Part shown: in pieces, positions 1 through 64,000 of the stretch
Layout of the letters: each line of letters begins with the position of its first letter
How positions within the stretch are numbered: position 1 is the stretch's first letter
Source of the DNA: Vicia villosa
Lineage: Eukaryota > Streptophyta > Magnoliopsida > Fabales > Fabaceae
Direction of reading: 5' to 3'
Length of the DNA: 64,000 bases
Assembly: GCF_029867415.1 (NCBI RefSeq)
Contig: NC_081183.1
Location: 141,747,097 to 141,811,096 of the forward strand
Position numbers and translations under genes: made by a program
Notes under the pieces: generated by a model
Database searches by the model: none
Told to the model about the DNA's origin: nothing
The model's input: only the letters and a program-made list of their open reading frames with translations

Positions 1-83
1 TGTAGTTTCGTGTTCTTATTTTATTTGATTTATAATCAGGTTTTCTATGGATTGACCAAGTGGATCGTACCCCAATTGCTTTT

Positions 84-178
84 TTGGCCAAAAATCTTTT
101 GGTATTTGGCCAAATCAAGGTTATTCATATTTGGCCAAAAACCTTTTGGTATTTGGCCAAATCTAGGTTATTCGTAAT
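84..178. repeat. Two-copy tandem repeat of about 47 bp
   Basis: Two adjacent copies of a unit starting ttggccaaaaa(t/c)cttttgg and ending aggttattc, differing at a few bases. It lies inside the LTR-like segment. Confidence 0.8.
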
Positions 179-220
179 TTTGTCCATAATTTAATTTTCT
201 AACCCCCAATTTTTTTCTTG

Positions 221-325
<105 letters not shown>

Positions 326-2100
326 CTTCATTATTAACATTATTACTATCCTTTTTTGGAGGTACTTCCTTTGGCCATTAACCTTGTTTTGGCCAAACAA
401 CTTTGCTGGCCACTTTCTCATCATGCACCCTCATGGAGCAGCCACACAGAACCCAGAGCTGAGTTTCTTTTTTTCTCTCCTCTTTTTTTTTTTTCTTTAT
501 TCCTTTCTAAAAACAACACTTTTATTAATTCTTTTTAAAAACTATTTTTTATATAACAACAACTTATTTTTAATAAAATTAACTTCTATTGTTAAGTTAA
601 ATTAATTTTAGTTTTTTTGATAATTATGATTAATTTAATTTAGGTTTGTTTAGTTAATAAAAATAATCAGGGTTACCCTCTCTCCAAAAATTTTGTTTGC
701 CTTATGTCATTTGTCTTGCCTTATTTATTCTATTAACGTGGTTAACTTGCTCCCCATTTGGGGTTTAGCTTTTTTTATTTTTCATTTGTTTGCCTAAATT
801 ATTATTATTTTAATTTTTGATCTGCCACATTATAATTGTTGAGATCTTTAATGCACTAACATTTTTCTTCTTCGTGGCTAATTTTCAGGAGTAACCAAAA
901 TCCTTCAACCATGCACCATACCAATCGAAAAGCTAAGTTTTAATCCTTTTCTTATTTAAATCATTTTACTATTATTTTTTGCCTTACGAATTAAATTAGG
1001 GTTCGCATCCACCGCCAATGAATTCCTCATACACTCAATTCTATTATTTTCCGTTTAATTCTCAGATTTTCTGAGTCAATCGAGAGTTCGAGGAAATCAA
1101 AGCTCAAGATAATTAAATTAATTATTTATCCCTCGCCTTTTTCTGCTTTTTATTTCCCCTTTCCCCGCAGGTGTTTATTGTAATAGCGTAGGAACATTTA
1201 TTTTCTCTGCTTTTAAATTTCTGTATAATATTAATTGCTGTGGTTAGTAATATAGGGAGTGCAACCATGAATTGAATTAGGATAACTAATTACAAGATAA
1301 ATATCTGAATTAACCACCTGATTGTGCCACACACGCACCTTTAGGGTAATCCCTCTAGTTGCCTTGTTGCCTTATTACTGTTGCCTTGTTGCCTTAATTT
1401 TGTTGCCTAAGAATAGTCAAGTCCCTCGATTCCGAGGATACCTAAAGCAAATGTTGCCTTCAAAGTTATTGAAACTCCTTCGAAGTTGTCTCGGTAAAAT
1501 GTGATGATTGTCCCAATTGCTAAGGTATCCTCGCCTGTTGCCTAAAGATATTAATGACTATTATATCCTTCCCTTAGACTACCTGCCTTCTTTATGGTAG
1601 GGATAGTCTTATGGCTAACGATACTCTCGATGACCCGCCCATCCAATTGAAAGACTTCCTGCCCTCTCATGGTATGGATAGACCCTTTCGCCCTGAAAAG
1701 CTAAAAGAACAATTTTCAAAACTTAGGGTAGTTGCTACTAATTGCTTGCTCTAAATTCAAAATCTTTTTCCCACTCTTTTCAAAATCAAATTCAAAAAGA
1801 CTACGCTTATTTACAAGCTAAAGTTCTTCTTCGAAATCTTTTCTATTCACACCCTACTTTTCAAACAATTCAAACATTTTGAAAACAAAGTGAGCTAAGC
1901 AATTAAGAGCCCATGGAAAACCATGGATGCAAAGGGTGCCTTACACCTTCCGTTTGTATAACTTACCCCCCGAACTCAAAATCTTTTTAAAAGGTCTTTT
2001 TCTGTTCTTTTAGCCTTTTTGTTAATTTGGATAAAATAAAAGTCGGTGGCGACTCTTGCTATCCGCAACATTTCTTTAAAAGTCAGTTCACCGTATTACA

Positions 2101-3366
2101 GTGGTGAAACCAAAAAAAGTAGTTGCTCAGCTGTTCAGAACAAGAATAAGACTCTTATACAACAACTAGATCGAATAAAAAAATTTACCTGCATGAGCAT
2201 GGACTTAAAGATCTCGTTAATATTCAATTAGAGCTTGATCTAAATGCAGAACTTTTTTTATCTTGAACGGAAGTGTTTAAGGGATATTTTGAGGGAATTT
2301 GAACGGTTAGATATATATTTACTACAATTTTGGTTTATGCAAGTACATTTTTCAGGTGATGTCAATTTATATTAATTTTACCAATTACTTTTAATCTCAA
2401 GACTCACTTCAAATTTTGACTTTTCTTGGTATGTGGATCGTCTCTTTATTTAAACAAGTAAATCTATTATTTATGGATTCATTGACCCCTACAATATTCC
2501 ATTTAAAGCAACTGTCAAGCGTGATTAAGACATACATATCAAATTGGATAAGTGATTCAAATAAAGTTAGTTATGAGCACCGGATATCCATTGGCAATTA
2601 ATAATTATCTCTCATATGTAGACTTCCCTAATTATGCTATTTAATTTTGTATTGTATGTGACTTAGTAATATATATTTTATGTAGCTTTGTAATTAATGT
2701 GTAATCTTTACATTTTTATAAACACATAGAGTTATGGAGGGAGACAATTTATTGCAAGGTTTTAGAAATAAAAAGCCCAAATTTTTTACCCCTAATGTAA
2801 TATATATTTTGTATGTATTATTTTTAAATATATAAAAGCAATTTGTAAACAAGGTTAAAACTAAGAGGATACAAATGTTGATATTATGTGACAAAACACA
2901 CGTTGAACATTATCTCTATAGGCATTAATGATTTTTACACCATAATAGTTTGTTATAATTTCTAAGTGTTTTTAAATTTTGTTCAATTTATAAATTGTTT
3001 AATGATCAGACACCATTCACAGAGAAAATATATTTGACTTCCGGTTTCGTTGGACTTCTTGCTTCGTTAGGTTTTATAAGTCATGTGCATGCTAATTTAG
3101 TTTTTTGGTTGTTTATTTGTTTATAGACTATTTGATGTAATATATTTTGGATTTTAGTTTTGATGAAAATAATATATAATTTAAGTATATAGTGTGTCAT
3201 TATACTTTTGATGATTAGTGTGTCATTTAATTTCGGTACATAATGTATAATTTTGTTTCACAAATATGTCTTTTAGGAACTATTTCATAAACATATTAAA
3301 ATTGTGGTACCTAAACTATCATTTAGTTTATATTTTATAAAAATACATATTATAATAAAAAATATG

Positions 3367-3465
<99 letters not shown>

Positions 3466-4742
3466 TTTCCCCTTAGTCAAAAGCCTCTAACCGAGGAAAA
3501 AAGTTGGATGCTTTGCAACATGTCACCTAGGTTTCAACTAAGGGGAAGTGGGAGGTCGTCATTCTATAGAGTTATTTTGAGAATGTTGTTGTTAAGAATT
3601 GAACCCATGATCAATGTTATTTTTCAATTCGGTTGGTAGTGGCTCGAGAGAAAAAATAGCGCACTACATCATGCATTACCTCAACCACCCAACCAAGATA
3701 AAAGCCTTTTTTAAATCGAGGTGAATATGATTTTTGTAGTGAATTTTTATGATTGATGTTTGAAATGAAAGCTTGGTTTTTCCTGATAACTAAAAATTGT
3801 AATATTTAGTATAAAATATTTATATTAATCAATAAATATATAAGAATATATTATATCGTAATAATTTTAATTACTTATATTCTAATAATATCTTTAATGA
3901 ATTTATAAATGTTATATTTCTATACATTCTACTTTAATATATTAAGTTGATATTTGAATTTACTTTAGAAAACAATATCCATATTATTGTATGAGTACAC
4001 AGAAAATAATTTAATATTGTTATTGTTGTGAATCTAAGATTGTCTCACTATAATAATAGAAGAGATACATATTTATAATAGCCAAGATCCAACAAATCCA
4101 TACCAAATCCCAAAAATATCTCCTTAATTGTTAGAATAAAATATATTATTATAATCTTATAATATCTATTAAATATTATAAATATCTTATAATATCTCTT
4201 AGACTATTATAAATATATATCTTATAATATCTTTTAGACTATTATAAATGTATCTTATAATATATTTTAGAATATTATAAATATGTTATAATATTTTTTT
4301 ATATTAATTTATATGATCTCCAAATTAATATAAAATATTTTAACATTAATGAATGAATCAATGAACCGAACCGACCGAACCCGATACCCGTAAATCTCTA
4401 GAACCAGATTACTTTTCGGCTTTCTGAATTCTTGACAATCTCAAAATATGTTTTTTTTCTTTTTGTTAACAAAGATTTTAAGGCATATTTCAACAGTTAT
4501 TTAACAATTAATTAGTAGAATTATAAGAATGCACAAAAATGTAAATAGTATTTATAGTATATGAGAAATGGGATGAGAAGAAGTTGGAAATTCATATAAT
4601 CCTTAATACACCTTATAGTTATACAAACGAGTTAAATCACACTACAGTCACAATAGTATTCAAAACATAAAAAATTATTATTCAAGTAGAAACCTAACCC
4701 ATTAGGTCCATTTCACACAACAATATAACAAAACAAACACCT
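2101..4742. other. AT-rich intergenic region
   Basis: I see no gene. It holds an (AT)n run (3377-3462) and, at about 3467-3720, a repeat-like stretch with the inverted motif 'ccccttagt'. The remainder is AT-rich sequence with multiple 'cttataatatctttt'-type direct repeats near 4150-4290. Confidence 0.6.
3377..3462. repeat. (AT)n microsatellite
   Basis: About 43 uninterrupted AT dinucleotides. Confidence 0.97.
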
Positions 4743-7700
4743 CTACAGAAGAACACCCTTAACACTTTGTGGTGGAACCTTCTTCCAAACAACTTTAACA
4801 AGATCAACAAATAACGGAAACTGCGCAGATGCATAGAACGTGACAGGGAGGCAAATGGAAATATATAAATAGAACAAGATACTTCCCTTTGTATATTCAT
4901 CTGTGAGCACAAAGAAATGCCCAGCACAGAAGGAAACAAACATAGAGACAACGGATACAAAGAGAGAACTCAAGCCTAAAAGAAGCTTCATTGGCAAGTT
5001 GAAACGAAACTCTTCGAGTTCTTTTTGAGAAGTAAGTATAGTAAGGAACATGATGAGTGCAGTGACAGAGAAGTACAATCCAATTAATGAAGATATAGCG
5101 AATCCTTTAAATGCAGGTTGTCCTTCTAATGCTGGTTCTCCTGTTTGTTTATTGCCACCAGGTACACTGCCTGATGTTGCAAAGGAGACACCAGCAATAA
5201 GAGTAGCAACAACTGAGCATGAATTTGCTGTGTCGTTCAACCACTTAACACTGTTTTGTAGAAGTTCTTTGTGTTGCTCCTTAAATATTTCACTTGGGAT
5301 ATTTCCTTCTATGTTGACTCTATTATTGAAATTCTCTGGTACTTGTTCTTTTATGTACTATAAAAAAAATATATATTAATGCTACTTAAAATATGTGACA
5401 TATAAATATATAGTGATAAGTAATAACTAAACCCAATACTCTCTTAAGTATTTGAGGTCTCTAGGTAGGTTAGCCACAATTCTTCCGTGACAATTTTGGA
5501 GCTCTCTATTGTACCCCACCTTACCCTAAAAAATGATCCTAATTAAACAATAAATGTACCTTATACCACTTGATTTCCCACGTCAATTGCATGGCAGCAC
5601 CAGATATCCTCCAGGTTTTTTCACTCTTGAATGATGTGTAGGTTTGAAATGATGTATATGCTGCCAAGTGTAAAATGGGATTCTCATTTTTATCAATTTG
5701 TATATTTAGGTGACGAAAGACTCCTCCAGGTATAGATTTCCGCAAAAACTCAATGACAAGCGGTTGCCTGTACTTTACTGCTAAAAGCAATGCATTTTCA
5801 TTGTTAGAGTTAGTTTCATCAACCGCGCTTCTTATATTTGATTGAAGCTCTGACATCATCTCAACTATTCCATGAGTTGCTGCAATCAAATATGCTGTGT
5901 CCTTTACTTCTGTTTTAATATTCTTCAATTCTACGTATATGCCATTTTTTGGTTTTGCCGAAAATATTGTATCTTTTCCATTAATATTTGCTAAATCTTC
6001 CATTTTCTTATTTTCTTTTGTCTCTTTTATTGAGGCATCGCCTGCAAATAATCAAATATTGATTACTTTATTCTTTATATTTTAATCATGTCATTACATT
6101 AATTTTTATTTAGACTTTATTGTAATTTTGGTCCTTCTATTATCCATTTTTCTGGATTATGGTCCCTCTATTTTAAAATCCGGAATTTTAGTCCCTAAGT
6201 TTTAGTTTTTTTGAGGATTTTGATCCCCTGGAAATTCAAAGGCAATTTTAAATGAAATAACGCTCTTATTGATGATGTGTCAGTGTCACTTCAACAGTGA
6301 TTTTTTCAAAAAAACTATTTTTATTTAAGATTTTAGTTGAACATGTCATCAATGTGAGTTCCATTTTATTAAAAAGTTGCCTTCGGATTTGCAGAGGGAC
6401 CAAAACCTATAAAAATTAAAACAAAGGGACTAAAATTCCGAATTTTAAAATAAGGGGACCAAAATCTAAAAAAATGGATAATAGAGAAACCAAAATTGCA
6501 ATTAAGTCTTTTATTTATTTATTGTTATTTACCTCCTTCCTGTGCGTGCTTGATAATCTCGGGAAAATTAAGAATTTCATTTTTCATTTCGTCATCATAT
6601 TTCGTGTCATGTGATGGCTCCTCCCCACCACCCATGTATGACCAAGTAGGTGTTTTCATGAATTCTTTCAAGAGCTGACCACCATATATATGCTTCTTCT
6701 TAATAGTTTTAATTGCTTCTAAATCTGCAAAATTAATTAAGCAAAAGAGCACTTATTGATCGAGTTATGGAAACAAACTTATGTTCACTTGTCCACTATT
6801 AATGTAGACTTAAATCAAAGCATGTAAAATTAAATGTAGAAGCGTTCAATATACATACCCAATAGTGATGGGATATGCCATTTGAATGCTAAATATTTGT
6901 TTCGTATTTTGTATGCCTTTTCTAATTCCTCAACATGGTATATAGGTATTGCAACTTCACTGTTATCACATTTCTCTGCAATATTTACAAGTCATTAGTA
7001 AAAAATTGTGAGCACCATCAAATAACGAAATAACTAACTTTGTTATTTCCATTGATCAAAATTCTTATAAAATGAAAGAAAAATAGACTTAACATATTAA
7101 GCTTAGCTTCCCTCGAACTAAGACAAGTGGTTAAAAGTTATTGTAACTGATCCTATAACTGATTAAAAGTTGTTATAATAGAAAATAACAGTGGAAACTA
7201 ACTACAATACTCCAGGTTTTAAAAAACTATTCGCGACCGCGAATACGGCTGCGACAAAATGGTATTTGTGTCTTCTGATACTATTATTCACTGTTTTAAG
7301 ACTCAGGAAAAAATTGCATACGCCCGCGAAACACTGTTATAATAGTTTACACACCGTTATTGATGAAATATCAAATGGCTTTTGCATAATCAAAATATTG
7401 AAGTTTTGAACAAAATTGTTCTTTTTATTGTAAAAATAAAAAGAAGTAAATACCCTTTTTACAGGAATCATATTTTGTGTAATGTTGTGAGAAATTCATA
7501 ATGCGATGACCGTTATTTGTAACACAACACCAATACGGACCGAAATCGCGAAAACGACAACGCAACCGAAACACGGCTGCGACCGTTTTTTAAAACCTTG
7601 ACAATAATAACTTCATAAATAAATGGAATCAATAATATTTGCCAAAGGAACATGCATACTATTAATAGTTCAGGAATTTCAAAACACTAAAATAATAATG

Positions 7701-10151
7701 CAAAAGTGATCGTAAATACTAGTTCATCAGAAGCTTACCATCCTCTGCATTTTCTGTAGATATAACCTTCTTTCTATACAATTCCATTGTAGTTTTTGCA
7801 TCGTGGCAGCTTATAATAAGACCTTTGACACCAAAATTTTGTCAAGAACATTAAATGATTTTTCATGACATTTGACAAAAAAATTAAAATAATGCAAGAA
7901 AATTTCATTTGGACTTCCAAACTATCTCGTTTGTTCCAATGGAAGGTGGTATGGTGCCCATAAGCCCCAATATTGATGGCTTTCTACATTTTTTTGGTCT
8001 ACAAGGAATGGTGGTTATCATGGTATATTCAGGTAATGTCATGTTTAATAAAGCTTAATGTCCTCCGAATAGAGGAATATTAATTTTGTTAAGGAATATT
8101 GATATGGTGCATATGCCTTTAAATCTCTTCCACTTTTAGGATGATAAGTGAAAGAACCGAACCCAAGACATTATTGTAAGCAAGCTTTTACCACTATATC
8201 AATGTACATTAGTGACAAATAATTCGCATGATTTATAATAATTCGCGTGACAAATAATTCGCAAAATAGATATTCGCTCTTAAAAAAAAAAATTAAATTA
8301 TTTTTTATAATATTCAAAAGTATGTGTAACTTACAGTAGTACAAGATTTTCTTCCACCATGATAGGCTACTTTGACTCTTGAAGGCGGATGTCTTAGTAG
8401 CAAGAATTTCGAGAGGAACGACATCATCTTTGTTCTTCATAAATCTAAGACCTTGGTAGCCATACATTATTATAATTGCCAAATCTGTTGCATAAGATAC
8501 ATAGACTATTATTATTGAGAATTATTTTTATTCCAATGAAATTTAATTGATTATTTTAATTAAAATGATCAAAATATAAAGACAATTGTTCAATGAATGT
8601 ACAATTAGTGCAGTTGTGATTTGCCACAATTGAAACTTATTATGTGGTGAAACTAAAACTGAACAGTTTGTGGATCTAAGAGGTTTCAAAAGTGTGTTTA
8701 AAGGTAACCAACTACTTTCCTTTTTAATTCTCTATATCTTTTATGATATATTATATTAGGCCTTGATAAGGTCATTTTCCGAACCAAGTATTGGAACCAC
8801 AGGACCAACTTATCAGCTACTTCCCTTCAGAAGGACGAGATTCAATGTTGGGTTTGTAGGATGAAAGTGAGAGTTCGTGGCCCGACAAGTTCAGTTTTTC
8901 TCTATACTGATTTTAATATATGAAAAGAAAATGCGAGAATTTTATTTTTTTAATATAATATTTCTTTGAGTTAAATATGTTGTTGGTCTTTATAAAAAAA
9001 TTTATTTTGGCTTTTAGTCTCTATAAAAAAATCGAATTTAGTCCATATAAAATTACTTTTGCACGCAGTTTTAGTCTCTGTAGATATAAACTAAAACTGC
9101 ATGCAAAAATAATTTTATATGACTAAAACTCGATTTTTTTTATAGTGACTAAAAATTATTTTTGGTAATTTTATAGGGCTAAAAACATATTTAACCATAT
9201 TCCTTATTCATAATAATTGTTACATTTAAAAAGTTATTTGTCTCATTTTGTCAATTTAAATTAGCAGTGCAATTTTATTTTTTATTTTCCAATTATGCCA
9301 TCTATTCAATATTATTACTTATTGTTTTCTCACTTATCATTAATGATAATTTGATTACACTAATAGTTTAGTTAATAATGACAATTTGATAAATTTACTA
9401 TTCTTTCTTTTTTATTTATTATAATTTTTTAATCTATGTCCAACAGGAGAGAATAATTTCTTTTGTTAGGTACTTTTAGAAGATCTTTAAAAGAAAATTG
9501 AATATTAAAAACTAGAAAATAAATAAATAAATAAAGTAAGTAAGTAAGTAAGATATAAAGGAAAACTAACCAAACATTTCTTTCTGAATGGCAACATGAA
9601 GGATGCTAGTATTATTCTTATCGATAGCAATATTGAGATCAAGAGGATAAAACTGTTGCAGATAAATATACACCAATCTTTTACGTCCACACACAGCCCA
9701 AAAAAGTGGTGTCTCTCCATTTGCATTTTTCTCTTGAACCAAAGATTTCCTTTGACCTTCTTTTCCAATTATAACTTCACACATCTCAGTGAATCCTCTA
9801 TATGCTGCAAGGTGAAGAGGAGTTGCACCTATATCACTCAGAATTTTCAAACTACTTTCATCTCCATGCACTTCTATCGCGTCTACAAGAAACTTCACTA
9901 CGTCTGTGCGTCCATTGCTAATTGCCACGTGTAATGCTGTTCCTCTTCCCTTGATTTCTATCTTGTGATAGTTAATATCTTCATTGTATTTTTCAATTAC
10001 TTTTTTCCATTCGTCTTCCAATACTAGCTCACGGAACTCCTTAGCTACATAATTTCATTTTGCAACATGCGTTAATTAATAACAAAATGTGGAAAAGCTA
10101 TTGAGTGTTAATTTATAAGTAAAGTTTAGACTTACGTGCGTCTTCTTCCAT
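4743..10151 (-). CDS. Ankyrin-repeat protein with C-terminal PGG transmembrane domain (ACD6/ITN1-like)
   Basis: I reconstructed eight exons: 10151-10136, 10044-9571, 8484-8335, 7822-7739, 6975-6859, 6724-6533, 6041-5560 and 5357-4743. All junctions are GT...AG and keep frame, giving 709 codons without an internal stop. Residues about 30-180 hold ankyrin repeats (GTALHVAISNGRTDVVKFL, ATPLHLAAYRGF, GETPLFWAV). A second block in exon 7 has DTAYLIAATHGIVEMM, ENALLLAVKYRQP and NPILHLAAY. Exon 8 is the PGG domain: an amphipathic segment, then DTANSCSVVATLIAGVSFAT with the PGG motif at about residues 571-573, followed by about four membrane-spanning segments. Known relatives are membrane proteins linked to defence and salt or cell-death signalling; the role here is inferred. 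The 16-nt first exon is short but its ATG is in frame and lies about 90 nt below a TATA box. Three introns carry TIR elements. Exon structure should be confirmed by RNA. Confidence 0.9.
6113..6508. mobile_element. Mutator-like MITE in intron 6 of the ankyrin gene
   Basis: Long terminal inverted repeats: left gactttattgtaattttggt, right (reverse complement) gacttaattgcaattttggt, continuing with 'ggtccc'-type motifs for over 100 bp. A perfect 9-bp direct repeat, ttttattta, flanks it (6104-6112 and 6509-6517), as expected for Mutator-type insertion. No ORF inside. It makes up most of the 491-bp intron, and the right target repeat ends only 15 nt from the intron's 5' splice site at 6532. Confidence 0.88.
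7212..7600. mobile_element. hAT-like MITE in intron 4 of the ankyrin gene
   Basis: Terminal inverted repeats ccaggttttaaaaaac (left) and caaggttttaaaaaac (right, reversed), followed by GC-rich subterminal sequence (cgaatacggctgcgac / cgtgtttcggttgcg). Flanking 8-bp repeats acaatact (7204-7211) and acaataat (7601-7608) differ at one base. The 8-bp size suggests hAT. No coding sequence. Confidence 0.7.
8969..9197. mobile_element. Small TIR element (MITE) in intron 2 of the ankyrin gene
   Basis: Left end gagttaaatatgttgttggtc and right end, reversed, ggttaaatatgtttttagcc form imperfect inverted repeats, with more inverted sequence around 'tttagtctctataaaaaaat'. Flanks atatttctt and atattcctt resemble a 9-bp duplication with one mismatch and a one-base offset, so the exact ends are uncertain. 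I recognise this terminal motif as common in legume introns. Confidence 0.65.
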
Positions 10152-10238
10152 TTCTTAAGATTGAAATGCAGAATGAAAGTGGGTAGTGTTGCTGCTATGT
10201 ACTAGGCAAATATAATCATATAATGCAACCCTAATTGT

Positions 10239-10248
10239 CTTATATAAG
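10239..10248 (-). promoter_or_regulatory. Candidate TATA box of the ankyrin/PGG gene
   Basis: The minus strand reads TATATAAG about 90 nt upstream of the ATG at 10151, a plausible distance for a plant TATA box plus a short 5' leader. Confidence 0.5.
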
Positions 10249-10617
10249 AAAAGAAATGAATCTGATACTTAGGAAAAATATTAAGTATACTCTCTTCTAA
10301 ACACGGGTTTCACATTAGGAGTGTCACTTAGTAATAATATATTTATTCCTTTCTTCAACTTTGCAGCTTTTTAAGTGTGTAATAAACACATAATATGAGG
10401 ACAAAAGCAAAGTGCAATATGTTTATTGCTGAGTGAGACTCAAGCTTAAGTAAAAGCTACTAAATATCTTCCTTTATTCTTTTGGTTTAAAGCAAAAGCT
10501 ACCTTCTAATATAAGGCTTCTAATATCACGTTGTGTAGAATCCAACACTAAAGAACAATAACTTAATACACAAATCTGATACGGAATCGTTGGACATGCA
10601 CGTACGTCAATCATTTC

Positions 10618-10653
10618 CAAACAACTTTTCATTAAATATAATATTATTACCTT
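10618..10653 (+). repeat. 36-bp direct repeat, left copy (mate at 25196-25231)
   Basis: The sequence from caaacaacttttcattaaa to ttattacctt is identical in both places, and alignable similarity extends about 20 bp further with a small gap. The two copies bracket the whole PMD/palindrome/SIRE complex. Confidence 0.85.
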
Positions 10654-11136
10654 GTAATTAAATACATCTAACCATTGTCAACAAGGCTAAGTGCGGCATT
10701 ATTTTCCTTTTTTTTACTTTCCCAAATTAAGTTTATATGCATAAGAAAATCATTAACTACCAACCTGATACTTCCTCTCCTAGAAAAATTAATTTAAATA
10801 ACAAGGTTTTAAAAAAAAATAAACAAAATCTTTTGGGGAAATTTACCAAAGTGTCTAGGTTTGACAGCATTCTCTGGAGTAGGAGCCATTTGAAATGTCG
10901 CATATGTGTGTTTTTTAGGTGTATGCGCCATCTGAGAGGGCGCAAATGTGTTACCCTAATTAGGGTTGTCATATCAGATGACGCCTATGTACAGTTTTAT
11001 TTATTTTTTTAAGGGCAATATGTAATAAACAATAGTGGGAAAAAAGTCGGAAACAAACGATTTCATTAATTTAAACTGACGGATACATTGGAAAACAACA
11101 TAAACAACAACTGATAAAGGAAAAATTAAAATACGA

Positions 11137-12871
11137 TTAGTGTCTCTCATCACCGTAACGCCCGTCGGTTATGCATCTCGGAGCGCGTATATCATGTTGA
11201 GGACGTGTACGGCCGCGAGCCCCACCCGTTCCCCTCTGTGGTTCTTGTTGTGTTTGGGTGGATGGGCCTGGAAGTGTTCCTTCAATAATTTCGGTGTCAA
11301 GGAAATCGTCAAGGCCATCGTAGCGTTCCAGAAGCCAATTGTCGTAAAGTCGGTTACCCAGTCCCTCATAGCTTTGAAATGGTGGTGGAGGAGGAGGTGG
11401 AGCTATGACTTCTAGTTGGTAGCACTCGGCGGCACTTGCACTGCCTTGATAAAAGGAAAATGTTTCGGTTGGTGTTGCGTAGCCATATGGGCTACGGTGG
11501 TGAGAGGCTTGTGATATTAGTGGGTCGCAGCGGTCACTTTCATCCTGTAGACCCAAGTCGGGACTTAGTTGGATTCTTGTGGAACCAGCCTCGTTGTTTT
11601 GGCTGAATGATCTAGAGGAACCTGCCTCTTGGTACTGGGTGGGTCGTATACAGTTTTGGAGAGGTGGTTGAAATAATGGTTGGACTGGGTTTGGTATGGG
11701 CTGTGTTGTTGGTATTGGTCTTGGTGTTGGTAAAGTGGTTGGGACTGAGTTTGGAATGGGTAGTACTGTTGGGAGTGTGTTGTTGGGAGTATTACTGGTA
11801 CTGGGTTTGTTCTAGGTACTGTTGTTGTTGTTGTTGTGGGATGATGTAGTTTTGTCGGCGGGGATCTATTAAGTTGAAAGGGTTTTCCACAAATAAACCC
11901 GGGGTGGTAACAGTTTTGTACCAACTCATATATTGTCTTGATGGTTTCATTTCAGTATCACTAACAGGGAAACTAAGGACATGGTGACTACAATTTTTCC
12001 ACATCCAGCGCCAATCTGGAGTGAATTCCTTCCAGGTTTGGACACTCCATTGATGATTGACTCGTTTCAGGTGCCATTCTCCCAAATCAGTTGGAGGATC
12101 AGGGATACCTTGATGCATCCCGAACTGGAGTTTGACTCAATCACTATGGTCTCTGGATGGCCGTCTTTGATGTCCAAATAGCGGCATCTTCAGCGTTAGG
12201 TTCATGATTGAGTTCCAGATATGGTCTCCAAATAAACTACATGTACAAAACTTAATAATTAAATTAGTCATATAATAAAAAAAGTATGTGAATGATGAAG
12301 CGACTAGAGGAGATACATCCTCCGGTGGTAAGTGATCAAGAAGCTGGTGGTAAATCACGATATTTCCCCTCGGATTTAGGCTGTAGTTCATTCCTTTTAC
12401 ACAAAATCTGAAATGCATTATATATTTGTTAGTTGAAGTAAACCCTAATGATTTTATTTGAATTAAAATAAGATTCAAATACTTAATTTGTTGTGTAGGG
12501 GAACATGTATTCGTCATTGTTTGCAGGGACCAGTATAGGCATTCTCCACCACCCCCACATTTGGACCAAGAGAGCGCATCTATAGAACGTGCAAGAATCC
12601 TTCTTAGTATTCTTACATAGGGATTGATACAACATAGCCAGGACAGCAGACCCCCAACTATATTGACCAACTTTATCAATGTCAAGAAGCAAACGTAAAT
12701 ACATAAAATTAATCATGTTTCTAGTACTTTCTGGAAATAACACGTTTCCAAACAACAACATCAAGTAACACCTTGTTTTTATCGGTTTCATTTGTTCTAA
12801 CGAATTTTCATTCAAATGAAACGCTTTATAATATTCCTTAAGGGCCTTTAGGTTAATACCCTGGCCCCTAG
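11137..12871 (-). pseudogene. Plant mobile domain (MAIN-like) gene, 3' portion, degraded
   Basis: This continues the coding sequence interrupted by the SIRE insertion: the frame resumes directly at 12871. Recognisable PMD features are YSWGSAVLAMLYQSLC, then CALLVQMWGWWRMP at about 12600-12540. A short exon (12411-12327) holds NYSLNPRGNIVIYHQLLDHL. After an 87-nt GT...AG intron (12326-12240) comes IWRPYLELNHEPN. A frameshift near 12140 breaks the reading before GIPDPPTDLGEWHLKRVNHQ, TPDWRWMWKN and PSRQYMSWYKTVTTPGLFVE. The tail (11137-11924) is rich in Q, T, P and S with more frame changes. A stop also follows the 12482 exon end unless it is spliced out. PMD proteins of host genes act in silencing and genome stability; this copy looks non-functional. 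Confidence 0.82.
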
Positions 12872-14074
12872 TGTTAGAACAAGATTTGTTCTGATCAATA
12901 TTCTTAGTTTTGATGATAACAAGGATATGAATTTTGTGTGAGATAATGTGGTACTCTAATACATTGCAATTTCCCTTTCAGGAAATATATAAAGAGTATG
13001 CACAAATCAGCGCTCAGAAGCTTTGACTCAGAAGGTTCAGCATGCATCATCAGAACATGGTCTGGCAAGACATCAGAAGATGGTCAAGGCAGAATCAGAA
13101 CATGGGTCTATGGAAGCATCAGAAGAACTTGAATTCAGAAGCAGAAGCACTGAAGTTCTCATGGTATCACGCTTAGAAGCACTTCAAGGTCAGAAGACAA
13201 GAAGATGCTATGCACCAAGCTGTTTGACTCTGATGATACTCAAACGTTGTATTCACAAACATCAGATCAGAAGAAAGTACAGGTGGCAGGCTACGCTGAC
13301 TGACAAAAGGAACGTTAGAAGCTATTAAAGGCAACGTCAGTAGACACAACGTGAACAAGGCTCGAGGTAGTTGACAAAAGCCTGAAACATTAAATGCAAT
13401 GCTGTACGGAATACGCAAAGCATTAAATGCTCCCAACGGTCATCTTCTCAAGTGCCTATAAATATGAAGTTCTGATGAGAAGCAAGGTTGACGATTTTTG
13501 TAAATATTAACTTGCTAAAACGCTGTTCAAATCAAAGCTCTCAAACTTCATCTTCATCAAAGCTCACTACATTGCTGTTGTAATATATTAGTGAGATTAA
13601 GCTTAAACATTAAGAGAAATATCACTGTTGTGATTATAGCTTTTCAGAAGCAATTGTAAAACTCTTATTTGATTACATTAATTTGTAAGTAACTAGAGTG
13701 ATCAAGTGTTGATCAGGATACTCTAGGAAGTCTTAGCTTGTGTCTAAGTAGTTGTAATTAGAGTGATCACGTAGTGGTCAGGATACTCTAAGAAAGTCTT
13801 AGCTTGTGTCTAAGCATTTGTTCCTGGAGTGATCAGGTTGTGATCAGGATACTCTAGAAGACTTAGTCGCGGACTAAGTGGAAAACCATTGTAATCTGTT
13901 GCGATTAGTGGATTAAATCCTCAGGTGAGGTAAATCACTCCGTGGGGGTGGACTGGAGTAGTTTAGTTAACAACGAACCAGGATAAAAATAACTGTGCAA
14001 ATTGTTTTTATCGTTCAAGTTTTTAGACTACACTTATTCAAACCCCCCCTTTCTAAGTGTTTTTCTATCCTTCA
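12872..14074 (+). repeat. 5' LTR of SIRE copy 1
   Basis: Begins TGTTAGAACAAG and ends TATCCTTCA. TATAAATA at 13457-13464 is the likely TATA box. An internal stretch near 13690-13870 repeats 'agtgatca...ggatactcta' three times at about 80-bp spacing. Confidence 0.95.
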
Positions 14075-14075
14075 A

Positions 14076-14093
14076 TTGGCATCAGAGCGCCGG
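14076..14093 (+). other. Primer-binding site of SIRE copy 1
   Basis: ttggcatcagagcgccgg directly follows the LTR. It resembles the standard copia site complementary to the initiator-methionine tRNA 3' end (TGGTATCAGAGC), with one T-to-C difference. Confidence 0.85.
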
Positions 14094-14160
14094 TTCTAAG
14101 GTGCAAGCACTTAACCGTGTTTAGAAAAGATTCAGGAAGAGAAAAACGCTTCAGTAAAAG

Positions 14161-16077
14161 ATGGCTGGTGAAATTCCAACAAATCCATCTGCATCTACAT
14201 CTGGCTCTGCTGAGCAATACAATGGTTATACTAGACCACCAGTATTTGATGGTGAAAACTTTGAATACTGGAAAGATAAACTAGAAAGTTACTTTCTTGG
14301 TCTAGATGGTGAACTATGGGATCTTCTGATGGATGGTTACAAACATCCAGTGAAAGCTAGTGGCGTAAGGCTTACAAGGCAAGAAATGGATGATGATCAG
14401 AAGAAGCTTTTCAAGAATCATCATAAATGTAGGACTGTTTTGCTGAATACTATCTCTCATGCTGAGTATGAGAAGATATCTAACAGGGAAACTGCCTATG
14501 ATATATATGAGTCATTGAAAATGACCCATGAGGGAAATGCTCAAGTCAAGGAGACTAAAGCTCTTGCTCTAATCCAGAAATATGAAGCCTTCAAGATGGA
14601 GGATGATGAAAATATTGAGAAGATGTTCTCAAGATTTCAAACGCTAACTGTTGGATTAAGAGTTCTGGATAAAGGCTACACCAAGGCTGATCATGTAAAG
14701 AAGATTATCAGAAGCTTACCCAGAAGATGGGGTCCAATGGTAACAGCATTCAAGATTGCAAAGAATCTGAATGAAGTTTCTTTGGAAGAGCTTATCAGTG
14801 CCTTGAGAAGCCATGAAATAGAGCTGGATGCAAACGAGCCTCAGAAGAAAGGTAAGTCTATTGCGTTAAAATCAAATGTTAAAAAATGTACTAACGCTTT
14901 TCAGGCTAGAGAAGAAGATCCTGAAGAATCAGAATCTGAAGAAGAAGATGAACTGTCCATGATCTCCAAAAGGGTAAACCAACTCTGGAAGAGCAAGCAA
15001 AGGAAGTTCAGAGGCTTCAGAAGTTCAAAGAGATTTGAACGTGGAGAATCTTCTGGTGACAGAAGATCTGACAAGAAGAAGGCTGTCTGCTATGAGTGCA
15101 ATGAGCCTGGACATTACAAGAACGAGTGTCCAAAACTTCAGAAGGAGAATCCCAAGAAGAAGTTTCATAAGAAGAAAGGTATTATGGCAACATGGGATGA
15201 TTCTGAATCAGAATCAGAATCAGACTCTGAAGGAGAGCAAGCCAACTTCGCGCTGATGGCTACAGAAGATGATGGATCAGAATCTACATCAGAATCAGAT
15301 TCTGAAGAGGTATTTTCTGAACTATCTAGAGAAGAGTTAGTTTCCAGTTTAACAGAACTTCTAGAACTCAAGGCTCATCTTAGCATCAAATACAAAAAGC
15401 TAAAGAAGCAGTTTGAATTTGAAACTAAGAAGCTGGAAGTGGAAAATTCTGAACTGAAGGAAAAAGTTTTAAATCTATCCAAAAATAGTGGATCTCCTTC
15501 TGAAACAGAAAAATCCATTCCTAGCATGAATCATATTCTGAAAGAATATGACTCGAGCTTCAGAAAGTTCTTATCTAGAAGTATTGGCAGAAGTCATCTT
15601 GCTTCTATGATATATGGTGTTTCTGGAAACAGAAGGTTTGGCTTTGGCTATGAGGGTGATTCCTCACATAAATTTGAACCTATTGATGATCTGAAGATCA
15701 CATACAAGCCATTGTATGATCAGTTCAAATATGGCCATGCACATGATATTAGGCTCACTTCACATGCACAGAGTTTTAACACTGTTCACACCAAGAAGCA
15801 TGTGACACATCCTAAGAAATATCATGCTGACAAACCTAAAGAATATCATGCTGTTCCTCCTGTTAAATATTTTGCTAAACCCAAGTTCAATCAGAACTTG
15901 AGGAGAACTAACAAGAAAGGACCCAAGAAATTGTGGGTACCTAAGGAGAAGATAATTTCTGTTGCAGATATCTTTGGCGGCAAAGAGGACAAAAAGCAAA
16001 ATGTCATGGTACCTGGACTCTGGGTGCTCGCGACACATGACGGGAAGAAGGTCTACATTCCAAGACCTGGTGCTTAA
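14161..16077 (+). CDS. gag: Gag polyprotein of SIRE copy 1
   Basis: Intact 638-codon ORF. The N-terminal 25-240 region is a copia-type Gag (UBN2/DUF4219-like) domain containing FDGENFEYWKDKLESYFLG. An acidic linker is followed by a CCHC zinc knuckle, CYECNEPGHYKNEC, at about residues 310-323. Serine/glutamate-rich repeats (SESESESDSEGE) come next and then a predicted coiled coil at about 400-460. The C-terminus ends VLATHDGKKVYIPRPGA. The last 116 nt overlap pol in a different frame. Gag should form the cytoplasmic particle that packages element RNA. The start ATG at 14161 lies 87 nt past the LTR. Confidence 0.93.
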   Translation: MAGEIPTNPSASTSGSAEQYNGYTRPPVFDGENFEYWKDKLESYFLGLDGELWDLLMDGYKHPVKASGVRLTRQEMDDDQKKLFKNHHKCRTVLLNTISHAEYEKISNRETAYDIYESLKMTHEGNAQVKETKALALIQKYEAFKMEDDENIEKMFSRFQTLTVGLRVLDKGYTKADHVKKIIRSLPRRWGPMVTAFKIAKNLNEVSLEELISALRSHEIELDANEPQKKGKSIALKSNVKKCTNAFQAREEDPEESESEEEDELSMISKRVNQLWKSKQRKFRGFRSSKRFERGESSGDRRSDKKKAVCYECNEPGHYKNECPKLQKENPKKKFHKKKGIMATWDDSESESESDSEGEQANFALMATEDDGSESTSESDSEEVFSELSREELVSSLTELLELKAHLSIKYKKLKKQFEFETKKLEVENSELKEKVLNLSKNSGSPSETEKSIPSMNHILKEYDSSFRKFLSRSIGRSHLASMIYGVSGNRRFGFGYEGDSSHKFEPIDDLKITYKPLYDQFKYGHAHDIRLTSHAQSFNTVHTKKHVTHPKKYHADKPKEYHAVPPVKYFAKPKFNQNLRRTNKKGPKKLWVPKEKIISVADIFGGKEDKKQNVMVPGLWVLATHDGKKVYIPRPGA

Positions 16078-19000
16078 ACCAGGTGGAGAAGTCAAGTTTG
16101 GAGGAGATCAGAAGGGCAAAATCATTGGCTCTGGAACCATAAGTCTTGGTAACTCTCCTTCCATAACTAATGTACTTCTTGTAGAAGGATTAACGCATAA
16201 CTTATTGTCCATAAGTCAATTAAGTGACAATGGTTATGATATAATCTTCAATCAAAAGTCTTGCAAGGCTGTAAGTCAGAAGGATGGCTCAATCCTATTT
16301 ACAGGCGAGAGAAAGAACAACATTTATAAGATTGATCTTTCTGATCTTGAGAAGCAGAAGGTGACTTGCCTTATGTCTGTTTCTGAGGAGCAATGGGTCT
16401 GGCACAGAAGATTAGGACATGCCAGTTTGAGAAAGATTTCTCAGATTAACAAACTATATCTGGTCAGAGGACTCCCAAATCTGAAATACAAATCAGATGC
16501 TCTTTGTGAAGCATGTCAGAAGGGCAAGTTCTCCAGACCTGCATTCAAGTCTAAGAATGTTGTTTCTTCCTCAAGGCCGTTAGAACTCTTGCACATTGAT
16601 CTGTTTGGCCCAGTCAAAACAGCATCTGTCAGAGGGAAGAAATATGAATTAGTCATCGTTGATGATTATAGCCGCTGGACATGGGTAAAGTTCTTAAAAC
16701 ACAAGGATGAGTCTCATTCAGTGTTCTTTGAATTCTGCACTCAGATCCAATCTGAGAAAGAGTGCAAAATCATAAAGGTTAGAAGTGATCATGGTGGCGA
16801 ATTTGAGAACAGATTCTTTGAGGAGTTCTTCAAAGAAAATGATATTGCCCATGATTTCTCTTGCCCTAGAACTCCACAGTAAAATGGAGTTGTAGAACGA
16901 AAGAATAGGACTCTACAAGAAATGGCCAGAACTATGATCAATGAAACCAATATGGCTAAACACTTCTGGGCAGAAGCAATAAACACTGCGTGTTATATTC
17001 AGAATAGAATCTCTATAAGACCTATTCTAAATAAGACTCCTTATGAATTGTGGAAGAACAGAAATCCCAACATTTCATATTTCCATCATTTTGGATGTGT
17101 ATGTTTTATTCTGAATACTAAAGATCATCTTGGTAAGTTTGATTCTAAAGCACAAAAGTGTTTCCTTCTTGGATATTCTGAACGCTCTAAAGGCTACAGA
17201 GTATACAATACTGAAACATTGATTGTAGAAGAATCAATCAATATCAGGTTTGATGATAAGCTTGGTCTTGAAAAACCAAAGCAGTTTGAGAATTTTGCAG
17301 ATTTTGATATTGATATATCAGAAGCAATAGAACCAAGAAGCAAAGCTGCAGAAGCTGATAGTCTCAGAAGCAATGGATCAGAAGATCAAGTTGCTGCATC
17401 TTTAGAGAATCTCAGGATTTCTCAAGAGCCAACAGTCAGAAGATCACCCAGACTTGTATCAGCTCATTCAGAAGATGTGATCCTTGGGAAGAAAGACGAT
17501 CCCATCAGAACAAGGGCATTCCTTAAGAACAATGCAGAATGTCAATTAGGTCTTGTTTCTTTGATCGAGCCAACTTCTGTTGATCAAGCTCTAGAAGATC
17601 CAGACTGGATGATTGCCATGCAAGAAGAACTCAATCAGTTTACAAGGAATGATGTATGGGACTTGGTTCCTAGACCAAAAGGATTTAACATCATCGGCAC
17701 TAAGTGGGTATTCAGAAACAAGCTAAGCGAGAAGGGAGAAGTGGTAAGAAACAAAGCCAGACTGGTTGCTCAAGGTTATAGTCAGCAAGAAGGGATTGAC
17801 TACACATAAACCTTTGCACCAGTGGCCAGGTTAGAATCTATTCGTCTATTAATTTCTTTTGCCACTCAACATAACATCACTCTTTATCAGATGGATGTCA
17901 AGAGTGCCTTCTTAAATGGTTATATAGATGAAGAAGTTTATGTCCATCAACCTCCTGGTTTTGAAGACTCCAAGTCTCCAAATCATGTTTTTAAATTAAA
18001 GAAATCATTATACGGATTGAAGCAAGCTCCTAGAGCTTGGTATGAACGTTTAAGTTCATTCCTTCTGGAAAATGGTTTCACTAGAGGAAAAGTGGACACT
18101 ACTCTTTTTTGTAAAACCTTTGAAAAGGATATTTTAATATGTCAAATATATGTTGATGATATCATCTTTGGAACATCTAATGCTACACTTGGAAAGGAGT
18201 TTGCTGAGTCTATGCAGGCTGAATTTGAAATGAGCATGATGGGAGAAATCAAGTATTTCCTTGGGATTCAAATCAACCAAACTTTTGATGGAACATATGT
18301 ACATCAAACGAAGTATGTGAAAGAACTTCTAAAGAAGTTTAATCTTTCTGAAAGTAAAGAAGCCAAAACTCCTATGCATCCAACATGTGTCCTAGGTAAG
18401 GATGAGGTAAGTAAGAAGGTAGATCAGAAGTTGTACAGAGGTATGATTGGATCTCTTCTATACCTAACTGCTTCTAGACCTGACATTCTCTTTAGTGTTT
18501 GTTTATGTGCTAGATTCCAATCAGATCCGAGAGAATCTCATTTAACTGCGGTTAAGAGAATTCTGAGGTATCTGAAAGGTACTACTAATGTTGGTTTAGT
18601 TTACAGAAGATCCAAAGATTACAACTTAGTAGGATTCTGTGATGCTGACTATGCTGGAGATAGAATTGAAAGGAAGAGCACTTCTTGAAGTTGTCAATTT
18701 CTTGGAAGTCATCTGATCTCGTGGTACAGCAAGAAGCAAGCTACTATTGCCCTCTCAACAACAGAAGCAGAATATGTTGCTGCTGCTGGTTGTAGCACAC
18801 AAATGCTCTGGATGAGAAGTCAGCTGGAAGATTATCAGATATATGAGAGTAACATTCCTATTTTCTGTGATAATACCTCTGCTATATGTTTATCTAAGAA
18901 TCCTATCTTACATTCAAAAGCTAAACATATTGAGATTAAACATCATTTCATAAGGGACTATGTTCAGAAGGGTGTTATATCTTTAAACTTTGTGGATACA

Positions 19001-19096
19001 GACCATCAATGGGCTGATATCTTTACAAAACCCCTTGCTGAAGATAGGTTTATGTTCATTCTGAAGAATATCAGTATGGATTTATGCCCAGAATGA
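15962..19096 (+). pseudogene. pol: Pol polyprotein of SIRE copy 1, broken by three stops
   Basis: One continuous frame in the +1 phase relative to gag. Order: protease (WYLDSGCSRHMTG near 16000), GAG-pre-integrase zinc finger (HRRLGHASLRK, CEACQKGKF), integrase core (HIDLFGPV, DDYSRWTWV, SDHGGEF), reverse transcriptase (QMDVKSAFLNG, YVDDIIFG) and RNase H (GFCDADYAGD, STTEAEY, DNTSAICLSKN). The order PR-INT-RT-RH marks Ty1/copia. In-frame stops lie at 16880-16882, 17807-17809 and 18686-18688; all are single-base differences from copy 2 or from family motifs. The frame is otherwise intact. The first in-frame ATG is at 16001. Confidence 0.93.
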
Positions 19097-19552
19097 GAAG
19101 ATGAGAAGATCTTATGTATGAGTATCTTCTGAAATGAGATTGGATTAGTCTTTTATAAGAAGTTCTGATTGTAATCAATTAGAAGTAGTGATTCTGTTAT
19201 TACTAACGTTTCATTGTCTAAGTTGACTCAGAATCTCTTTAAAAGTAAAACAGCTGTAACTGGCTATCCAGATGGTAAACACGTGTTCACTATTTCTGGA
19301 CAAGCGTGCATGCAGTTGAGGGGACGCCTACTTAGGTAACTGTGCTAATCACTTTTTTTTGTCATTATTATCTCTCCTCACGTCACGTAACATTAAATGC
19401 CATTCATCATTTCAGTTTATTTCTTTTTCTCTTTATACTCTTCAAACGTTTCTTTTCCCTCTATTTATTTCTTTCTCTCTCTCTCTCTCTCTCTCTCTTT
19501 ATCTGCATTTTGCATAAACCCTAGTTTATTCATATTCAACCTAGCATTCACC

Positions 19553-20152
19553 ATGAATCGTTTTTTAAGTTCCTCCCAACAAGCATTCAACAGACAAGAG
19601 GTTTCTCCACTGAAAACTTGCTCCATTCCTCCATCAGAAATGGAAGTTTTGTGTAAATCTTCTGTGGACTCTGATGACTTGGGTGCTTATGGTTTCAAAC
19701 CAGAAACGAAGACGAAGGCTCAAGGGTGGTCGATCTATTTGAATAGAACGGTTGGAAGGGTTGTCTGGTTCCAGGTTGAGAAACAAATCTCGGGGATCGC
19801 TGACATTGATTTCAAGACGGATCTCTCAAGATTCCAAGAAGTCTCAAGTCAGATCTCTTCTGTGATGCTGTTATCAACATTTATCCAAAGGAAGAAGACT
19901 TTCTTGAGATATTGGATGAAGTTAAGCATCATGTTCTTGACTTCTATGTTAAGGGAAAGCCCCGTTTGAGACATTAGCTTTCTTCCTGTGAACTATCTCT
20001 CACTTCCTCCTTGGATTCATGTATTCTCTTCCAGTGGAGGTTCTCGTCTGGACAGGCATGCAGAGTTTCAAGCTTTCATGGCTAGACAAATTGAGAACAC
20101 TGCAGGGATTCATGATATGTTAGCTAAGATTATGTCTAAGCTAGGGTTGTAG
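19553..20152 (+). pseudogene. Third (env-position) ORF remnant of SIRE copy 1
   Basis: Downstream of pol, an ORF starts MNRFLSSSQQAFNRQE and includes TCSIPPSEMEVLCKSSVDS, which matches the corresponding ORF of copy 2. Frameshifts interrupt it after about 90 codons, but late segments (ENTAGIHDMLAKIMSKLG, ending at the TAG near 20150) are still recognisable. SIRE-lineage elements often carry an extra ORF here. I see no convincing envelope features, so function is unknown. Confidence 0.7.
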
Positions 20153-21282
20153 TATTTAAATCCTTGTAGTTTTCTTTGTTTGTTGCATCTGCTTGTTCTG
20201 CATACATCTTTTGTAATCCTGTTTGCTTTATCAATGAAAAGTTTAATTCTGTTTCTTTACTTTGTCATTTTCTACATCTGAATCTTTTATATTCTTTTTG
20301 ATGTTATGACAAAAAGGGGGAGAAAATATATGATAAATGATCTGATTAATATTATCAGTTACCGGGTAAAAGGCCCCACATTACTAACAGAACTTGCAAA
20401 GTTCTATGCTTTAAGTTGTGTTGTTGCAGGAATTGAAGATTCTCTTTACAAGATCAACATAAGAAGCAACAAGATGAATCAAGCTCTTGGATTCTTGAAG
20501 CAAGCTGAGTGCTATGAAGCTTCAGAATCAGAAGCAAGAAGGAAGAATGTTCAGATATTCTAATGATAGAATATGCTCTGAAACATTATGTCTATTTGTT
20601 CTGATACATTCTATATGGCTCTGATACATATTATGTGTTCTGAAACATATTCTATGTTCTGACTCATTCATGCTGACTTTTGTCGTTTAGCGTTGTTCTG
20701 TAACATTTCAGGATGTAGAGATGCTCTGATGATGCTCTGGTACATTCAACAATGTTTTGATACAATCTAGCATGAAGTGATGTAAGAAGAAATTCAAGCT
20801 CTGAAGCTGTCCGATGGAAGCAGGAATCAGAAGCTGTGAATGTTCTGAAGATCAAAGAAATTCAAGTTCTGAAGCTGTCCGATGGAAGCAAGAATCAGAA
20901 GCTGGGAATGTTCTGAAGATCAGAGAAATTCAAGTTCTGAAGCTGTCCGATGGAAGCAAGAATCAGAAGCTGTGAATGTTCTGAGGATCTAAAGAAATTC
21001 AAAGTTCTGAAGCTGTCCTAATGGAAGCAACAATCAGAAACCATGAATGTTCTGAAGATCAAGCACTGTGAACGTCTCTACTGAAATACTCAGGGAAGTA
21101 TTTTATTTATAAAATTCTTCTAGTATTAATTTCAGGGGGAGATTATTCATCTCAGGGGGAGATTGTTAATCTCAGGGGGAGACATATTCACATGCTTATG
21201 ATTTAGCTGTGTAATTGTCTTTAGCCGTCTGCTCTTTCTGATCGCAAATTCATATCATTTATATATGTTTTTGTCATCATCA
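20153..21282 (+). other. 3' non-coding region of SIRE copy 1
   Basis: Contains 'aaaaagggggagaaaa' at 20311, a run of 'gttctgatacat'-type short repeats (20570-20760), the 68-bp tandem array (20788-21060), and three repeats of 'ctcagggggaga' at 21131-21183. Confidence 0.7.
20788..21060 (+). repeat. Four-copy 68-69 bp tandem array in SIRE copy 1
   Basis: Units start near 20788, 20856, 20924 and 20993. Each runs agaaattcaag...ctgaagctgtccgatggaag...cagaagctg(t/g)gaatgttctgaagatc. The last copy is the most diverged. Confidence 0.9.
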
Positions 21283-21294
21283 AAAAGGGAGAGA
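21283..21294 (+). other. Polypurine tract of SIRE copy 1
   Basis: aaaagggagagat directly precedes the 3' LTR. Confidence 0.85.
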
Positions 21295-21295
21295 T

Positions 21296-22498
21296 TGTTA
21301 GAACAAGATTTGTTCTGATCAATATTCTTAATTTTGATGATAACAAGGATATGAATTTTGTGTGAGATAATGTGGTACTCTAATACATTGCAATTTCCCT
21401 TTCAGGAAATATATAAAGAGTATGCACAAATCAGCGCTCAGAAGCTTTGACTCAGAAGGTTCAGCATGCATCATCAGAACATGGTCTGGCAAGACATCAG
21501 AAGATGGTCAAGGCAGAATCAGAACATGGGTCTATGGAAGCATCAGAAGAACTTGAGTTCAGAAGCAGAAGCACTGAAGTTCTCATGGTATCACGCTCAG
21601 AAGCACTTCAAGGTCAGAAGACAAGAAGATGCTATGCACCAAGCTGTTTGACTCTGATGATACTCAAACGTTGTATTCACAAACATCAGATCAGAAGAAA
21701 GTACAGGTGGCAGGCTACGCTGACTGACAAAAGGAACGTTAGAAGCTATTAAAGGCAACGTCAGTAGACATAGCGTGAACAAGGCTCGAGGTAGTTGACA
21801 AAAGCGTGAAACATTAAATGCAATGTTGTACGGAATATGCAAAGCATTAAATGCTCCCAACGGTCATCTTCTCAAGTGCCTATAAATATGAAGCTCTGAT
21901 GAGAAGCAAGGTTGACGATTTCTGTGAATATTAACTTGCTAAAACGCTGTTCAAATCAAAGCTCTCAAACTTCATCTTCATCAAAGCTCACTACATTGCT
22001 GTTGTAATATATTAGTGAGATTAAGCTTAAACATTAAGAGAAATATCACTGTTGTGATTATAGCTTTTCAGAAGTAATTGTAAAACTCTTATTTGATTAC
22101 ATTAATTTGTAAGTAACTAGAGTGATCAAGTGTTGATCAGGATACTCTAGGAAGTCTTAGCTTGTGTCTAAGCAGTTGTAATTAGAGTGATCACGTAGTG
22201 GTCAGGATACTCTAAGAAAGTATTAGCTTGTGTCTAAGCATTTGTTCCTGGAGTGATCAGGTTGTGATCAGGATACTCTAGAAGACTTAGTCGCGGACTA
22301 AGTGGAAAACCATTGTAATCTGTTGCGATTAGTGGATTAAGTCCTCAGATGAGGTAAATCACTCCGTGGGGGTGGACTGGAGTAGTTTAGTTAACAACGA
22401 ACCAGGATAAAAATAACTGTGCAAATTGTTTTTATCGTTCAAGTTTTTAAACTACACTTATTCAAACCCCCCCTTTCTAAGTGTTTTTCTATCCTTCA
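21296..22498 (+). repeat. 3' LTR of SIRE copy 1
   Basis: Same 1203-bp length and ends as the 5' LTR, TATAAATA at 21881-21888, and about 17 substitutions against it. Confidence 0.95.
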
Positions 22499-22951
22499 CC
22501 TAGCACCTTCATAGCCTTCTATCAAATAAATGCCCAATGATTGCTCGCAAAGGGCATTGGCTTGTTGGACAACCCCATTAACGGCCTTACCCATTATCGG
22601 AAGGCCCAGCAACATGTATACATCTTCCAGGGTTATTGTGCATTCCCCGGTTGGAAGATGAAACGTGTGAGTTTCTGTCCTCCATCGTTCTAACAAGGCC
22701 AGGACAAACTTAAAATCAATGGTTTGGTTTGTAATGTAAATAATGTGCCCGAAACTAGCCCGTTGTAAATATGGTGTAATGAATTCATCAGGATGGACAA
22801 CAACATGACTGCGGGTACGGAATCAGCTGACATCCTAAAAAAAGTAACACAAGATTAATATGCAATTATATTACAACAAATGTTTTGCCTGACGAAAAAA
22901 ACTTACATATGATTTGATGTTTTCCTTGTCCCTCGGTGCTTTTTTCCCCAT
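22499..22951 (-). pseudogene. Plant mobile domain (MAIN-like) gene, 5' portion
   Basis: Exon 1 (22951-22907) encodes MGKKAPRDKENIKSY and ends at a GTAAGT donor. A 72-nt intron ends in ttttttttag before 22834. Exon 2 begins in frame but meets TGA at 22825-22823, then reads on as SHVVVHPDEFITPYLQRASF. The PMD core follows: LLERWRTETHTFHLPTGECT, then ITLEDVYMLLGLPIMG. This motif set is characteristic of the aminotransferase-like plant mobile domain. Exon 2 is cut by the SIRE insertion at 22498/22499 and continues in frame at 12871. Confidence 0.85.
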
Positions 22952-23533
22952 GTTAAGATAGACATAGTTGGTATTTTGAAACAGGAAACACTTAAGGTTT
23001 TGGTTTTGTTATGGGTTTATTGTTGTTGTTCTGATGAAAAAATGAGAATATAGTACATGTATATAGTGAGAAAGATGAAACGGTAACTCAATGCATGCTG
23101 GACATGTCACAACATCTAGTTGTGTTAGGTGTATGAAGAAGACTAGGCGTGCATGCATGCAATATAGGTGTAGGTTACAGAGTAGCAGTGCATGCATTAA
23201 GTGTAGGTCTAGGTTCCATAGTAGGATGCAAGCTCGGGTTCAGACGCATGCATGTGACAGGCTAAAGTTCAGACGCATGCATGGGATAGGCTAAAGTTCA
23301 GACGCATGCATGTTACTGGACAGGGTTCAGACGCATGCAGATTATAAGCTATGGTTCAGACGCATGCGTGATAGTTGTATGGTGCTACAATAGGGAAAAG
23401 GACAAAATTGACATGTGTACATATGCGCCATTTGAAATGGCGCCTTCCAAGAAAGAGATTTTGAAGATTAGGGTTCCCGTTTTGTCTTGTAGTGAAGTTG
23501 TCTTGATGTCCCATACTGTCAGTGTGTGTTTTG
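22952..23533. promoter_or_regulatory. Upstream region of the PMD gene
   Basis: A minus-strand promoter candidate, with 'tatatac' near 23055-23062. It is rich in CATGCATG (RY-type) motifs and includes the 29-bp repeat array. A palindromic 'gcgccatttgaaatggcgcc' sits at 23426-23445; a related 'gcgccatctgagagggcgc' lies near the other end of the unit at 10926. Confidence 0.55.
23238..23382. repeat. Five-copy 29-bp tandem array with CATGCATG cores
   Basis: Copies of gttcagacgcatgcatg start at 23238, 23267, 23296, 23325 and 23354, exactly 29 bp apart. CATGCATG is the RY element bound by plant B3 factors; additional copies lie upstream at 23091-23195. Confidence 0.9.
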
Positions 23534-24162
23534 TGTAACAGCCCGAGCCTTCGGCGTTCCCGGCACTATTACCTCACGATCTTCTTTACTCCCCTCTCTA
23601 GTAAAGTTTTTGCCTTCCGTGGGAATCGAACCATGTACCCTGGGGTTCAAGTACATGTTCAATCCATTCCCACTACCAATTGAGCTAGTAGGTCAAGTGG
23701 TAGTGGGAATGGATTGAACATGTACTTGAACCCCAGGGTACATGGTTCGATTCCCACGGAAGGCAAAAACTTTACTAGAGAGGGGAGTAAAGAAGATCGT
23801 GAGGTAATAGTGCCGGGAACGCCGAAGGCTCGGGCTGTTACATAAAAAGGCTATGTAACAGCCCGAGCCTTCGGCGTTCCCGGCACTATTACCTCACGAT
23901 CTTCTTTACTCCCCTCTCTAGTAAAGTTTTTGCCTTCCGTGGGAATCGAACCATGTACCCTGGGGTTCAAGTACATGTTCAATCCATTCCCACTACCACT
24001 TGACCTACTAGCTCAATTGGTAGTGGGAATGGATTGAACATGTACTTGAACCCCAGGGTACATGGTTCGATTCCCACGGAAGGCAAAAACTTTACTAGAG
24101 AGGGGAGTAAAGAAGATCGTGAGGTAATAGTGCCGGGAACGCCGAAGGCTCGGGCTGTTACA
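23534..24162. mobile_element. Nested perfect palindrome with tRNA-like Pol III boxes (TRIM/SINE-like)
   Basis: Two 309-bp units (23534-23842 and 23854-24162) are separated by 11 bp, taaaaaggcta. Each unit is a perfect inverted repeat: 145-bp arms (tgtaacagcccgagccttcg ... cactacca) around a 19-bp loop. The loops, attgagctagtaggtcaag and cttgacctactagctcaat, are reverse complements, so unit 2 is the exact inverse of unit 1. The arms contain A-box-like tagctcaattggtagtgg or taggtcaagtggtagtgg and B-box-like ggttcgattcc. The whole is flanked by a 5-bp repeat ttttg (23529-23533, 24163-24167) and has TG...CA ends. I do not recognise the family. Confidence 0.9.
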
Positions 24163-24319
24163 TTTTGGACTTTCAAATACGGATGCTTTCGTCTAGTCCC
24201 GTCATTTTTGTATCTTTAGAATAGGCATTGATCAGTGTGCTTATATTTATCAGACATTTTTCAACTTAGGCATGTTTGTAAACAGTACGCAACAATACTC
24301 CTTATTCACCCAATACTTT

Positions 24320-24328
24320 TATAAATTA
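24320..24328 (+). promoter_or_regulatory. Candidate TATA box of the small + strand ORF
   Basis: tataaatta about 65 nt upstream of the ATG at 24393, followed by an A/C-rich leader with repeated 'caaacacaaacac' typical of plant 5' UTRs. Confidence 0.5.
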
Positions 24329-24392
24329 GGGGTTCCTAGGGTTGAATTGTTATACACAAACAAAAACACAAACACCAAACACAAACACAACA

Positions 24393-24746
24393 ATGTCTCG
24401 TATTAGGCCAGATGGATGTCACCAAACATCAATGAAGCATCCCGATCCTAAACCGAAATACCGCATAAGGGAAGGGCATGTCATATTCTCTCCTGTCAAA
24501 CCTCCAATTCCGGTGAAGTTTTGGAATATCCATTCCTTCGACCAACTCAAGAGGACTCTGATGTCTTTTTTAGAGGGGGAGTACAAACCCGGCAAAGTCA
24601 TCAGAAGGATCCAGAGGCTTAGAACAAGGACCTCGCTTGAGACCAAAAAAACGGAATGTTGGTGGGACGAAGTGAAATACGACATTGATTCCATTCGAAT
24701 GATGCATGAGACATATGACATTGTTTTAACCGTTGTAATTTCGTAG
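24393..24746 (+). CDS. Small intact ORF of unknown function in the PMD-bearing unit
   Basis: 117 residues, starting MSRIRPDGCHQTSMKHPDPK and ending IVLTVVIS. The protein is basic in its first half and shows KFWNIHSFDQLKRTLMSFLE and a WWDEVKYDIDS segment. There is no signal peptide or membrane segment and I recognise no domain. An A/C-rich leader and TATA box precede it. It is oriented opposite to the PMD gene, with the repeat-rich region between them. It has remained open while the PMD gene has decayed. An open frame of this length could persist by chance, so coding status is likely but not proven. Confidence 0.6.
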   Translation: MSRIRPDGCHQTSMKHPDPKPKYRIREGHVIFSPVKPPIPVKFWNIHSFDQLKRTLMSFLEGEYKPGKVIRRIQRLRTRTSLETKKTECWWDEVKYDIDSIRMMHETYDIVLTVVIS

Positions 24747-24907
24747 ATCTCTTAGTTTTATTAATTTTTTGTTGGAAATTTCTATGTATCTTTCAATCAA
24801 CGTTGATTTTAATCAATGAATAGATGTTTTATCGTTACAATGTAGTTGTGCTGATTTTAATACTTATAATCTAAAAGTTAAACCAAAATCAAACTGCATT
24901 TAGGTAA

Positions 24908-25072
24908 AATTAGGGTTCCCCTTTTGTCTTGTAGTGATGTTGTCTTGGACAGTCAAATACACATGCTTTCGTCTAGTCCCGTCATTTTGGAATCTTTACA
25001 ACAGACATTGATCAGTGTGCTTGAATTGATCACACATTTTTCAAAGTAGGCGTGTTGATCAGTGCTGCCAAA
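24908..25072 (+). repeat. Second copy of a roughly 165-bp direct duplication
   Basis: Matches 23466-23533 joined to 24163-24285, including 'tttgtcttgtagtga', 'tgctttcgtctagtcccgtc' and 'cattgatcagtgtgctt'. The first copy is split by the palindrome, showing that the palindrome inserted later. The two copies flank the small ORF. Confidence 0.8.
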
Positions 25073-25195
25073 CCTAGATACTTTAGTTAATTTCCCCAAA
25101 ACATGGTTTTTTTGGAATTTTTATTTTAAAACCTGGTTATTTAAATTTTTTTTCCCACTCCTAACTAACCGATTAAAAACCAAATTCCATACTTT

Positions 25196-25231
25196 CAAAC
25201 AACTTTTCATTAAATATAATATTATTACCTT
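25196..25231 (+). repeat. 36-bp direct repeat, right copy
   Basis: Mate of 10618-10653, 37 bp outside the right TIR. Confidence 0.85.
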
Positions 25232-25252
25232 CTAATCTACTTAATACAAATC

Positions 25253-25277
25253 CAAGGTTGTCTTGATGACAACCTTG
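25253..25277. repeat. Perfect 10-bp hairpin
   Basis: caaggttgtc-ttgat-gacaaccttg. It may be a chance structure or part of an unrecognised repeat end. Confidence 0.6.
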
Positions 25278-25967
25278 AACACAACCCTAACCCTAAATTT
25301 AATGTGGCAGCATATTAGAATTCCAATGCTTATGTGGCATCATATTAAAAATTAGAATTTCTATCACTCTTTTTTTAATTCTTCACACAAACTCCAATTC
25401 AATATATGATTTAAAACTTTTTTTTTGGACTTGACATTGAATAAAAAATTTCTTAAAATTTTAATCTATAGATTAAACACTAAATGAATAATTGAAATTT
25501 AAATTAGTCGACTCTCATATTCTCATATGTATTATGAATTTAATGGTAATAATAATAATATTGAAAATAATTTCACTAATTTTTTATTTAATATTACTAA
25601 TTAATTCTAAAAATTTATTAGAGCCAATACAACTGTCTCTTTTTAAAAAATTTATATTTTTTCTCAAAATAAATATGAAATTTTTATTTCTAAATAAATA
25701 ACATATTAATAATAATTACATAGTGATATTTTCTCAAATTAATAAAATATAAATATGTTGTATTATTTTTTTATTAATGTTAGTTATTTTGAAAATATTA
25801 CTCCCTAATTGTATTTTTACTAATTTGTCCCTACATTAAAAAAAATAATAATAATAAACAAAATAATAAGTAATAAAATAATTATAATTATAATAAGAAA
25901 TATAATATAATATAATATAATATTTAACTACTATGATTAAAAATTATATAATTTATAAAAAATATAA
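25278..25967. other. AT-rich intergenic sequence
   Basis: No gene or clear repeat seen apart from short AT-rich simple sequence (for example 'tataatataatataatat' near 25905). Confidence 0.6.
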
Positions 25968-26790
25968 GGGTTAAATGCATTTTACCCCCTGCCATATAGG
26001 CGTGTTTTGCTTTACCACCCTTAAAAAAAAACTTATTGGACAGACCTTGCCAAATAAAGATTCCATCAATAAGAACCCTAATCAATTTTTTTGGCCAAGA
26101 TTCTTAGAATCTTGCCTACGTGGCATTTTTGGCAGTGCTGACTCTACAACACATAAGCGATGTGGCACAGTCAGCATTGCCACTTGGAAACTTTTTTTTA
26201 AAAATATTTTTTTAAAAAAAAAAATTTTAATATTTTTTTTAAAAAATATTTTTTTTACGTTTTTAAAAAAATATTTGACAATACCTGCGGACTTACCTAC
26301 GGAATTGACAATACCTGCGGATTTACCTACGGATTTGACAATACCTGCGGATTTACCTACGGATTTGACAATACCTGCGGATTTGACAATACCTGCGAAT
26401 TTACCTACGGATTTGACAATACCTGCGGATTTACTTGCGAATTTACCTACGGATTTACCTGCGAATTTATCTATGGATTTGACAATACCTGCAGATTTAT
26501 ATATAATAAAAATAATTTTTGAAAAAAAAAGTATACTATATTTAAAAAAAAAATTTGGAGAAAATAATTTAAAAAAATTTGAAAAAAAAAAAGAAATTCC
26601 ACGTGGAAATTAAAAAATAAAAAAAATAAAAAATGCCACATGCGCATGCCACCTAGGCAGATTCTGTTGGAATATTGATCCAGGGTCAAATTTGATGGAA
26701 TCTTTATTTGGCAAGGTCGGTCCAATAAGTTTTTTTTAGGGGGTAAAGCAAAACACACCAATATGGCAGCGGGTAAAATGCATTTAACCC
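25968..26790. mobile_element. Mutator-like TIR element with 9-bp target duplication
   Basis: Left end gggttaaatgcattttaccc and right end, reversed, gggttaaatgcattttaccc are identical for the first 20 bp. Inverted similarity continues through about 100 bp (ttattggac(a/c)gaccttgcca). A perfect 9-bp duplication aaaatataa flanks it (25959-25967, 26791-26799). There is no transposase; the interior is A/T homopolymer hairpins plus a minisatellite. It shares its end motif with the element at 40579-42185. Confidence 0.92.
26275..26500 (+). repeat. Minisatellite of 15/30-bp units inside the TIR element
   Basis: Alternating ttgacaatacctgcgga and tttacctacgga half-units, arranged mostly as about 30-bp pairs with some half-unit expansions. 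The frame through it encodes a repeating LTIPADLPTD-type peptide, which I regard as fortuitous. Confidence 0.9.
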
Positions 26791-26799
26791 AAAATATAA

Positions 26800-27789
26800 T
26801 TACTTTTCTATTTTGCAATAGTAGAAAATATAAAAAAATCTGAATACAATTTTAATATATATTAATTAAGAGGAAATCAATAAATAATAAACAAAATTAA
26901 CAAAATAAATATTAATGTATATAAATAAATATTAATGCAACGGTTACATGTTTTCTTTAAAAATAAATTTAACATTTAAGAATTAGAATATATAACATTT
27001 AACAGTCACATAGAAGTTTAATAAAAATGAATTCTACAAAAACGTTTAATAAGAATGAATTTAAATGTAACTGTAAAATATTTTTCATTGATTTTTTTTA
27101 ATTCTATTAAGTGCAATAAAAATGAATTAAAGATTTCTAAAGAGAGAATAAAAAACTTTCCATCTTTTACATTTTAACTTATTCCAAAAAAATTATTATT
27201 GTAACTTTTTTATTGAATATACGTTACAATTTTTTACTTTTCAATTATCCTCTATTTGAATTCTATGTATTCATTATAAATACCTTAAAAAATAGCCTTC
27301 AATCTCAAATTTTTTTCCATTTCTCTTTTTAAATTTGTTCGGTAGATTGTCTCTTTCAAGAAATATACATCCAATCATGTATATATACTAAATGTTGAAT
27401 ATAGATGTTGGTTTTAATTTTGATTTGTAATCGCTTTATAAAAGCTGTAGTTTTTAGCACTTTTTAATTTTGTATTGTTATTTTTGTTTATCTTTCTTAA
27501 TCTTCATATTATCTTGACTCTTCATTAGTTAACGTTTGATTTTGATTTGTAATTACTTTTTAGCAGTAATTTTGTAGCAGGATTTTCATTTTGTATTGTA
27601 ATTTTTGTTTATCTTTCTTAATCTTTATTGACTATTCATTGGTTAATTAGTGAAATGTTGTATGATACTAACTCAAGTAACTTGATCTTATCTTCATATT
27701 GTTATTTCAATTGCATCTTTAGTGTTCAAGAAATCGATGATAAATGACCTATTAGAGATAAGTTTGTCTCTAGCCATTTTAATTGCACT
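26800..27789. other. AT-rich intergenic sequence
   Basis: No gene seen. A short repeated block 'gattttgatttgtaat...tttttgtttatctttcttaatctt' occurs at about 27415-27500 and again at 27535-27625. Confidence 0.6.
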
Positions 27790-30177
27790 AAGATCCCATC
27801 ATATTTCAAAATATTAGGAACATCATTATCATCATGCATATCATTTGCTAACCAAAAATACAAAAAATTGTTGCTTGTTGCTTGTGCCCCAAGACATGAG
27901 ACTGATCAAAGAGGATACTGAGCAAATTAGGGTTTTGAGGCCCACAAGGAAGTTCAACACTCTCCTATGATTCAAAAGGTTCTCCCATCAACATCCAAGT
28001 CCAAAGATGGCCCAATTCAAGATCAACAACTCCCAAGATCACATGAGGCCCCAAATTAGAGTTTTGACCTAATTCCACTGGAGGGTTGACTTTTAATCAA
28101 GACATGGCTCCAAGACTCAAAACATGATTCAAAGGTATCCAAATCAACATTATAATCCATTCACATTATTCATTCGAAGAGGAGACCTTGATTCATATGG
28201 AATCCACAAAACTGTTGTTCATTTGGAAAAAGTCAATTGTGTGAGCCAACCTTTGACTTTTGAGAAAAATAGTCAACCATAAAATTTTGAGGATTCAAAT
28301 CATCATCATATGACTATTGAAGACATTTTACCAAGAGAAATCAAGAAGTTTCATCAAGAATCAAAAAGTCAACAAAAGTCAAAATTAAGGTTTTTTAAGT
28401 GATTTTGACCTCATTTTGGGAACTTCAAATTTCACCTACACACTCAAAAATCTCCCAACATGAAAGTTGTAGATCTTAATCAAATAAACAACTTTGTCTC
28501 TACTCATGGTTTCAACAAAAGTGATTATTTTGAGAGATATGGAATTATGAAGATTATGTTCAAAAAACTTAGAAACTTTTTAAGTGTTTTCACTTGGATT
28601 TTTTCTAACTTTGTGGCCATTTTTCTCCATGATCCTAAAAGAGTTTGAGAAAACTTTTAACAAGTGAATTGAAGTATGTATCAAGGGCTTTCCAAAGAAA
28701 CCAATAGCATGAAATTCCATGGCTTGAGCTATGAGATATGATTTTGTCAATACGGCTCCATGAACACTTGAAAATGAAGAAGAACATGAAGAACAAAGTT
28801 TGAATTTGTTCAAAATCTGAAAGAATCTCCAAATTACAAGCCTTCTAACTTGTTTAAGATGCCATAATCAGATATTTACACACTCTTTTGAGTTATGATC
28901 CACATGTTTAAGCCATTACACAATGAATCATTCCATTTCAAGCATAAAGATCACACTTCCATTCTCGTAAAGAGGCTTTAATCCAACCACTCTTGCATTT
29001 AGCCTCTAAACATGTTTCTTCTGCAGGAAAAGCAAGTTAAACACCACAATCAAGCCTGCAAAGTTCAGAACAAAGTCACATAAGCATGCTTGAAGCCTTG
29101 TACCTTCCATTGAAACCATAACTATCACATAACTTTATGGATAAGCAATGTGGTACAACTATCACATGGGAGCTCCAAATTCTGAGATTTTTCCCTCCAC
29201 AAACCCTAATATTGGCCTATAAATAGAGGGCCTTGCTTCCTTGATCAAACAAACAAGAAATCCCAAAGTTACTCTTCATTCCAAAATCCATTTTTTGTGT
29301 CATTTGCATTTTCATAGCAAATTTTAGTTAGAGAAGTTTTGGGTAAAAACCAACCTTTCTAATAACTTCCATACATCATTTAGAAGTTGTTGATCACCTC
29401 CAAACACTTCCCAAACACCCCTAGCCAAAAATCATTCTCATACCTCCATTAAAGCTTCATAAAGAGCCTTATCACTCCAAACTTCATTCCTTAAGCGAAT
29501 TGTCCAAACAAATCATCCAAACACCTTTCATATATCATATAGAAGTTGTTCAGATCATCCATTAACCACTGTAACACCTATATTCCATTATTTCTCTTTA
29601 AATTTTTCATTTTGTAGGTGCTATCGGGTTCAAAGTTGCAGAGGTGATCAAAGCATTCTAAGCATTCAAACACCATCCTTGGACATCACTAAAGCTTTCC
29701 AGATCATTGCAGCCATTCTGTAACACCTCTAAGCAAGAGTTTGATCTCCATTTTCAGAGGTAAGAAGCTTGAACTCGAGCATAATCATTTAGGCATCATC
29801 CTGAACAAAACTTGTTGCCATTCCACTCAGAATTATGTAGGAATTAATAGCCCTAAAGGTTTTAGGGCCTAATTGTTTGATTCAAGAATTTAATTTGAAA
29901 ACTCAGTTTTAGGGTTCATACACACTTTCCAGAAATTAACATGTTTTAGGATGAATAAATGTTAGTTAATTATATGGTTAGGTTTGTGGTTTGATACTGA
30001 TCATGCTAGGGTCTTATTTTGTTAAAAATGATTAAGAAATGGTGATATTCAGAAATCAACCATGGAGGTTGTTGTTGTTGTCCCACGAGGAAAAAGATGA
30101 AGGCTGTGGCGCCATTCATCATTTTGAAAAATGAGTTTAATATAATGTTTGAAAGATGTTCCACTAACGAATTCATC

Positions 30178-30252
30178 GTTATAGCTCAGTTGGCAAGTGT
30201 GTTTGTGTGAAGCGTGTCTATAGGGTCTAGGGTTCGAATCCCCCTCGCCCCA
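30178..30252 (+). other. tRNA-like segment within the LTR
   Basis: A-box-like tatagctcagttggcaag and B-box-like gggttcgaatcccc in the right order and spacing, but the ends do not pair into an acceptor stem. It is therefore not a functional tRNA gene. A counterpart lies at 36303-36372. Confidence 0.6.
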
Positions 30253-31262
30253 GCGCGTTGGCCCAGTGGTGTTAGTTTTGAGTAGTGAGTCTAGGTGTGT
30301 GGGTTCAAACCTTAGTAGCCATAAAATCCTCTTTTTTTACCACTAGTTCATTTTGATTTTTTATGTAACTTTGAAAATCTTTTTAAAATAGTAAAATTAA
30401 CCATTTTAGCTTGATTTTTTTTGTGTAGCTTATTTAACCTATATATTTTCATGTTATAAATTAAAAAACCAAAAAAAATTATTTTTACTTCATTTAAAAA
30501 TTAAATCAAAAACATGTATTTAATTATTAAAAAATCAATAAAAAATCATTTCCTTTGAATATTTTCTTCAAAATAACTTTGTGTATTTTTTGTGAATATA
30601 TGATTAGGGTTAGGATAATATGTCTTTGAATTTTCCATGTACCCTTAGACCAATTCTCTTTTATAATTTGGTATTTAATCATTAAAAATTAATTAGGTTT
30701 AGGTGTTAATTTCAAAACCCTAATTCCAAAAATAGTTTGATCTTTGTTTATTCATGTTAAATGTGACTTGTTTACTTTGATCATTATCCTTTGTACTTGT
30801 ACATATACTTGTTGATTTCCATCCATGTGTTTTGCAATTATTATGAATTGTATTATCATTTGTATATACTTTGTTTATTTAACCCACATGCATGAGTTTC
30901 ATATTCATCATCCATCATTCATTCATATATGAATCCATCCAAAGGTATAAACATCCTTGTTCATTATCATTGATGATTATCACACTGACTTGTTTGTCTC
31001 TTGTGACATATGTTATCACACACACTTGAGGTATCCATTGATAGATTGCTTAAGTTGTTTGTTGAAAAATCCAAAGGAATGAGAATGGTATTGACTAAAA
31101 TTGTCAAGGTACTCAAACTCTTTTCCAAATCTCTTTTATTTTGTGTTAAAGTATTGTTAATGCTTTTCACTTGTTAAAAAATGGTTTTGTATTGTTAAAT
31201 CTCAACCTTTTTAAACCCACCTTTGGTTTTGTATTGTTAAAACTCAACCAACATTTTGTTTT

Positions 31263-31470
31263 GAAACCTTGGCACTAAGAGGAGAATTATTCCCGGTGAA
31301 ACTACTCTTAGTCCATTGACCTTGTATTGATAAAGCTTTGTCCTTGTTTTATTGGTTTTGTATTGTTAAAGCTCAACCACCCATTTGTTTTAAGACCTTG
31401 GTACTAAGATAAGAATTATTCCCGGTGAAACTACTCTTAGTCCATTGACCTTGTATTGCTAACGCTTGGT
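31263..31470 (+). repeat. Two-copy repeat inside the Ogre-like LTR
   Basis: 'cttggcactaagaggagaat' with 'cccggtgaaactactcttag' and 'tccattgaccttgtattg' occurs twice, about 127 bp apart. Confidence 0.8.
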
Positions 31471-31999
31471 CCCTTTTTATTAAAAATTGTTAAGTATTGG
31501 TAAGACTTAACCTATTAAAAAGTTGTTGAGCATTGTTAAAGCTTAACACCCAAAAAGATTTTGGCCACTTTGGCCCCTTTTATTTTTCCTTTTAAAAGGA
31601 ACTACAAAAGCTCTGATTTCCCTATTGTTAAAGGGGTATGTAGGCCTAATATGCGATGTCTTATCGAGCTCACTTTTAAAAACTTCTTTTCTCATCCCCA
31701 CACTCTTTTTAAACAAATTCGCATTTTTTTTCAAATACATGTACACAAAAACAATAACATTTTCAAAGAGGTTCCCATGGGATACCATGGATATGTGGGG
31801 TGCTTCTTCCCCTTGTATAACAAACCCCCTTACTCAAATCTCATATAAGTTTATTAGTTTTGATTTTAAAAACTTCTATGGGTTTTATTCGCTCTTTCTC
31901 TCAGTCCTTTTGGAAACAATAAAGCGCGGCGGCGATTGTATTTTAAAATAAATGAGCTAAGTCTTTCCCATGGCTTTAGTCTCACCAATTTCACCGCTA

Positions 32000-33296
32000 C
32001 AGCATCAGGAGGCCTATTTTCAGCGGCACTTCACTCTGATAGAAGCCACTAAAGGCTCCTTACTTGGCCGTTGCAGACAGTTGCAGGAGGGATACGACGT
32101 ACTATCTTCTAGAGTTGAGCGACTCGAGCTTTCTTGAGAGGGTCGTCGTCGTAGTAGGAGTCATCATCCAGGATATTCCACCCAGGAGGATGAGGGTACC
32201 ATTGGCCTACACTAGCTTCTTCCAAGTTCATCTGATCTATCTTTTATTAGAACATTGGGGATAATGTCCGGTTTAAGTGTGGGAGGAGATTTTTATCGCT
32301 TTCCTTTTGTTTTTACCTTATTTATTGCTTTATAGTATTTTATTTTGTTGCTTGTTTTGTTGTTTTAAATAAAAACATGTGCTTGATGAGTCATTTTGTG
32401 TAGTGTATCCTTATTTCCCCACCACTTTTTACAGTACCAAAAAACTTTTCTTGTTAAAGAAAACAGTGTGTTTTAAAATTTGAGTTATAAGACAAGTTCA
32501 AGGTAGGATGTGTTTAACTTGGGATTTTTTTTTTGAAAAATGGATATCGTTTTAGCACCATAAACTTTGTAAATATAAGAACTGATCTTGTTACCCCCTA
32601 TGCTATAGCTTTATTTCATTGTAACAAAGGTCTTTTAGTAGTTTATCCTAGCAGTCGGCTCTGGCCTAAGCATGCTCTACGTAGGGGATCGATGAAAATA
32701 AGTGAATGATCACTGTTTCTGTTCTTTAAATGAAAAATGCAACTCCAGCTTAGGTGACTCTCAGACAATCACTTAACTCATATTGTTGTAAAAATTTGCA
32801 AAAGAAACAAAAAAATATATAAAAAGGTTTATGCCTATTGTTGGTTGATTCAGAGGTATCTGGTGCTCGACTCGGTAGGGCGGATTACGGTATGATCCCC
32901 CACAACAACAGTTGGATAAATAAATGAGTTATACCAATTCATGTACTAGAGCCCCATGCTTGAGATCAGAGTCACTAATGAGTCACTCTACTATGAGTAG
33001 GTACGGATAACGGGCTTAATGTGATTGCGCCTGAATGAAAAAGGACCTTACAAAAAAGGGAAGCTTAGGCATAATGGACTAACATGGATCTGTTTTTAAA
33101 GGAATGAAGTTTATGCCCATATTTTGTGCGGAAAGTGTTATCATGATATCCTTGGTTCCGATTAGTTAGTACCTATCAGCACATCCTTATTTGAACTTAG
33201 AAGCCCTTTTTACTCAGATTTTGGAAAATGATTCTTTTTCATCTACTACTGAGAGTTTTGCTTGAGGACAAGCAAAGGTATAAATGCGGGAGGATT
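32000..33296 (+). pseudogene. 3' end of an Athila/Tat-like Ty3 element: ORF remnant and untranslated region
   Basis: From 32000 a frame reads HQEAYFQRHFTLIEATKGSL and LQEGYDVLSSRVERLELS, meets a TGA near 32136 and resumes as HHPGYSTQEDEG. This resembles the C-terminus of Athila-type element proteins. The long non-coding tract after it contains 'cattggggataatgtccggt' and ends in a purine-rich tract aatgcgggaggat just before an LTR start. The upstream part of the element is missing, cut at the LTR end at 31999. Confidence 0.6.
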
Positions 33297-33757
33297 TGAT
33301 AACACTGAAACACACTATGTATTTGACTCGAATTGCACATGATTTTTATAGTTTTTTTAGTATTATTTCTTTGTGTTGTGCTTGTTTTATTTTTACTTTC
33401 AAGTGCCTTGATCATTTGGACCTCTCCTTGAAGAAGCGAAGCTTAAAAGCCAGGAAGTCGAGTTTTTCAGTGAAATTACACACATGGCATTCAGTTTGGC
33501 AGCCGCTTTAGGAGACGCCATGACGTGTCCGCCTCCACTCAGGAGGTAACTGACACTTCCTCCACGTTCTCCCATTTTACACACTCGGCGCCCGCCACCC
33601 TAGCCCGGCGCCCGTCGTCTTCATTATGGCAGATCCCGTCCAAAAGGAGATGGGGTGCATTCCTGTAAAAGCATGGCCTGAAGAACTTCTATAAATAGGA
33701 TATTTAATTCATTTGATCATTATCCAACTTAGTTCACAACATTAAGCCTATACTTAT
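33297..33757 (+). repeat. Athila-like LTR, 5' part
   Basis: Begins tgataacactgaaacacac right after the polypurine-like tract. TATAAATA at 33690-33697 is a candidate promoter. It is interrupted at 33758 by an Ogre-like LTR. Confidence 0.6.
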
Positions 33758-36302
33758 TGTCATACCCCAATTTTTTACCTAAGATACCACCTCATATCAT
33801 TTGCATATGCATCATTTGCATCACTAACAAATTGCATAGCTTGTGTTTGCTACTTGTGCTCAGCAGGGTTTAATCAAGAAATCACTCATCAGTACAAGTA
33901 ACAATCAATTAGGGTTTTGTTCTCCCTTCATCTCAAATGAATCATCTTCATCAATAATCAACATTTGGTCCTCAAAGATTCATTTCAACAAGCTCAAAAG
34001 CCTTGAATAAACTAATTTAGGGTTTTGACTGAAGACAGCAAACTCCTGACTTTTGCTCAGAATTTGACCTATGGCTTGGGACATGACCTCAAGACCCCAA
34101 GTACATAATTTTGATCTAATCTATTGGCTCAAGACATCTCCTACACAAGGATTGATCAACAATGAAATTTCAAATCATCAGACTAGGGTTTTGAACTATC
34201 AGGGACTAAAATCAGGGATCACATTTGGGAAACCCTAAAAAGCTCCAGGGGATCACTCAAAGGTTTCAATCATCTTCAAATAATCCCTATGACAATATCC
34301 AATGGAAATTGTATCTCAATTCAAGATCCACAGTCATCAATTTCATCAGGTCGACAATTAGGGTTTTTAACCTAATTCACCTGAACAACTGACTTTTTAA
34401 TCAGAACATGGTGCCACAACTTAAACCATGGCTCAAGGTCCTCCAATAACTCAAGGTGATCCATTCATACCATTAATTTGGTGAGGATAGCTTGGTTCAT
34501 TTGAAATCTCCAGAAACGCGATTCGTCTGAAAAAGTCAACTATACAAGATCACCATTGACTTTTTGGAAATTTTGGTCAACCATGACTTTTGAACTTTTA
34601 AATCATCAATATATGATATTTGAAGTCATTTGATCAAGGAAAATCAAGAAAATCAACCAAGAATCAAAAAGTCAAAAGTTTGACTTTCCATACTTAGACA
34701 AATTTCTAAGTGTTTTCAATGGTTTTTTCCAAACTTTGGAAGGGAATATCTCAAAATTTCACCTACAAACTGAAAAAAACTTCCAACACGAAAGTTGTAG
34801 ATTTTGATCCAATGAACAACTTTGTCACATATAATTTGTTTTCATAAGATCAACCATTTAAGAGATATGGAGCTTCAAAATTGGTATCTTTTGAAAAATT
34901 CACTTAAAATCTCACTTTCTTCAAAGTTCTTGGATCTTTTTCACCCATTTCCTTAAAGGTCTTGAAGAAACTTTCAACTAGGGTTTTGAAGTACATACCA
35001 TGAGCTTTCCAAAATGGCCAAGAGCATGAAAAAATATGGAGCATAGCTATGGTTTTGAATTTTGCCATTAGTGATCATTTCACTTGAAATTTCAAGTCAT
35101 TTTGCCAAAGTTATGAACTATTTTACCTTATGATGCAAGCAATGACACACATATGCAATAATTGGAAGATATTTCTAGTTTGTGATCATATTGGAAAGAG
35201 ATAAGAAGCTTGGGAAATTTTAACCATGGTTTAGGTTTTAACCATTTTGCATTTAATGCAAAGATTCCATTTTATCTCCAAATGCCAAATCACCATTCTA
35301 TGATCAACTTGTATAGTCTTGCAATGCAGAACTCTTGGCCTATAAATAGAGGTTCAAATCACTTTCAAAATCACATCAAAACCTCACAAATCATAGGTTT
35401 TCTCTTCTTTCTTGAATTGCAAGTTTTCTTAAGTTTCCAAGAGGTAGAAAACTCAACCTCCAAACCCTTGAAGTTCTGGCCAAAGTAATGATTCTAACAT
35501 CTCATAAACATTATATGGGATGTGCTTGATCCACTCATACACCCCAAAACACCCCAAATCTCAGAATCACTATCCATCCTCCATATGAACATAAAATGAA
35601 CCTTATCATGCCAAAATCCACACCAAGCCAATTCTGTCCAAACTAACCTTCTAAACATCATCCATATACTTCATATGAACTGTTCCAATCATCATCCATG
35701 ATCTGAAACATCAAAATCATCAAGCTTGATCCTCACTTAAGCCGTACTGCAGATCGGGTTCCATGGCCTTGCTCAGGTGAATTCAGATCGTTCCAAGTGT
35801 TCAAACATGTTCCATAATCATCATTGAAGCTATCCAGATCATTACAAAGCATCTGTAACACCTCCAGCTCGAAATTCATTTTCCAGTTTTGCAAACTTTC
35901 AAGGTAAGCTTCATGAACTTCAAACTCTATCATTCATGCATCATAAATGAAAAACTGGTTTACCATCATGTTTCTGCATACATATGGATCATTAACCCTC
36001 AATCAATTGCATCATAACTTGCACATACACGATTTCAGATTGAATCATAGAATTAGGGTTCTTCGTGTTCATCAGAGAATCAATGATCTTAGATCAAAAA
36101 TAAATGAAATTAAATGGTACCATCATGTTCCTTGTGAAAAATCGAGCAAGATAGGCTATTCACTAGATCAAATTGGTTCAGTTTTTTAGAAAAATTCAAA
36201 ATCAAAATAGGGATGTGTTCTTGGCGCCATATTTTTGAAACTGAAGTTTGGAAATTGATTCAAAATATATTTTAATTCGTTGCAAGTATTAACAGACCAC
36301 GC

Positions 36303-36372
36303 GCGTGGTCCAGTTGGCTAAGTTTTTGAATGGTAACCTCAAGGTCACGAGTTCAACACTCCTAGGGACCAA
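36303..36372 (+). other. tRNA-like segment within the Ogre-like LTR
   Basis: A-box-like tggtccagttggctaag and a B-box-like gagttcaacactcc at tRNA-like spacing. No acceptor stem can form. Confidence 0.5.
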
Positions 36373-37319
36373 ACCTTCTTTTTTAGCACTATTTTTCTTT
36401 CATTTTTTACACAACTTCATCAATTGATTTAACCAATCAAATTAATTCATTTTTACTTCATTTTTTGTACACTTCTTATATATATTTTATGAATATAAAA
36501 AAAAATCACAAAAAAATATGTATTTGATGTGTTTTTATTAAGTTTAAAATGACTTGTTTATTAAATGTTTTTAATACTTTAAAAATAGTTTTTTTCACTT
36601 GATTTTCAAAACTCAATCACTTGTAAATATTTTGTGATCAAACCCTAATCATTTAGGTCTTAATTAAGTATCAAGTTTGTTTTTATCTTAATTAAGTTGA
36701 CTTTTGTCAAAATTCAAACTGTTTTTCAACAAACTTTCAAACTGTTTTCAAAACGACGAAACCTTGTGTCTGTTAATAAAACAATCAACCATGTTTTATA
36801 AAATAAAACATGGGCCTCCACATAGGTATAAGTCCCATTCCCTTACATGAAATTAGGTATTTCATTGTACATACTCCTTTTTGTACATACCTCGATCAAT
36901 TTGATTTTTAACCTCGAATAACAAATCAAAAATGAAGGTTTTCTTTAAATCTTCCCAAAAATACCATGGGCCTCCATGTAGGTATAAGTCCCAACCTCCC
37001 TTGTAAATACTTGTTTACATAGCTTTTGAATAAACTCAATGGGCCTCTCCCCGAGTATAAGTCCCGAGCCCCGTGTATACAAACGGATCATCCTTACAGG
37101 TATATTTCCTTCATAAACTCCATTGTATACACACGCCTTGTCATATATAATTGTTCATATTTGTTCATACTTGTTCATATTTGTGATCATGTTATATATA
37201 CCTGTTCAACTTAGTACAACACTAGGTTCCCCATAGCCTCCTATTGGGCTTCGTGCAAAGAATCTCCTTAGTTTAGGTTAGGACATAGAGTATGGTTTCC
37301 CGGTGAAATCGCTCTAAGA

Positions 37320-37500
37320 GCTCAAACCAATTATACCACGCCTCCTCTTGGGCTTCGTACAAACGACTTGTCCCTCCCATAGCCTCCTCTTGGGCTTACA
37401 ATGCAAGGACCCTCGATTGTCCCTCCCATAGCCTCCTCTTGGACTTACAATGCAAGGACCCTCGGATAGCCTCCTCTTGGGCTTCGTACAACGACCCACG
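37320..37500 (+). repeat. Repeated 'cctcctcttgggctt' blocks in the LTR
   Basis: Four to five copies of '(c)atagcctcctcttggrctt' at irregular 45-60 bp spacing. Confidence 0.75.
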
Positions 37501-37616
37501 GGCTTCTTATAAGCATCCCCATAATCCAAAAACAAATACCCTAGGAGATAAGACATTTATCATCTCTATGATAGGAGTATCTCTTCTATATCATCACAAT
37601 CAATCAATCAAACTTC

Positions 37617-37835
37617 TTTGCCACAAGGCTGGCTAATCAATCAAACCTTTTGCCACAAGGCTGGCTGATTAATCAAAGTTTTTGCCACAAGGCTGGCTTC
37701 ATTGAAACTTTTGCCACATGGCTGGCTGATTAATCAAAACTTTTTGTCACAAGGCTGACTTATCAAAAGTTTTTGCCACAAGGCTGGCTAATCAAACTTG
37801 TTTTTGCCACAAGGCTGGCTAAACAAAAACATCTT
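37617..37835 (+). repeat. Tandem array of about 31-bp units
   Basis: At least seven copies of ttgccacaaggctggct separated by 'aatcaatcaaactt'-type spacers of variable length. Confidence 0.85.
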
Positions 37836-38462
37836 TATCATTCTAAGCGCCATAAGTGGCACAACCCAGGGCTTATAATGAAAAGATTTCAAACAAAAAC
37901 AAAAAAATGTATGTGATGATAAAGATTAGATACATCGAACATTGAGATGACATTTGTCTCTTATCCTTTGCTTCCACTAGCATAAGTGGGAACTACGATT
38001 GCTCTGACTTTCTCAACATCCCTTTGAGAATACGTAGGCACAAGGTCGTATCCTTGGCGAGCAAAACTTCTATCTCCCTCAAACCACTCAAACCTTAGCA
38101 CCCGTAGACCCCGAGCTACAGATGCTCTGATTCCCTCTAAGGGATATGTATGCAGAAGATTGCGATGATCTTTGCGAGCATAATCAAACAAACACCTTAG
38201 GTCCCACCTATCTCACAATAGAACCTCCCCAATAGCATAGCAAGAAATACACAGATGAACATAACAAAGAAACCTATAGAGTACTATAGATACGTTAGGT
38301 GCTAATACCTTCCCTTCGTATAACCAACCCTCTTACCCAAGATCTCTCCCCCACTTTTGCATTGCTTTTAATTTTGTGTTATTTGCTTTGCATATCTTTT
38401 AAGGTTATTGCAACTTTTTTCCTTTTCCTACTTTGGAAACAATAAAAAGTTTGGTCGTGACA

Positions 38463-39650
38463 AAAACAACAAAAAATCATTTTCTTGAGCCCGAGCCCAG
38501 AGAAGGCATCAGGTGTCTCATCCCGACGATGATTTCCCCGCGACACTTACCATCTGTAAAAGCAAAAATTCGTCACATCGAGGGATTGTTGCACTGTAAG
38601 TTGTTGATTAGGTTGGAACACCCTTTTTATCTTGCCACATTTTTATTCCAGTCGCATTTACTTTCAGTTGTACAAGATTCAAGTCTCCGATTTGGAGCAA
38701 GTTCCTTATTTACAATTTTACTTTTATTTAATCGTTTTTGTCTTCTACTTACTTTAATTGATTTACTTGCATGTCTTTATTGTTATTTTAACATGCTCAA
38801 CTTTAATATGCTTAGTTTCATTTCCATGTCTAGATAAACTTCTAAAGGTTAGAATGTAAGGATCCTCGTCATGATAACATTCCATATATTGTATCTATAG
38901 AAACACTTTAGGGGCTGTTTTAACTTCTAACACAAGTTATCTGTACTTAATTGGTTGGATAAGATCGAAAGCCTTCCTATTTTCAAAGTTAAACGTAGTT
39001 AGTTTTTAACCATTCAAAAAGGGCAAAATCCTTTTGTTTGGTTAATTAGGAAACTTTGACACTTTTAGAAAATGATTTTGAAACTGTTTTCGGACGCGTT
39101 TATGGGTTTGAAATCCGATTCTTGAGCGAACGCCATGAATCTCTTTTAAGTCAAATGTTCCAAGTTATAACTACCTTTTTTACTAAGTCGAGGATCCAAT
39201 TTCTTAAAAATAGGTTTACTTCTTTAACACCGAAAGCACCTTTTATAAGTCACAATAGAAAGATTTGATTAGAGGGTAAACTCGGTTCTTAGTCTGCGAA
39301 AGCAACAAATTCCTGTTAAATTGTTTCTTTTCAAGAGTAGAAAATATTACCCCCAAATTAGTTCTATTTAGAAACAATCGGAATATTATCTGACTGATGT
39401 GAATTACATTCGAGCCTGTCTTTTATCTGCAATTTATTTTATCCCTTTTATTTTCTTGCACTATATACTCTCGAACAACTAAATTGATCCGCCTTAGTTA
39501 AGCACCCTAACAATAGAAGTCGACAGAATAACGATTGGTCTCTGTAGGAACGATAATCTTTTGTATTACTTTTACGTGATTTGTATACTTGCAATTGGAA
39601 CCATATCAACACTCCACACAAAAGCTTAACCTTTTTTATCAAACTGAGTC
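38463..39650 (+). repeat. Athila-like LTR, 3' part
   Basis: Continues the LTR begun at 33297. It includes 'gtttgaaatccgattcttga' (39107) and an LTR-end-like run with 'cttttgtattacttttacg' near 39558. No primer-binding site is visible beyond it, so the junction with the inverted RT fragment is a rearrangement. Confidence 0.5.
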
Positions 39651-40225
39651 AAAGGTTACGCTAACTTCGAAAATCCTTCAATAAACCTCCTATAGTAACC
39701 AGCCAAACCTAGAAAACTTATGATCTCGATAATTGACTTAGGAGTCTCCCACTGCAATATTACGTCTACCTTAGACGGATCAACTACTATCCCACCACTA
39801 GATATCACATGACCAAGGAAACTCACTTCTCGCAACCAGAATTCACATTTGTACAATTTTGCTTGCAATTGTTTCTCTCGCAAAACCTCCAACACAATTC
39901 ATAGAAGTATTGCATGCTCTTCATCTGACTTAGAATACAACAAAATGTCGTCGATGAACACAGCTACAAACTTATCCAAGTAAGGAGGGAAGATCTTGTT
40001 CACATACTCCATGAACACTCCTGGCGCATTAGACACACCAAACATCATAAGAGAATATTCATTATGACTGTAACGAGTTCTAAAAACAGTCTTTGGTATA
40101 TCTTCTAGCTTCACTCGAATATGATGATAACCTAATCTCAAGTCAATCTTACTGAACACGTAACAACCAACCAAATGATCCATCGAGTCATTGATTCTCA
40201 GAAGAGGATATTTGTTCTTGATATG
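39650..40225 (-). pseudogene. Ty3/gypsy reverse-transcriptase fragment
   Basis: The frame begins near 40225 with [11 protein letters not shown] and continues [25 protein letters not shown] and [12 protein letters not shown]. The last contains the catalytic DD pair, with F instead of the more common Y before IDD. After a TGA at about 39899 the same frame resumes with [27 protein letters not shown] and [16 protein letters not shown]. Only the middle of RT to its 3' edge is present, in inverse orientation to the flanking LTR. It is a dead fragment. Confidence 0.9.
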
Positions 40226-40578
40226 ATATAGATTTTATTTAGATATACATGTCAATTTTAAATGAGTTATTTATTTGTAAAATAAATAACGATAATATAG
40301 ATTCAATTGTATTTAATAGCCATACACAAATAAAAAAAATGACATGTGAAATGGAGAAAGAAAAAAATGAAAACTTTGACATTTGAAAATAAGAATTTTG
40401 TTTCATAAATAAAAGCAAGTGTTAATTAAAATAAAATAGATATTTTACTGATAGTTACTCGTGAGATGAAAAGTTAGTTTATTGCACGGTTATTATATAT
40501 TATCCAATTTGATAAGATAAATTGTTAGTTTTATTAAAATTTAAAAATAGATTAATTAATATTTAATAATATTAATTA

Positions 40579-42185
40579 GGGTTAAATACTATTTACCCCC
40601 CCTGCCAAATTAGCGAGATTCGGTTTTCCCCCTTATTAAAAAAAAATTTAGCCTTTGCCCCTTAGAAAACAAGATTCTGTTTTTGGACACCCCCTATCAC
40701 CTGTTTGGCTGGGAGAATCTTGCTGACCGGGCGCCATAATCCTTGTTTGGCTGACTGTGCATATGACGTGGCAGCTGGCTTTGAGATGCTTGGAAAAATG
40801 CAAATTAATAAGTTGCAAAACCTAGGATTCGAACCCAGGTTACTAATGACACATTGCTGCAAGCTTACCACCAAACCATGCATGTTATGTTGATTATAGT
40901 TGCCAAGTAGTTCTATATAATTTCTGCAAGCTTAACATTCATATAAATGTAATATTTACTATTGCTGTGCATATTAACGTTTTTTTAATTGCTGTGCATA
41001 AATGTAATATTAACATTCATATAATTGCTGTGCATATTAACATTCATATAAATGTAATATTTACTATTGCCGTGCATATTAACGTTCTATATAAATGTAA
41101 TATATATAATTTATATAAACATTTTTTTAATAATTTTCATAAACATTTTTATTCAGTTTTTTTAATAATTTTTTTTAATTAACGTTTTTTTAAATTAAAT
41201 AAATGTAATATTTAATAATTTATATAAACATTTTTTTAATAATTTTCATAAACATTTTTATTCAGTTTTTTTAATAATTTTTTTTAATTAACGTTTTTTT
41301 AAATTATATAAATGTAATATTTAATAATTTATATAAACATTTTTTTAATAATTTTCATAAACATTTTTATTCAAAACATTTTAATAAGTTTTTTTAATTA
41401 ACGTTTTTTTAATAATTAAATAAATGAATATTTAATAATTTATATAAACATTTTTTTAATAATTTTCATAAACATTTTTATTCAGTTTTTTTAATAATTT
41501 TTTTTAATTAACGTTTTTTTTATAATTATATAAATGTAATATTTAATAATTTACATAAACATTTTTTAAAATAATTTTCATAAACATTTTTATTCGGTTT
41601 TTTAATTTATATAAACGTTTTTTTTAATAATTTTAAGTTATTATAAAATAATATTAATATTTGTTAAATGTTAAAAACTAAATAAAAACGTTAATTAAAA
41701 AAAATTATTAAAAAAACTGAATAAAAATGTTTATGAAAATTATTACAAAAACGTTAATTAAAAAATTTTATTAAAAACTAAATAAAAACGTTAATATTGA
41801 AAAGGTTAATTAAAAAACTAAATAAAAACGTTAATTAAAAAAATTTATTAAAAACTAAAAAGTATTATAAAAATAGAATTCATAAAAGAATTATAACAAT
41901 TAAACTTGCAGCAATTATAATCTTTACTGAATGTTAAGCTTGCAGCAATTATATAGAACTACTTGGCAACTATAATCAACATAACATGCATGGTTTGGTG
42001 GTAAGCTTGCAACAAGGATTATGGCGCCAAGTCAGCAAGATTCTCCCAGCACAGCCAGCCAAACAGGTGATAGGGGTGTCCCAAAACAGAATCTTGTTTT
42101 CTAAGGGGCAAAGGCTAAATTTTTTTTTAATAAGGGGGAAAACCGAATCTCGCTAATTTGGCAGGGGGTAAATAGTATTTAACCC
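40579..42185. mobile_element. Mutator-like TIR element, 1.6 kb, 9-bp target duplication
   Basis: Ends gggttaaatactatttaccc on both strands, with long inverted repeats (about 40579-40960 against 41925-42185). These cover 'tgccaaattagcgagattcg', 'ttagaaaacaagattctgtt' and 'tatcacctgtttggctgg'. A perfect duplication tattaatta flanks it (40570-40578, 42186-42194). There is no transposase. The left arm contains an extra segment with a tRNA-like B box (gggttcgaatcct on the minus strand near 40826) that the right arm lacks. Confidence 0.93.
41111..41640. repeat. About 110-bp tandem array inside the TIR element
   Basis: Units beginning ttatataaacattttttt start near 41111, 41220, 41329, 41440 and 41551. 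Short inverted copies (aaactaaataaaaacgttaa) follow at 41670-41870. Confidence 0.88.
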
Positions 42186-42229
42186 TATTAATTAATATGC
42201 ATAAAAGTGACCCGTGAGATGAAAAATAA

Positions 42230-42235
<6 letters not shown>

Positions 42236-42289
<54 letters not shown>
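42236..42289. repeat. (TA)n microsatellite
   Basis: About 27 TA units. Confidence 0.95.
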
Positions 42290-42292
<3 letters not shown>

Positions 42293-42695
42293 TAATTAAA
42301 AAAAATTTAATAGAACTTTTGTCTATATAAATACTATAAATATTTAAAAATATAAAAAAGAAATATGTCTTTGATTAATAAATATAGTGAAAATAATAAC
42401 AAACTTTTTGAATTATTTTTCAAATAAGCACTTTTAAAAAAAAAAAACTCAAATAACCACTCTTTCAGAAAAATACAAAAGTAACTACTTTCCAAAAAAA
42501 ATCGCCACACAGAGGAGGCGCCACATTGTGTGGCGTATGCATTAAAATTAAAGAGGAGGCGACATACTGCATGGTTAGGAAGGATTGATGGTTAGGAAGG
42601 CGGGGGAAAAGGTTCTTTATGAAAACCTCCACCTTCAGCCATCCTCTCAACTTCCTTCCTTCTAACCATACATATGCCTTTTTTACCGGTCTTTG

Positions 42696-43110
42696 TCAGA
42701 AGAAATCACCCCCTTCTAGCCCTCCATATGTCTCAAACCTATTAATCTGGGCTTCACTCCTTTGGAACTTTGGGAGATTCGCATAAATCTTTCTACCATC
42801 CAAGAAGATGTTATCCATTTTCGTAGTCAGTAAACTCTCATCTGTCACGTTGAAAAACCGGACAAAGCCGTATTTCTTCCCCCTTTTATCTCTCTTTGGA
42901 GGAATGGTGACTTCATCAATCTCCCGCATCTCCTTAAACTCTTGATACAACTCCCTAGCTTTTCATTTGTCCTCAAACTCCGTGAAAAATATTGTTGTTG
43001 TATATAACTCTTATTTCCTTCCGACGGAGTTAGTTGCGTCCTACTTCCCCTTCTTATTTCTTATGTCATCATTGTTGTGAACTCTAGTCCACCCAACGTC
43101 ATTCTTGCAT
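42696..43110 (-). pseudogene. RRM (RNA-binding) domain fragment, probably retroelement-derived
   Basis: The minus strand reads ELYTTTIFFTEFEDK, a TGA, then KARELYQEFKEMREIDEVTI, YGFVRFFNVTDESLL and IYANLPKFQR. The RNP-1-like YGFVRFFN and RNP-2-like TTIFFTEF mark an RRM fold. Upstream (about 43110-43020) the sequence contains further stops. RRM modules of this kind are common in LINE-type ORF1 sequences in plants; that origin is an inference. No start codon and at least two stops are seen. Confidence 0.75.
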
Positions 43111-44203
43111 GTACCTAATTTGGCCTCCATGTCCAACCGTAAAATAGGATAATAGTTAGAAAGAAGTTGAAGTCTCGCTCTAATTTTTTTTCTTTTAGTA
43201 GTTATTAGATAGTGTTCTTGTATCTTTCATTATTAATAATAAAACTTTTAAAGTAAAATAATTGTGTTTCTAATGTATGTGCTCAACTAAAATTGATGAT
43301 ATCTTTAAAGACATCCAAATTTAAACAAACTACTACACATGATCTCAAATATGTTGTGATCAAACCATGGTTAAATAAAAATTTATAAAATACTTTCACA
43401 ATCAAATTATAGTCAAATAGAACCTTTATTTTACTTGACATAATTAAATTGTGGTTAATTTGAGACAGTTCTGCATGAATTTTTTTTTTTCTATCAATAG
43501 ATGAGACTTTGATATTGTTCTTTCAAATGGTTTTTTCCTGTTTTCTTTTGTTTCATATATGTTCCCTAAGGTAAAGTGGATACATATCTCAACTTGAATT
43601 TTAGTTTCACTTTAATACGTTATTGAAGTCTAATTTCTTCCATCAGAATATATCATTTATCACTTACTAATCGCATGGGAATCAAAAGATAAGTTCAACA
43701 TACAAGGATGACTATATAGGTTAATTTAAAATATGTCAAGCACTTTTTTTTTTTGACGGGAAAATATGTCAAGCACATAGAAAGCCAATTCCAAACTATC
43801 ACCATAAACGAAGTAAATTTGTGTTATAATTGTAGTTTTATTCTAGTTCACAAAATTTGGTAGTTTATAATTATTTAACTCAGGTTCTTTTTACATATTT
43901 TTAGACTCGAAATCTATGTCGTGACATATTTGATTTCTCCTTTTTCTTCTAAATAATTCTATATTATAAAATCACATGTCATATTATTTAAAATGTATTA
44001 GATAATTATTTTTTAATTTAAAATTATAAAAAAAAGTCAAATGGAATAACTTAAAAAACAATTTTACTAACAAACTAAATATTAACATATGAATTATTCC
44101 ATCAAACCAACTTAATTATATTGAAAGTGTGCAAACATATTATATTTATGAGAATGATCGCAACACTTCAATTCTTCAATTTCAAGAGGTAAAATTCTAA
44201 CTA

Positions 44204-44411
<208 letters not shown>

Positions 44412-45157
44412 CAAGTCAGATTTTCTAACAATGGTTGCGTCAAGCGTGACAACCTCAACCACTTAGGTCCTACGCAGCAGATATAAGCAAACTAAAGAGT
44501 TTCTGACCCATTCCAATTCTAATGTATACCATAATAATATTAAAAACTCTCTAAGTTTGCTCATTCGGAATTTTTTTCTTCAACATATATATCTAATTGA
44601 AACTCAATCCTTCAAAGTTGATGAAGACAATTAATGGGTAATACCTCAGACGAGTAATTTGACCACAAAAATTAAACCATTATTTTCAGAGATTCAACGA
44701 GCTTGTTTGAATAAAGAATTGTAATTTGCTTATCAACTTAGATTGGGTAACCGATTAAGTTCACAATATCGTTAATCCCTTTTCTACGTATTAATTTGTT
44801 ACATGTTACTAGTAACATGTTTTTTGAGTGTTTGTACGATTACTAGAAATATGTTAAAGATTGGGAAAAGTAGAGAGAATTCCATGCAGTATTTAAATAC
44901 TTACAATACAGACAGAAAGAAACACCTAATTAACTTAAATTTACATTTATAGGGCGGAAGCCTGTCAACTTTTTGGAGATTTTATATAGGATTTATACAA
45001 TTTAATCATGATAAAATAAATAGAGGTCTTATTTAATCATATTAATTTAATATGGCGTATGAGATCCTATTTAAGTATAGATTAACCTGACAAATGGTTA
45101 ATTAATAATATTTATAAACTATTTGATTAAATTTAATTTAAAGGCTCTAATTTAGAG

Positions 45158-45265
<108 letters not shown>

Positions 45266-45462
45266 TGAGTAAGAGCAATCACACAAAGGAGAAAGACACA
45301 CTATCTCTTCACTAAAATTTTCATAGTATCATGTATATGGATCTGTTCACTTATAAAGTGCACTGCTGTTGACACCAGTATCACGTCATGGACACTTCAA
45401 CTAGACATACCACCTGATTAGTAATGGGTCATGATGGTGCATACATATTGGGTCCAAAACTT

Positions 45463-47300
45463 ACATGTGTGTGTGTGTTTCCCCTACAAGGGCAAGGAGA
45501 CTCAAAGGCGCTAGTAGGACGTGGATGGTGAGGCTTAGCTCATTGCGGCGAGTATCCCTGTATGGTGATTTTGTAGGCTATTTAAGGGACCTTCTCATGT
45601 GAGGTGAGAGATCCTATAAATGGTCAACGCTGCTAGCTGCAGGCGGGCGAATATGTATGACTTCAAGTCTGTCACTTATCCCCTTGAGGGATAAAGTATT
45701 TATAAAGGTCCCGGGGACTTATAGCTTTTTACCTCTTAGACGTGGTCTTAACCGCTCCCCTCTAATTGGGGGAGGTTATTGACCGCCTATCTCCCAAAAT
45801 CCGTAGGGAAGTTTTCTGGCTTGACATCTACGTTGGTGTAGCCTCTCAGGAGACCCCCTTGGATTCTTCTTGGGCTGCATAATTGGTGAGCGGGGGCAAC
45901 CTGGTCTAGGGCTTTACCAAAATAACACTACATAGTCCCTCAAGCATAGGGACTTTCGCTGACCCCTGATCCTAAACTCACCGTGAGGATGGACTCACGT
46001 GTCCTTTCTCCCTTAGACCGTGAACTAATACAGTTTTGGAGTGCAATGCCCTTTTTGTTCGAGACCATGAAGATGGCAACGGAATAGAGGAAAACCTAGT
46101 TATGAGTAAGTACCTTTTATTGGTGTTCTTACGAGATGATGAGGGTGCCCATTGATGAGAAAAGTGAGCATATGGTGAAGAAGCATTTGTGGAACAACTC
46201 CACATTAGATATCGTGGCTTTTGTCGATCATTTCTTTTCCTTTTCTAGGAACTTTCCCGGTTATTATTAGAGCCTTTTTGCCTTGTCTCCCACCCAACAG
46301 TCAACCTTGTTAGAGGTCCAGCTTATGAGGTGTTTCTTGTAACACCTTAGACTACTTTCAGGATTATCGACAGATCCCACAAACCAACACGGGTCTTCTC
46401 AGCATGATTTTTTCTTACTCACACATTTTCTGGAAAACTTCCCAAAAAGTCACCCATCCCAAAATTGCTCCAAGTCAAGCACGCTTAACTGTGGAGTTCT
46501 TATATAACATGCTACCAAAAAGAAGATGCATCTTGTTGGTATAGGTAGTATCTATCAATCCTTATATGCATTCCTTCAACTATGTATTCCCTTCCCTGCA
46601 TAGCCTCAGCATCCCTCTCATTCCAATATGGCAACTACCCTTTCCCCTTTCGACCTTAGGTGTAACATGCGGTGCTACCACTCCTCACCTTCTTCGGCCT
46701 CGGGTGTTACATTTCTAAGTGGAGAAGGTGTTAAGAGATAAGCGCTCTGATACCCTAGGGAAGATGCTGCCTGGGTGACTAACTTGAACAATCATACCTA
46801 GAAAGGCGGGTGGCGTTAAAGCATATGAAGGTAAGAAGGGATTATCAGAAGGTGCTTTCAGAAGAAGTGGCTGCCGAGGCACATATTCAGCAAGTAGAGG
46901 TGGGGGGATTGAAGAAGTTTCTCGAGGAAGCCCATAACGCTCTCGAGAGCGCGAAGGGGCGAGTCTCCTAGCTTACGGATGACGCCTTGGCGACCTCTGC
47001 TCATCATTTTGAGGAGGCAAGAAGGCGGATGGCTCTCCTCTATCCCTATCTTGATTTAAGCCCCCTGGACCCTTTAAAGGTTGTTTTGGATGGGAAGTTG
47101 GTGGATGAAGAATGACTTCTTTCCCTTTCCCCTTTTTTGTCTGCAATTTTGTTAAACCCTTCAGGGTGTTTTTTGTAATTATCTTGAACAGCGACGTCCC
47201 TTTGTGGGCGCCTTTATTTTAATTGTTTTGAGTGTTAACTGTTCTTTTTTTTTTGGCTTAATCTTAAGAGGTTTTGAGGCTATGGTCGTCTCTGACCGTG
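45463..47300 (+). pseudogene. Degraded retroelement piece with coiled-coil gag-like remnant
   Basis: 45463-45960 looks like a transcribed leader or LTR (many GC-rich motifs, no ORF). From about 45990 broken frames appear, such as SRVLSPLDRELIQFWSAMPF and EKSEHMVKKHLWNNSTLD. After the Cassandra insertion a frame from about 46810 reads MKVRRDYQKVLSEEVAAEAH and KKFLEEAHNALESAKGRVS, then TAG, then ATSAHHFEEARRRMALLYPY and ends EE-stop near 47116. The coiled-coil, acidic-basic composition suits the C-terminus of a plant transposon or gag-type protein, but I cannot name the family. Confidence 0.5.
46338..46711 (-). mobile_element. Cassandra TRIM solo LTR with 5S-rRNA-like promoter
   Basis: The element has TG...CA ends (tgtaacacctta ... 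cgggtgttaca) and a perfect 5-bp duplication tttct (46333-46337, 46712-46716). On the minus strand, 46449-46490 reads agttaagcgtgcttg followed by gggatgggtgac, the box A and box C of 5S rRNA that define Cassandra LTRs. It is 374 bp long with no internal domain or second LTR, hence solo. It sits inside the degraded retroelement reading frame. Confidence 0.92.
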
Positions 47301-47302
47301 AC

Positions 47303-47503
47303 AAGGATCCTCCCTTGGGGATCCAACAAATATAATTATCTCTCTGGGCGGCAAGGATCCTCCTTTGGGGGATCCAGCAAATATAATTGCCTCTATGGGC
47401 GGCAAGGATCCTCCCTTGGGGATCCAGTAAATATAATTTCCACTATGGACGACAAGAATCCTCCCTTGGGGATCCAACAAATATAATTGCTACTATGGGA
47501 GGC
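47303..47503 (+). repeat. Four-copy 50-bp tandem array with BamHI-type palindromes
   Basis: Units start at 47303, 47353, 47404 and 47454. Each contains ggatcctcccttggggatcc (or a one-base variant) followed by 'aaatataatt' and 'ctatgggcggc'. Confidence 0.9.
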
Positions 47504-47515
47504 AATGATCCTGTT

Positions 47516-48537
47516 GGGTCAGAATACATAGTAAAAAAATAATCTAGAGGGGGTGAAGAGACTAAAACAAAAATTCAACTGATTTTTCAAAACTGGATTG
47601 TAAGAGGTATTTCAAAGTTGCACGCGGAAGATTTAGAGCGAAAATATGAAAATTATACTTTTATTGATACTTGATCATGCTAACACCTAATAACTTCACA
47701 AATATCAAAGATGATTTACTGATGATACACAAAGGTATTCAATTGATACCAATTGTATACTTCACGAGGTAAGAATATAAAACGATTCAATTTTAATGAA
47801 TGCTAAACTCAATATTTTCCTGAATTTAATCACCACTAAAGTTCGATTAGGTATCAATTCTAACAAAGTCTAACCTTACGTTGTAAATCACTATCAAAAT
47901 GAATAAATGATCAACTACTCTAAGAATTGAAAACCTATGATTGCGACTTTACGTGTCTATAAATCTGATGACTGCAAGTGCACAGTCGTGTCGTGTAGTT
48001 TTAAAAGATATCGAATCCACAGGGACTATGAATCGATCTACCGTTATCTAAGGTTACTATGTAAAGCTAAGGCTACTAATATTTTTGATTGTTTCTAAAG
48101 GGAATGTGATTGTGAATTCTAAGAAATATAATAATAGGCGGATATCAATATGTATTTCGTTTAACTTAGGTGATCTGAAGGTCCATTGGCTATGGTGTTA
48201 ATTCAATTAAAGATCTTTATTAATTCTATTGATTAAAAGTCCTCCTCTCAAACTCTCGCTCTGTTGATTTAGACTACTGTCCTAACTCGTAATGTACGCT
48301 CTCGCCATCCCATTAGATTTAGAAAAGCTCTTTGAAAACAACATAGTTAATAAAATGCTTGTTTTATGAAGTCGTTATCTACTTAAATCCCCTAGTCTCA
48401 AACTCTCGCTCTGTTGACTCGGTTCATGCTAGTATTCCTTAACGTACGCTTTCGCCATCCCGCGTCGGGTTTAAAAACACTTTTTGAAAGTAAATAAATT
48501 CTAATTAGTTTTAATACGCTTTCGTCGTCCTTAAAAC
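47516..48537. repeat. Unclassified older repeat, left part, interrupted by SIRE copy 2
   Basis: Non-coding. It contains 'gactgcaagtgcacagtcgt' and 'atatcgaatccacagggact', a combination I associate with plant LTR elements. Copies of 'ctcaaactctcgctctgttga' lie at about 48247 and 48400. The same motif recurs beyond the SIRE insertion, showing continuity. Family not identified. Confidence 0.5.
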
Positions 48538-49670
48538 TGAAGGATAGAAAAACACTTAGAAAGGGGGGGTTTGAATAAGTGTAGTTTTAAAACTCTTAAG
48601 AGAAAAACAATTTGCACAATGATTTTTATCCTGGTTCGTTGTTAACTAAACTACTCCAATCCACCCCCTTGGAGTGATTTACCTCACCTGAGGATTTAAT
48701 CCACTAATCACACAAGATTACAATGGTTTTCCACTTAGATAACCTCTAAGTCTTCTAGAGTATTCTGATCACAACCTGATCACTCTAGGAACACAATGCT
48801 TAGATACCCTCTAAGACGTTCTAGAGAATCCGATCACAACTTGATCTCCTCTAGTTCTTACAATAGAATGTAAACAAATTCTTATGAGAGTTACAATGCT
48901 TCTTAATAAGCTATTATCACAACTGTGATTTTTCTCTTAAGTTTAAGCTTAATCTCACTAAGATATTACAACAGTAATGAAGTGAGGTTGAAGATGAAGT
49001 TTGAGAGCTTTTAGAATTTGACAACGTTTCTGTATGTTTGCGCAAAGTGTTGTATTCAGCTTCTCATCAGAACTTCTATTTATAGGCGTTTGAGAAGATG
49101 ACCGTTGGGAGCATTTAATGCGTTGCGTGATCCGTACAGCATTGCATTTAATGCTTCACTCTTTTGTCAACTACCTCGAGCCTTGCTTTTGCTGTGTCTA
49201 CTGACGTTGCCTTTAATAGCTTCTAACGTTCCTTTTGTCAGTCAGCGTAGCCTGCCATCTTGTACTTGCTTCTGATCTGATGTTTGTGTAAACAACGTTT
49301 GAATATCATCAGAGTCAAACAGCTTGGTGCAGAGCATCTTCTTGTTTTCTGACCTTGAAGTGCTTCTAGCGTGATACCATGAGAACTTCAGTGCTTCTGC
49401 TTCTGATCTCAAGTTCTTCTGATGCTTCAATAGACCATGTTCTGATTCTGCTTGACCATCTTTCTGATGTCTTGCGAGAGCATGTTCTGATGTTGCATAC
49501 TTGAACCTTCTGAGTTAGTGCTTCTTGCGCTGATTTTGTGCATACTCTATATATATTTCCTGAAATGGAAATTGCATAAAATTAGAGTACCACATTATCT
49601 CAAACAAAATTCATATACATTGTTATCATCAAAACTAAGAATATTGATCAGAACAAATCTTGTTCTAACA
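48538..49670 (-). repeat. 3' LTR of SIRE copy 2
   Basis: On the minus strand it begins TGTTAGAACAAG at 49670 and ends ...TATCCTTCA at 48538. Confidence 0.95.
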
Positions 49671-50721
49671 ATCTCCCCCTTTTTGATGATGACAAAAACA
49701 TATATAAATGATATGAATTTGCAATCAGAATATCAGACGGCTAAAGACAATTACACAGTTATAGCATAAGCATATAAACATAGTGTGTGAATATGTCTCC
49801 TCCTGAGATTAACAATCTCCCCCTGAGATAAATAATCTCCCCCTGAAATAAATATCGGAAGAAATTTATAAATAAAGGACTTCCCTGAGTATTTTCCATT
49901 TCAGTTGAGACGATCACATATGCTTAGAACTTCAGAACATTCAGAGCTTCTGCTTCTTGCTTCCATAGGACAGCTTCAGAGCTTTGAATTTCTTCTTGAA
50001 TCATTGCATGCTAGATTGTATCAGAACATTGTTGAATGTAACATAGCATCATCAGAGCATCTCTACATCCTGAAATGTTTCAGAACAAGCTAAACGACAA
50101 AAGTCAGAGCATGAATGAATCAGAATCATAAAATATGTATCAGAGCATATAGTATGTGTCAGAGCATGAAACAAATTGTATCAGAACACATAAAAATGCA
50201 TCAAAACATAAAATATGTATCAGAGCACATAGAGAACAAAAATGTATCAGAACATATAAGGAGTAAGAATGTGTTAGAGCATATTCTATCAAAGAATATC
50301 AGAACATTCTTCCTTGCTTCTGATCTTAAAGCTTCACAGCACTCAGCTTGCTTCAATTTCCATGAGCTTGTTTCTATATAGAATTGCTTTTCCCCATGTC
50401 TTTGCTTCTCATGTTGAGCTTTTTAGAATGTCTTCAATCCTGCAAAACACTCAAAGACATAGAACTTGCAAATTCTGTTAGAAATGTGGAGACTTACTCC
50501 CAGCAACTGATAATATAAATCAGATCATTTATCACATTTTCTCCCCCTTTTTGTCATAACATCAAAAAAGCATAAAAGATTCAGATGAAAAACACACAAT
50601 ATGAGAGAAAAGAAAGATAACTTTCATTGATTCAATCAGAAGAATTATCAGAAGATACAAAAAGAGATGCAAGAAGACAGATGCAACAATAAGGAGACAA
50701 CTAAGACACAAAAGACTACGA
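49671..50721 (-). other. 3' non-coding region and polypurine tract of SIRE copy 2
   Basis: On the minus strand caaaaagggggagat (49672-49685) directly precedes the 3' LTR, and 'cagggggaga'-type repeats recur at 49798-49850. The middle holds degenerate 'tctgatacat' short repeats (50140-50290). No 68-bp array like that of copy 1 was seen. Confidence 0.75.
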
Positions 50722-51361
50722 CTAGCCTAGCTTAGACATAATCTTGGCCAGCATGTCATGAATCCCAGCAGTGCTTTCATTCTACTTCTTCATGAAGTTT
50801 CTGAACTCTTCATGTGCTTGATCATGCTTATCCAGACGAGAAGCAAGAACTTCTTGATTCTGTTGAAGAGCCTCCAAAGTCTTCTCCAGACGAGAGGATT
50901 CACCAGAAGTTTCACCACCAGCATTCAGTGGAATAACATGTCCAACAGAAGCATCCAATGTAAGAACATCTTCTTGAGTTTCCGGAACAAGACTTTTCTC
51001 AGAAGACTGATTCTCAACATCAGCCTCTTCCATAGAAGTATCTTCATCATATTCTGGAGTAGGAAGATCAGAATCTCCATTTTCCAGAGCTTGAAAAATC
51101 TCAGCTAGATTCTTTGGAGGAATAGGAGCATCAACGACTGGATGGTGGGCAGCCTCGGGACCAGCCTTGTTCCATTGTCTCAGCATCAGTGTTGAAACCA
51201 TGTAATCTTAGATTTTCAAAATCTACCGAAGATTCACACAGAACTTCCAGTTTAGTTGAAAGAATGGAACATGTCTTCAATGGAGCATAACCATACTTGC
51301 GATGAACAAGATGAGCAGAAGACATTTCTTCTTTACTAGCGGAACTCGATGAAGAAAGCAT
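50722..51361 (-). pseudogene. Third (env-position) ORF remnant of SIRE copy 2
   Basis: Starts MLSSSSSASKEEMSSAHLVH and contains TCSILSTKLEVLCESSVDF, matching copy 1. A frameshift near 51190 is followed by an acidic, coiled-coil-like stretch (ETSGESSRLEKTLEALQQNQ, RLDKHDQAHEEF). A TAG at about 50782 and then NESTAGIHDMLAKIMSKLG and a TAG at 50724-50722 end it. No signal peptide or membrane anchor is evident. Confidence 0.7.
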
Positions 51362-51846
51362 GGAGATATACTGAAGATTCAGTTACGAACTAGGGTTTAT
51401 GCAGAAAAAGAAAGAGGAAGATGAATGAAGAGAGAGAATGTAAAAAGACTGAAATGATGTGAGATGAGTATATAAAGGGACGGATTTGAAATGAAATGCA
51501 ATAGTGTTTGAATGAATATGATTACAGAAAACAAGGAATCAAATGCATTTAATGAGAGATGACATTAGGAGAGATAAAGTGAAAATTGAAATGATTTGCA
51601 CAGTTACCTAGGGCGGCGTCTCCTCAACTGTACGCATGCTTGTCCAAAAAGAGTGAACACGTGTTCATTTTCTGGAAAGCTGGTGACATCTGTTTTGCTT
51701 TAAAGGAACTTCTGAATCAACTTAGATAATGAAACGTCAGAGATGACTGAATCAGAACTTCTAATTGATCACCATCAGAACTTCTTATAAGAAGATAACA
51801 CAAGGTCATTTCAGAACTAATCCATACATCAGAACTTCTCATCTTC

Positions 51847-54800
51847 TCATTCTGGGCATAAATCCATACTGATATTCTTCATAATGAACTTAAACCTATC
51901 TTCAGCAAGGGGTTTTGTAAAGATATCAGCCCATTGATGGTCTGTATCCACAAAGTTTAAAGAAACAACACCCTTCTGAACATAGTCCCTAATGAAATGA
52001 TGTTTAATCTCAATATGTTTAGCTTTGGAATGTAAGATAGGATTCTTAGATAAACATATAGCAGAAGTATTGTCACAGAAGATAGGAACATCTGTGTGCA
52101 ACAACCAGCAGCAGTAACATATTCTGCTTCTGTTGTTGAGAGGGCAATGGTGGCTTGCTTCTTGCTGTACCAAGAGATCAGGTGACTTCCAAGAAATTGA
52201 CAACTTCCAGAAGTGCTTTTTCTTTCAACTCTATCTCCAGCATAGTCAGCATCACAGAATCCTACTAAGTTGTACTCTTTAGATCTTCTGTAGACTAAAC
52301 CAACATTAGTAGTACCTTTCAGATACCTCAGAATTCTCTTAACAGCTGTTAAGTGAGATTCTCTAGGATCTGATTGGAATCTTGCACACAAGCAAACACT
52401 GAATAAAATGTCAGGCCTAGAAGCAGTCAAATATAGAAGAGATCCTATCATACCTCTGTACAACTTCTGATCTACCTTCTTACTTACCTCATCCTTACCT
52501 AGGACACACGTTGGATGCATAGGAGTTTTGGCTTCTTTGCTCTCAGAAAGATTAAACTTCTTCAGAAGTTCTTTCACATACTTCGTTTGATGAACATATG
52601 TTCCATCAGAAGTTTGATTGATTTGAATCCCAAGAAAATACTTGAGTTCTCCCATCATGCTCATCTCAAATTCAGCCTGCATAGACTTAGAAAACTCCTT
52701 CCCAAGTGAAGCATTAGAGGTTCCAAAGATAATATCATCAACATAAATTTGACAAATTAAAATATCTTTCTTAAATGTTTTACAGAAGAGAGTAGTATCC
52801 ACTTGTCCTCTAGTGAAACCATTGTTCAGAAGGAAAGAACTTAATCTTTCATACCAAGCTCTAGGAGCTTGCTTCAATCCATATAATGATTTATTTAATT
52901 TGAAAACATGTTATGGAGACTTAGAGTCTTCAAAACTAGGAGGTTGGTGGACATAGACTTCCTCATCTATATAACCATTTAAGAAGGCACTCTTAACATC
53001 CATCTGATATAGAGTGATGTTGTGTTGAGTGGCAAAAGAAATCAATAAGCGAATAGATTCTAACCTGGCCACTGGTGCAAAGGTTTCTGTATAGTCAATA
53101 CCTTCTTGCTGACTATAACCCTGAGCCACCAGTCTGGATTTATTTCTTACCACTTCTCCCTTTTCGCTTAGCTTATTTCTGAAGACCCACTTTGTACCAA
53201 TGAAGTTAAATCCTTTTGGTCTAGGAACAAGATCCCATACGTCATTCCTTGTAAACTGATTTAGTTCCTCTTGCATGGCAATTATCCAGTCTGCATCTTC
53301 TAGAACTTGATCAACAGAAGTTGGCTCGATCAAGGAGACAAGACCTAATTGACATTCTGCATTGTTCTTAAGGAATGCTCTTGTTCTGATAGGATCATCC
53401 TTCTTTCCAAGAATGACATCTTCTGAGTGAGCAGAGGTGAGTCTAGAAGATCTTCTGACTGTTGGCTCTTCAGAAATTCTGAGATTTTCTAAAGACGCGG
53501 CAACTTGATCTTCTGATCCTTTGCTTATAAGATCTTCAGCTTCTGAAACTTTGCTTCTTGGTTCTTCAGCTTCTGATATATCAATATCTATATCTGCAAA
53601 ATTCTCAAACTGCTTTGGCTTTTCAAGACCAAGCTTATCATCAAATCTGATATTGATTGATTCTTCTACAACCAATGTTTCAGTATTGTATACTCTGTAG
53701 CCTTTAGAGCGTTCAGAATATCCAAGAAGGAAACATTTCTGTGCCTTAGAGTCAAACTTAACAAGATGATCTTTAGTATTCAAAATGAAACAAACACATC
53801 AAAAGGATGAAAATATGAAATGTTGGGCTTTCTGTTCTTCCACAATTCATAAGGAGTCTTATTTAGAATAGGTCTTATAGAGATTCTATTCTGAATATAA
53901 CATGCAGTATTTATTGCTTCTGCCCAGAAGTGCTTAGCCATATTGGTTTCATTGATCATGGTTCTTGCCATTTCTTGTAGAGTCCTATTCTTTCGTTCTA
54001 CAACTCCATTTTGCTGTGGAGTTCTAGGACAAGAGAAATCATGGGCAATACCATTTTCTTTGAAGAACTCCTCAAAGAATCTGTTCTCAAATTCACCACC
54101 ATGATCACTTCTGACCTTTATGATTTTACACTCCTTCTCAGATTGAATCTGAGTGCAGAATTCAAAGAACACTGAATGAAAATCATCCTTGTGTTTTAAG
54201 AAATTTACCCATGTCCAGCGGCTATAATCATCTACGATGACTAATCCATATTTCTTCCCTCTGACAGATGTTGTTTTGACTGGGCCAAACATATCAATGT
54301 GCAGAAGTTCTAGCGGCCTAGAGGAAGAGACTACATTCTTAGATTTGAATGCAGGTTTGGAGAACTTGCCCTTCTGACATGCTTCACAAAGAGCATCTGA
54401 TTTGTGTTTCAGATTTGGGAGTCCTCTGACCAGATTTAGTTTGTTAATCTGAGAAATCTTTCTCAAACTAGCATGTCCTAATCTTCTGTGCCAGACCCAT
54501 TGCTCTTCAGAAACAGACAGAAGGCAAGTCACCTTCTGCTTCTCAAGATCAGAAAGATCAATCTTATAAATGTTGTTCTTTCTCTTGCCTGTAAATAGGA
54601 TTGAGCCATCCTTCTGACTTACAGCCTTGCAAGACTTTTGATTGAAGATTATGTCATAACCATTGTAACTTAATTGACTTATGGACAATAAGTTATGCGC
54701 TAATCCTTCTACAAGAAGTACATTAGATATGGAAGGAGAGTTACCAATACTTATAATTCTAGAGCCAATTATCTTGCCCTTCTGATCTCCTCCAAACTTG

Positions 54801-54931
54801 ACTTCTCCACCAAACTTAAGCACCAGGTCTTGGAACATAGACCTTCTTCCTGTCATGTGTCGCGAGCACCCAGAGTCCAGGTACCATGACATGTTGTGCT
54901 TTGTCTTCTTTGCTGCCAAGGATATCTGCAA
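51847..54931 (-). pseudogene. pol: Pol polyprotein of SIRE copy 2, broken
   Basis: Same domain order as copy 1: protease (YLDSGCSRHMTGRRS), HRRLGHASLRK, CEACQKGKF, integrase (HIDMFGPV, DDYSRWTWV, SDHGGEF), RT (KSAFLNGYIDEEVYVHQPP, YVDDIIFGTS) and RNase H (GFCDADYAGDR, STTEAEY). Defects are a frameshift near 53785, a stop at 52911-52913 just before the RT region around KQAPRAWYERL, and a roughly 50-bp deletion near 52090 that removes part of RNase H and shifts the frame. These differ from copy 1's defects, so each copy died independently. Confidence 0.93.
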
Positions 54932-56738
54932 CAGAAATTATCTTCTCCTTAGGTACCCACAACTTCTTGGGTCCTTTCTTGATAGTTTTCCTCAAGTTCT
55001 GATTGAACTTGGGTTTAGCATAATAAACAACAGGAGGTACATCATGATATTCTTTAGGTTTAGCAGCATGATATTTTCTAGGTTGTGTCACATGCTTCTT
55101 AGTGTGTGTAGCATGAAAGCTTTCGGCATGTGAAGTGAGCCTAATATCATGTGAGTGGCCATATTTGAACTGATCATATAATGGCTTGTATGTGATTTTC
55201 ATATCATCTACAGGTTCAAATTTGTGTGGGGTATCACCCTCATAGCCAACGTCAATCCATTTGTTTCCAGAAACACCATATATCATAGAAGCAAGATGAC
55301 TTCTGCCAATACTTCTAGATAAAAACTTTCTGAAGGAGTCATATTCTTTCAGAATATGATTGAGACTAGGAATGGATTTTTCTGATTCAGAAGGAGATCC
55401 AATATCTTTGGATAATTTTAAAACTTTTTCCTTCAGTTTAGAATTTTCCACTTCCAGCTTCTTAGTTTCAGAATCAAATAGCTTTTTCAGCTTTTTGTAT
55501 TTGATACTAAGATGAGCCTTGAGTTCTAGAAGTTCTGTTAAACTGGAAACAAGCTCTTCTCTAGATAGTTCAGAAAATACCTCTTCAGAATCTGATTCTG
55601 ATGTAGATTCTGATCCATCATCAACTGTGGCCATCAGTGCAATGTTTGCCTGTTCGCCTTCAGAGTCTGATTCTGATTCTGAATCTGAATCATCCCATGT
55701 TGCCATAAGACCTTTCTTCTTATGAAACTTCTTCTTGGGATTCTCCTTCTGAAGTTTTGGACACTCATTCTTGTAGTGACCAGGCTCATTGCATTCATAG
55801 CATGTGACCTTCTTTTTGTCAGATCTTCTGCTTCCAGAAGATTCTCCACGTTCAGGCTTCTTAGAACTTTTGAAGTTCTTGAACTTCATATGCTTGCTCT
55901 TCCAGAGTTGGTTTACCCTTCTGGAGGTCATGGAGAGTTCATCTTCTTCTTCTGATTCTGATTCTTTAGAATCTTCTTCTTCAGCCTGAAAAGCGTTAGT
56001 GCATTTTTTATAATTAGATTTTAATGCAATAGACTTACCTTTCTTCTGAGGTTCATTAGCATCCAGCTCAATTTCATGACTCCTCAGAGCACTGATCAAT
56101 TCTTCTAGAGAAACCTCATTCAGACTCTTGGCAATTTTGAAAGCAGTCACCATAGGACCCCATCTTCTTGGCAAGCTTCTGATGATCTTCTTGACATGAT
56201 CAGCCTTGGTGTATCCCTTGTCAAGAACTCTTAATCCAGCAGTTAGCATTTGAAATCTTGAGAACATTTTCTCAATGTTTTCATCATCCTCCATCTTGAA
56301 GGCTTCATATTTCTGGATCAAGGCAAGAGCTTGGGTCTCCTTGACTTGGGCATTTCCTTCATGAGTCATTTTCAATGATTCATATATATCATAGGCAGTT
56401 TCTCTGTTTGATATCTTCTCATATTCAGCATGAGAAATAGCATTCAGCAGAATAGTCCTACACTTGTGATGATTTTTGAATTCTTTCTTTTGATCATCAC
56501 TCATTTCTTGTCTTGTCAGCTTTACTCCTCTAGTTTTCACTGGATGTTTGTAACCATCCACCAGAAGATCCCATAAGTCACCATCTAGACCAAGAAAGTA
56601 ACTTTCAATTCTATCTTTCCAATATTCAAAGTTTTCACCATCGAATACTGGTGGTCTAGTGTAACCGTTGTTACCATTTCCATTGTATTGCTCAGCAGAG
56701 CCAGATGTAGATGTAGGTGTTGGATCTTCACCAGCCAT
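54816..56738 (-). CDS. gag: Gag polyprotein of SIRE copy 2
   Basis: Intact 640-codon ORF, closely similar to copy 1 throughout. It has the copia Gag domain (FDGENFEYWKDRIESYFLG), the CCHC knuckle CYECNEPGHYKNEC near residue 315, an acidic serine repeat, a coiled coil, and ends VLATHDRKKVYVPRPGA. The last 116 nt overlap pol as in copy 1. The N-terminus has a short GNGNN insertion relative to copy 1. Confidence 0.93.
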   Translation of the reverse strand: MAGEDPTPTSTSGSAEQYNGNGNNGYTRPPVFDGENFEYWKDRIESYFLGLDGDLWDLLVDGYKHPVKTRGVKLTRQEMSDDQKKEFKNHHKCRTILLNAISHAEYEKISNRETAYDIYESLKMTHEGNAQVKETQALALIQKYEAFKMEDDENIEKMFSRFQMLTAGLRVLDKGYTKADHVKKIIRSLPRRWGPMVTAFKIAKSLNEVSLEELISALRSHEIELDANEPQKKGKSIALKSNYKKCTNAFQAEEEDSKESESEEEDELSMTSRRVNQLWKSKHMKFKNFKSSKKPERGESSGSRRSDKKKVTCYECNEPGHYKNECPKLQKENPKKKFHKKKGLMATWDDSDSESESDSEGEQANIALMATVDDGSESTSESDSEEVFSELSREELVSSLTELLELKAHLSIKYKKLKKLFDSETKKLEVENSKLKEKVLKLSKDIGSPSESEKSIPSLNHILKEYDSFRKFLSRSIGRSHLASMIYGVSGNKWIDVGYEGDTPHKFEPVDDMKITYKPLYDQFKYGHSHDIRLTSHAESFHATHTKKHVTQPRKYHAAKPKEYHDVPPVVYYAKPKFNQNLRKTIKKGPKKLWVPKEKIISVADILGSKEDKAQHVMVPGLWVLATHDRKKVYVPRPGA

Positions 56739-56804
56739 CTTGACTTAAGCGTTTTTCTCTTCCTGAATCTTTTTTAAACACGGTTAAGTGCTTGCACCTT
56801 AGAA

Positions 56805-56822
56805 CCGGCGCTCTGATGCCAA
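56805..56822 (-). other. Primer-binding site of SIRE copy 2
   Basis: The minus strand reads ttggcatcagagcgccgg next to the 5' LTR, identical to copy 1. Confidence 0.85.
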
Positions 56823-56823
56823 T

Positions 56824-57955
56824 TGAAGGATAGAAAAACACTTAGAAAGGGGGGGTTTGAATAAGTGTAGTTTTAAAACTCTTAAGATAAAAACAATTTG
56901 CACAATGATTTTTATCCTGGTTCGTTGTTAACTAAACTACTCCAGTCCACCCCCTTGGAGTGATTTACCTCACCTGAGGATTTAATCCACTAATCACACA
57001 AGATTACAATGGTTTTCCACTTAGATAACCTCTAAGTCTTCTAGAGTATTCTGATCACAACCTGATCACTCTAGGAACACAATACTTAGATACCCTCTAA
57101 GACTTTCTAGAGAATCCGATCACAACTTGATCTCCTCTAGTTCTTACAAAAGAATGTAAACAAATTATTATAAGAGTTACAATGCTTCTTAATAAGCTAT
57201 TATCACAACTGTGATTTTTCTCTTAAGCTTAGGCTTAATCTCACTAAGATATTACAACAGTAATGAAGTGAGGTTGAAGATGAAGTTTGAGAGCTTTTAG
57301 AATTTGACAGTGTTTCTATATGTTTGCGCAAAGTGTTGTATTCAGCTTCTCATCAGAACTTCTATTTATAGGCGTTTGAGAAGATGACCGTTGGGAGCAT
57401 TTAATGCGTTGCGTGATCCGTACAGCATTGCATTTAATGTTTCACTCTTTTGTCAACTACCTCGAGCCTTGCTTTTGTTGTGTGTACTAACGTTGCCTTT
57501 AATAGCTTCTAACGTTCCTTTTGTCAGTCAGCGTAGCCTGCCATCTTGTACTTGCTTCTGATCTGATGTTTGTGTAAACAAGGTTTGAATATCATCAGAG
57601 TCAAACAGCTTGGTGCAGAGCTTCTTCTTGTTTTCTGACCTTGAAGTGCTTCTAGCGTGATACCATGAGAACTTCAGTGCTTCTGCTTCTGATCTCAAGT
57701 TCTTCTGATGCTTCAATAGACCATGTTCTGATTCTGCTTGACCATCTTCTGATGTCTTGCGAGAGCATGTTCTGATGTTGCATACTTGAACCTTCTGAGT
57801 CAGTGCTTCTTGCGCTGATTTTGTGCATACTCTATATATATTTCCTGAAATGGAAATTGCATAAAATTAGAGTACCACATTATCTCAAACAAAATTCATA
57901 TACATTGTTATCATCAAAACTAAGAATATTGATCAGAACAAATCTTGTTCTAACA
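56824..57955 (-). repeat. 5' LTR of SIRE copy 2
   Basis: The promoter candidate TATAAATA lies on the minus strand at 57370-57363. Confidence 0.95.
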
Positions 57956-58960
57956 AAAACTAATGCCTTATGTCTACTATCCAATTAAGAACCTCAAACT
58001 TTCGCTCTATTGATTTTAACCTTTGACTGTTTTAAAACCTCAAACTTTCGCTCTATTGGTTTTAAGACTTAATAATTAAATTAGACATACAAACCAAAAA
58101 CAAGTGATATTTAATAAAACATAATTAAACCAATTTATTTCGGATCCCACAGTTAACTTACTCTACATACCGATATCTTAATTAACTAGCCAGACATATT
58201 AATACGGTTAAACATGCATAAATTCGTTTGGTTCATAATAAAAGGCATGTTAAATGGCATACAATATATCATGCAAAATAAATATAAATAAATGCGGTAA
58301 ATAATAAACCTGAATAAAATTAATCTGAAATGAAATTGAATCTTGAAGTACTCGAACTTCCACCACAGGTTGGCTGGATCGTTCTTCAGAAATTATTAGG
58401 CGTAAAATTAAAGGCAAGGAATGTAAAAATAAATCTAACGTAAGGTTAGATCTATAAAAGGTTCACAACAATTTCCGGTGTAGAAATTGTTGTGAGAAAA
58501 AGAAAGCAATTAAATGAAATGCGGAAGGAATTAAAATGCTTGAAGAATGAAATTGGCAGCACTTCGTTAGCAGAAATTCGGACCCGGAGAACTGAGGTAT
58601 CAGTCTCCTTTTATAGTTGAGGCTTTGCAGTTGGATTCTGTGAATGTAGCACGTTCTGGTTTGCACTTGGGAGACGTGCGTCTCCACTTTTTTAGGGAGA
58701 CCAGGTGAACGACTTGAGACGTGCGTCTCATGTGGAGAAAATATAGGGGCAGTTGGAGACGGGCGTCTCCTCTTGGTGACGTGGCAGAGAGACGTTGGAG
58801 ACGGGCGTCTCCACGTGCTGAAATGGTCTTCTTCAAATGTGGGCCACGTGCAAATGGTCATGTCTAGCTCCTTCGTGGGCTGGGCTTGTATCTTTGCATA
58901 ATTGGGTCCTCTTTGCACCCATTTCTTACTTCAACACCTCTCTTTCATCTTTTAAGCATA
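57956..58960. repeat. Unclassified older repeat, right part
   Basis: Resumes after the SIRE insertion with the target copy aaaac and two further 'cctcaaactttcgctctatt' motifs (57990, 58037). It includes an inverted 'caacaatttc...gaaattgttg' hairpin at 58466-58493, a minus-strand TATA-like tataaaagg near 58605, and the palindrome cluster at 58668-58812. No credible gene. Confidence 0.5.
58668..58812. repeat. Cluster of four 'gagacg-n-gcgtctc' palindromes
   Basis: ggagacgtgcgtctcc-type 15-17 bp palindromes occur at about 58670, 58717, 58759 and 58798, with central base T, T, G and G. Confidence 0.85.
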
Positions 58961-59168
58961 AATAATAGTGAATTTAGCTCCATTTCTTCTCCTTTTCACA
59001 AATAGCTTCGGTATGAACGTAAAACCTGAAACATCGCAAATACCCGCATAATATCATAATAAAACAATATAATTAAAAGAAAATGCTAATAATACTTATG
59101 GATTTTAAGCTAAATATACGATATAAAATCGTGTTATCAACCTAAGCGTTCAATATCCTGCAAAAATT

Positions 59169-60296
<1,128 letters not shown>

Positions 60297-60481
60297 GGGA
60301 AAAGCTAACATGTGCCCCAAGGACATAAGTTAATGAGATATTTATAGAAATATTTTATTGGAACGCGTGCATTCAATGTATCGAAACTTTAAATTTGACT
60401 TTATTGCATTTAATTGCATTTTATTTTTTCTAATTATAACATCCTTAACATGTGCCCTTAGGGCACATTTTAGTATGACCC
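60297..60481. mobile_element. Possible MITE with 'acatgtgcccc' inverted ends
   Basis: Left gggaaaagctaacatgtgcc and right, reversed, gggtcatactaaaatgtgcc are imperfect inverted repeats. A second inner copy 'aacatgtgcccttagggcac' adds a local palindrome. Flanks share ttaat on both sides. No ORF. The superfamily is unclear. Confidence 0.5.
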
Positions 60482-60802
60482 TTAATTGCATTTTAATTTC
60501 TTAGCTTTCCTCGTCAGTCTGAGTGATATCTCTTTTAAAATTGAAAAATATAATTCAAGCAGAAACTGATATAAAATAAATTAAATGACATATTAAAGAA
60601 AAAAAAAATTGGACAAACATATTAAAAACCTTTACACATAAATAATTAAGGTTAAGGGAAAAAGAGTATAGGACAACTAAAACTTACCTAATAGAATCTA
60701 TATTCATGAAAACTGTATCTATTTTTAGAAAAAGCATATGAGAGATGCTTGTAGGAATAATATCTCACGATAAATGTGAGAGATAGTGAAAGCTGTTTTT
60801 TT

Positions 60803-60924
60803 TTTATCACTACCGATTTAATCCGGTTCGGGGGTCAGTCCTGACATTAAGTGGGAGATCAAACCGTAGTTCTCCCTATCAAATAAGACACCAATCACCA
60901 CTTGACCAACTAACAATCGGTAGT
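60803..60924 (-). mobile_element. tRNA-derived SINE-like element
   Basis: On the minus strand an A-box-like tagttggtcaagtggtgatt is followed by a B-box-like ggtttgatctccc, then a unique tail ending in an A-rich tract. Flanks gaaagctgtttttt and aaaaactgtctttt look like a diverged 13-14 bp target duplication. Family not named. Confidence 0.65.
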
Positions 60925-61411
60925 AAAAACTGTCTTTTAATAACATTAACACAATATTAGTCATTTAATTCTTAGGTACCACAAAATCATGGAAGAATTT
61001 TAAACAAGACCGTTTTTGAAAGCGTGCAAAATGTCTATTAGTTTTTTTTATGATTAAACTGTGACTAGTCTATCCCGAGCTTTCAGAAATAATTAAAGTA
61101 TAACTAAATAGAACTTCATAAAATATATGATAAGTTAAATCGTGAGTACATAATACGTCTATTATTTTTTATGATTAAATTGTGACTAATCTAAACAGAA
61201 TCTCCAAAAACTATAAAATGCAAGAGTAACCATTTGAGAGTCAATCTCTAATTACAACAAATACAAATCGTGTAATCATATTTCTACAAAGTCAAATGAT
61301 AATTGAGTTACGTAATCTATATTATTTTTCTAAACATTCATTGGTCAAATTGCGGTAACCTAAAACCATCTCCACATTATTTTAAACAATTTAAACAGTC
61401 CTAAATACCCT
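60925..61411. other. Upstream region of the flavoprotein gene
   Basis: AT-rich. A block 'ttttttatgattaaactgtgactagtct' recurs in part at about 61045 and 61167. No gene. Confidence 0.5.
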
Positions 61412-61419
61412 TATAAATA
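61412..61419 (+). promoter_or_regulatory. Candidate TATA box of the BBE-like gene
   Basis: TATAAATA, 109 nt upstream of the ATG at 61521. Confidence 0.65.
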
Positions 61420-61520
61420 CCACTAAATACCATGTCCAATAAACTCACAAAATATATATTTATCCACTTTTCTTTGTTACTACAACTACACCATCATCAT
61501 CCTAAGAAAAAGAACCAAAT

Positions 61521-63131
61521 ATGAAACTTGCATTATTACTATCTCCCATTTTCACGTTACTTTTTCTCTCATGCTTCACTTCAGCTACAACTTCACCTCA
61601 CAACACTTTCATCCATTGCCTAGTAAACCATTCACAACCCTCACACCCTATAACTTCATCAATCTTCACACCAACCAACTCCTTATTCTCTTCAGTCTTA
61701 CAAGCCTACATAAGAAACCTTCGTTTCAACACCTCAACCACAAGAAAACCATTTCTCATAATAACAGCATTACATGTTTCCCACATACAATCATCCATCA
61801 TTTGTGCTAAAAAACACAACTTGCAAATGAAGATCAGAAGTGGAGGACATGACTACGAGGGTGTCTCGTATGTAGCCGAAGTTCCATTCTTTATCTTGGA
61901 CATGTTCAACCTAAGATCTATTGATGTTGATATAGAAAATGAAACGGCTTGGGTTCAAACCGGCGCGACGCTCGGTGAAGTTTACTATAGAATCAATAAG
62001 AAAAGTGAAGTTCATGGCTTTCCGGCCGGTGTTTGCCCTACCGTCGGTGTCGGAGGACATTTAAGCGGCGGTGGATATGGTAATATGATGAGAAAATTTG
62101 GTCTTTCTGTTGATAATATTATTGATGCACAAATAGTTGATGTTAATGGTAAGTTATTAGATAGAAAATCAATGGGTGAAGATCTTTTTTGGGCTATTAG
62201 AGGTGGTGGTGGAGGTAGTTTTGGTGTTGTTCTTTCTTATAAAATAAAGTTAGTTAAAATTCCAAAAATAGTAACTGTTTTTCAAGTTAGAAAAACTTTG
62301 GAAGAAAATGCAAGTGACATAGTTTATAATTGGCAACATGTGGCACCAACTATTGATAATGACCTATTCATTAGGCTTATTATGGATGTTGTAAATGTTA
62401 CAAAAAATGGTACACAAAATGGTGCAAAAACGGTTAGGGCTAGTTTCATATCTTTATTTCTTGGTGATTCAAAAACTCTAGTTTCACTAATGAATGAAAA
62501 GTTTCCTCAGTTAGGTTTAAAGGAAAGTGATTGTATCGAAACAAGTTGGCTTCAATCAGTTTTGTTTTGGACTAATATCAACATTACGGAGCCGGTCGAG
62601 ATTTTGCTCGACCGGCAACCGCAATCGTTGAATTACTTGAAACGAAAATCCGATTATGTAAAGAAACCGATTTCGAGGGAAGGTTTGGAAGGGATTTGGA
62701 AGAAGATGATTGAGTTGGAAGATGCAATATTGTATTTCAATCCTTATGGTGGAAAAATGGCTGAGATTGCAGCAACAGCAACACCTTTTCCTCATAGAGC
62801 TGGAAATTTATGGAAGGTTCAATATCAAGCAAATTGGAACCAAGCAGGGAAAGATCTTGCTGAGCATTACATAAATTTGACTAGGAAACTTCACAAATAT
62901 ATGACACCTTTTGTGTCCAAGAATCCAAGAGAGGCTTTTCTTAATTATAAGGATCTTGATTTGGGAATTAATCATAATGGTAAGAATAGTTACATTGAAG
63001 GGAGAGTTTATGGAGTTGAATATTTTAAGGATAATTTTAATAGGTTGGTGGAAATTAAGACTAAGGTTGATCCTCATAATTTCTTTAGGAATGAACAAAG
63101 TATCCCTACTTTGCCTTATAGGAAGAATTAG
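61521..63131 (+). CDS. Berberine bridge enzyme-like FAD-linked oxidoreductase
   Basis: Intact, intronless, 536 residues, the usual size and structure for plant BBE-like genes. Residues 1-22 form a signal peptide, implying secretion to the cell wall or vacuole. Cys33 and Cys95 match the family's conserved disulfide. The FAD-binding (PCMH) domain covers about 75-250, with RSGGHDYEG containing the His110 flavin attachment site and GVCPTVGVGGHLSGGGYG containing Cys172, the second covalent link, so bicovalent FAD is expected. The substrate-binding domain includes YFNPYGGKM near 418. The BBE C-terminal motif is VDPHNFFRNEQSIP. Several N-X-S/T sites are present. Family members oxidise sugars, oligogalacturonides, monolignols or alkaloid precursors; the substrate here cannot be told. 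It is the best-preserved gene in the window. Confidence 0.95.
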   Translation: MKLALLLSPIFTLLFLSCFTSATTSPHNTFIHCLVNHSQPSHPITSSIFTPTNSLFSSVLQAYIRNLRFNTSTTRKPFLIITALHVSHIQSSIICAKKHNLQMKIRSGGHDYEGVSYVAEVPFFILDMFNLRSIDVDIENETAWVQTGATLGEVYYRINKKSEVHGFPAGVCPTVGVGGHLSGGGYGNMMRKFGLSVDNIIDAQIVDVNGKLLDRKSMGEDLFWAIRGGGGGSFGVVLSYKIKLVKIPKIVTVFQVRKTLEENASDIVYNWQHVAPTIDNDLFIRLIMDVVNVTKNGTQNGAKTVRASFISLFLGDSKTLVSLMNEKFPQLGLKESDCIETSWLQSVLFWTNINITEPVEILLDRQPQSLNYLKRKSDYVKKPISREGLEGIWKKMIELEDAILYFNPYGGKMAEIAATATPFPHRAGNLWKVQYQANWNQAGKDLAEHYINLTRKLHKYMTPFVSKNPREAFLNYKDLDLGINHNGKNSYIEGRVYGVEYFKDNFNRLVEIKTKVDPHNFFRNEQSIPTLPYRKN

Positions 63132-63213
63132 AATGATGGTTAGTTTTTAATTTCTTGTTAATTGTTTGTTTAATGATTGTTGTTTGTTAAATAGTAATAA
63201 GTTTGATTGTGGA

Positions 63214-63219
63214 AATAAA
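63214..63219 (+). terminator. Candidate poly(A) signal of the BBE-like gene
   Basis: AATAAA 83 nt past the stop codon, with T/G-rich sequence before it ('ttgtttgtttaatgattgtt'). Confidence 0.55.
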
Positions 63220-64000
63220 ACTGGATGTTAAATACCAGTTAATACATTGTAAAGTTCATTATATATTAATTAATGTAAGTAATTGTTTGGTTTGATAATG
63301 AATGAATTAAAATTTGCCTTTTGTTTCTACCCTTTAATTTATCTGAAAATACCATTGTAAGATAATAATATTAATAATATCTACCCTTTAATTTCTCTGA
63401 AAATAAATATTTATAATGTATATTTATCTTTAAAAACATGTGTTTCTTTATTACTTTGATATATATCAGGTATTTATAAATAAATTTTTTATGCTTGATT
63501 AAAAACCTACTGTTTCAACATGATCAAGAGTTTCACTATGGATGAAAGGTTACATCAACATATATACATATATTTATAAATAAAATAATTGATGATTCTT
63601 ATCTTACAATGGTATGTTATGATATTAGAGTTTATTGATGAAAATCATCCATTAATTATAAAGAGTTGACTAAACTTCATTAAAAGATCAAGTATTAATA
63701 TTATGTATATAAATCGAATCAATATTTGAAGTCAACTTATGGACACAATAAAGGAGGCAAAGACTTGAGAGTTTTGTGAAGAATTCAGAGATTGATCAAC
63801 TTGTCTAGCTGTATTAATAGTTAATGTGCTTTGAATAATTCCGTTTGTGTCATATTGCTTACACACGTTCTAAAATCTCATCAATATAATCCCACAAAAA
63901 AATTGACTGATGCGTGTCTACGTGTGGATGTCTTAAGTGAACTCCAATCATTTCTCTTTATCCCTTGTAAAGTAAATTTTTTTTTTCTACTTTTTGAAAA
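63220..64000. other. Downstream AT-rich sequence
   Basis: No gene or clear repeat; a short duplicated stretch 'tctaccctttaattt...ctgaaaata' occurs at about 63328 and 63380. Confidence 0.6.

Follow-up and report, generated by a model that had tools for sequence, protein, structure and literature searches.

The window, a 64,000-bp stretch of the Vicia villosa genome, holds at positions 23534–24162 a palindrome that, to judge from its sequence, is probably a copy of a non-autonomous retroelement family whose RNA would be made by Pol III and prime its own reverse transcription, the product being inserted by the integrase of LTR retrotransposons. Passage through RNA and cDNA is suggested indirectly by the fusions of family members with retrotransposons and by the apparent recopying of their arms. 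We also propose, with slightly more doubt than confidence, that the family could form a separate class of retroelement without LTRs, primer-binding site (PBS), polypurine tract (PPT) or target primer, which would multiply as a self-primed rolling hairpin and be integrated by an LTR-retrotransposon integrase.

Base-by-base comparison of the window sequence bore out the architecture described in the first-pass annotation, namely two 309-bp units with perfect 145-bp arms and 19-bp loops, the second unit being the exact reverse complement of the first. The resulting 629-bp inverted repeat around 11 bp is its own reverse complement apart from seven central bases (23845–23851), and the TGTAACA...TGTTACA ends and TTTTG duplication that had been reported are present. 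The 309-bp unit itself, which had been taken as the basis of the structure, gave way to a smaller one: the element is built from half-palindromes, with a palindromic linker of reduced length as its 11-bp spacer. The features were located as follows.

23529..23533, unstranded: left target-site duplication TTTTG; the same 5 bp flank both sides
23534..23842, unstranded: module 1, a head-to-head palindrome of two a half-units (direct comparison and blastn map)
23534..23687, minus strand: a half-unit, head at 23687, tail at 23534 (blastn map)
23622..23632, minus strand: B box GGTTCGATTCC (consensus site)
23676..23687, minus strand: A box TAGCTCAATTGG (consensus site)
23679..23697, unstranded: module 1 centre (loop), the sole part with differing arms (direct comparison)
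23689..23842, plus strand: a half-unit, head at 23689, tail at 23842 (blastn map)
23744..23754, plus strand: B box GGTTCGATTCC (consensus site)
23843..23853, unstranded: tail-to-tail linker TAAAAAGGCTA, the 11-bp spacer (comparison among 31 linkers)
23854..24162, unstranded: module 2, identical base for base to the reverse complement of module 1 (direct comparison)
23854..24007, minus strand: a half-unit of module 2 (blastn map)
23942..23952, minus strand: B box GGTTCGATTCC (consensus site)
23999..24017, unstranded: module 2 centre (loop) (direct comparison)
24009..24162, plus strand: a half-unit of module 2 (blastn map)
24009..24020, plus strand: A box TAGCTCAATTGG (consensus site)
24064..24074, plus strand: B box GGTTCGATTCC (consensus site)
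24163..24167, unstranded: right target-site duplication TTTTG; the same 5 bp flank both sides
24906..25056, plus strand: empty-site paralogue, a related sequence without the element, ~0.75 kb downstream of it
46338..46711, minus strand: solo Cassandra LTR, with a TTTCT duplication on both sides

Direct comparison showed that 5 of the 19 positions mismatch in the centre of each 309-bp unit (23679, 23684, 23688, 23692 and 23697 in module 1). Compared with the insertion site, the paralogue at 24906–25056 agrees at the right edge (TTG|GAC) and is without a further 28 bp on the left side. The RNA fold of a single 309-bp unit gave z = -42.7, and since the parts also recur genome-wide, a chance origin of the palindrome is excluded. 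A microRNA precursor was considered and rejected, as MIR6459, MIR4416 and similar Rfam models stayed below their gathering scores on the hairpin, the alignments sharing pairing and not sequence. A 29-bp tandem repeat (GTTCAGACGCATGCATG...) lies directly upstream of the insertion at 23209–23382, and imperfect inverted repeats at 6112–6509 (76%) and 9012–9154 (85%) showed no match to the 309-bp unit.

The tRNA-type boxes that had been noticed on both strands were found as consensus sites, and the element holds four of the six B-box consensus sites of the whole window; the wider likeness to a tRNA did not stand, with little of it left beyond the boxes. With a cut-off of E 10, Rfam matched no tRNA to the element, and ARAGORN found none in it at default settings; only at a threshold lowered to 60% did ARAGORN call a tRNA-Phe(gaa) in the half-unit, along with doubtful tRNAs elsewhere. 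A true tRNA gene was rejected on this basis. The pair of A and B box, the tRNA-type promoter feature of Helenus/TRIMp3, is present by sequence, and GGTTCGATTC of the B box is invariant across 12 chosen heads of types a, b and c (defined below). A head stem, named from one sequence and then scored on these 12 heads (columns 15–22 with 63–70, and 29–38 with 51–61), was paired in 96% of cells, with three pairs varying on both sides (CG/UA, AU/GC, UA/CG). Its covariation score of 0.135 exceeded both the value for shuffles (0.092 ± 0.011) and the highest value obtained by sliding the stem (0.086); three two-sided pair changes were also reached by 117 of 500 shuffles, and further pair types did not exceed shuffles. 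As the sequences are few and related, we take this covariation as no more than supportive. Another pair of A and B boxes (TAGCTCAGTTGG, GGTTCGAATCC), perhaps a SINE, lies outside the palindromes at 30182–30241.

We searched the window's own assembly (2,034,964,285 bases, 2.03 Gb, in 1888 contigs) for relatives. The first 167 bp of the element gave 102 matches, from 40 scored of 1088 candidates, and the window together with 37 fetched loci made up a set of 38. These loci are the best-scoring part of the 1088 candidates and not a random sample, so the set leans to type a. Across the 38 loci the basic unit is a half-palindrome of about 154–195 bp with a Pol III-like head and a tail ending in CA, and comes in three types: a (154 bp), b (~194 bp) and c, which is b with a different tail. 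Types a and b share their first 82 bp at 81–86% identity, with both boxes inside this stretch. Each half has TGTTACA at the end of its tail; where the joint is internal, T(T)AAAA(A)GGC comes next.

Half-units are joined in alternating orientation at 96 of 105 junctions, comprising 65 head-to-head and 31 tail-to-tail junctions; the nine same-direction junctions count against strict alternation. These counts were parsed by script, with some truncated halves included and the near-duplicate locus L015 kept where it has junctions. The head-to-head joint is a self-complementary centre and the tail-to-tail joint a palindromic linker. The modules seen were aa, bb, cc and mixed (b|a, b|c, c|a), and elements consisted of a single module at the shortest (L017, L019, L027) and of at least four at the longest (L038, L040). 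The head-to-head dimer form proposed from the window copy is thus borne out by the 65 head-to-head junctions, dimers being usual in the loci seen. No match to the element was found in viral, plasmid and phage collections.

The outer ends of the elements are module tails (TGTAACA/TGTTACA) without the linker. Module tails stand at both outer ends in 31 of the 38 loci, and 23 of these 31 show an exact 5-bp duplication, one of which is shared by the near-duplicates L014 and L015. The integrase-like reading of the ends and duplication therefore holds for the family, with TG...CA in other copies. Six of the eight loci without an exact duplication (L010, L018, L024, L030, L034, L045) have two module ends and show no duplication, which counts against the explanation that we favour. 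The remaining two are a fusion (L016) and L044, for which a gag fusion was considered and rejected; we read it as an insertion flanked on either side by ATTAT, with a linker remnant (TGCCTTTTTA) kept on the left. Both module-tail ends are not present in seven loci, four of them fusions (L022, L028, L033, L042) and the others L036, L039 and L043, the last with GTTGT on both sides by eye and a TATTACA end. In L018, an apparent host coding region with short linker repeats follows the linker half (2301–2500), and this locus looks more like a repaired break than a clean insertion.

Analysis of the 31 tail-to-tail junctions showed a family linker, T(T)AAAA(A)GGCGCCTTTTT(A)A, of 11–22 bp. Its GGCGCC core is present in 30 of the 31, the window's TAAAAAGGCTA being the exception. 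An exact search of the genome for this pattern found it 343 times forward and 349 times in reverse, mostly at the same sites because the linker is nearly palindromic; a reversed control gave 0. The two halves of the linker track the type of the half-unit beside them, with one T on the a side in 24 of 32 cases and TT on the b and c sides in 28 of 28. As its parts follow their own half, the linker resembles a pair of tails that have been joined at GGC|GCC. The sense (outgoing) strand is free of TTTT in all 116 full a and b halves, an absence that is not significant given that 84% (a) and 66% (b) of shuffles also have none; the opposite strand has TTTT in 115 of 116. The first T-run met on the outgoing strand is the linker's T5 in all three representatives that have a linker. 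In the window, half-unit 24009..24162 has no TTTT on its sense strand, and the first T-run downstream is the TTTTG duplication, whose four Ts could serve as a Pol III stop.

These linkers bear on the first alternative, a TRIM of the Helenus type in which the 309-bp modules would be palindromic LTRs and the linker a degenerate internal domain. The 5-bp duplications, TG...CA ends, tRNA-type boxes like those of Helenus, and fusions with Cassandra and gypsy elements all fit such a TRIM. Against this, the linkers at all 31 tail-to-tail junctions are 11–22 bp long and none contains a PBS. The one purine run in them, the A-run with GG, gives way to pyrimidines and does not abut the next TG, so that a PPT before a 3' LTR was not found in the 31 linkers. 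A search of the genome for an exact a tail with an initiator-tRNA binding site within 8 bases gave 0 hits, the search covering this tail and this primer tRNA. Mapping and the junction survey showed no direct LTR pair flanking an internal domain in the 38 loci. Moreover, 24 of the 31 linkers join different half types, which would not be expected of LTR duplication, and mixed modules such as b|a occur. The alternative is already weakened on present evidence, and we consider it unlikely. Of the earlier suggestion of a TRIM-like or SINE mini-retroelement, mobility and TRIM-like behaviour remain, and the TRIM structure, with its direct LTR pair and PBS, does not.

We then compared the two arms of each aa module, using full halves only, dropping L015 as a near-duplicate of L014, and counting substitutions and not 1-base gaps. 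Outside the centre, 21 of 33 modules had no arm substitution, while 5000 random re-pairings gave a mean of 1.5 such modules and a maximum of 6; the median number of differences between halves taken from separate loci is 7. This excess suggests that the arms are recopied at each round. A separate arm profile, which includes two truncated modules (L023, 221 bp; L026, 259 bp), showed 1-base gaps between the arms in L029, L034 and one module of L038. The arms differ in the other 12 modules, so not every module is a self-copy. They contain 67 differences, and for 44 of these each of the two variants is also present in two or more halves from elsewhere in the locus set; the modules therefore appear to join two different parents.

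The centres behave differently from the arms, since 13 of the 21 modules with identical arms still mismatch within the centre. Our reading of these sequences is that the centre would be inherited with the RNA and the arms beyond it renewed; the eight of 21 modules without a centre mismatch count against it. The presumed boundary between the two would lie ~10 nt upstream of the A box, where the edge of the module 2 centre is found, and Pol III is expected to start near this point. Exact 18-nt centres occur 186 times genome-wide (control 0). A hand count of the first 50 listed of these gave 43 with T/G edge bases, 5 with G/G and 2 with T/T, an excess of T/G with P = 2e-7 if centres were independent, which nearby centres are not. 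In the 38-locus set the excess was milder: the 38 classified 19-nt centres comprised 25 T/G, 10 T/T and 3 G/G, with six 18-nt centres counted apart and 16 centres of neither type. In L040, the arrangement b-linker-a|a-linker-b forms a 1123-bp inverted repeat at 99.9%, which fits one strand that folded at the head and whose copying then took in a half, its linker and an entire b module.

Further evidence came from five of the 38 loci, which we read as single insertions and where LTR-retrotransposon sequence is joined to modules. In L033, a complete Cassandra is joined at TAC to the head of an a half-unit, and CCAAT flanks the whole; this Cassandra consists of an LTR (1142–1515), a 71-bp internal part with a reverse PBS and a second LTR (1587–1959), and the LTRs are identical over 373 bp. 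In L016/L046, GTTTC flanks an aa module followed by TAAAAAAGGCGCC and an antisense Ty3/gypsy gag-pol (gag, protease, reverse transcriptase, RNase H and integrase-type domains), a reverse PBS and a presumed LTR, which was recognised by the PBS and end motifs and not by comparison with a second LTR. In L049/L022, ATGAT flanks an LTR element with ATAGTG after its 3' LTR, then a-linker-b-b; its LTR pair is 99.1% identical over 1911 positions and ATAGTGGTATCAGAGC follows the 5' LTR. As ATAGTG also follows the 5' LTR, the fused end looks like a cDNA end left untrimmed by integrase.

Two further fusions join modules to an antisense leader, PBS and inferred LTR (L028, ATTAC; L042/L052, TTGAT) and are weaker cases; L028 is weaker than L033, L016 and L022. 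The outer LTR end in L028 was found by a duplication scan that gave two CA+ATTAC matches, one of them ~330 bp after the PBS. The LTR in L042, recognised by its similarity to an LTR-like stretch in L036, is split by several kb that we take to be a later insertion. That stretch of L036, starting TATAACACCCC and joined to the head of a c half (2310–2700), is a candidate sixth fusion; a GCACG duplication was not found at a fitting place in L036 or L051. As the fusions sit inside single duplications, our own reading places the element in the compartment where LTR retrotransposons are reverse transcribed. For L016, L028 and L042, a switch of the plus strand onto module DNA could explain the fusion in place of RNA-primed synthesis.

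Fusions and arms together bear on a second alternative, a foldback or MITE-like DNA transposon with a captured tRNA promoter, its arms equalised by gene conversion or hairpin repair. Such a transposon would account for the long terminal inverted repeats, the conserved end sequence and the near identity of arms within copies. It does not account for LTR-retrotransposon fusions inside one duplication, one of them carrying the ATAG-TG of an LTR/PBS junction, or for two-subfamily modules that are not homogenised and whose differing arm variants occur elsewhere. To our knowledge, no plant transposase combines the element's end with a 5-bp duplication. We regard this alternative as improbable.

A tRNA-derived SINE, inserted by target-primed reverse transcription and joined head to head by chance, would explain the A and B boxes at the head and the half-unit length. 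It is already contradicted by the fusions and by duplications of exactly 5 bp at TGTTACA, and the regularity of the dimers also speaks against it. The displayed tails of the loci contain no poly(A) besides the linker's own A-run, and the single tRNA-SINE copies with poly(A) and without TG...CA, which the first-pass annotation had named as refuting its reading, were not met. We thus see very little room for a SINE. Least credible of all is an artefact of assembly or fold-back reads, for although long perfect palindromes are an assembly hazard, the window palindrome stops at its duplications, inverted-complementary flanks occur in 0 of 38 loci, and copies lie on many contigs with unlike flanks and duplications of their own.

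The self-primed retroelement that we favour would work as follows. Pol III would start at the head of a half and transcribe as far as the T-run in the linker. The 3' end of this RNA would be AAAAAGGCGCCUUUUU, which is self-complementary, so two RNAs could pair and prime each other. On arriving at the head, the cDNA would fold on the self-complementary centre and copy itself, and the growing strand may run on through the linker and round the next head. Repeated rounds would amount to a rolling hairpin and yield alternating chains such as -b+b-a+a-b+b. LTR retrotransposons would supply the enzymes, both those of Ty3/gypsy type and the one that serves Cassandra; their integrase would trim the linker to CA and insert the product. 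Single-module copies should be dead ends, because only linker-facing halves hold the tail for a next round.

Self-primed initiation of reverse transcription is known from Tf1, and parvoviruses copy round their hairpin ends by a rolling hairpin. The likeness is one of analogy and not of homology; here, both linker and head are self-complementary and the template is presumably a Pol III RNA. Like tRNA-derived SINEs, the element has a Pol III-like head and a short non-coding unit; it differs in the absence of an A tail among the tails seen, its fixed 5-bp duplication, integrase-type ends and inverted dimers. Foldback and MITE elements share its long inverted repeats and near absence of internal sequence, and not its retrotransposon fusions, 5-bp duplications or Pol III boxes.

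By insertion and promoter, the element works like Helenus and Cassandra, which are its nearest known counterparts. It resembles Helenus in having A and B boxes in a short non-coding unit and 5-bp duplications (Kojima 2024, PMC10886601). According to that paper, Helenus presumably depends on LTR retrotransposons, makes 5-bp duplications in fungi and plants, and is reported from one plant species, Selaginella (PMC10886601). In Helenus, a PBS and a PPT lie between a pair of direct LTRs (as described in PMC10886601), whereas our loci are chains of inverted half-palindromes in which none of these was found; the words palindrom, inverted and hairpin are absent from the main text of that report. Six stretches of the element sequence sought in the open-access literature gave no match, and a description elsewhere is possible.

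The element shares with Cassandra the TGTAACA-like/TGTTACA ends, a Pol III-type promoter, the 5-bp duplication and the host genome; LTRs, PBS and a 5S-derived promoter belong to Cassandra. The nearby Cassandra LTR that had been pointed out in the window is real, with TTTCT on both sides, and over 46338–46710 it shares 82.8% identity with the LTR that the complete Cassandra of L033 carries; the 5S promoter ascribed to it was seen by eye only. Rfam gave no match to this LTR up to E 10, missing the stretch that we take to be 5S-like, and its 5S model likewise failed to match the element at this cut-off. Similarity between the half-unit and this LTR is confined to the terminal 13–14 bp and is weak, as 215 of 5000 shuffles that kept the end motif reached its score. 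Homology to Cassandra beyond the end motif was rejected, there being no significant alignment.

If self-priming were proven, the element would deserve a class of its own. It would represent a route of small RNAs into genomes unlike that of SINEs, which are target-primed, or TRIMs, which are tRNA-primed and LTR-based, with palindromic ends alone starting and continuing reverse transcription within an LTR-retrotransposon particle. It would also place a tRNA-promoter element of such a kind in a seed plant, where PMC10886601 names only Selaginella among plants. The hundreds of palindromic joints would be natural sources of hairpin RNA and genome instability. As records of template switching, the fusions suggest which retrotransposons share a particle, Cassandra among them, for which, according to PMC10886601, no autonomous partner is indicated.

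Two other observations concern the remainder of the window. A pair of retrotransposons in opposite orientation (13759–18808 and 52086–57139), Copia by eye, is 91% identical over 5.08 kb, and a 536-aa reading frame at 61521–63131 looks by eye like a berberine-bridge-type oxidase.
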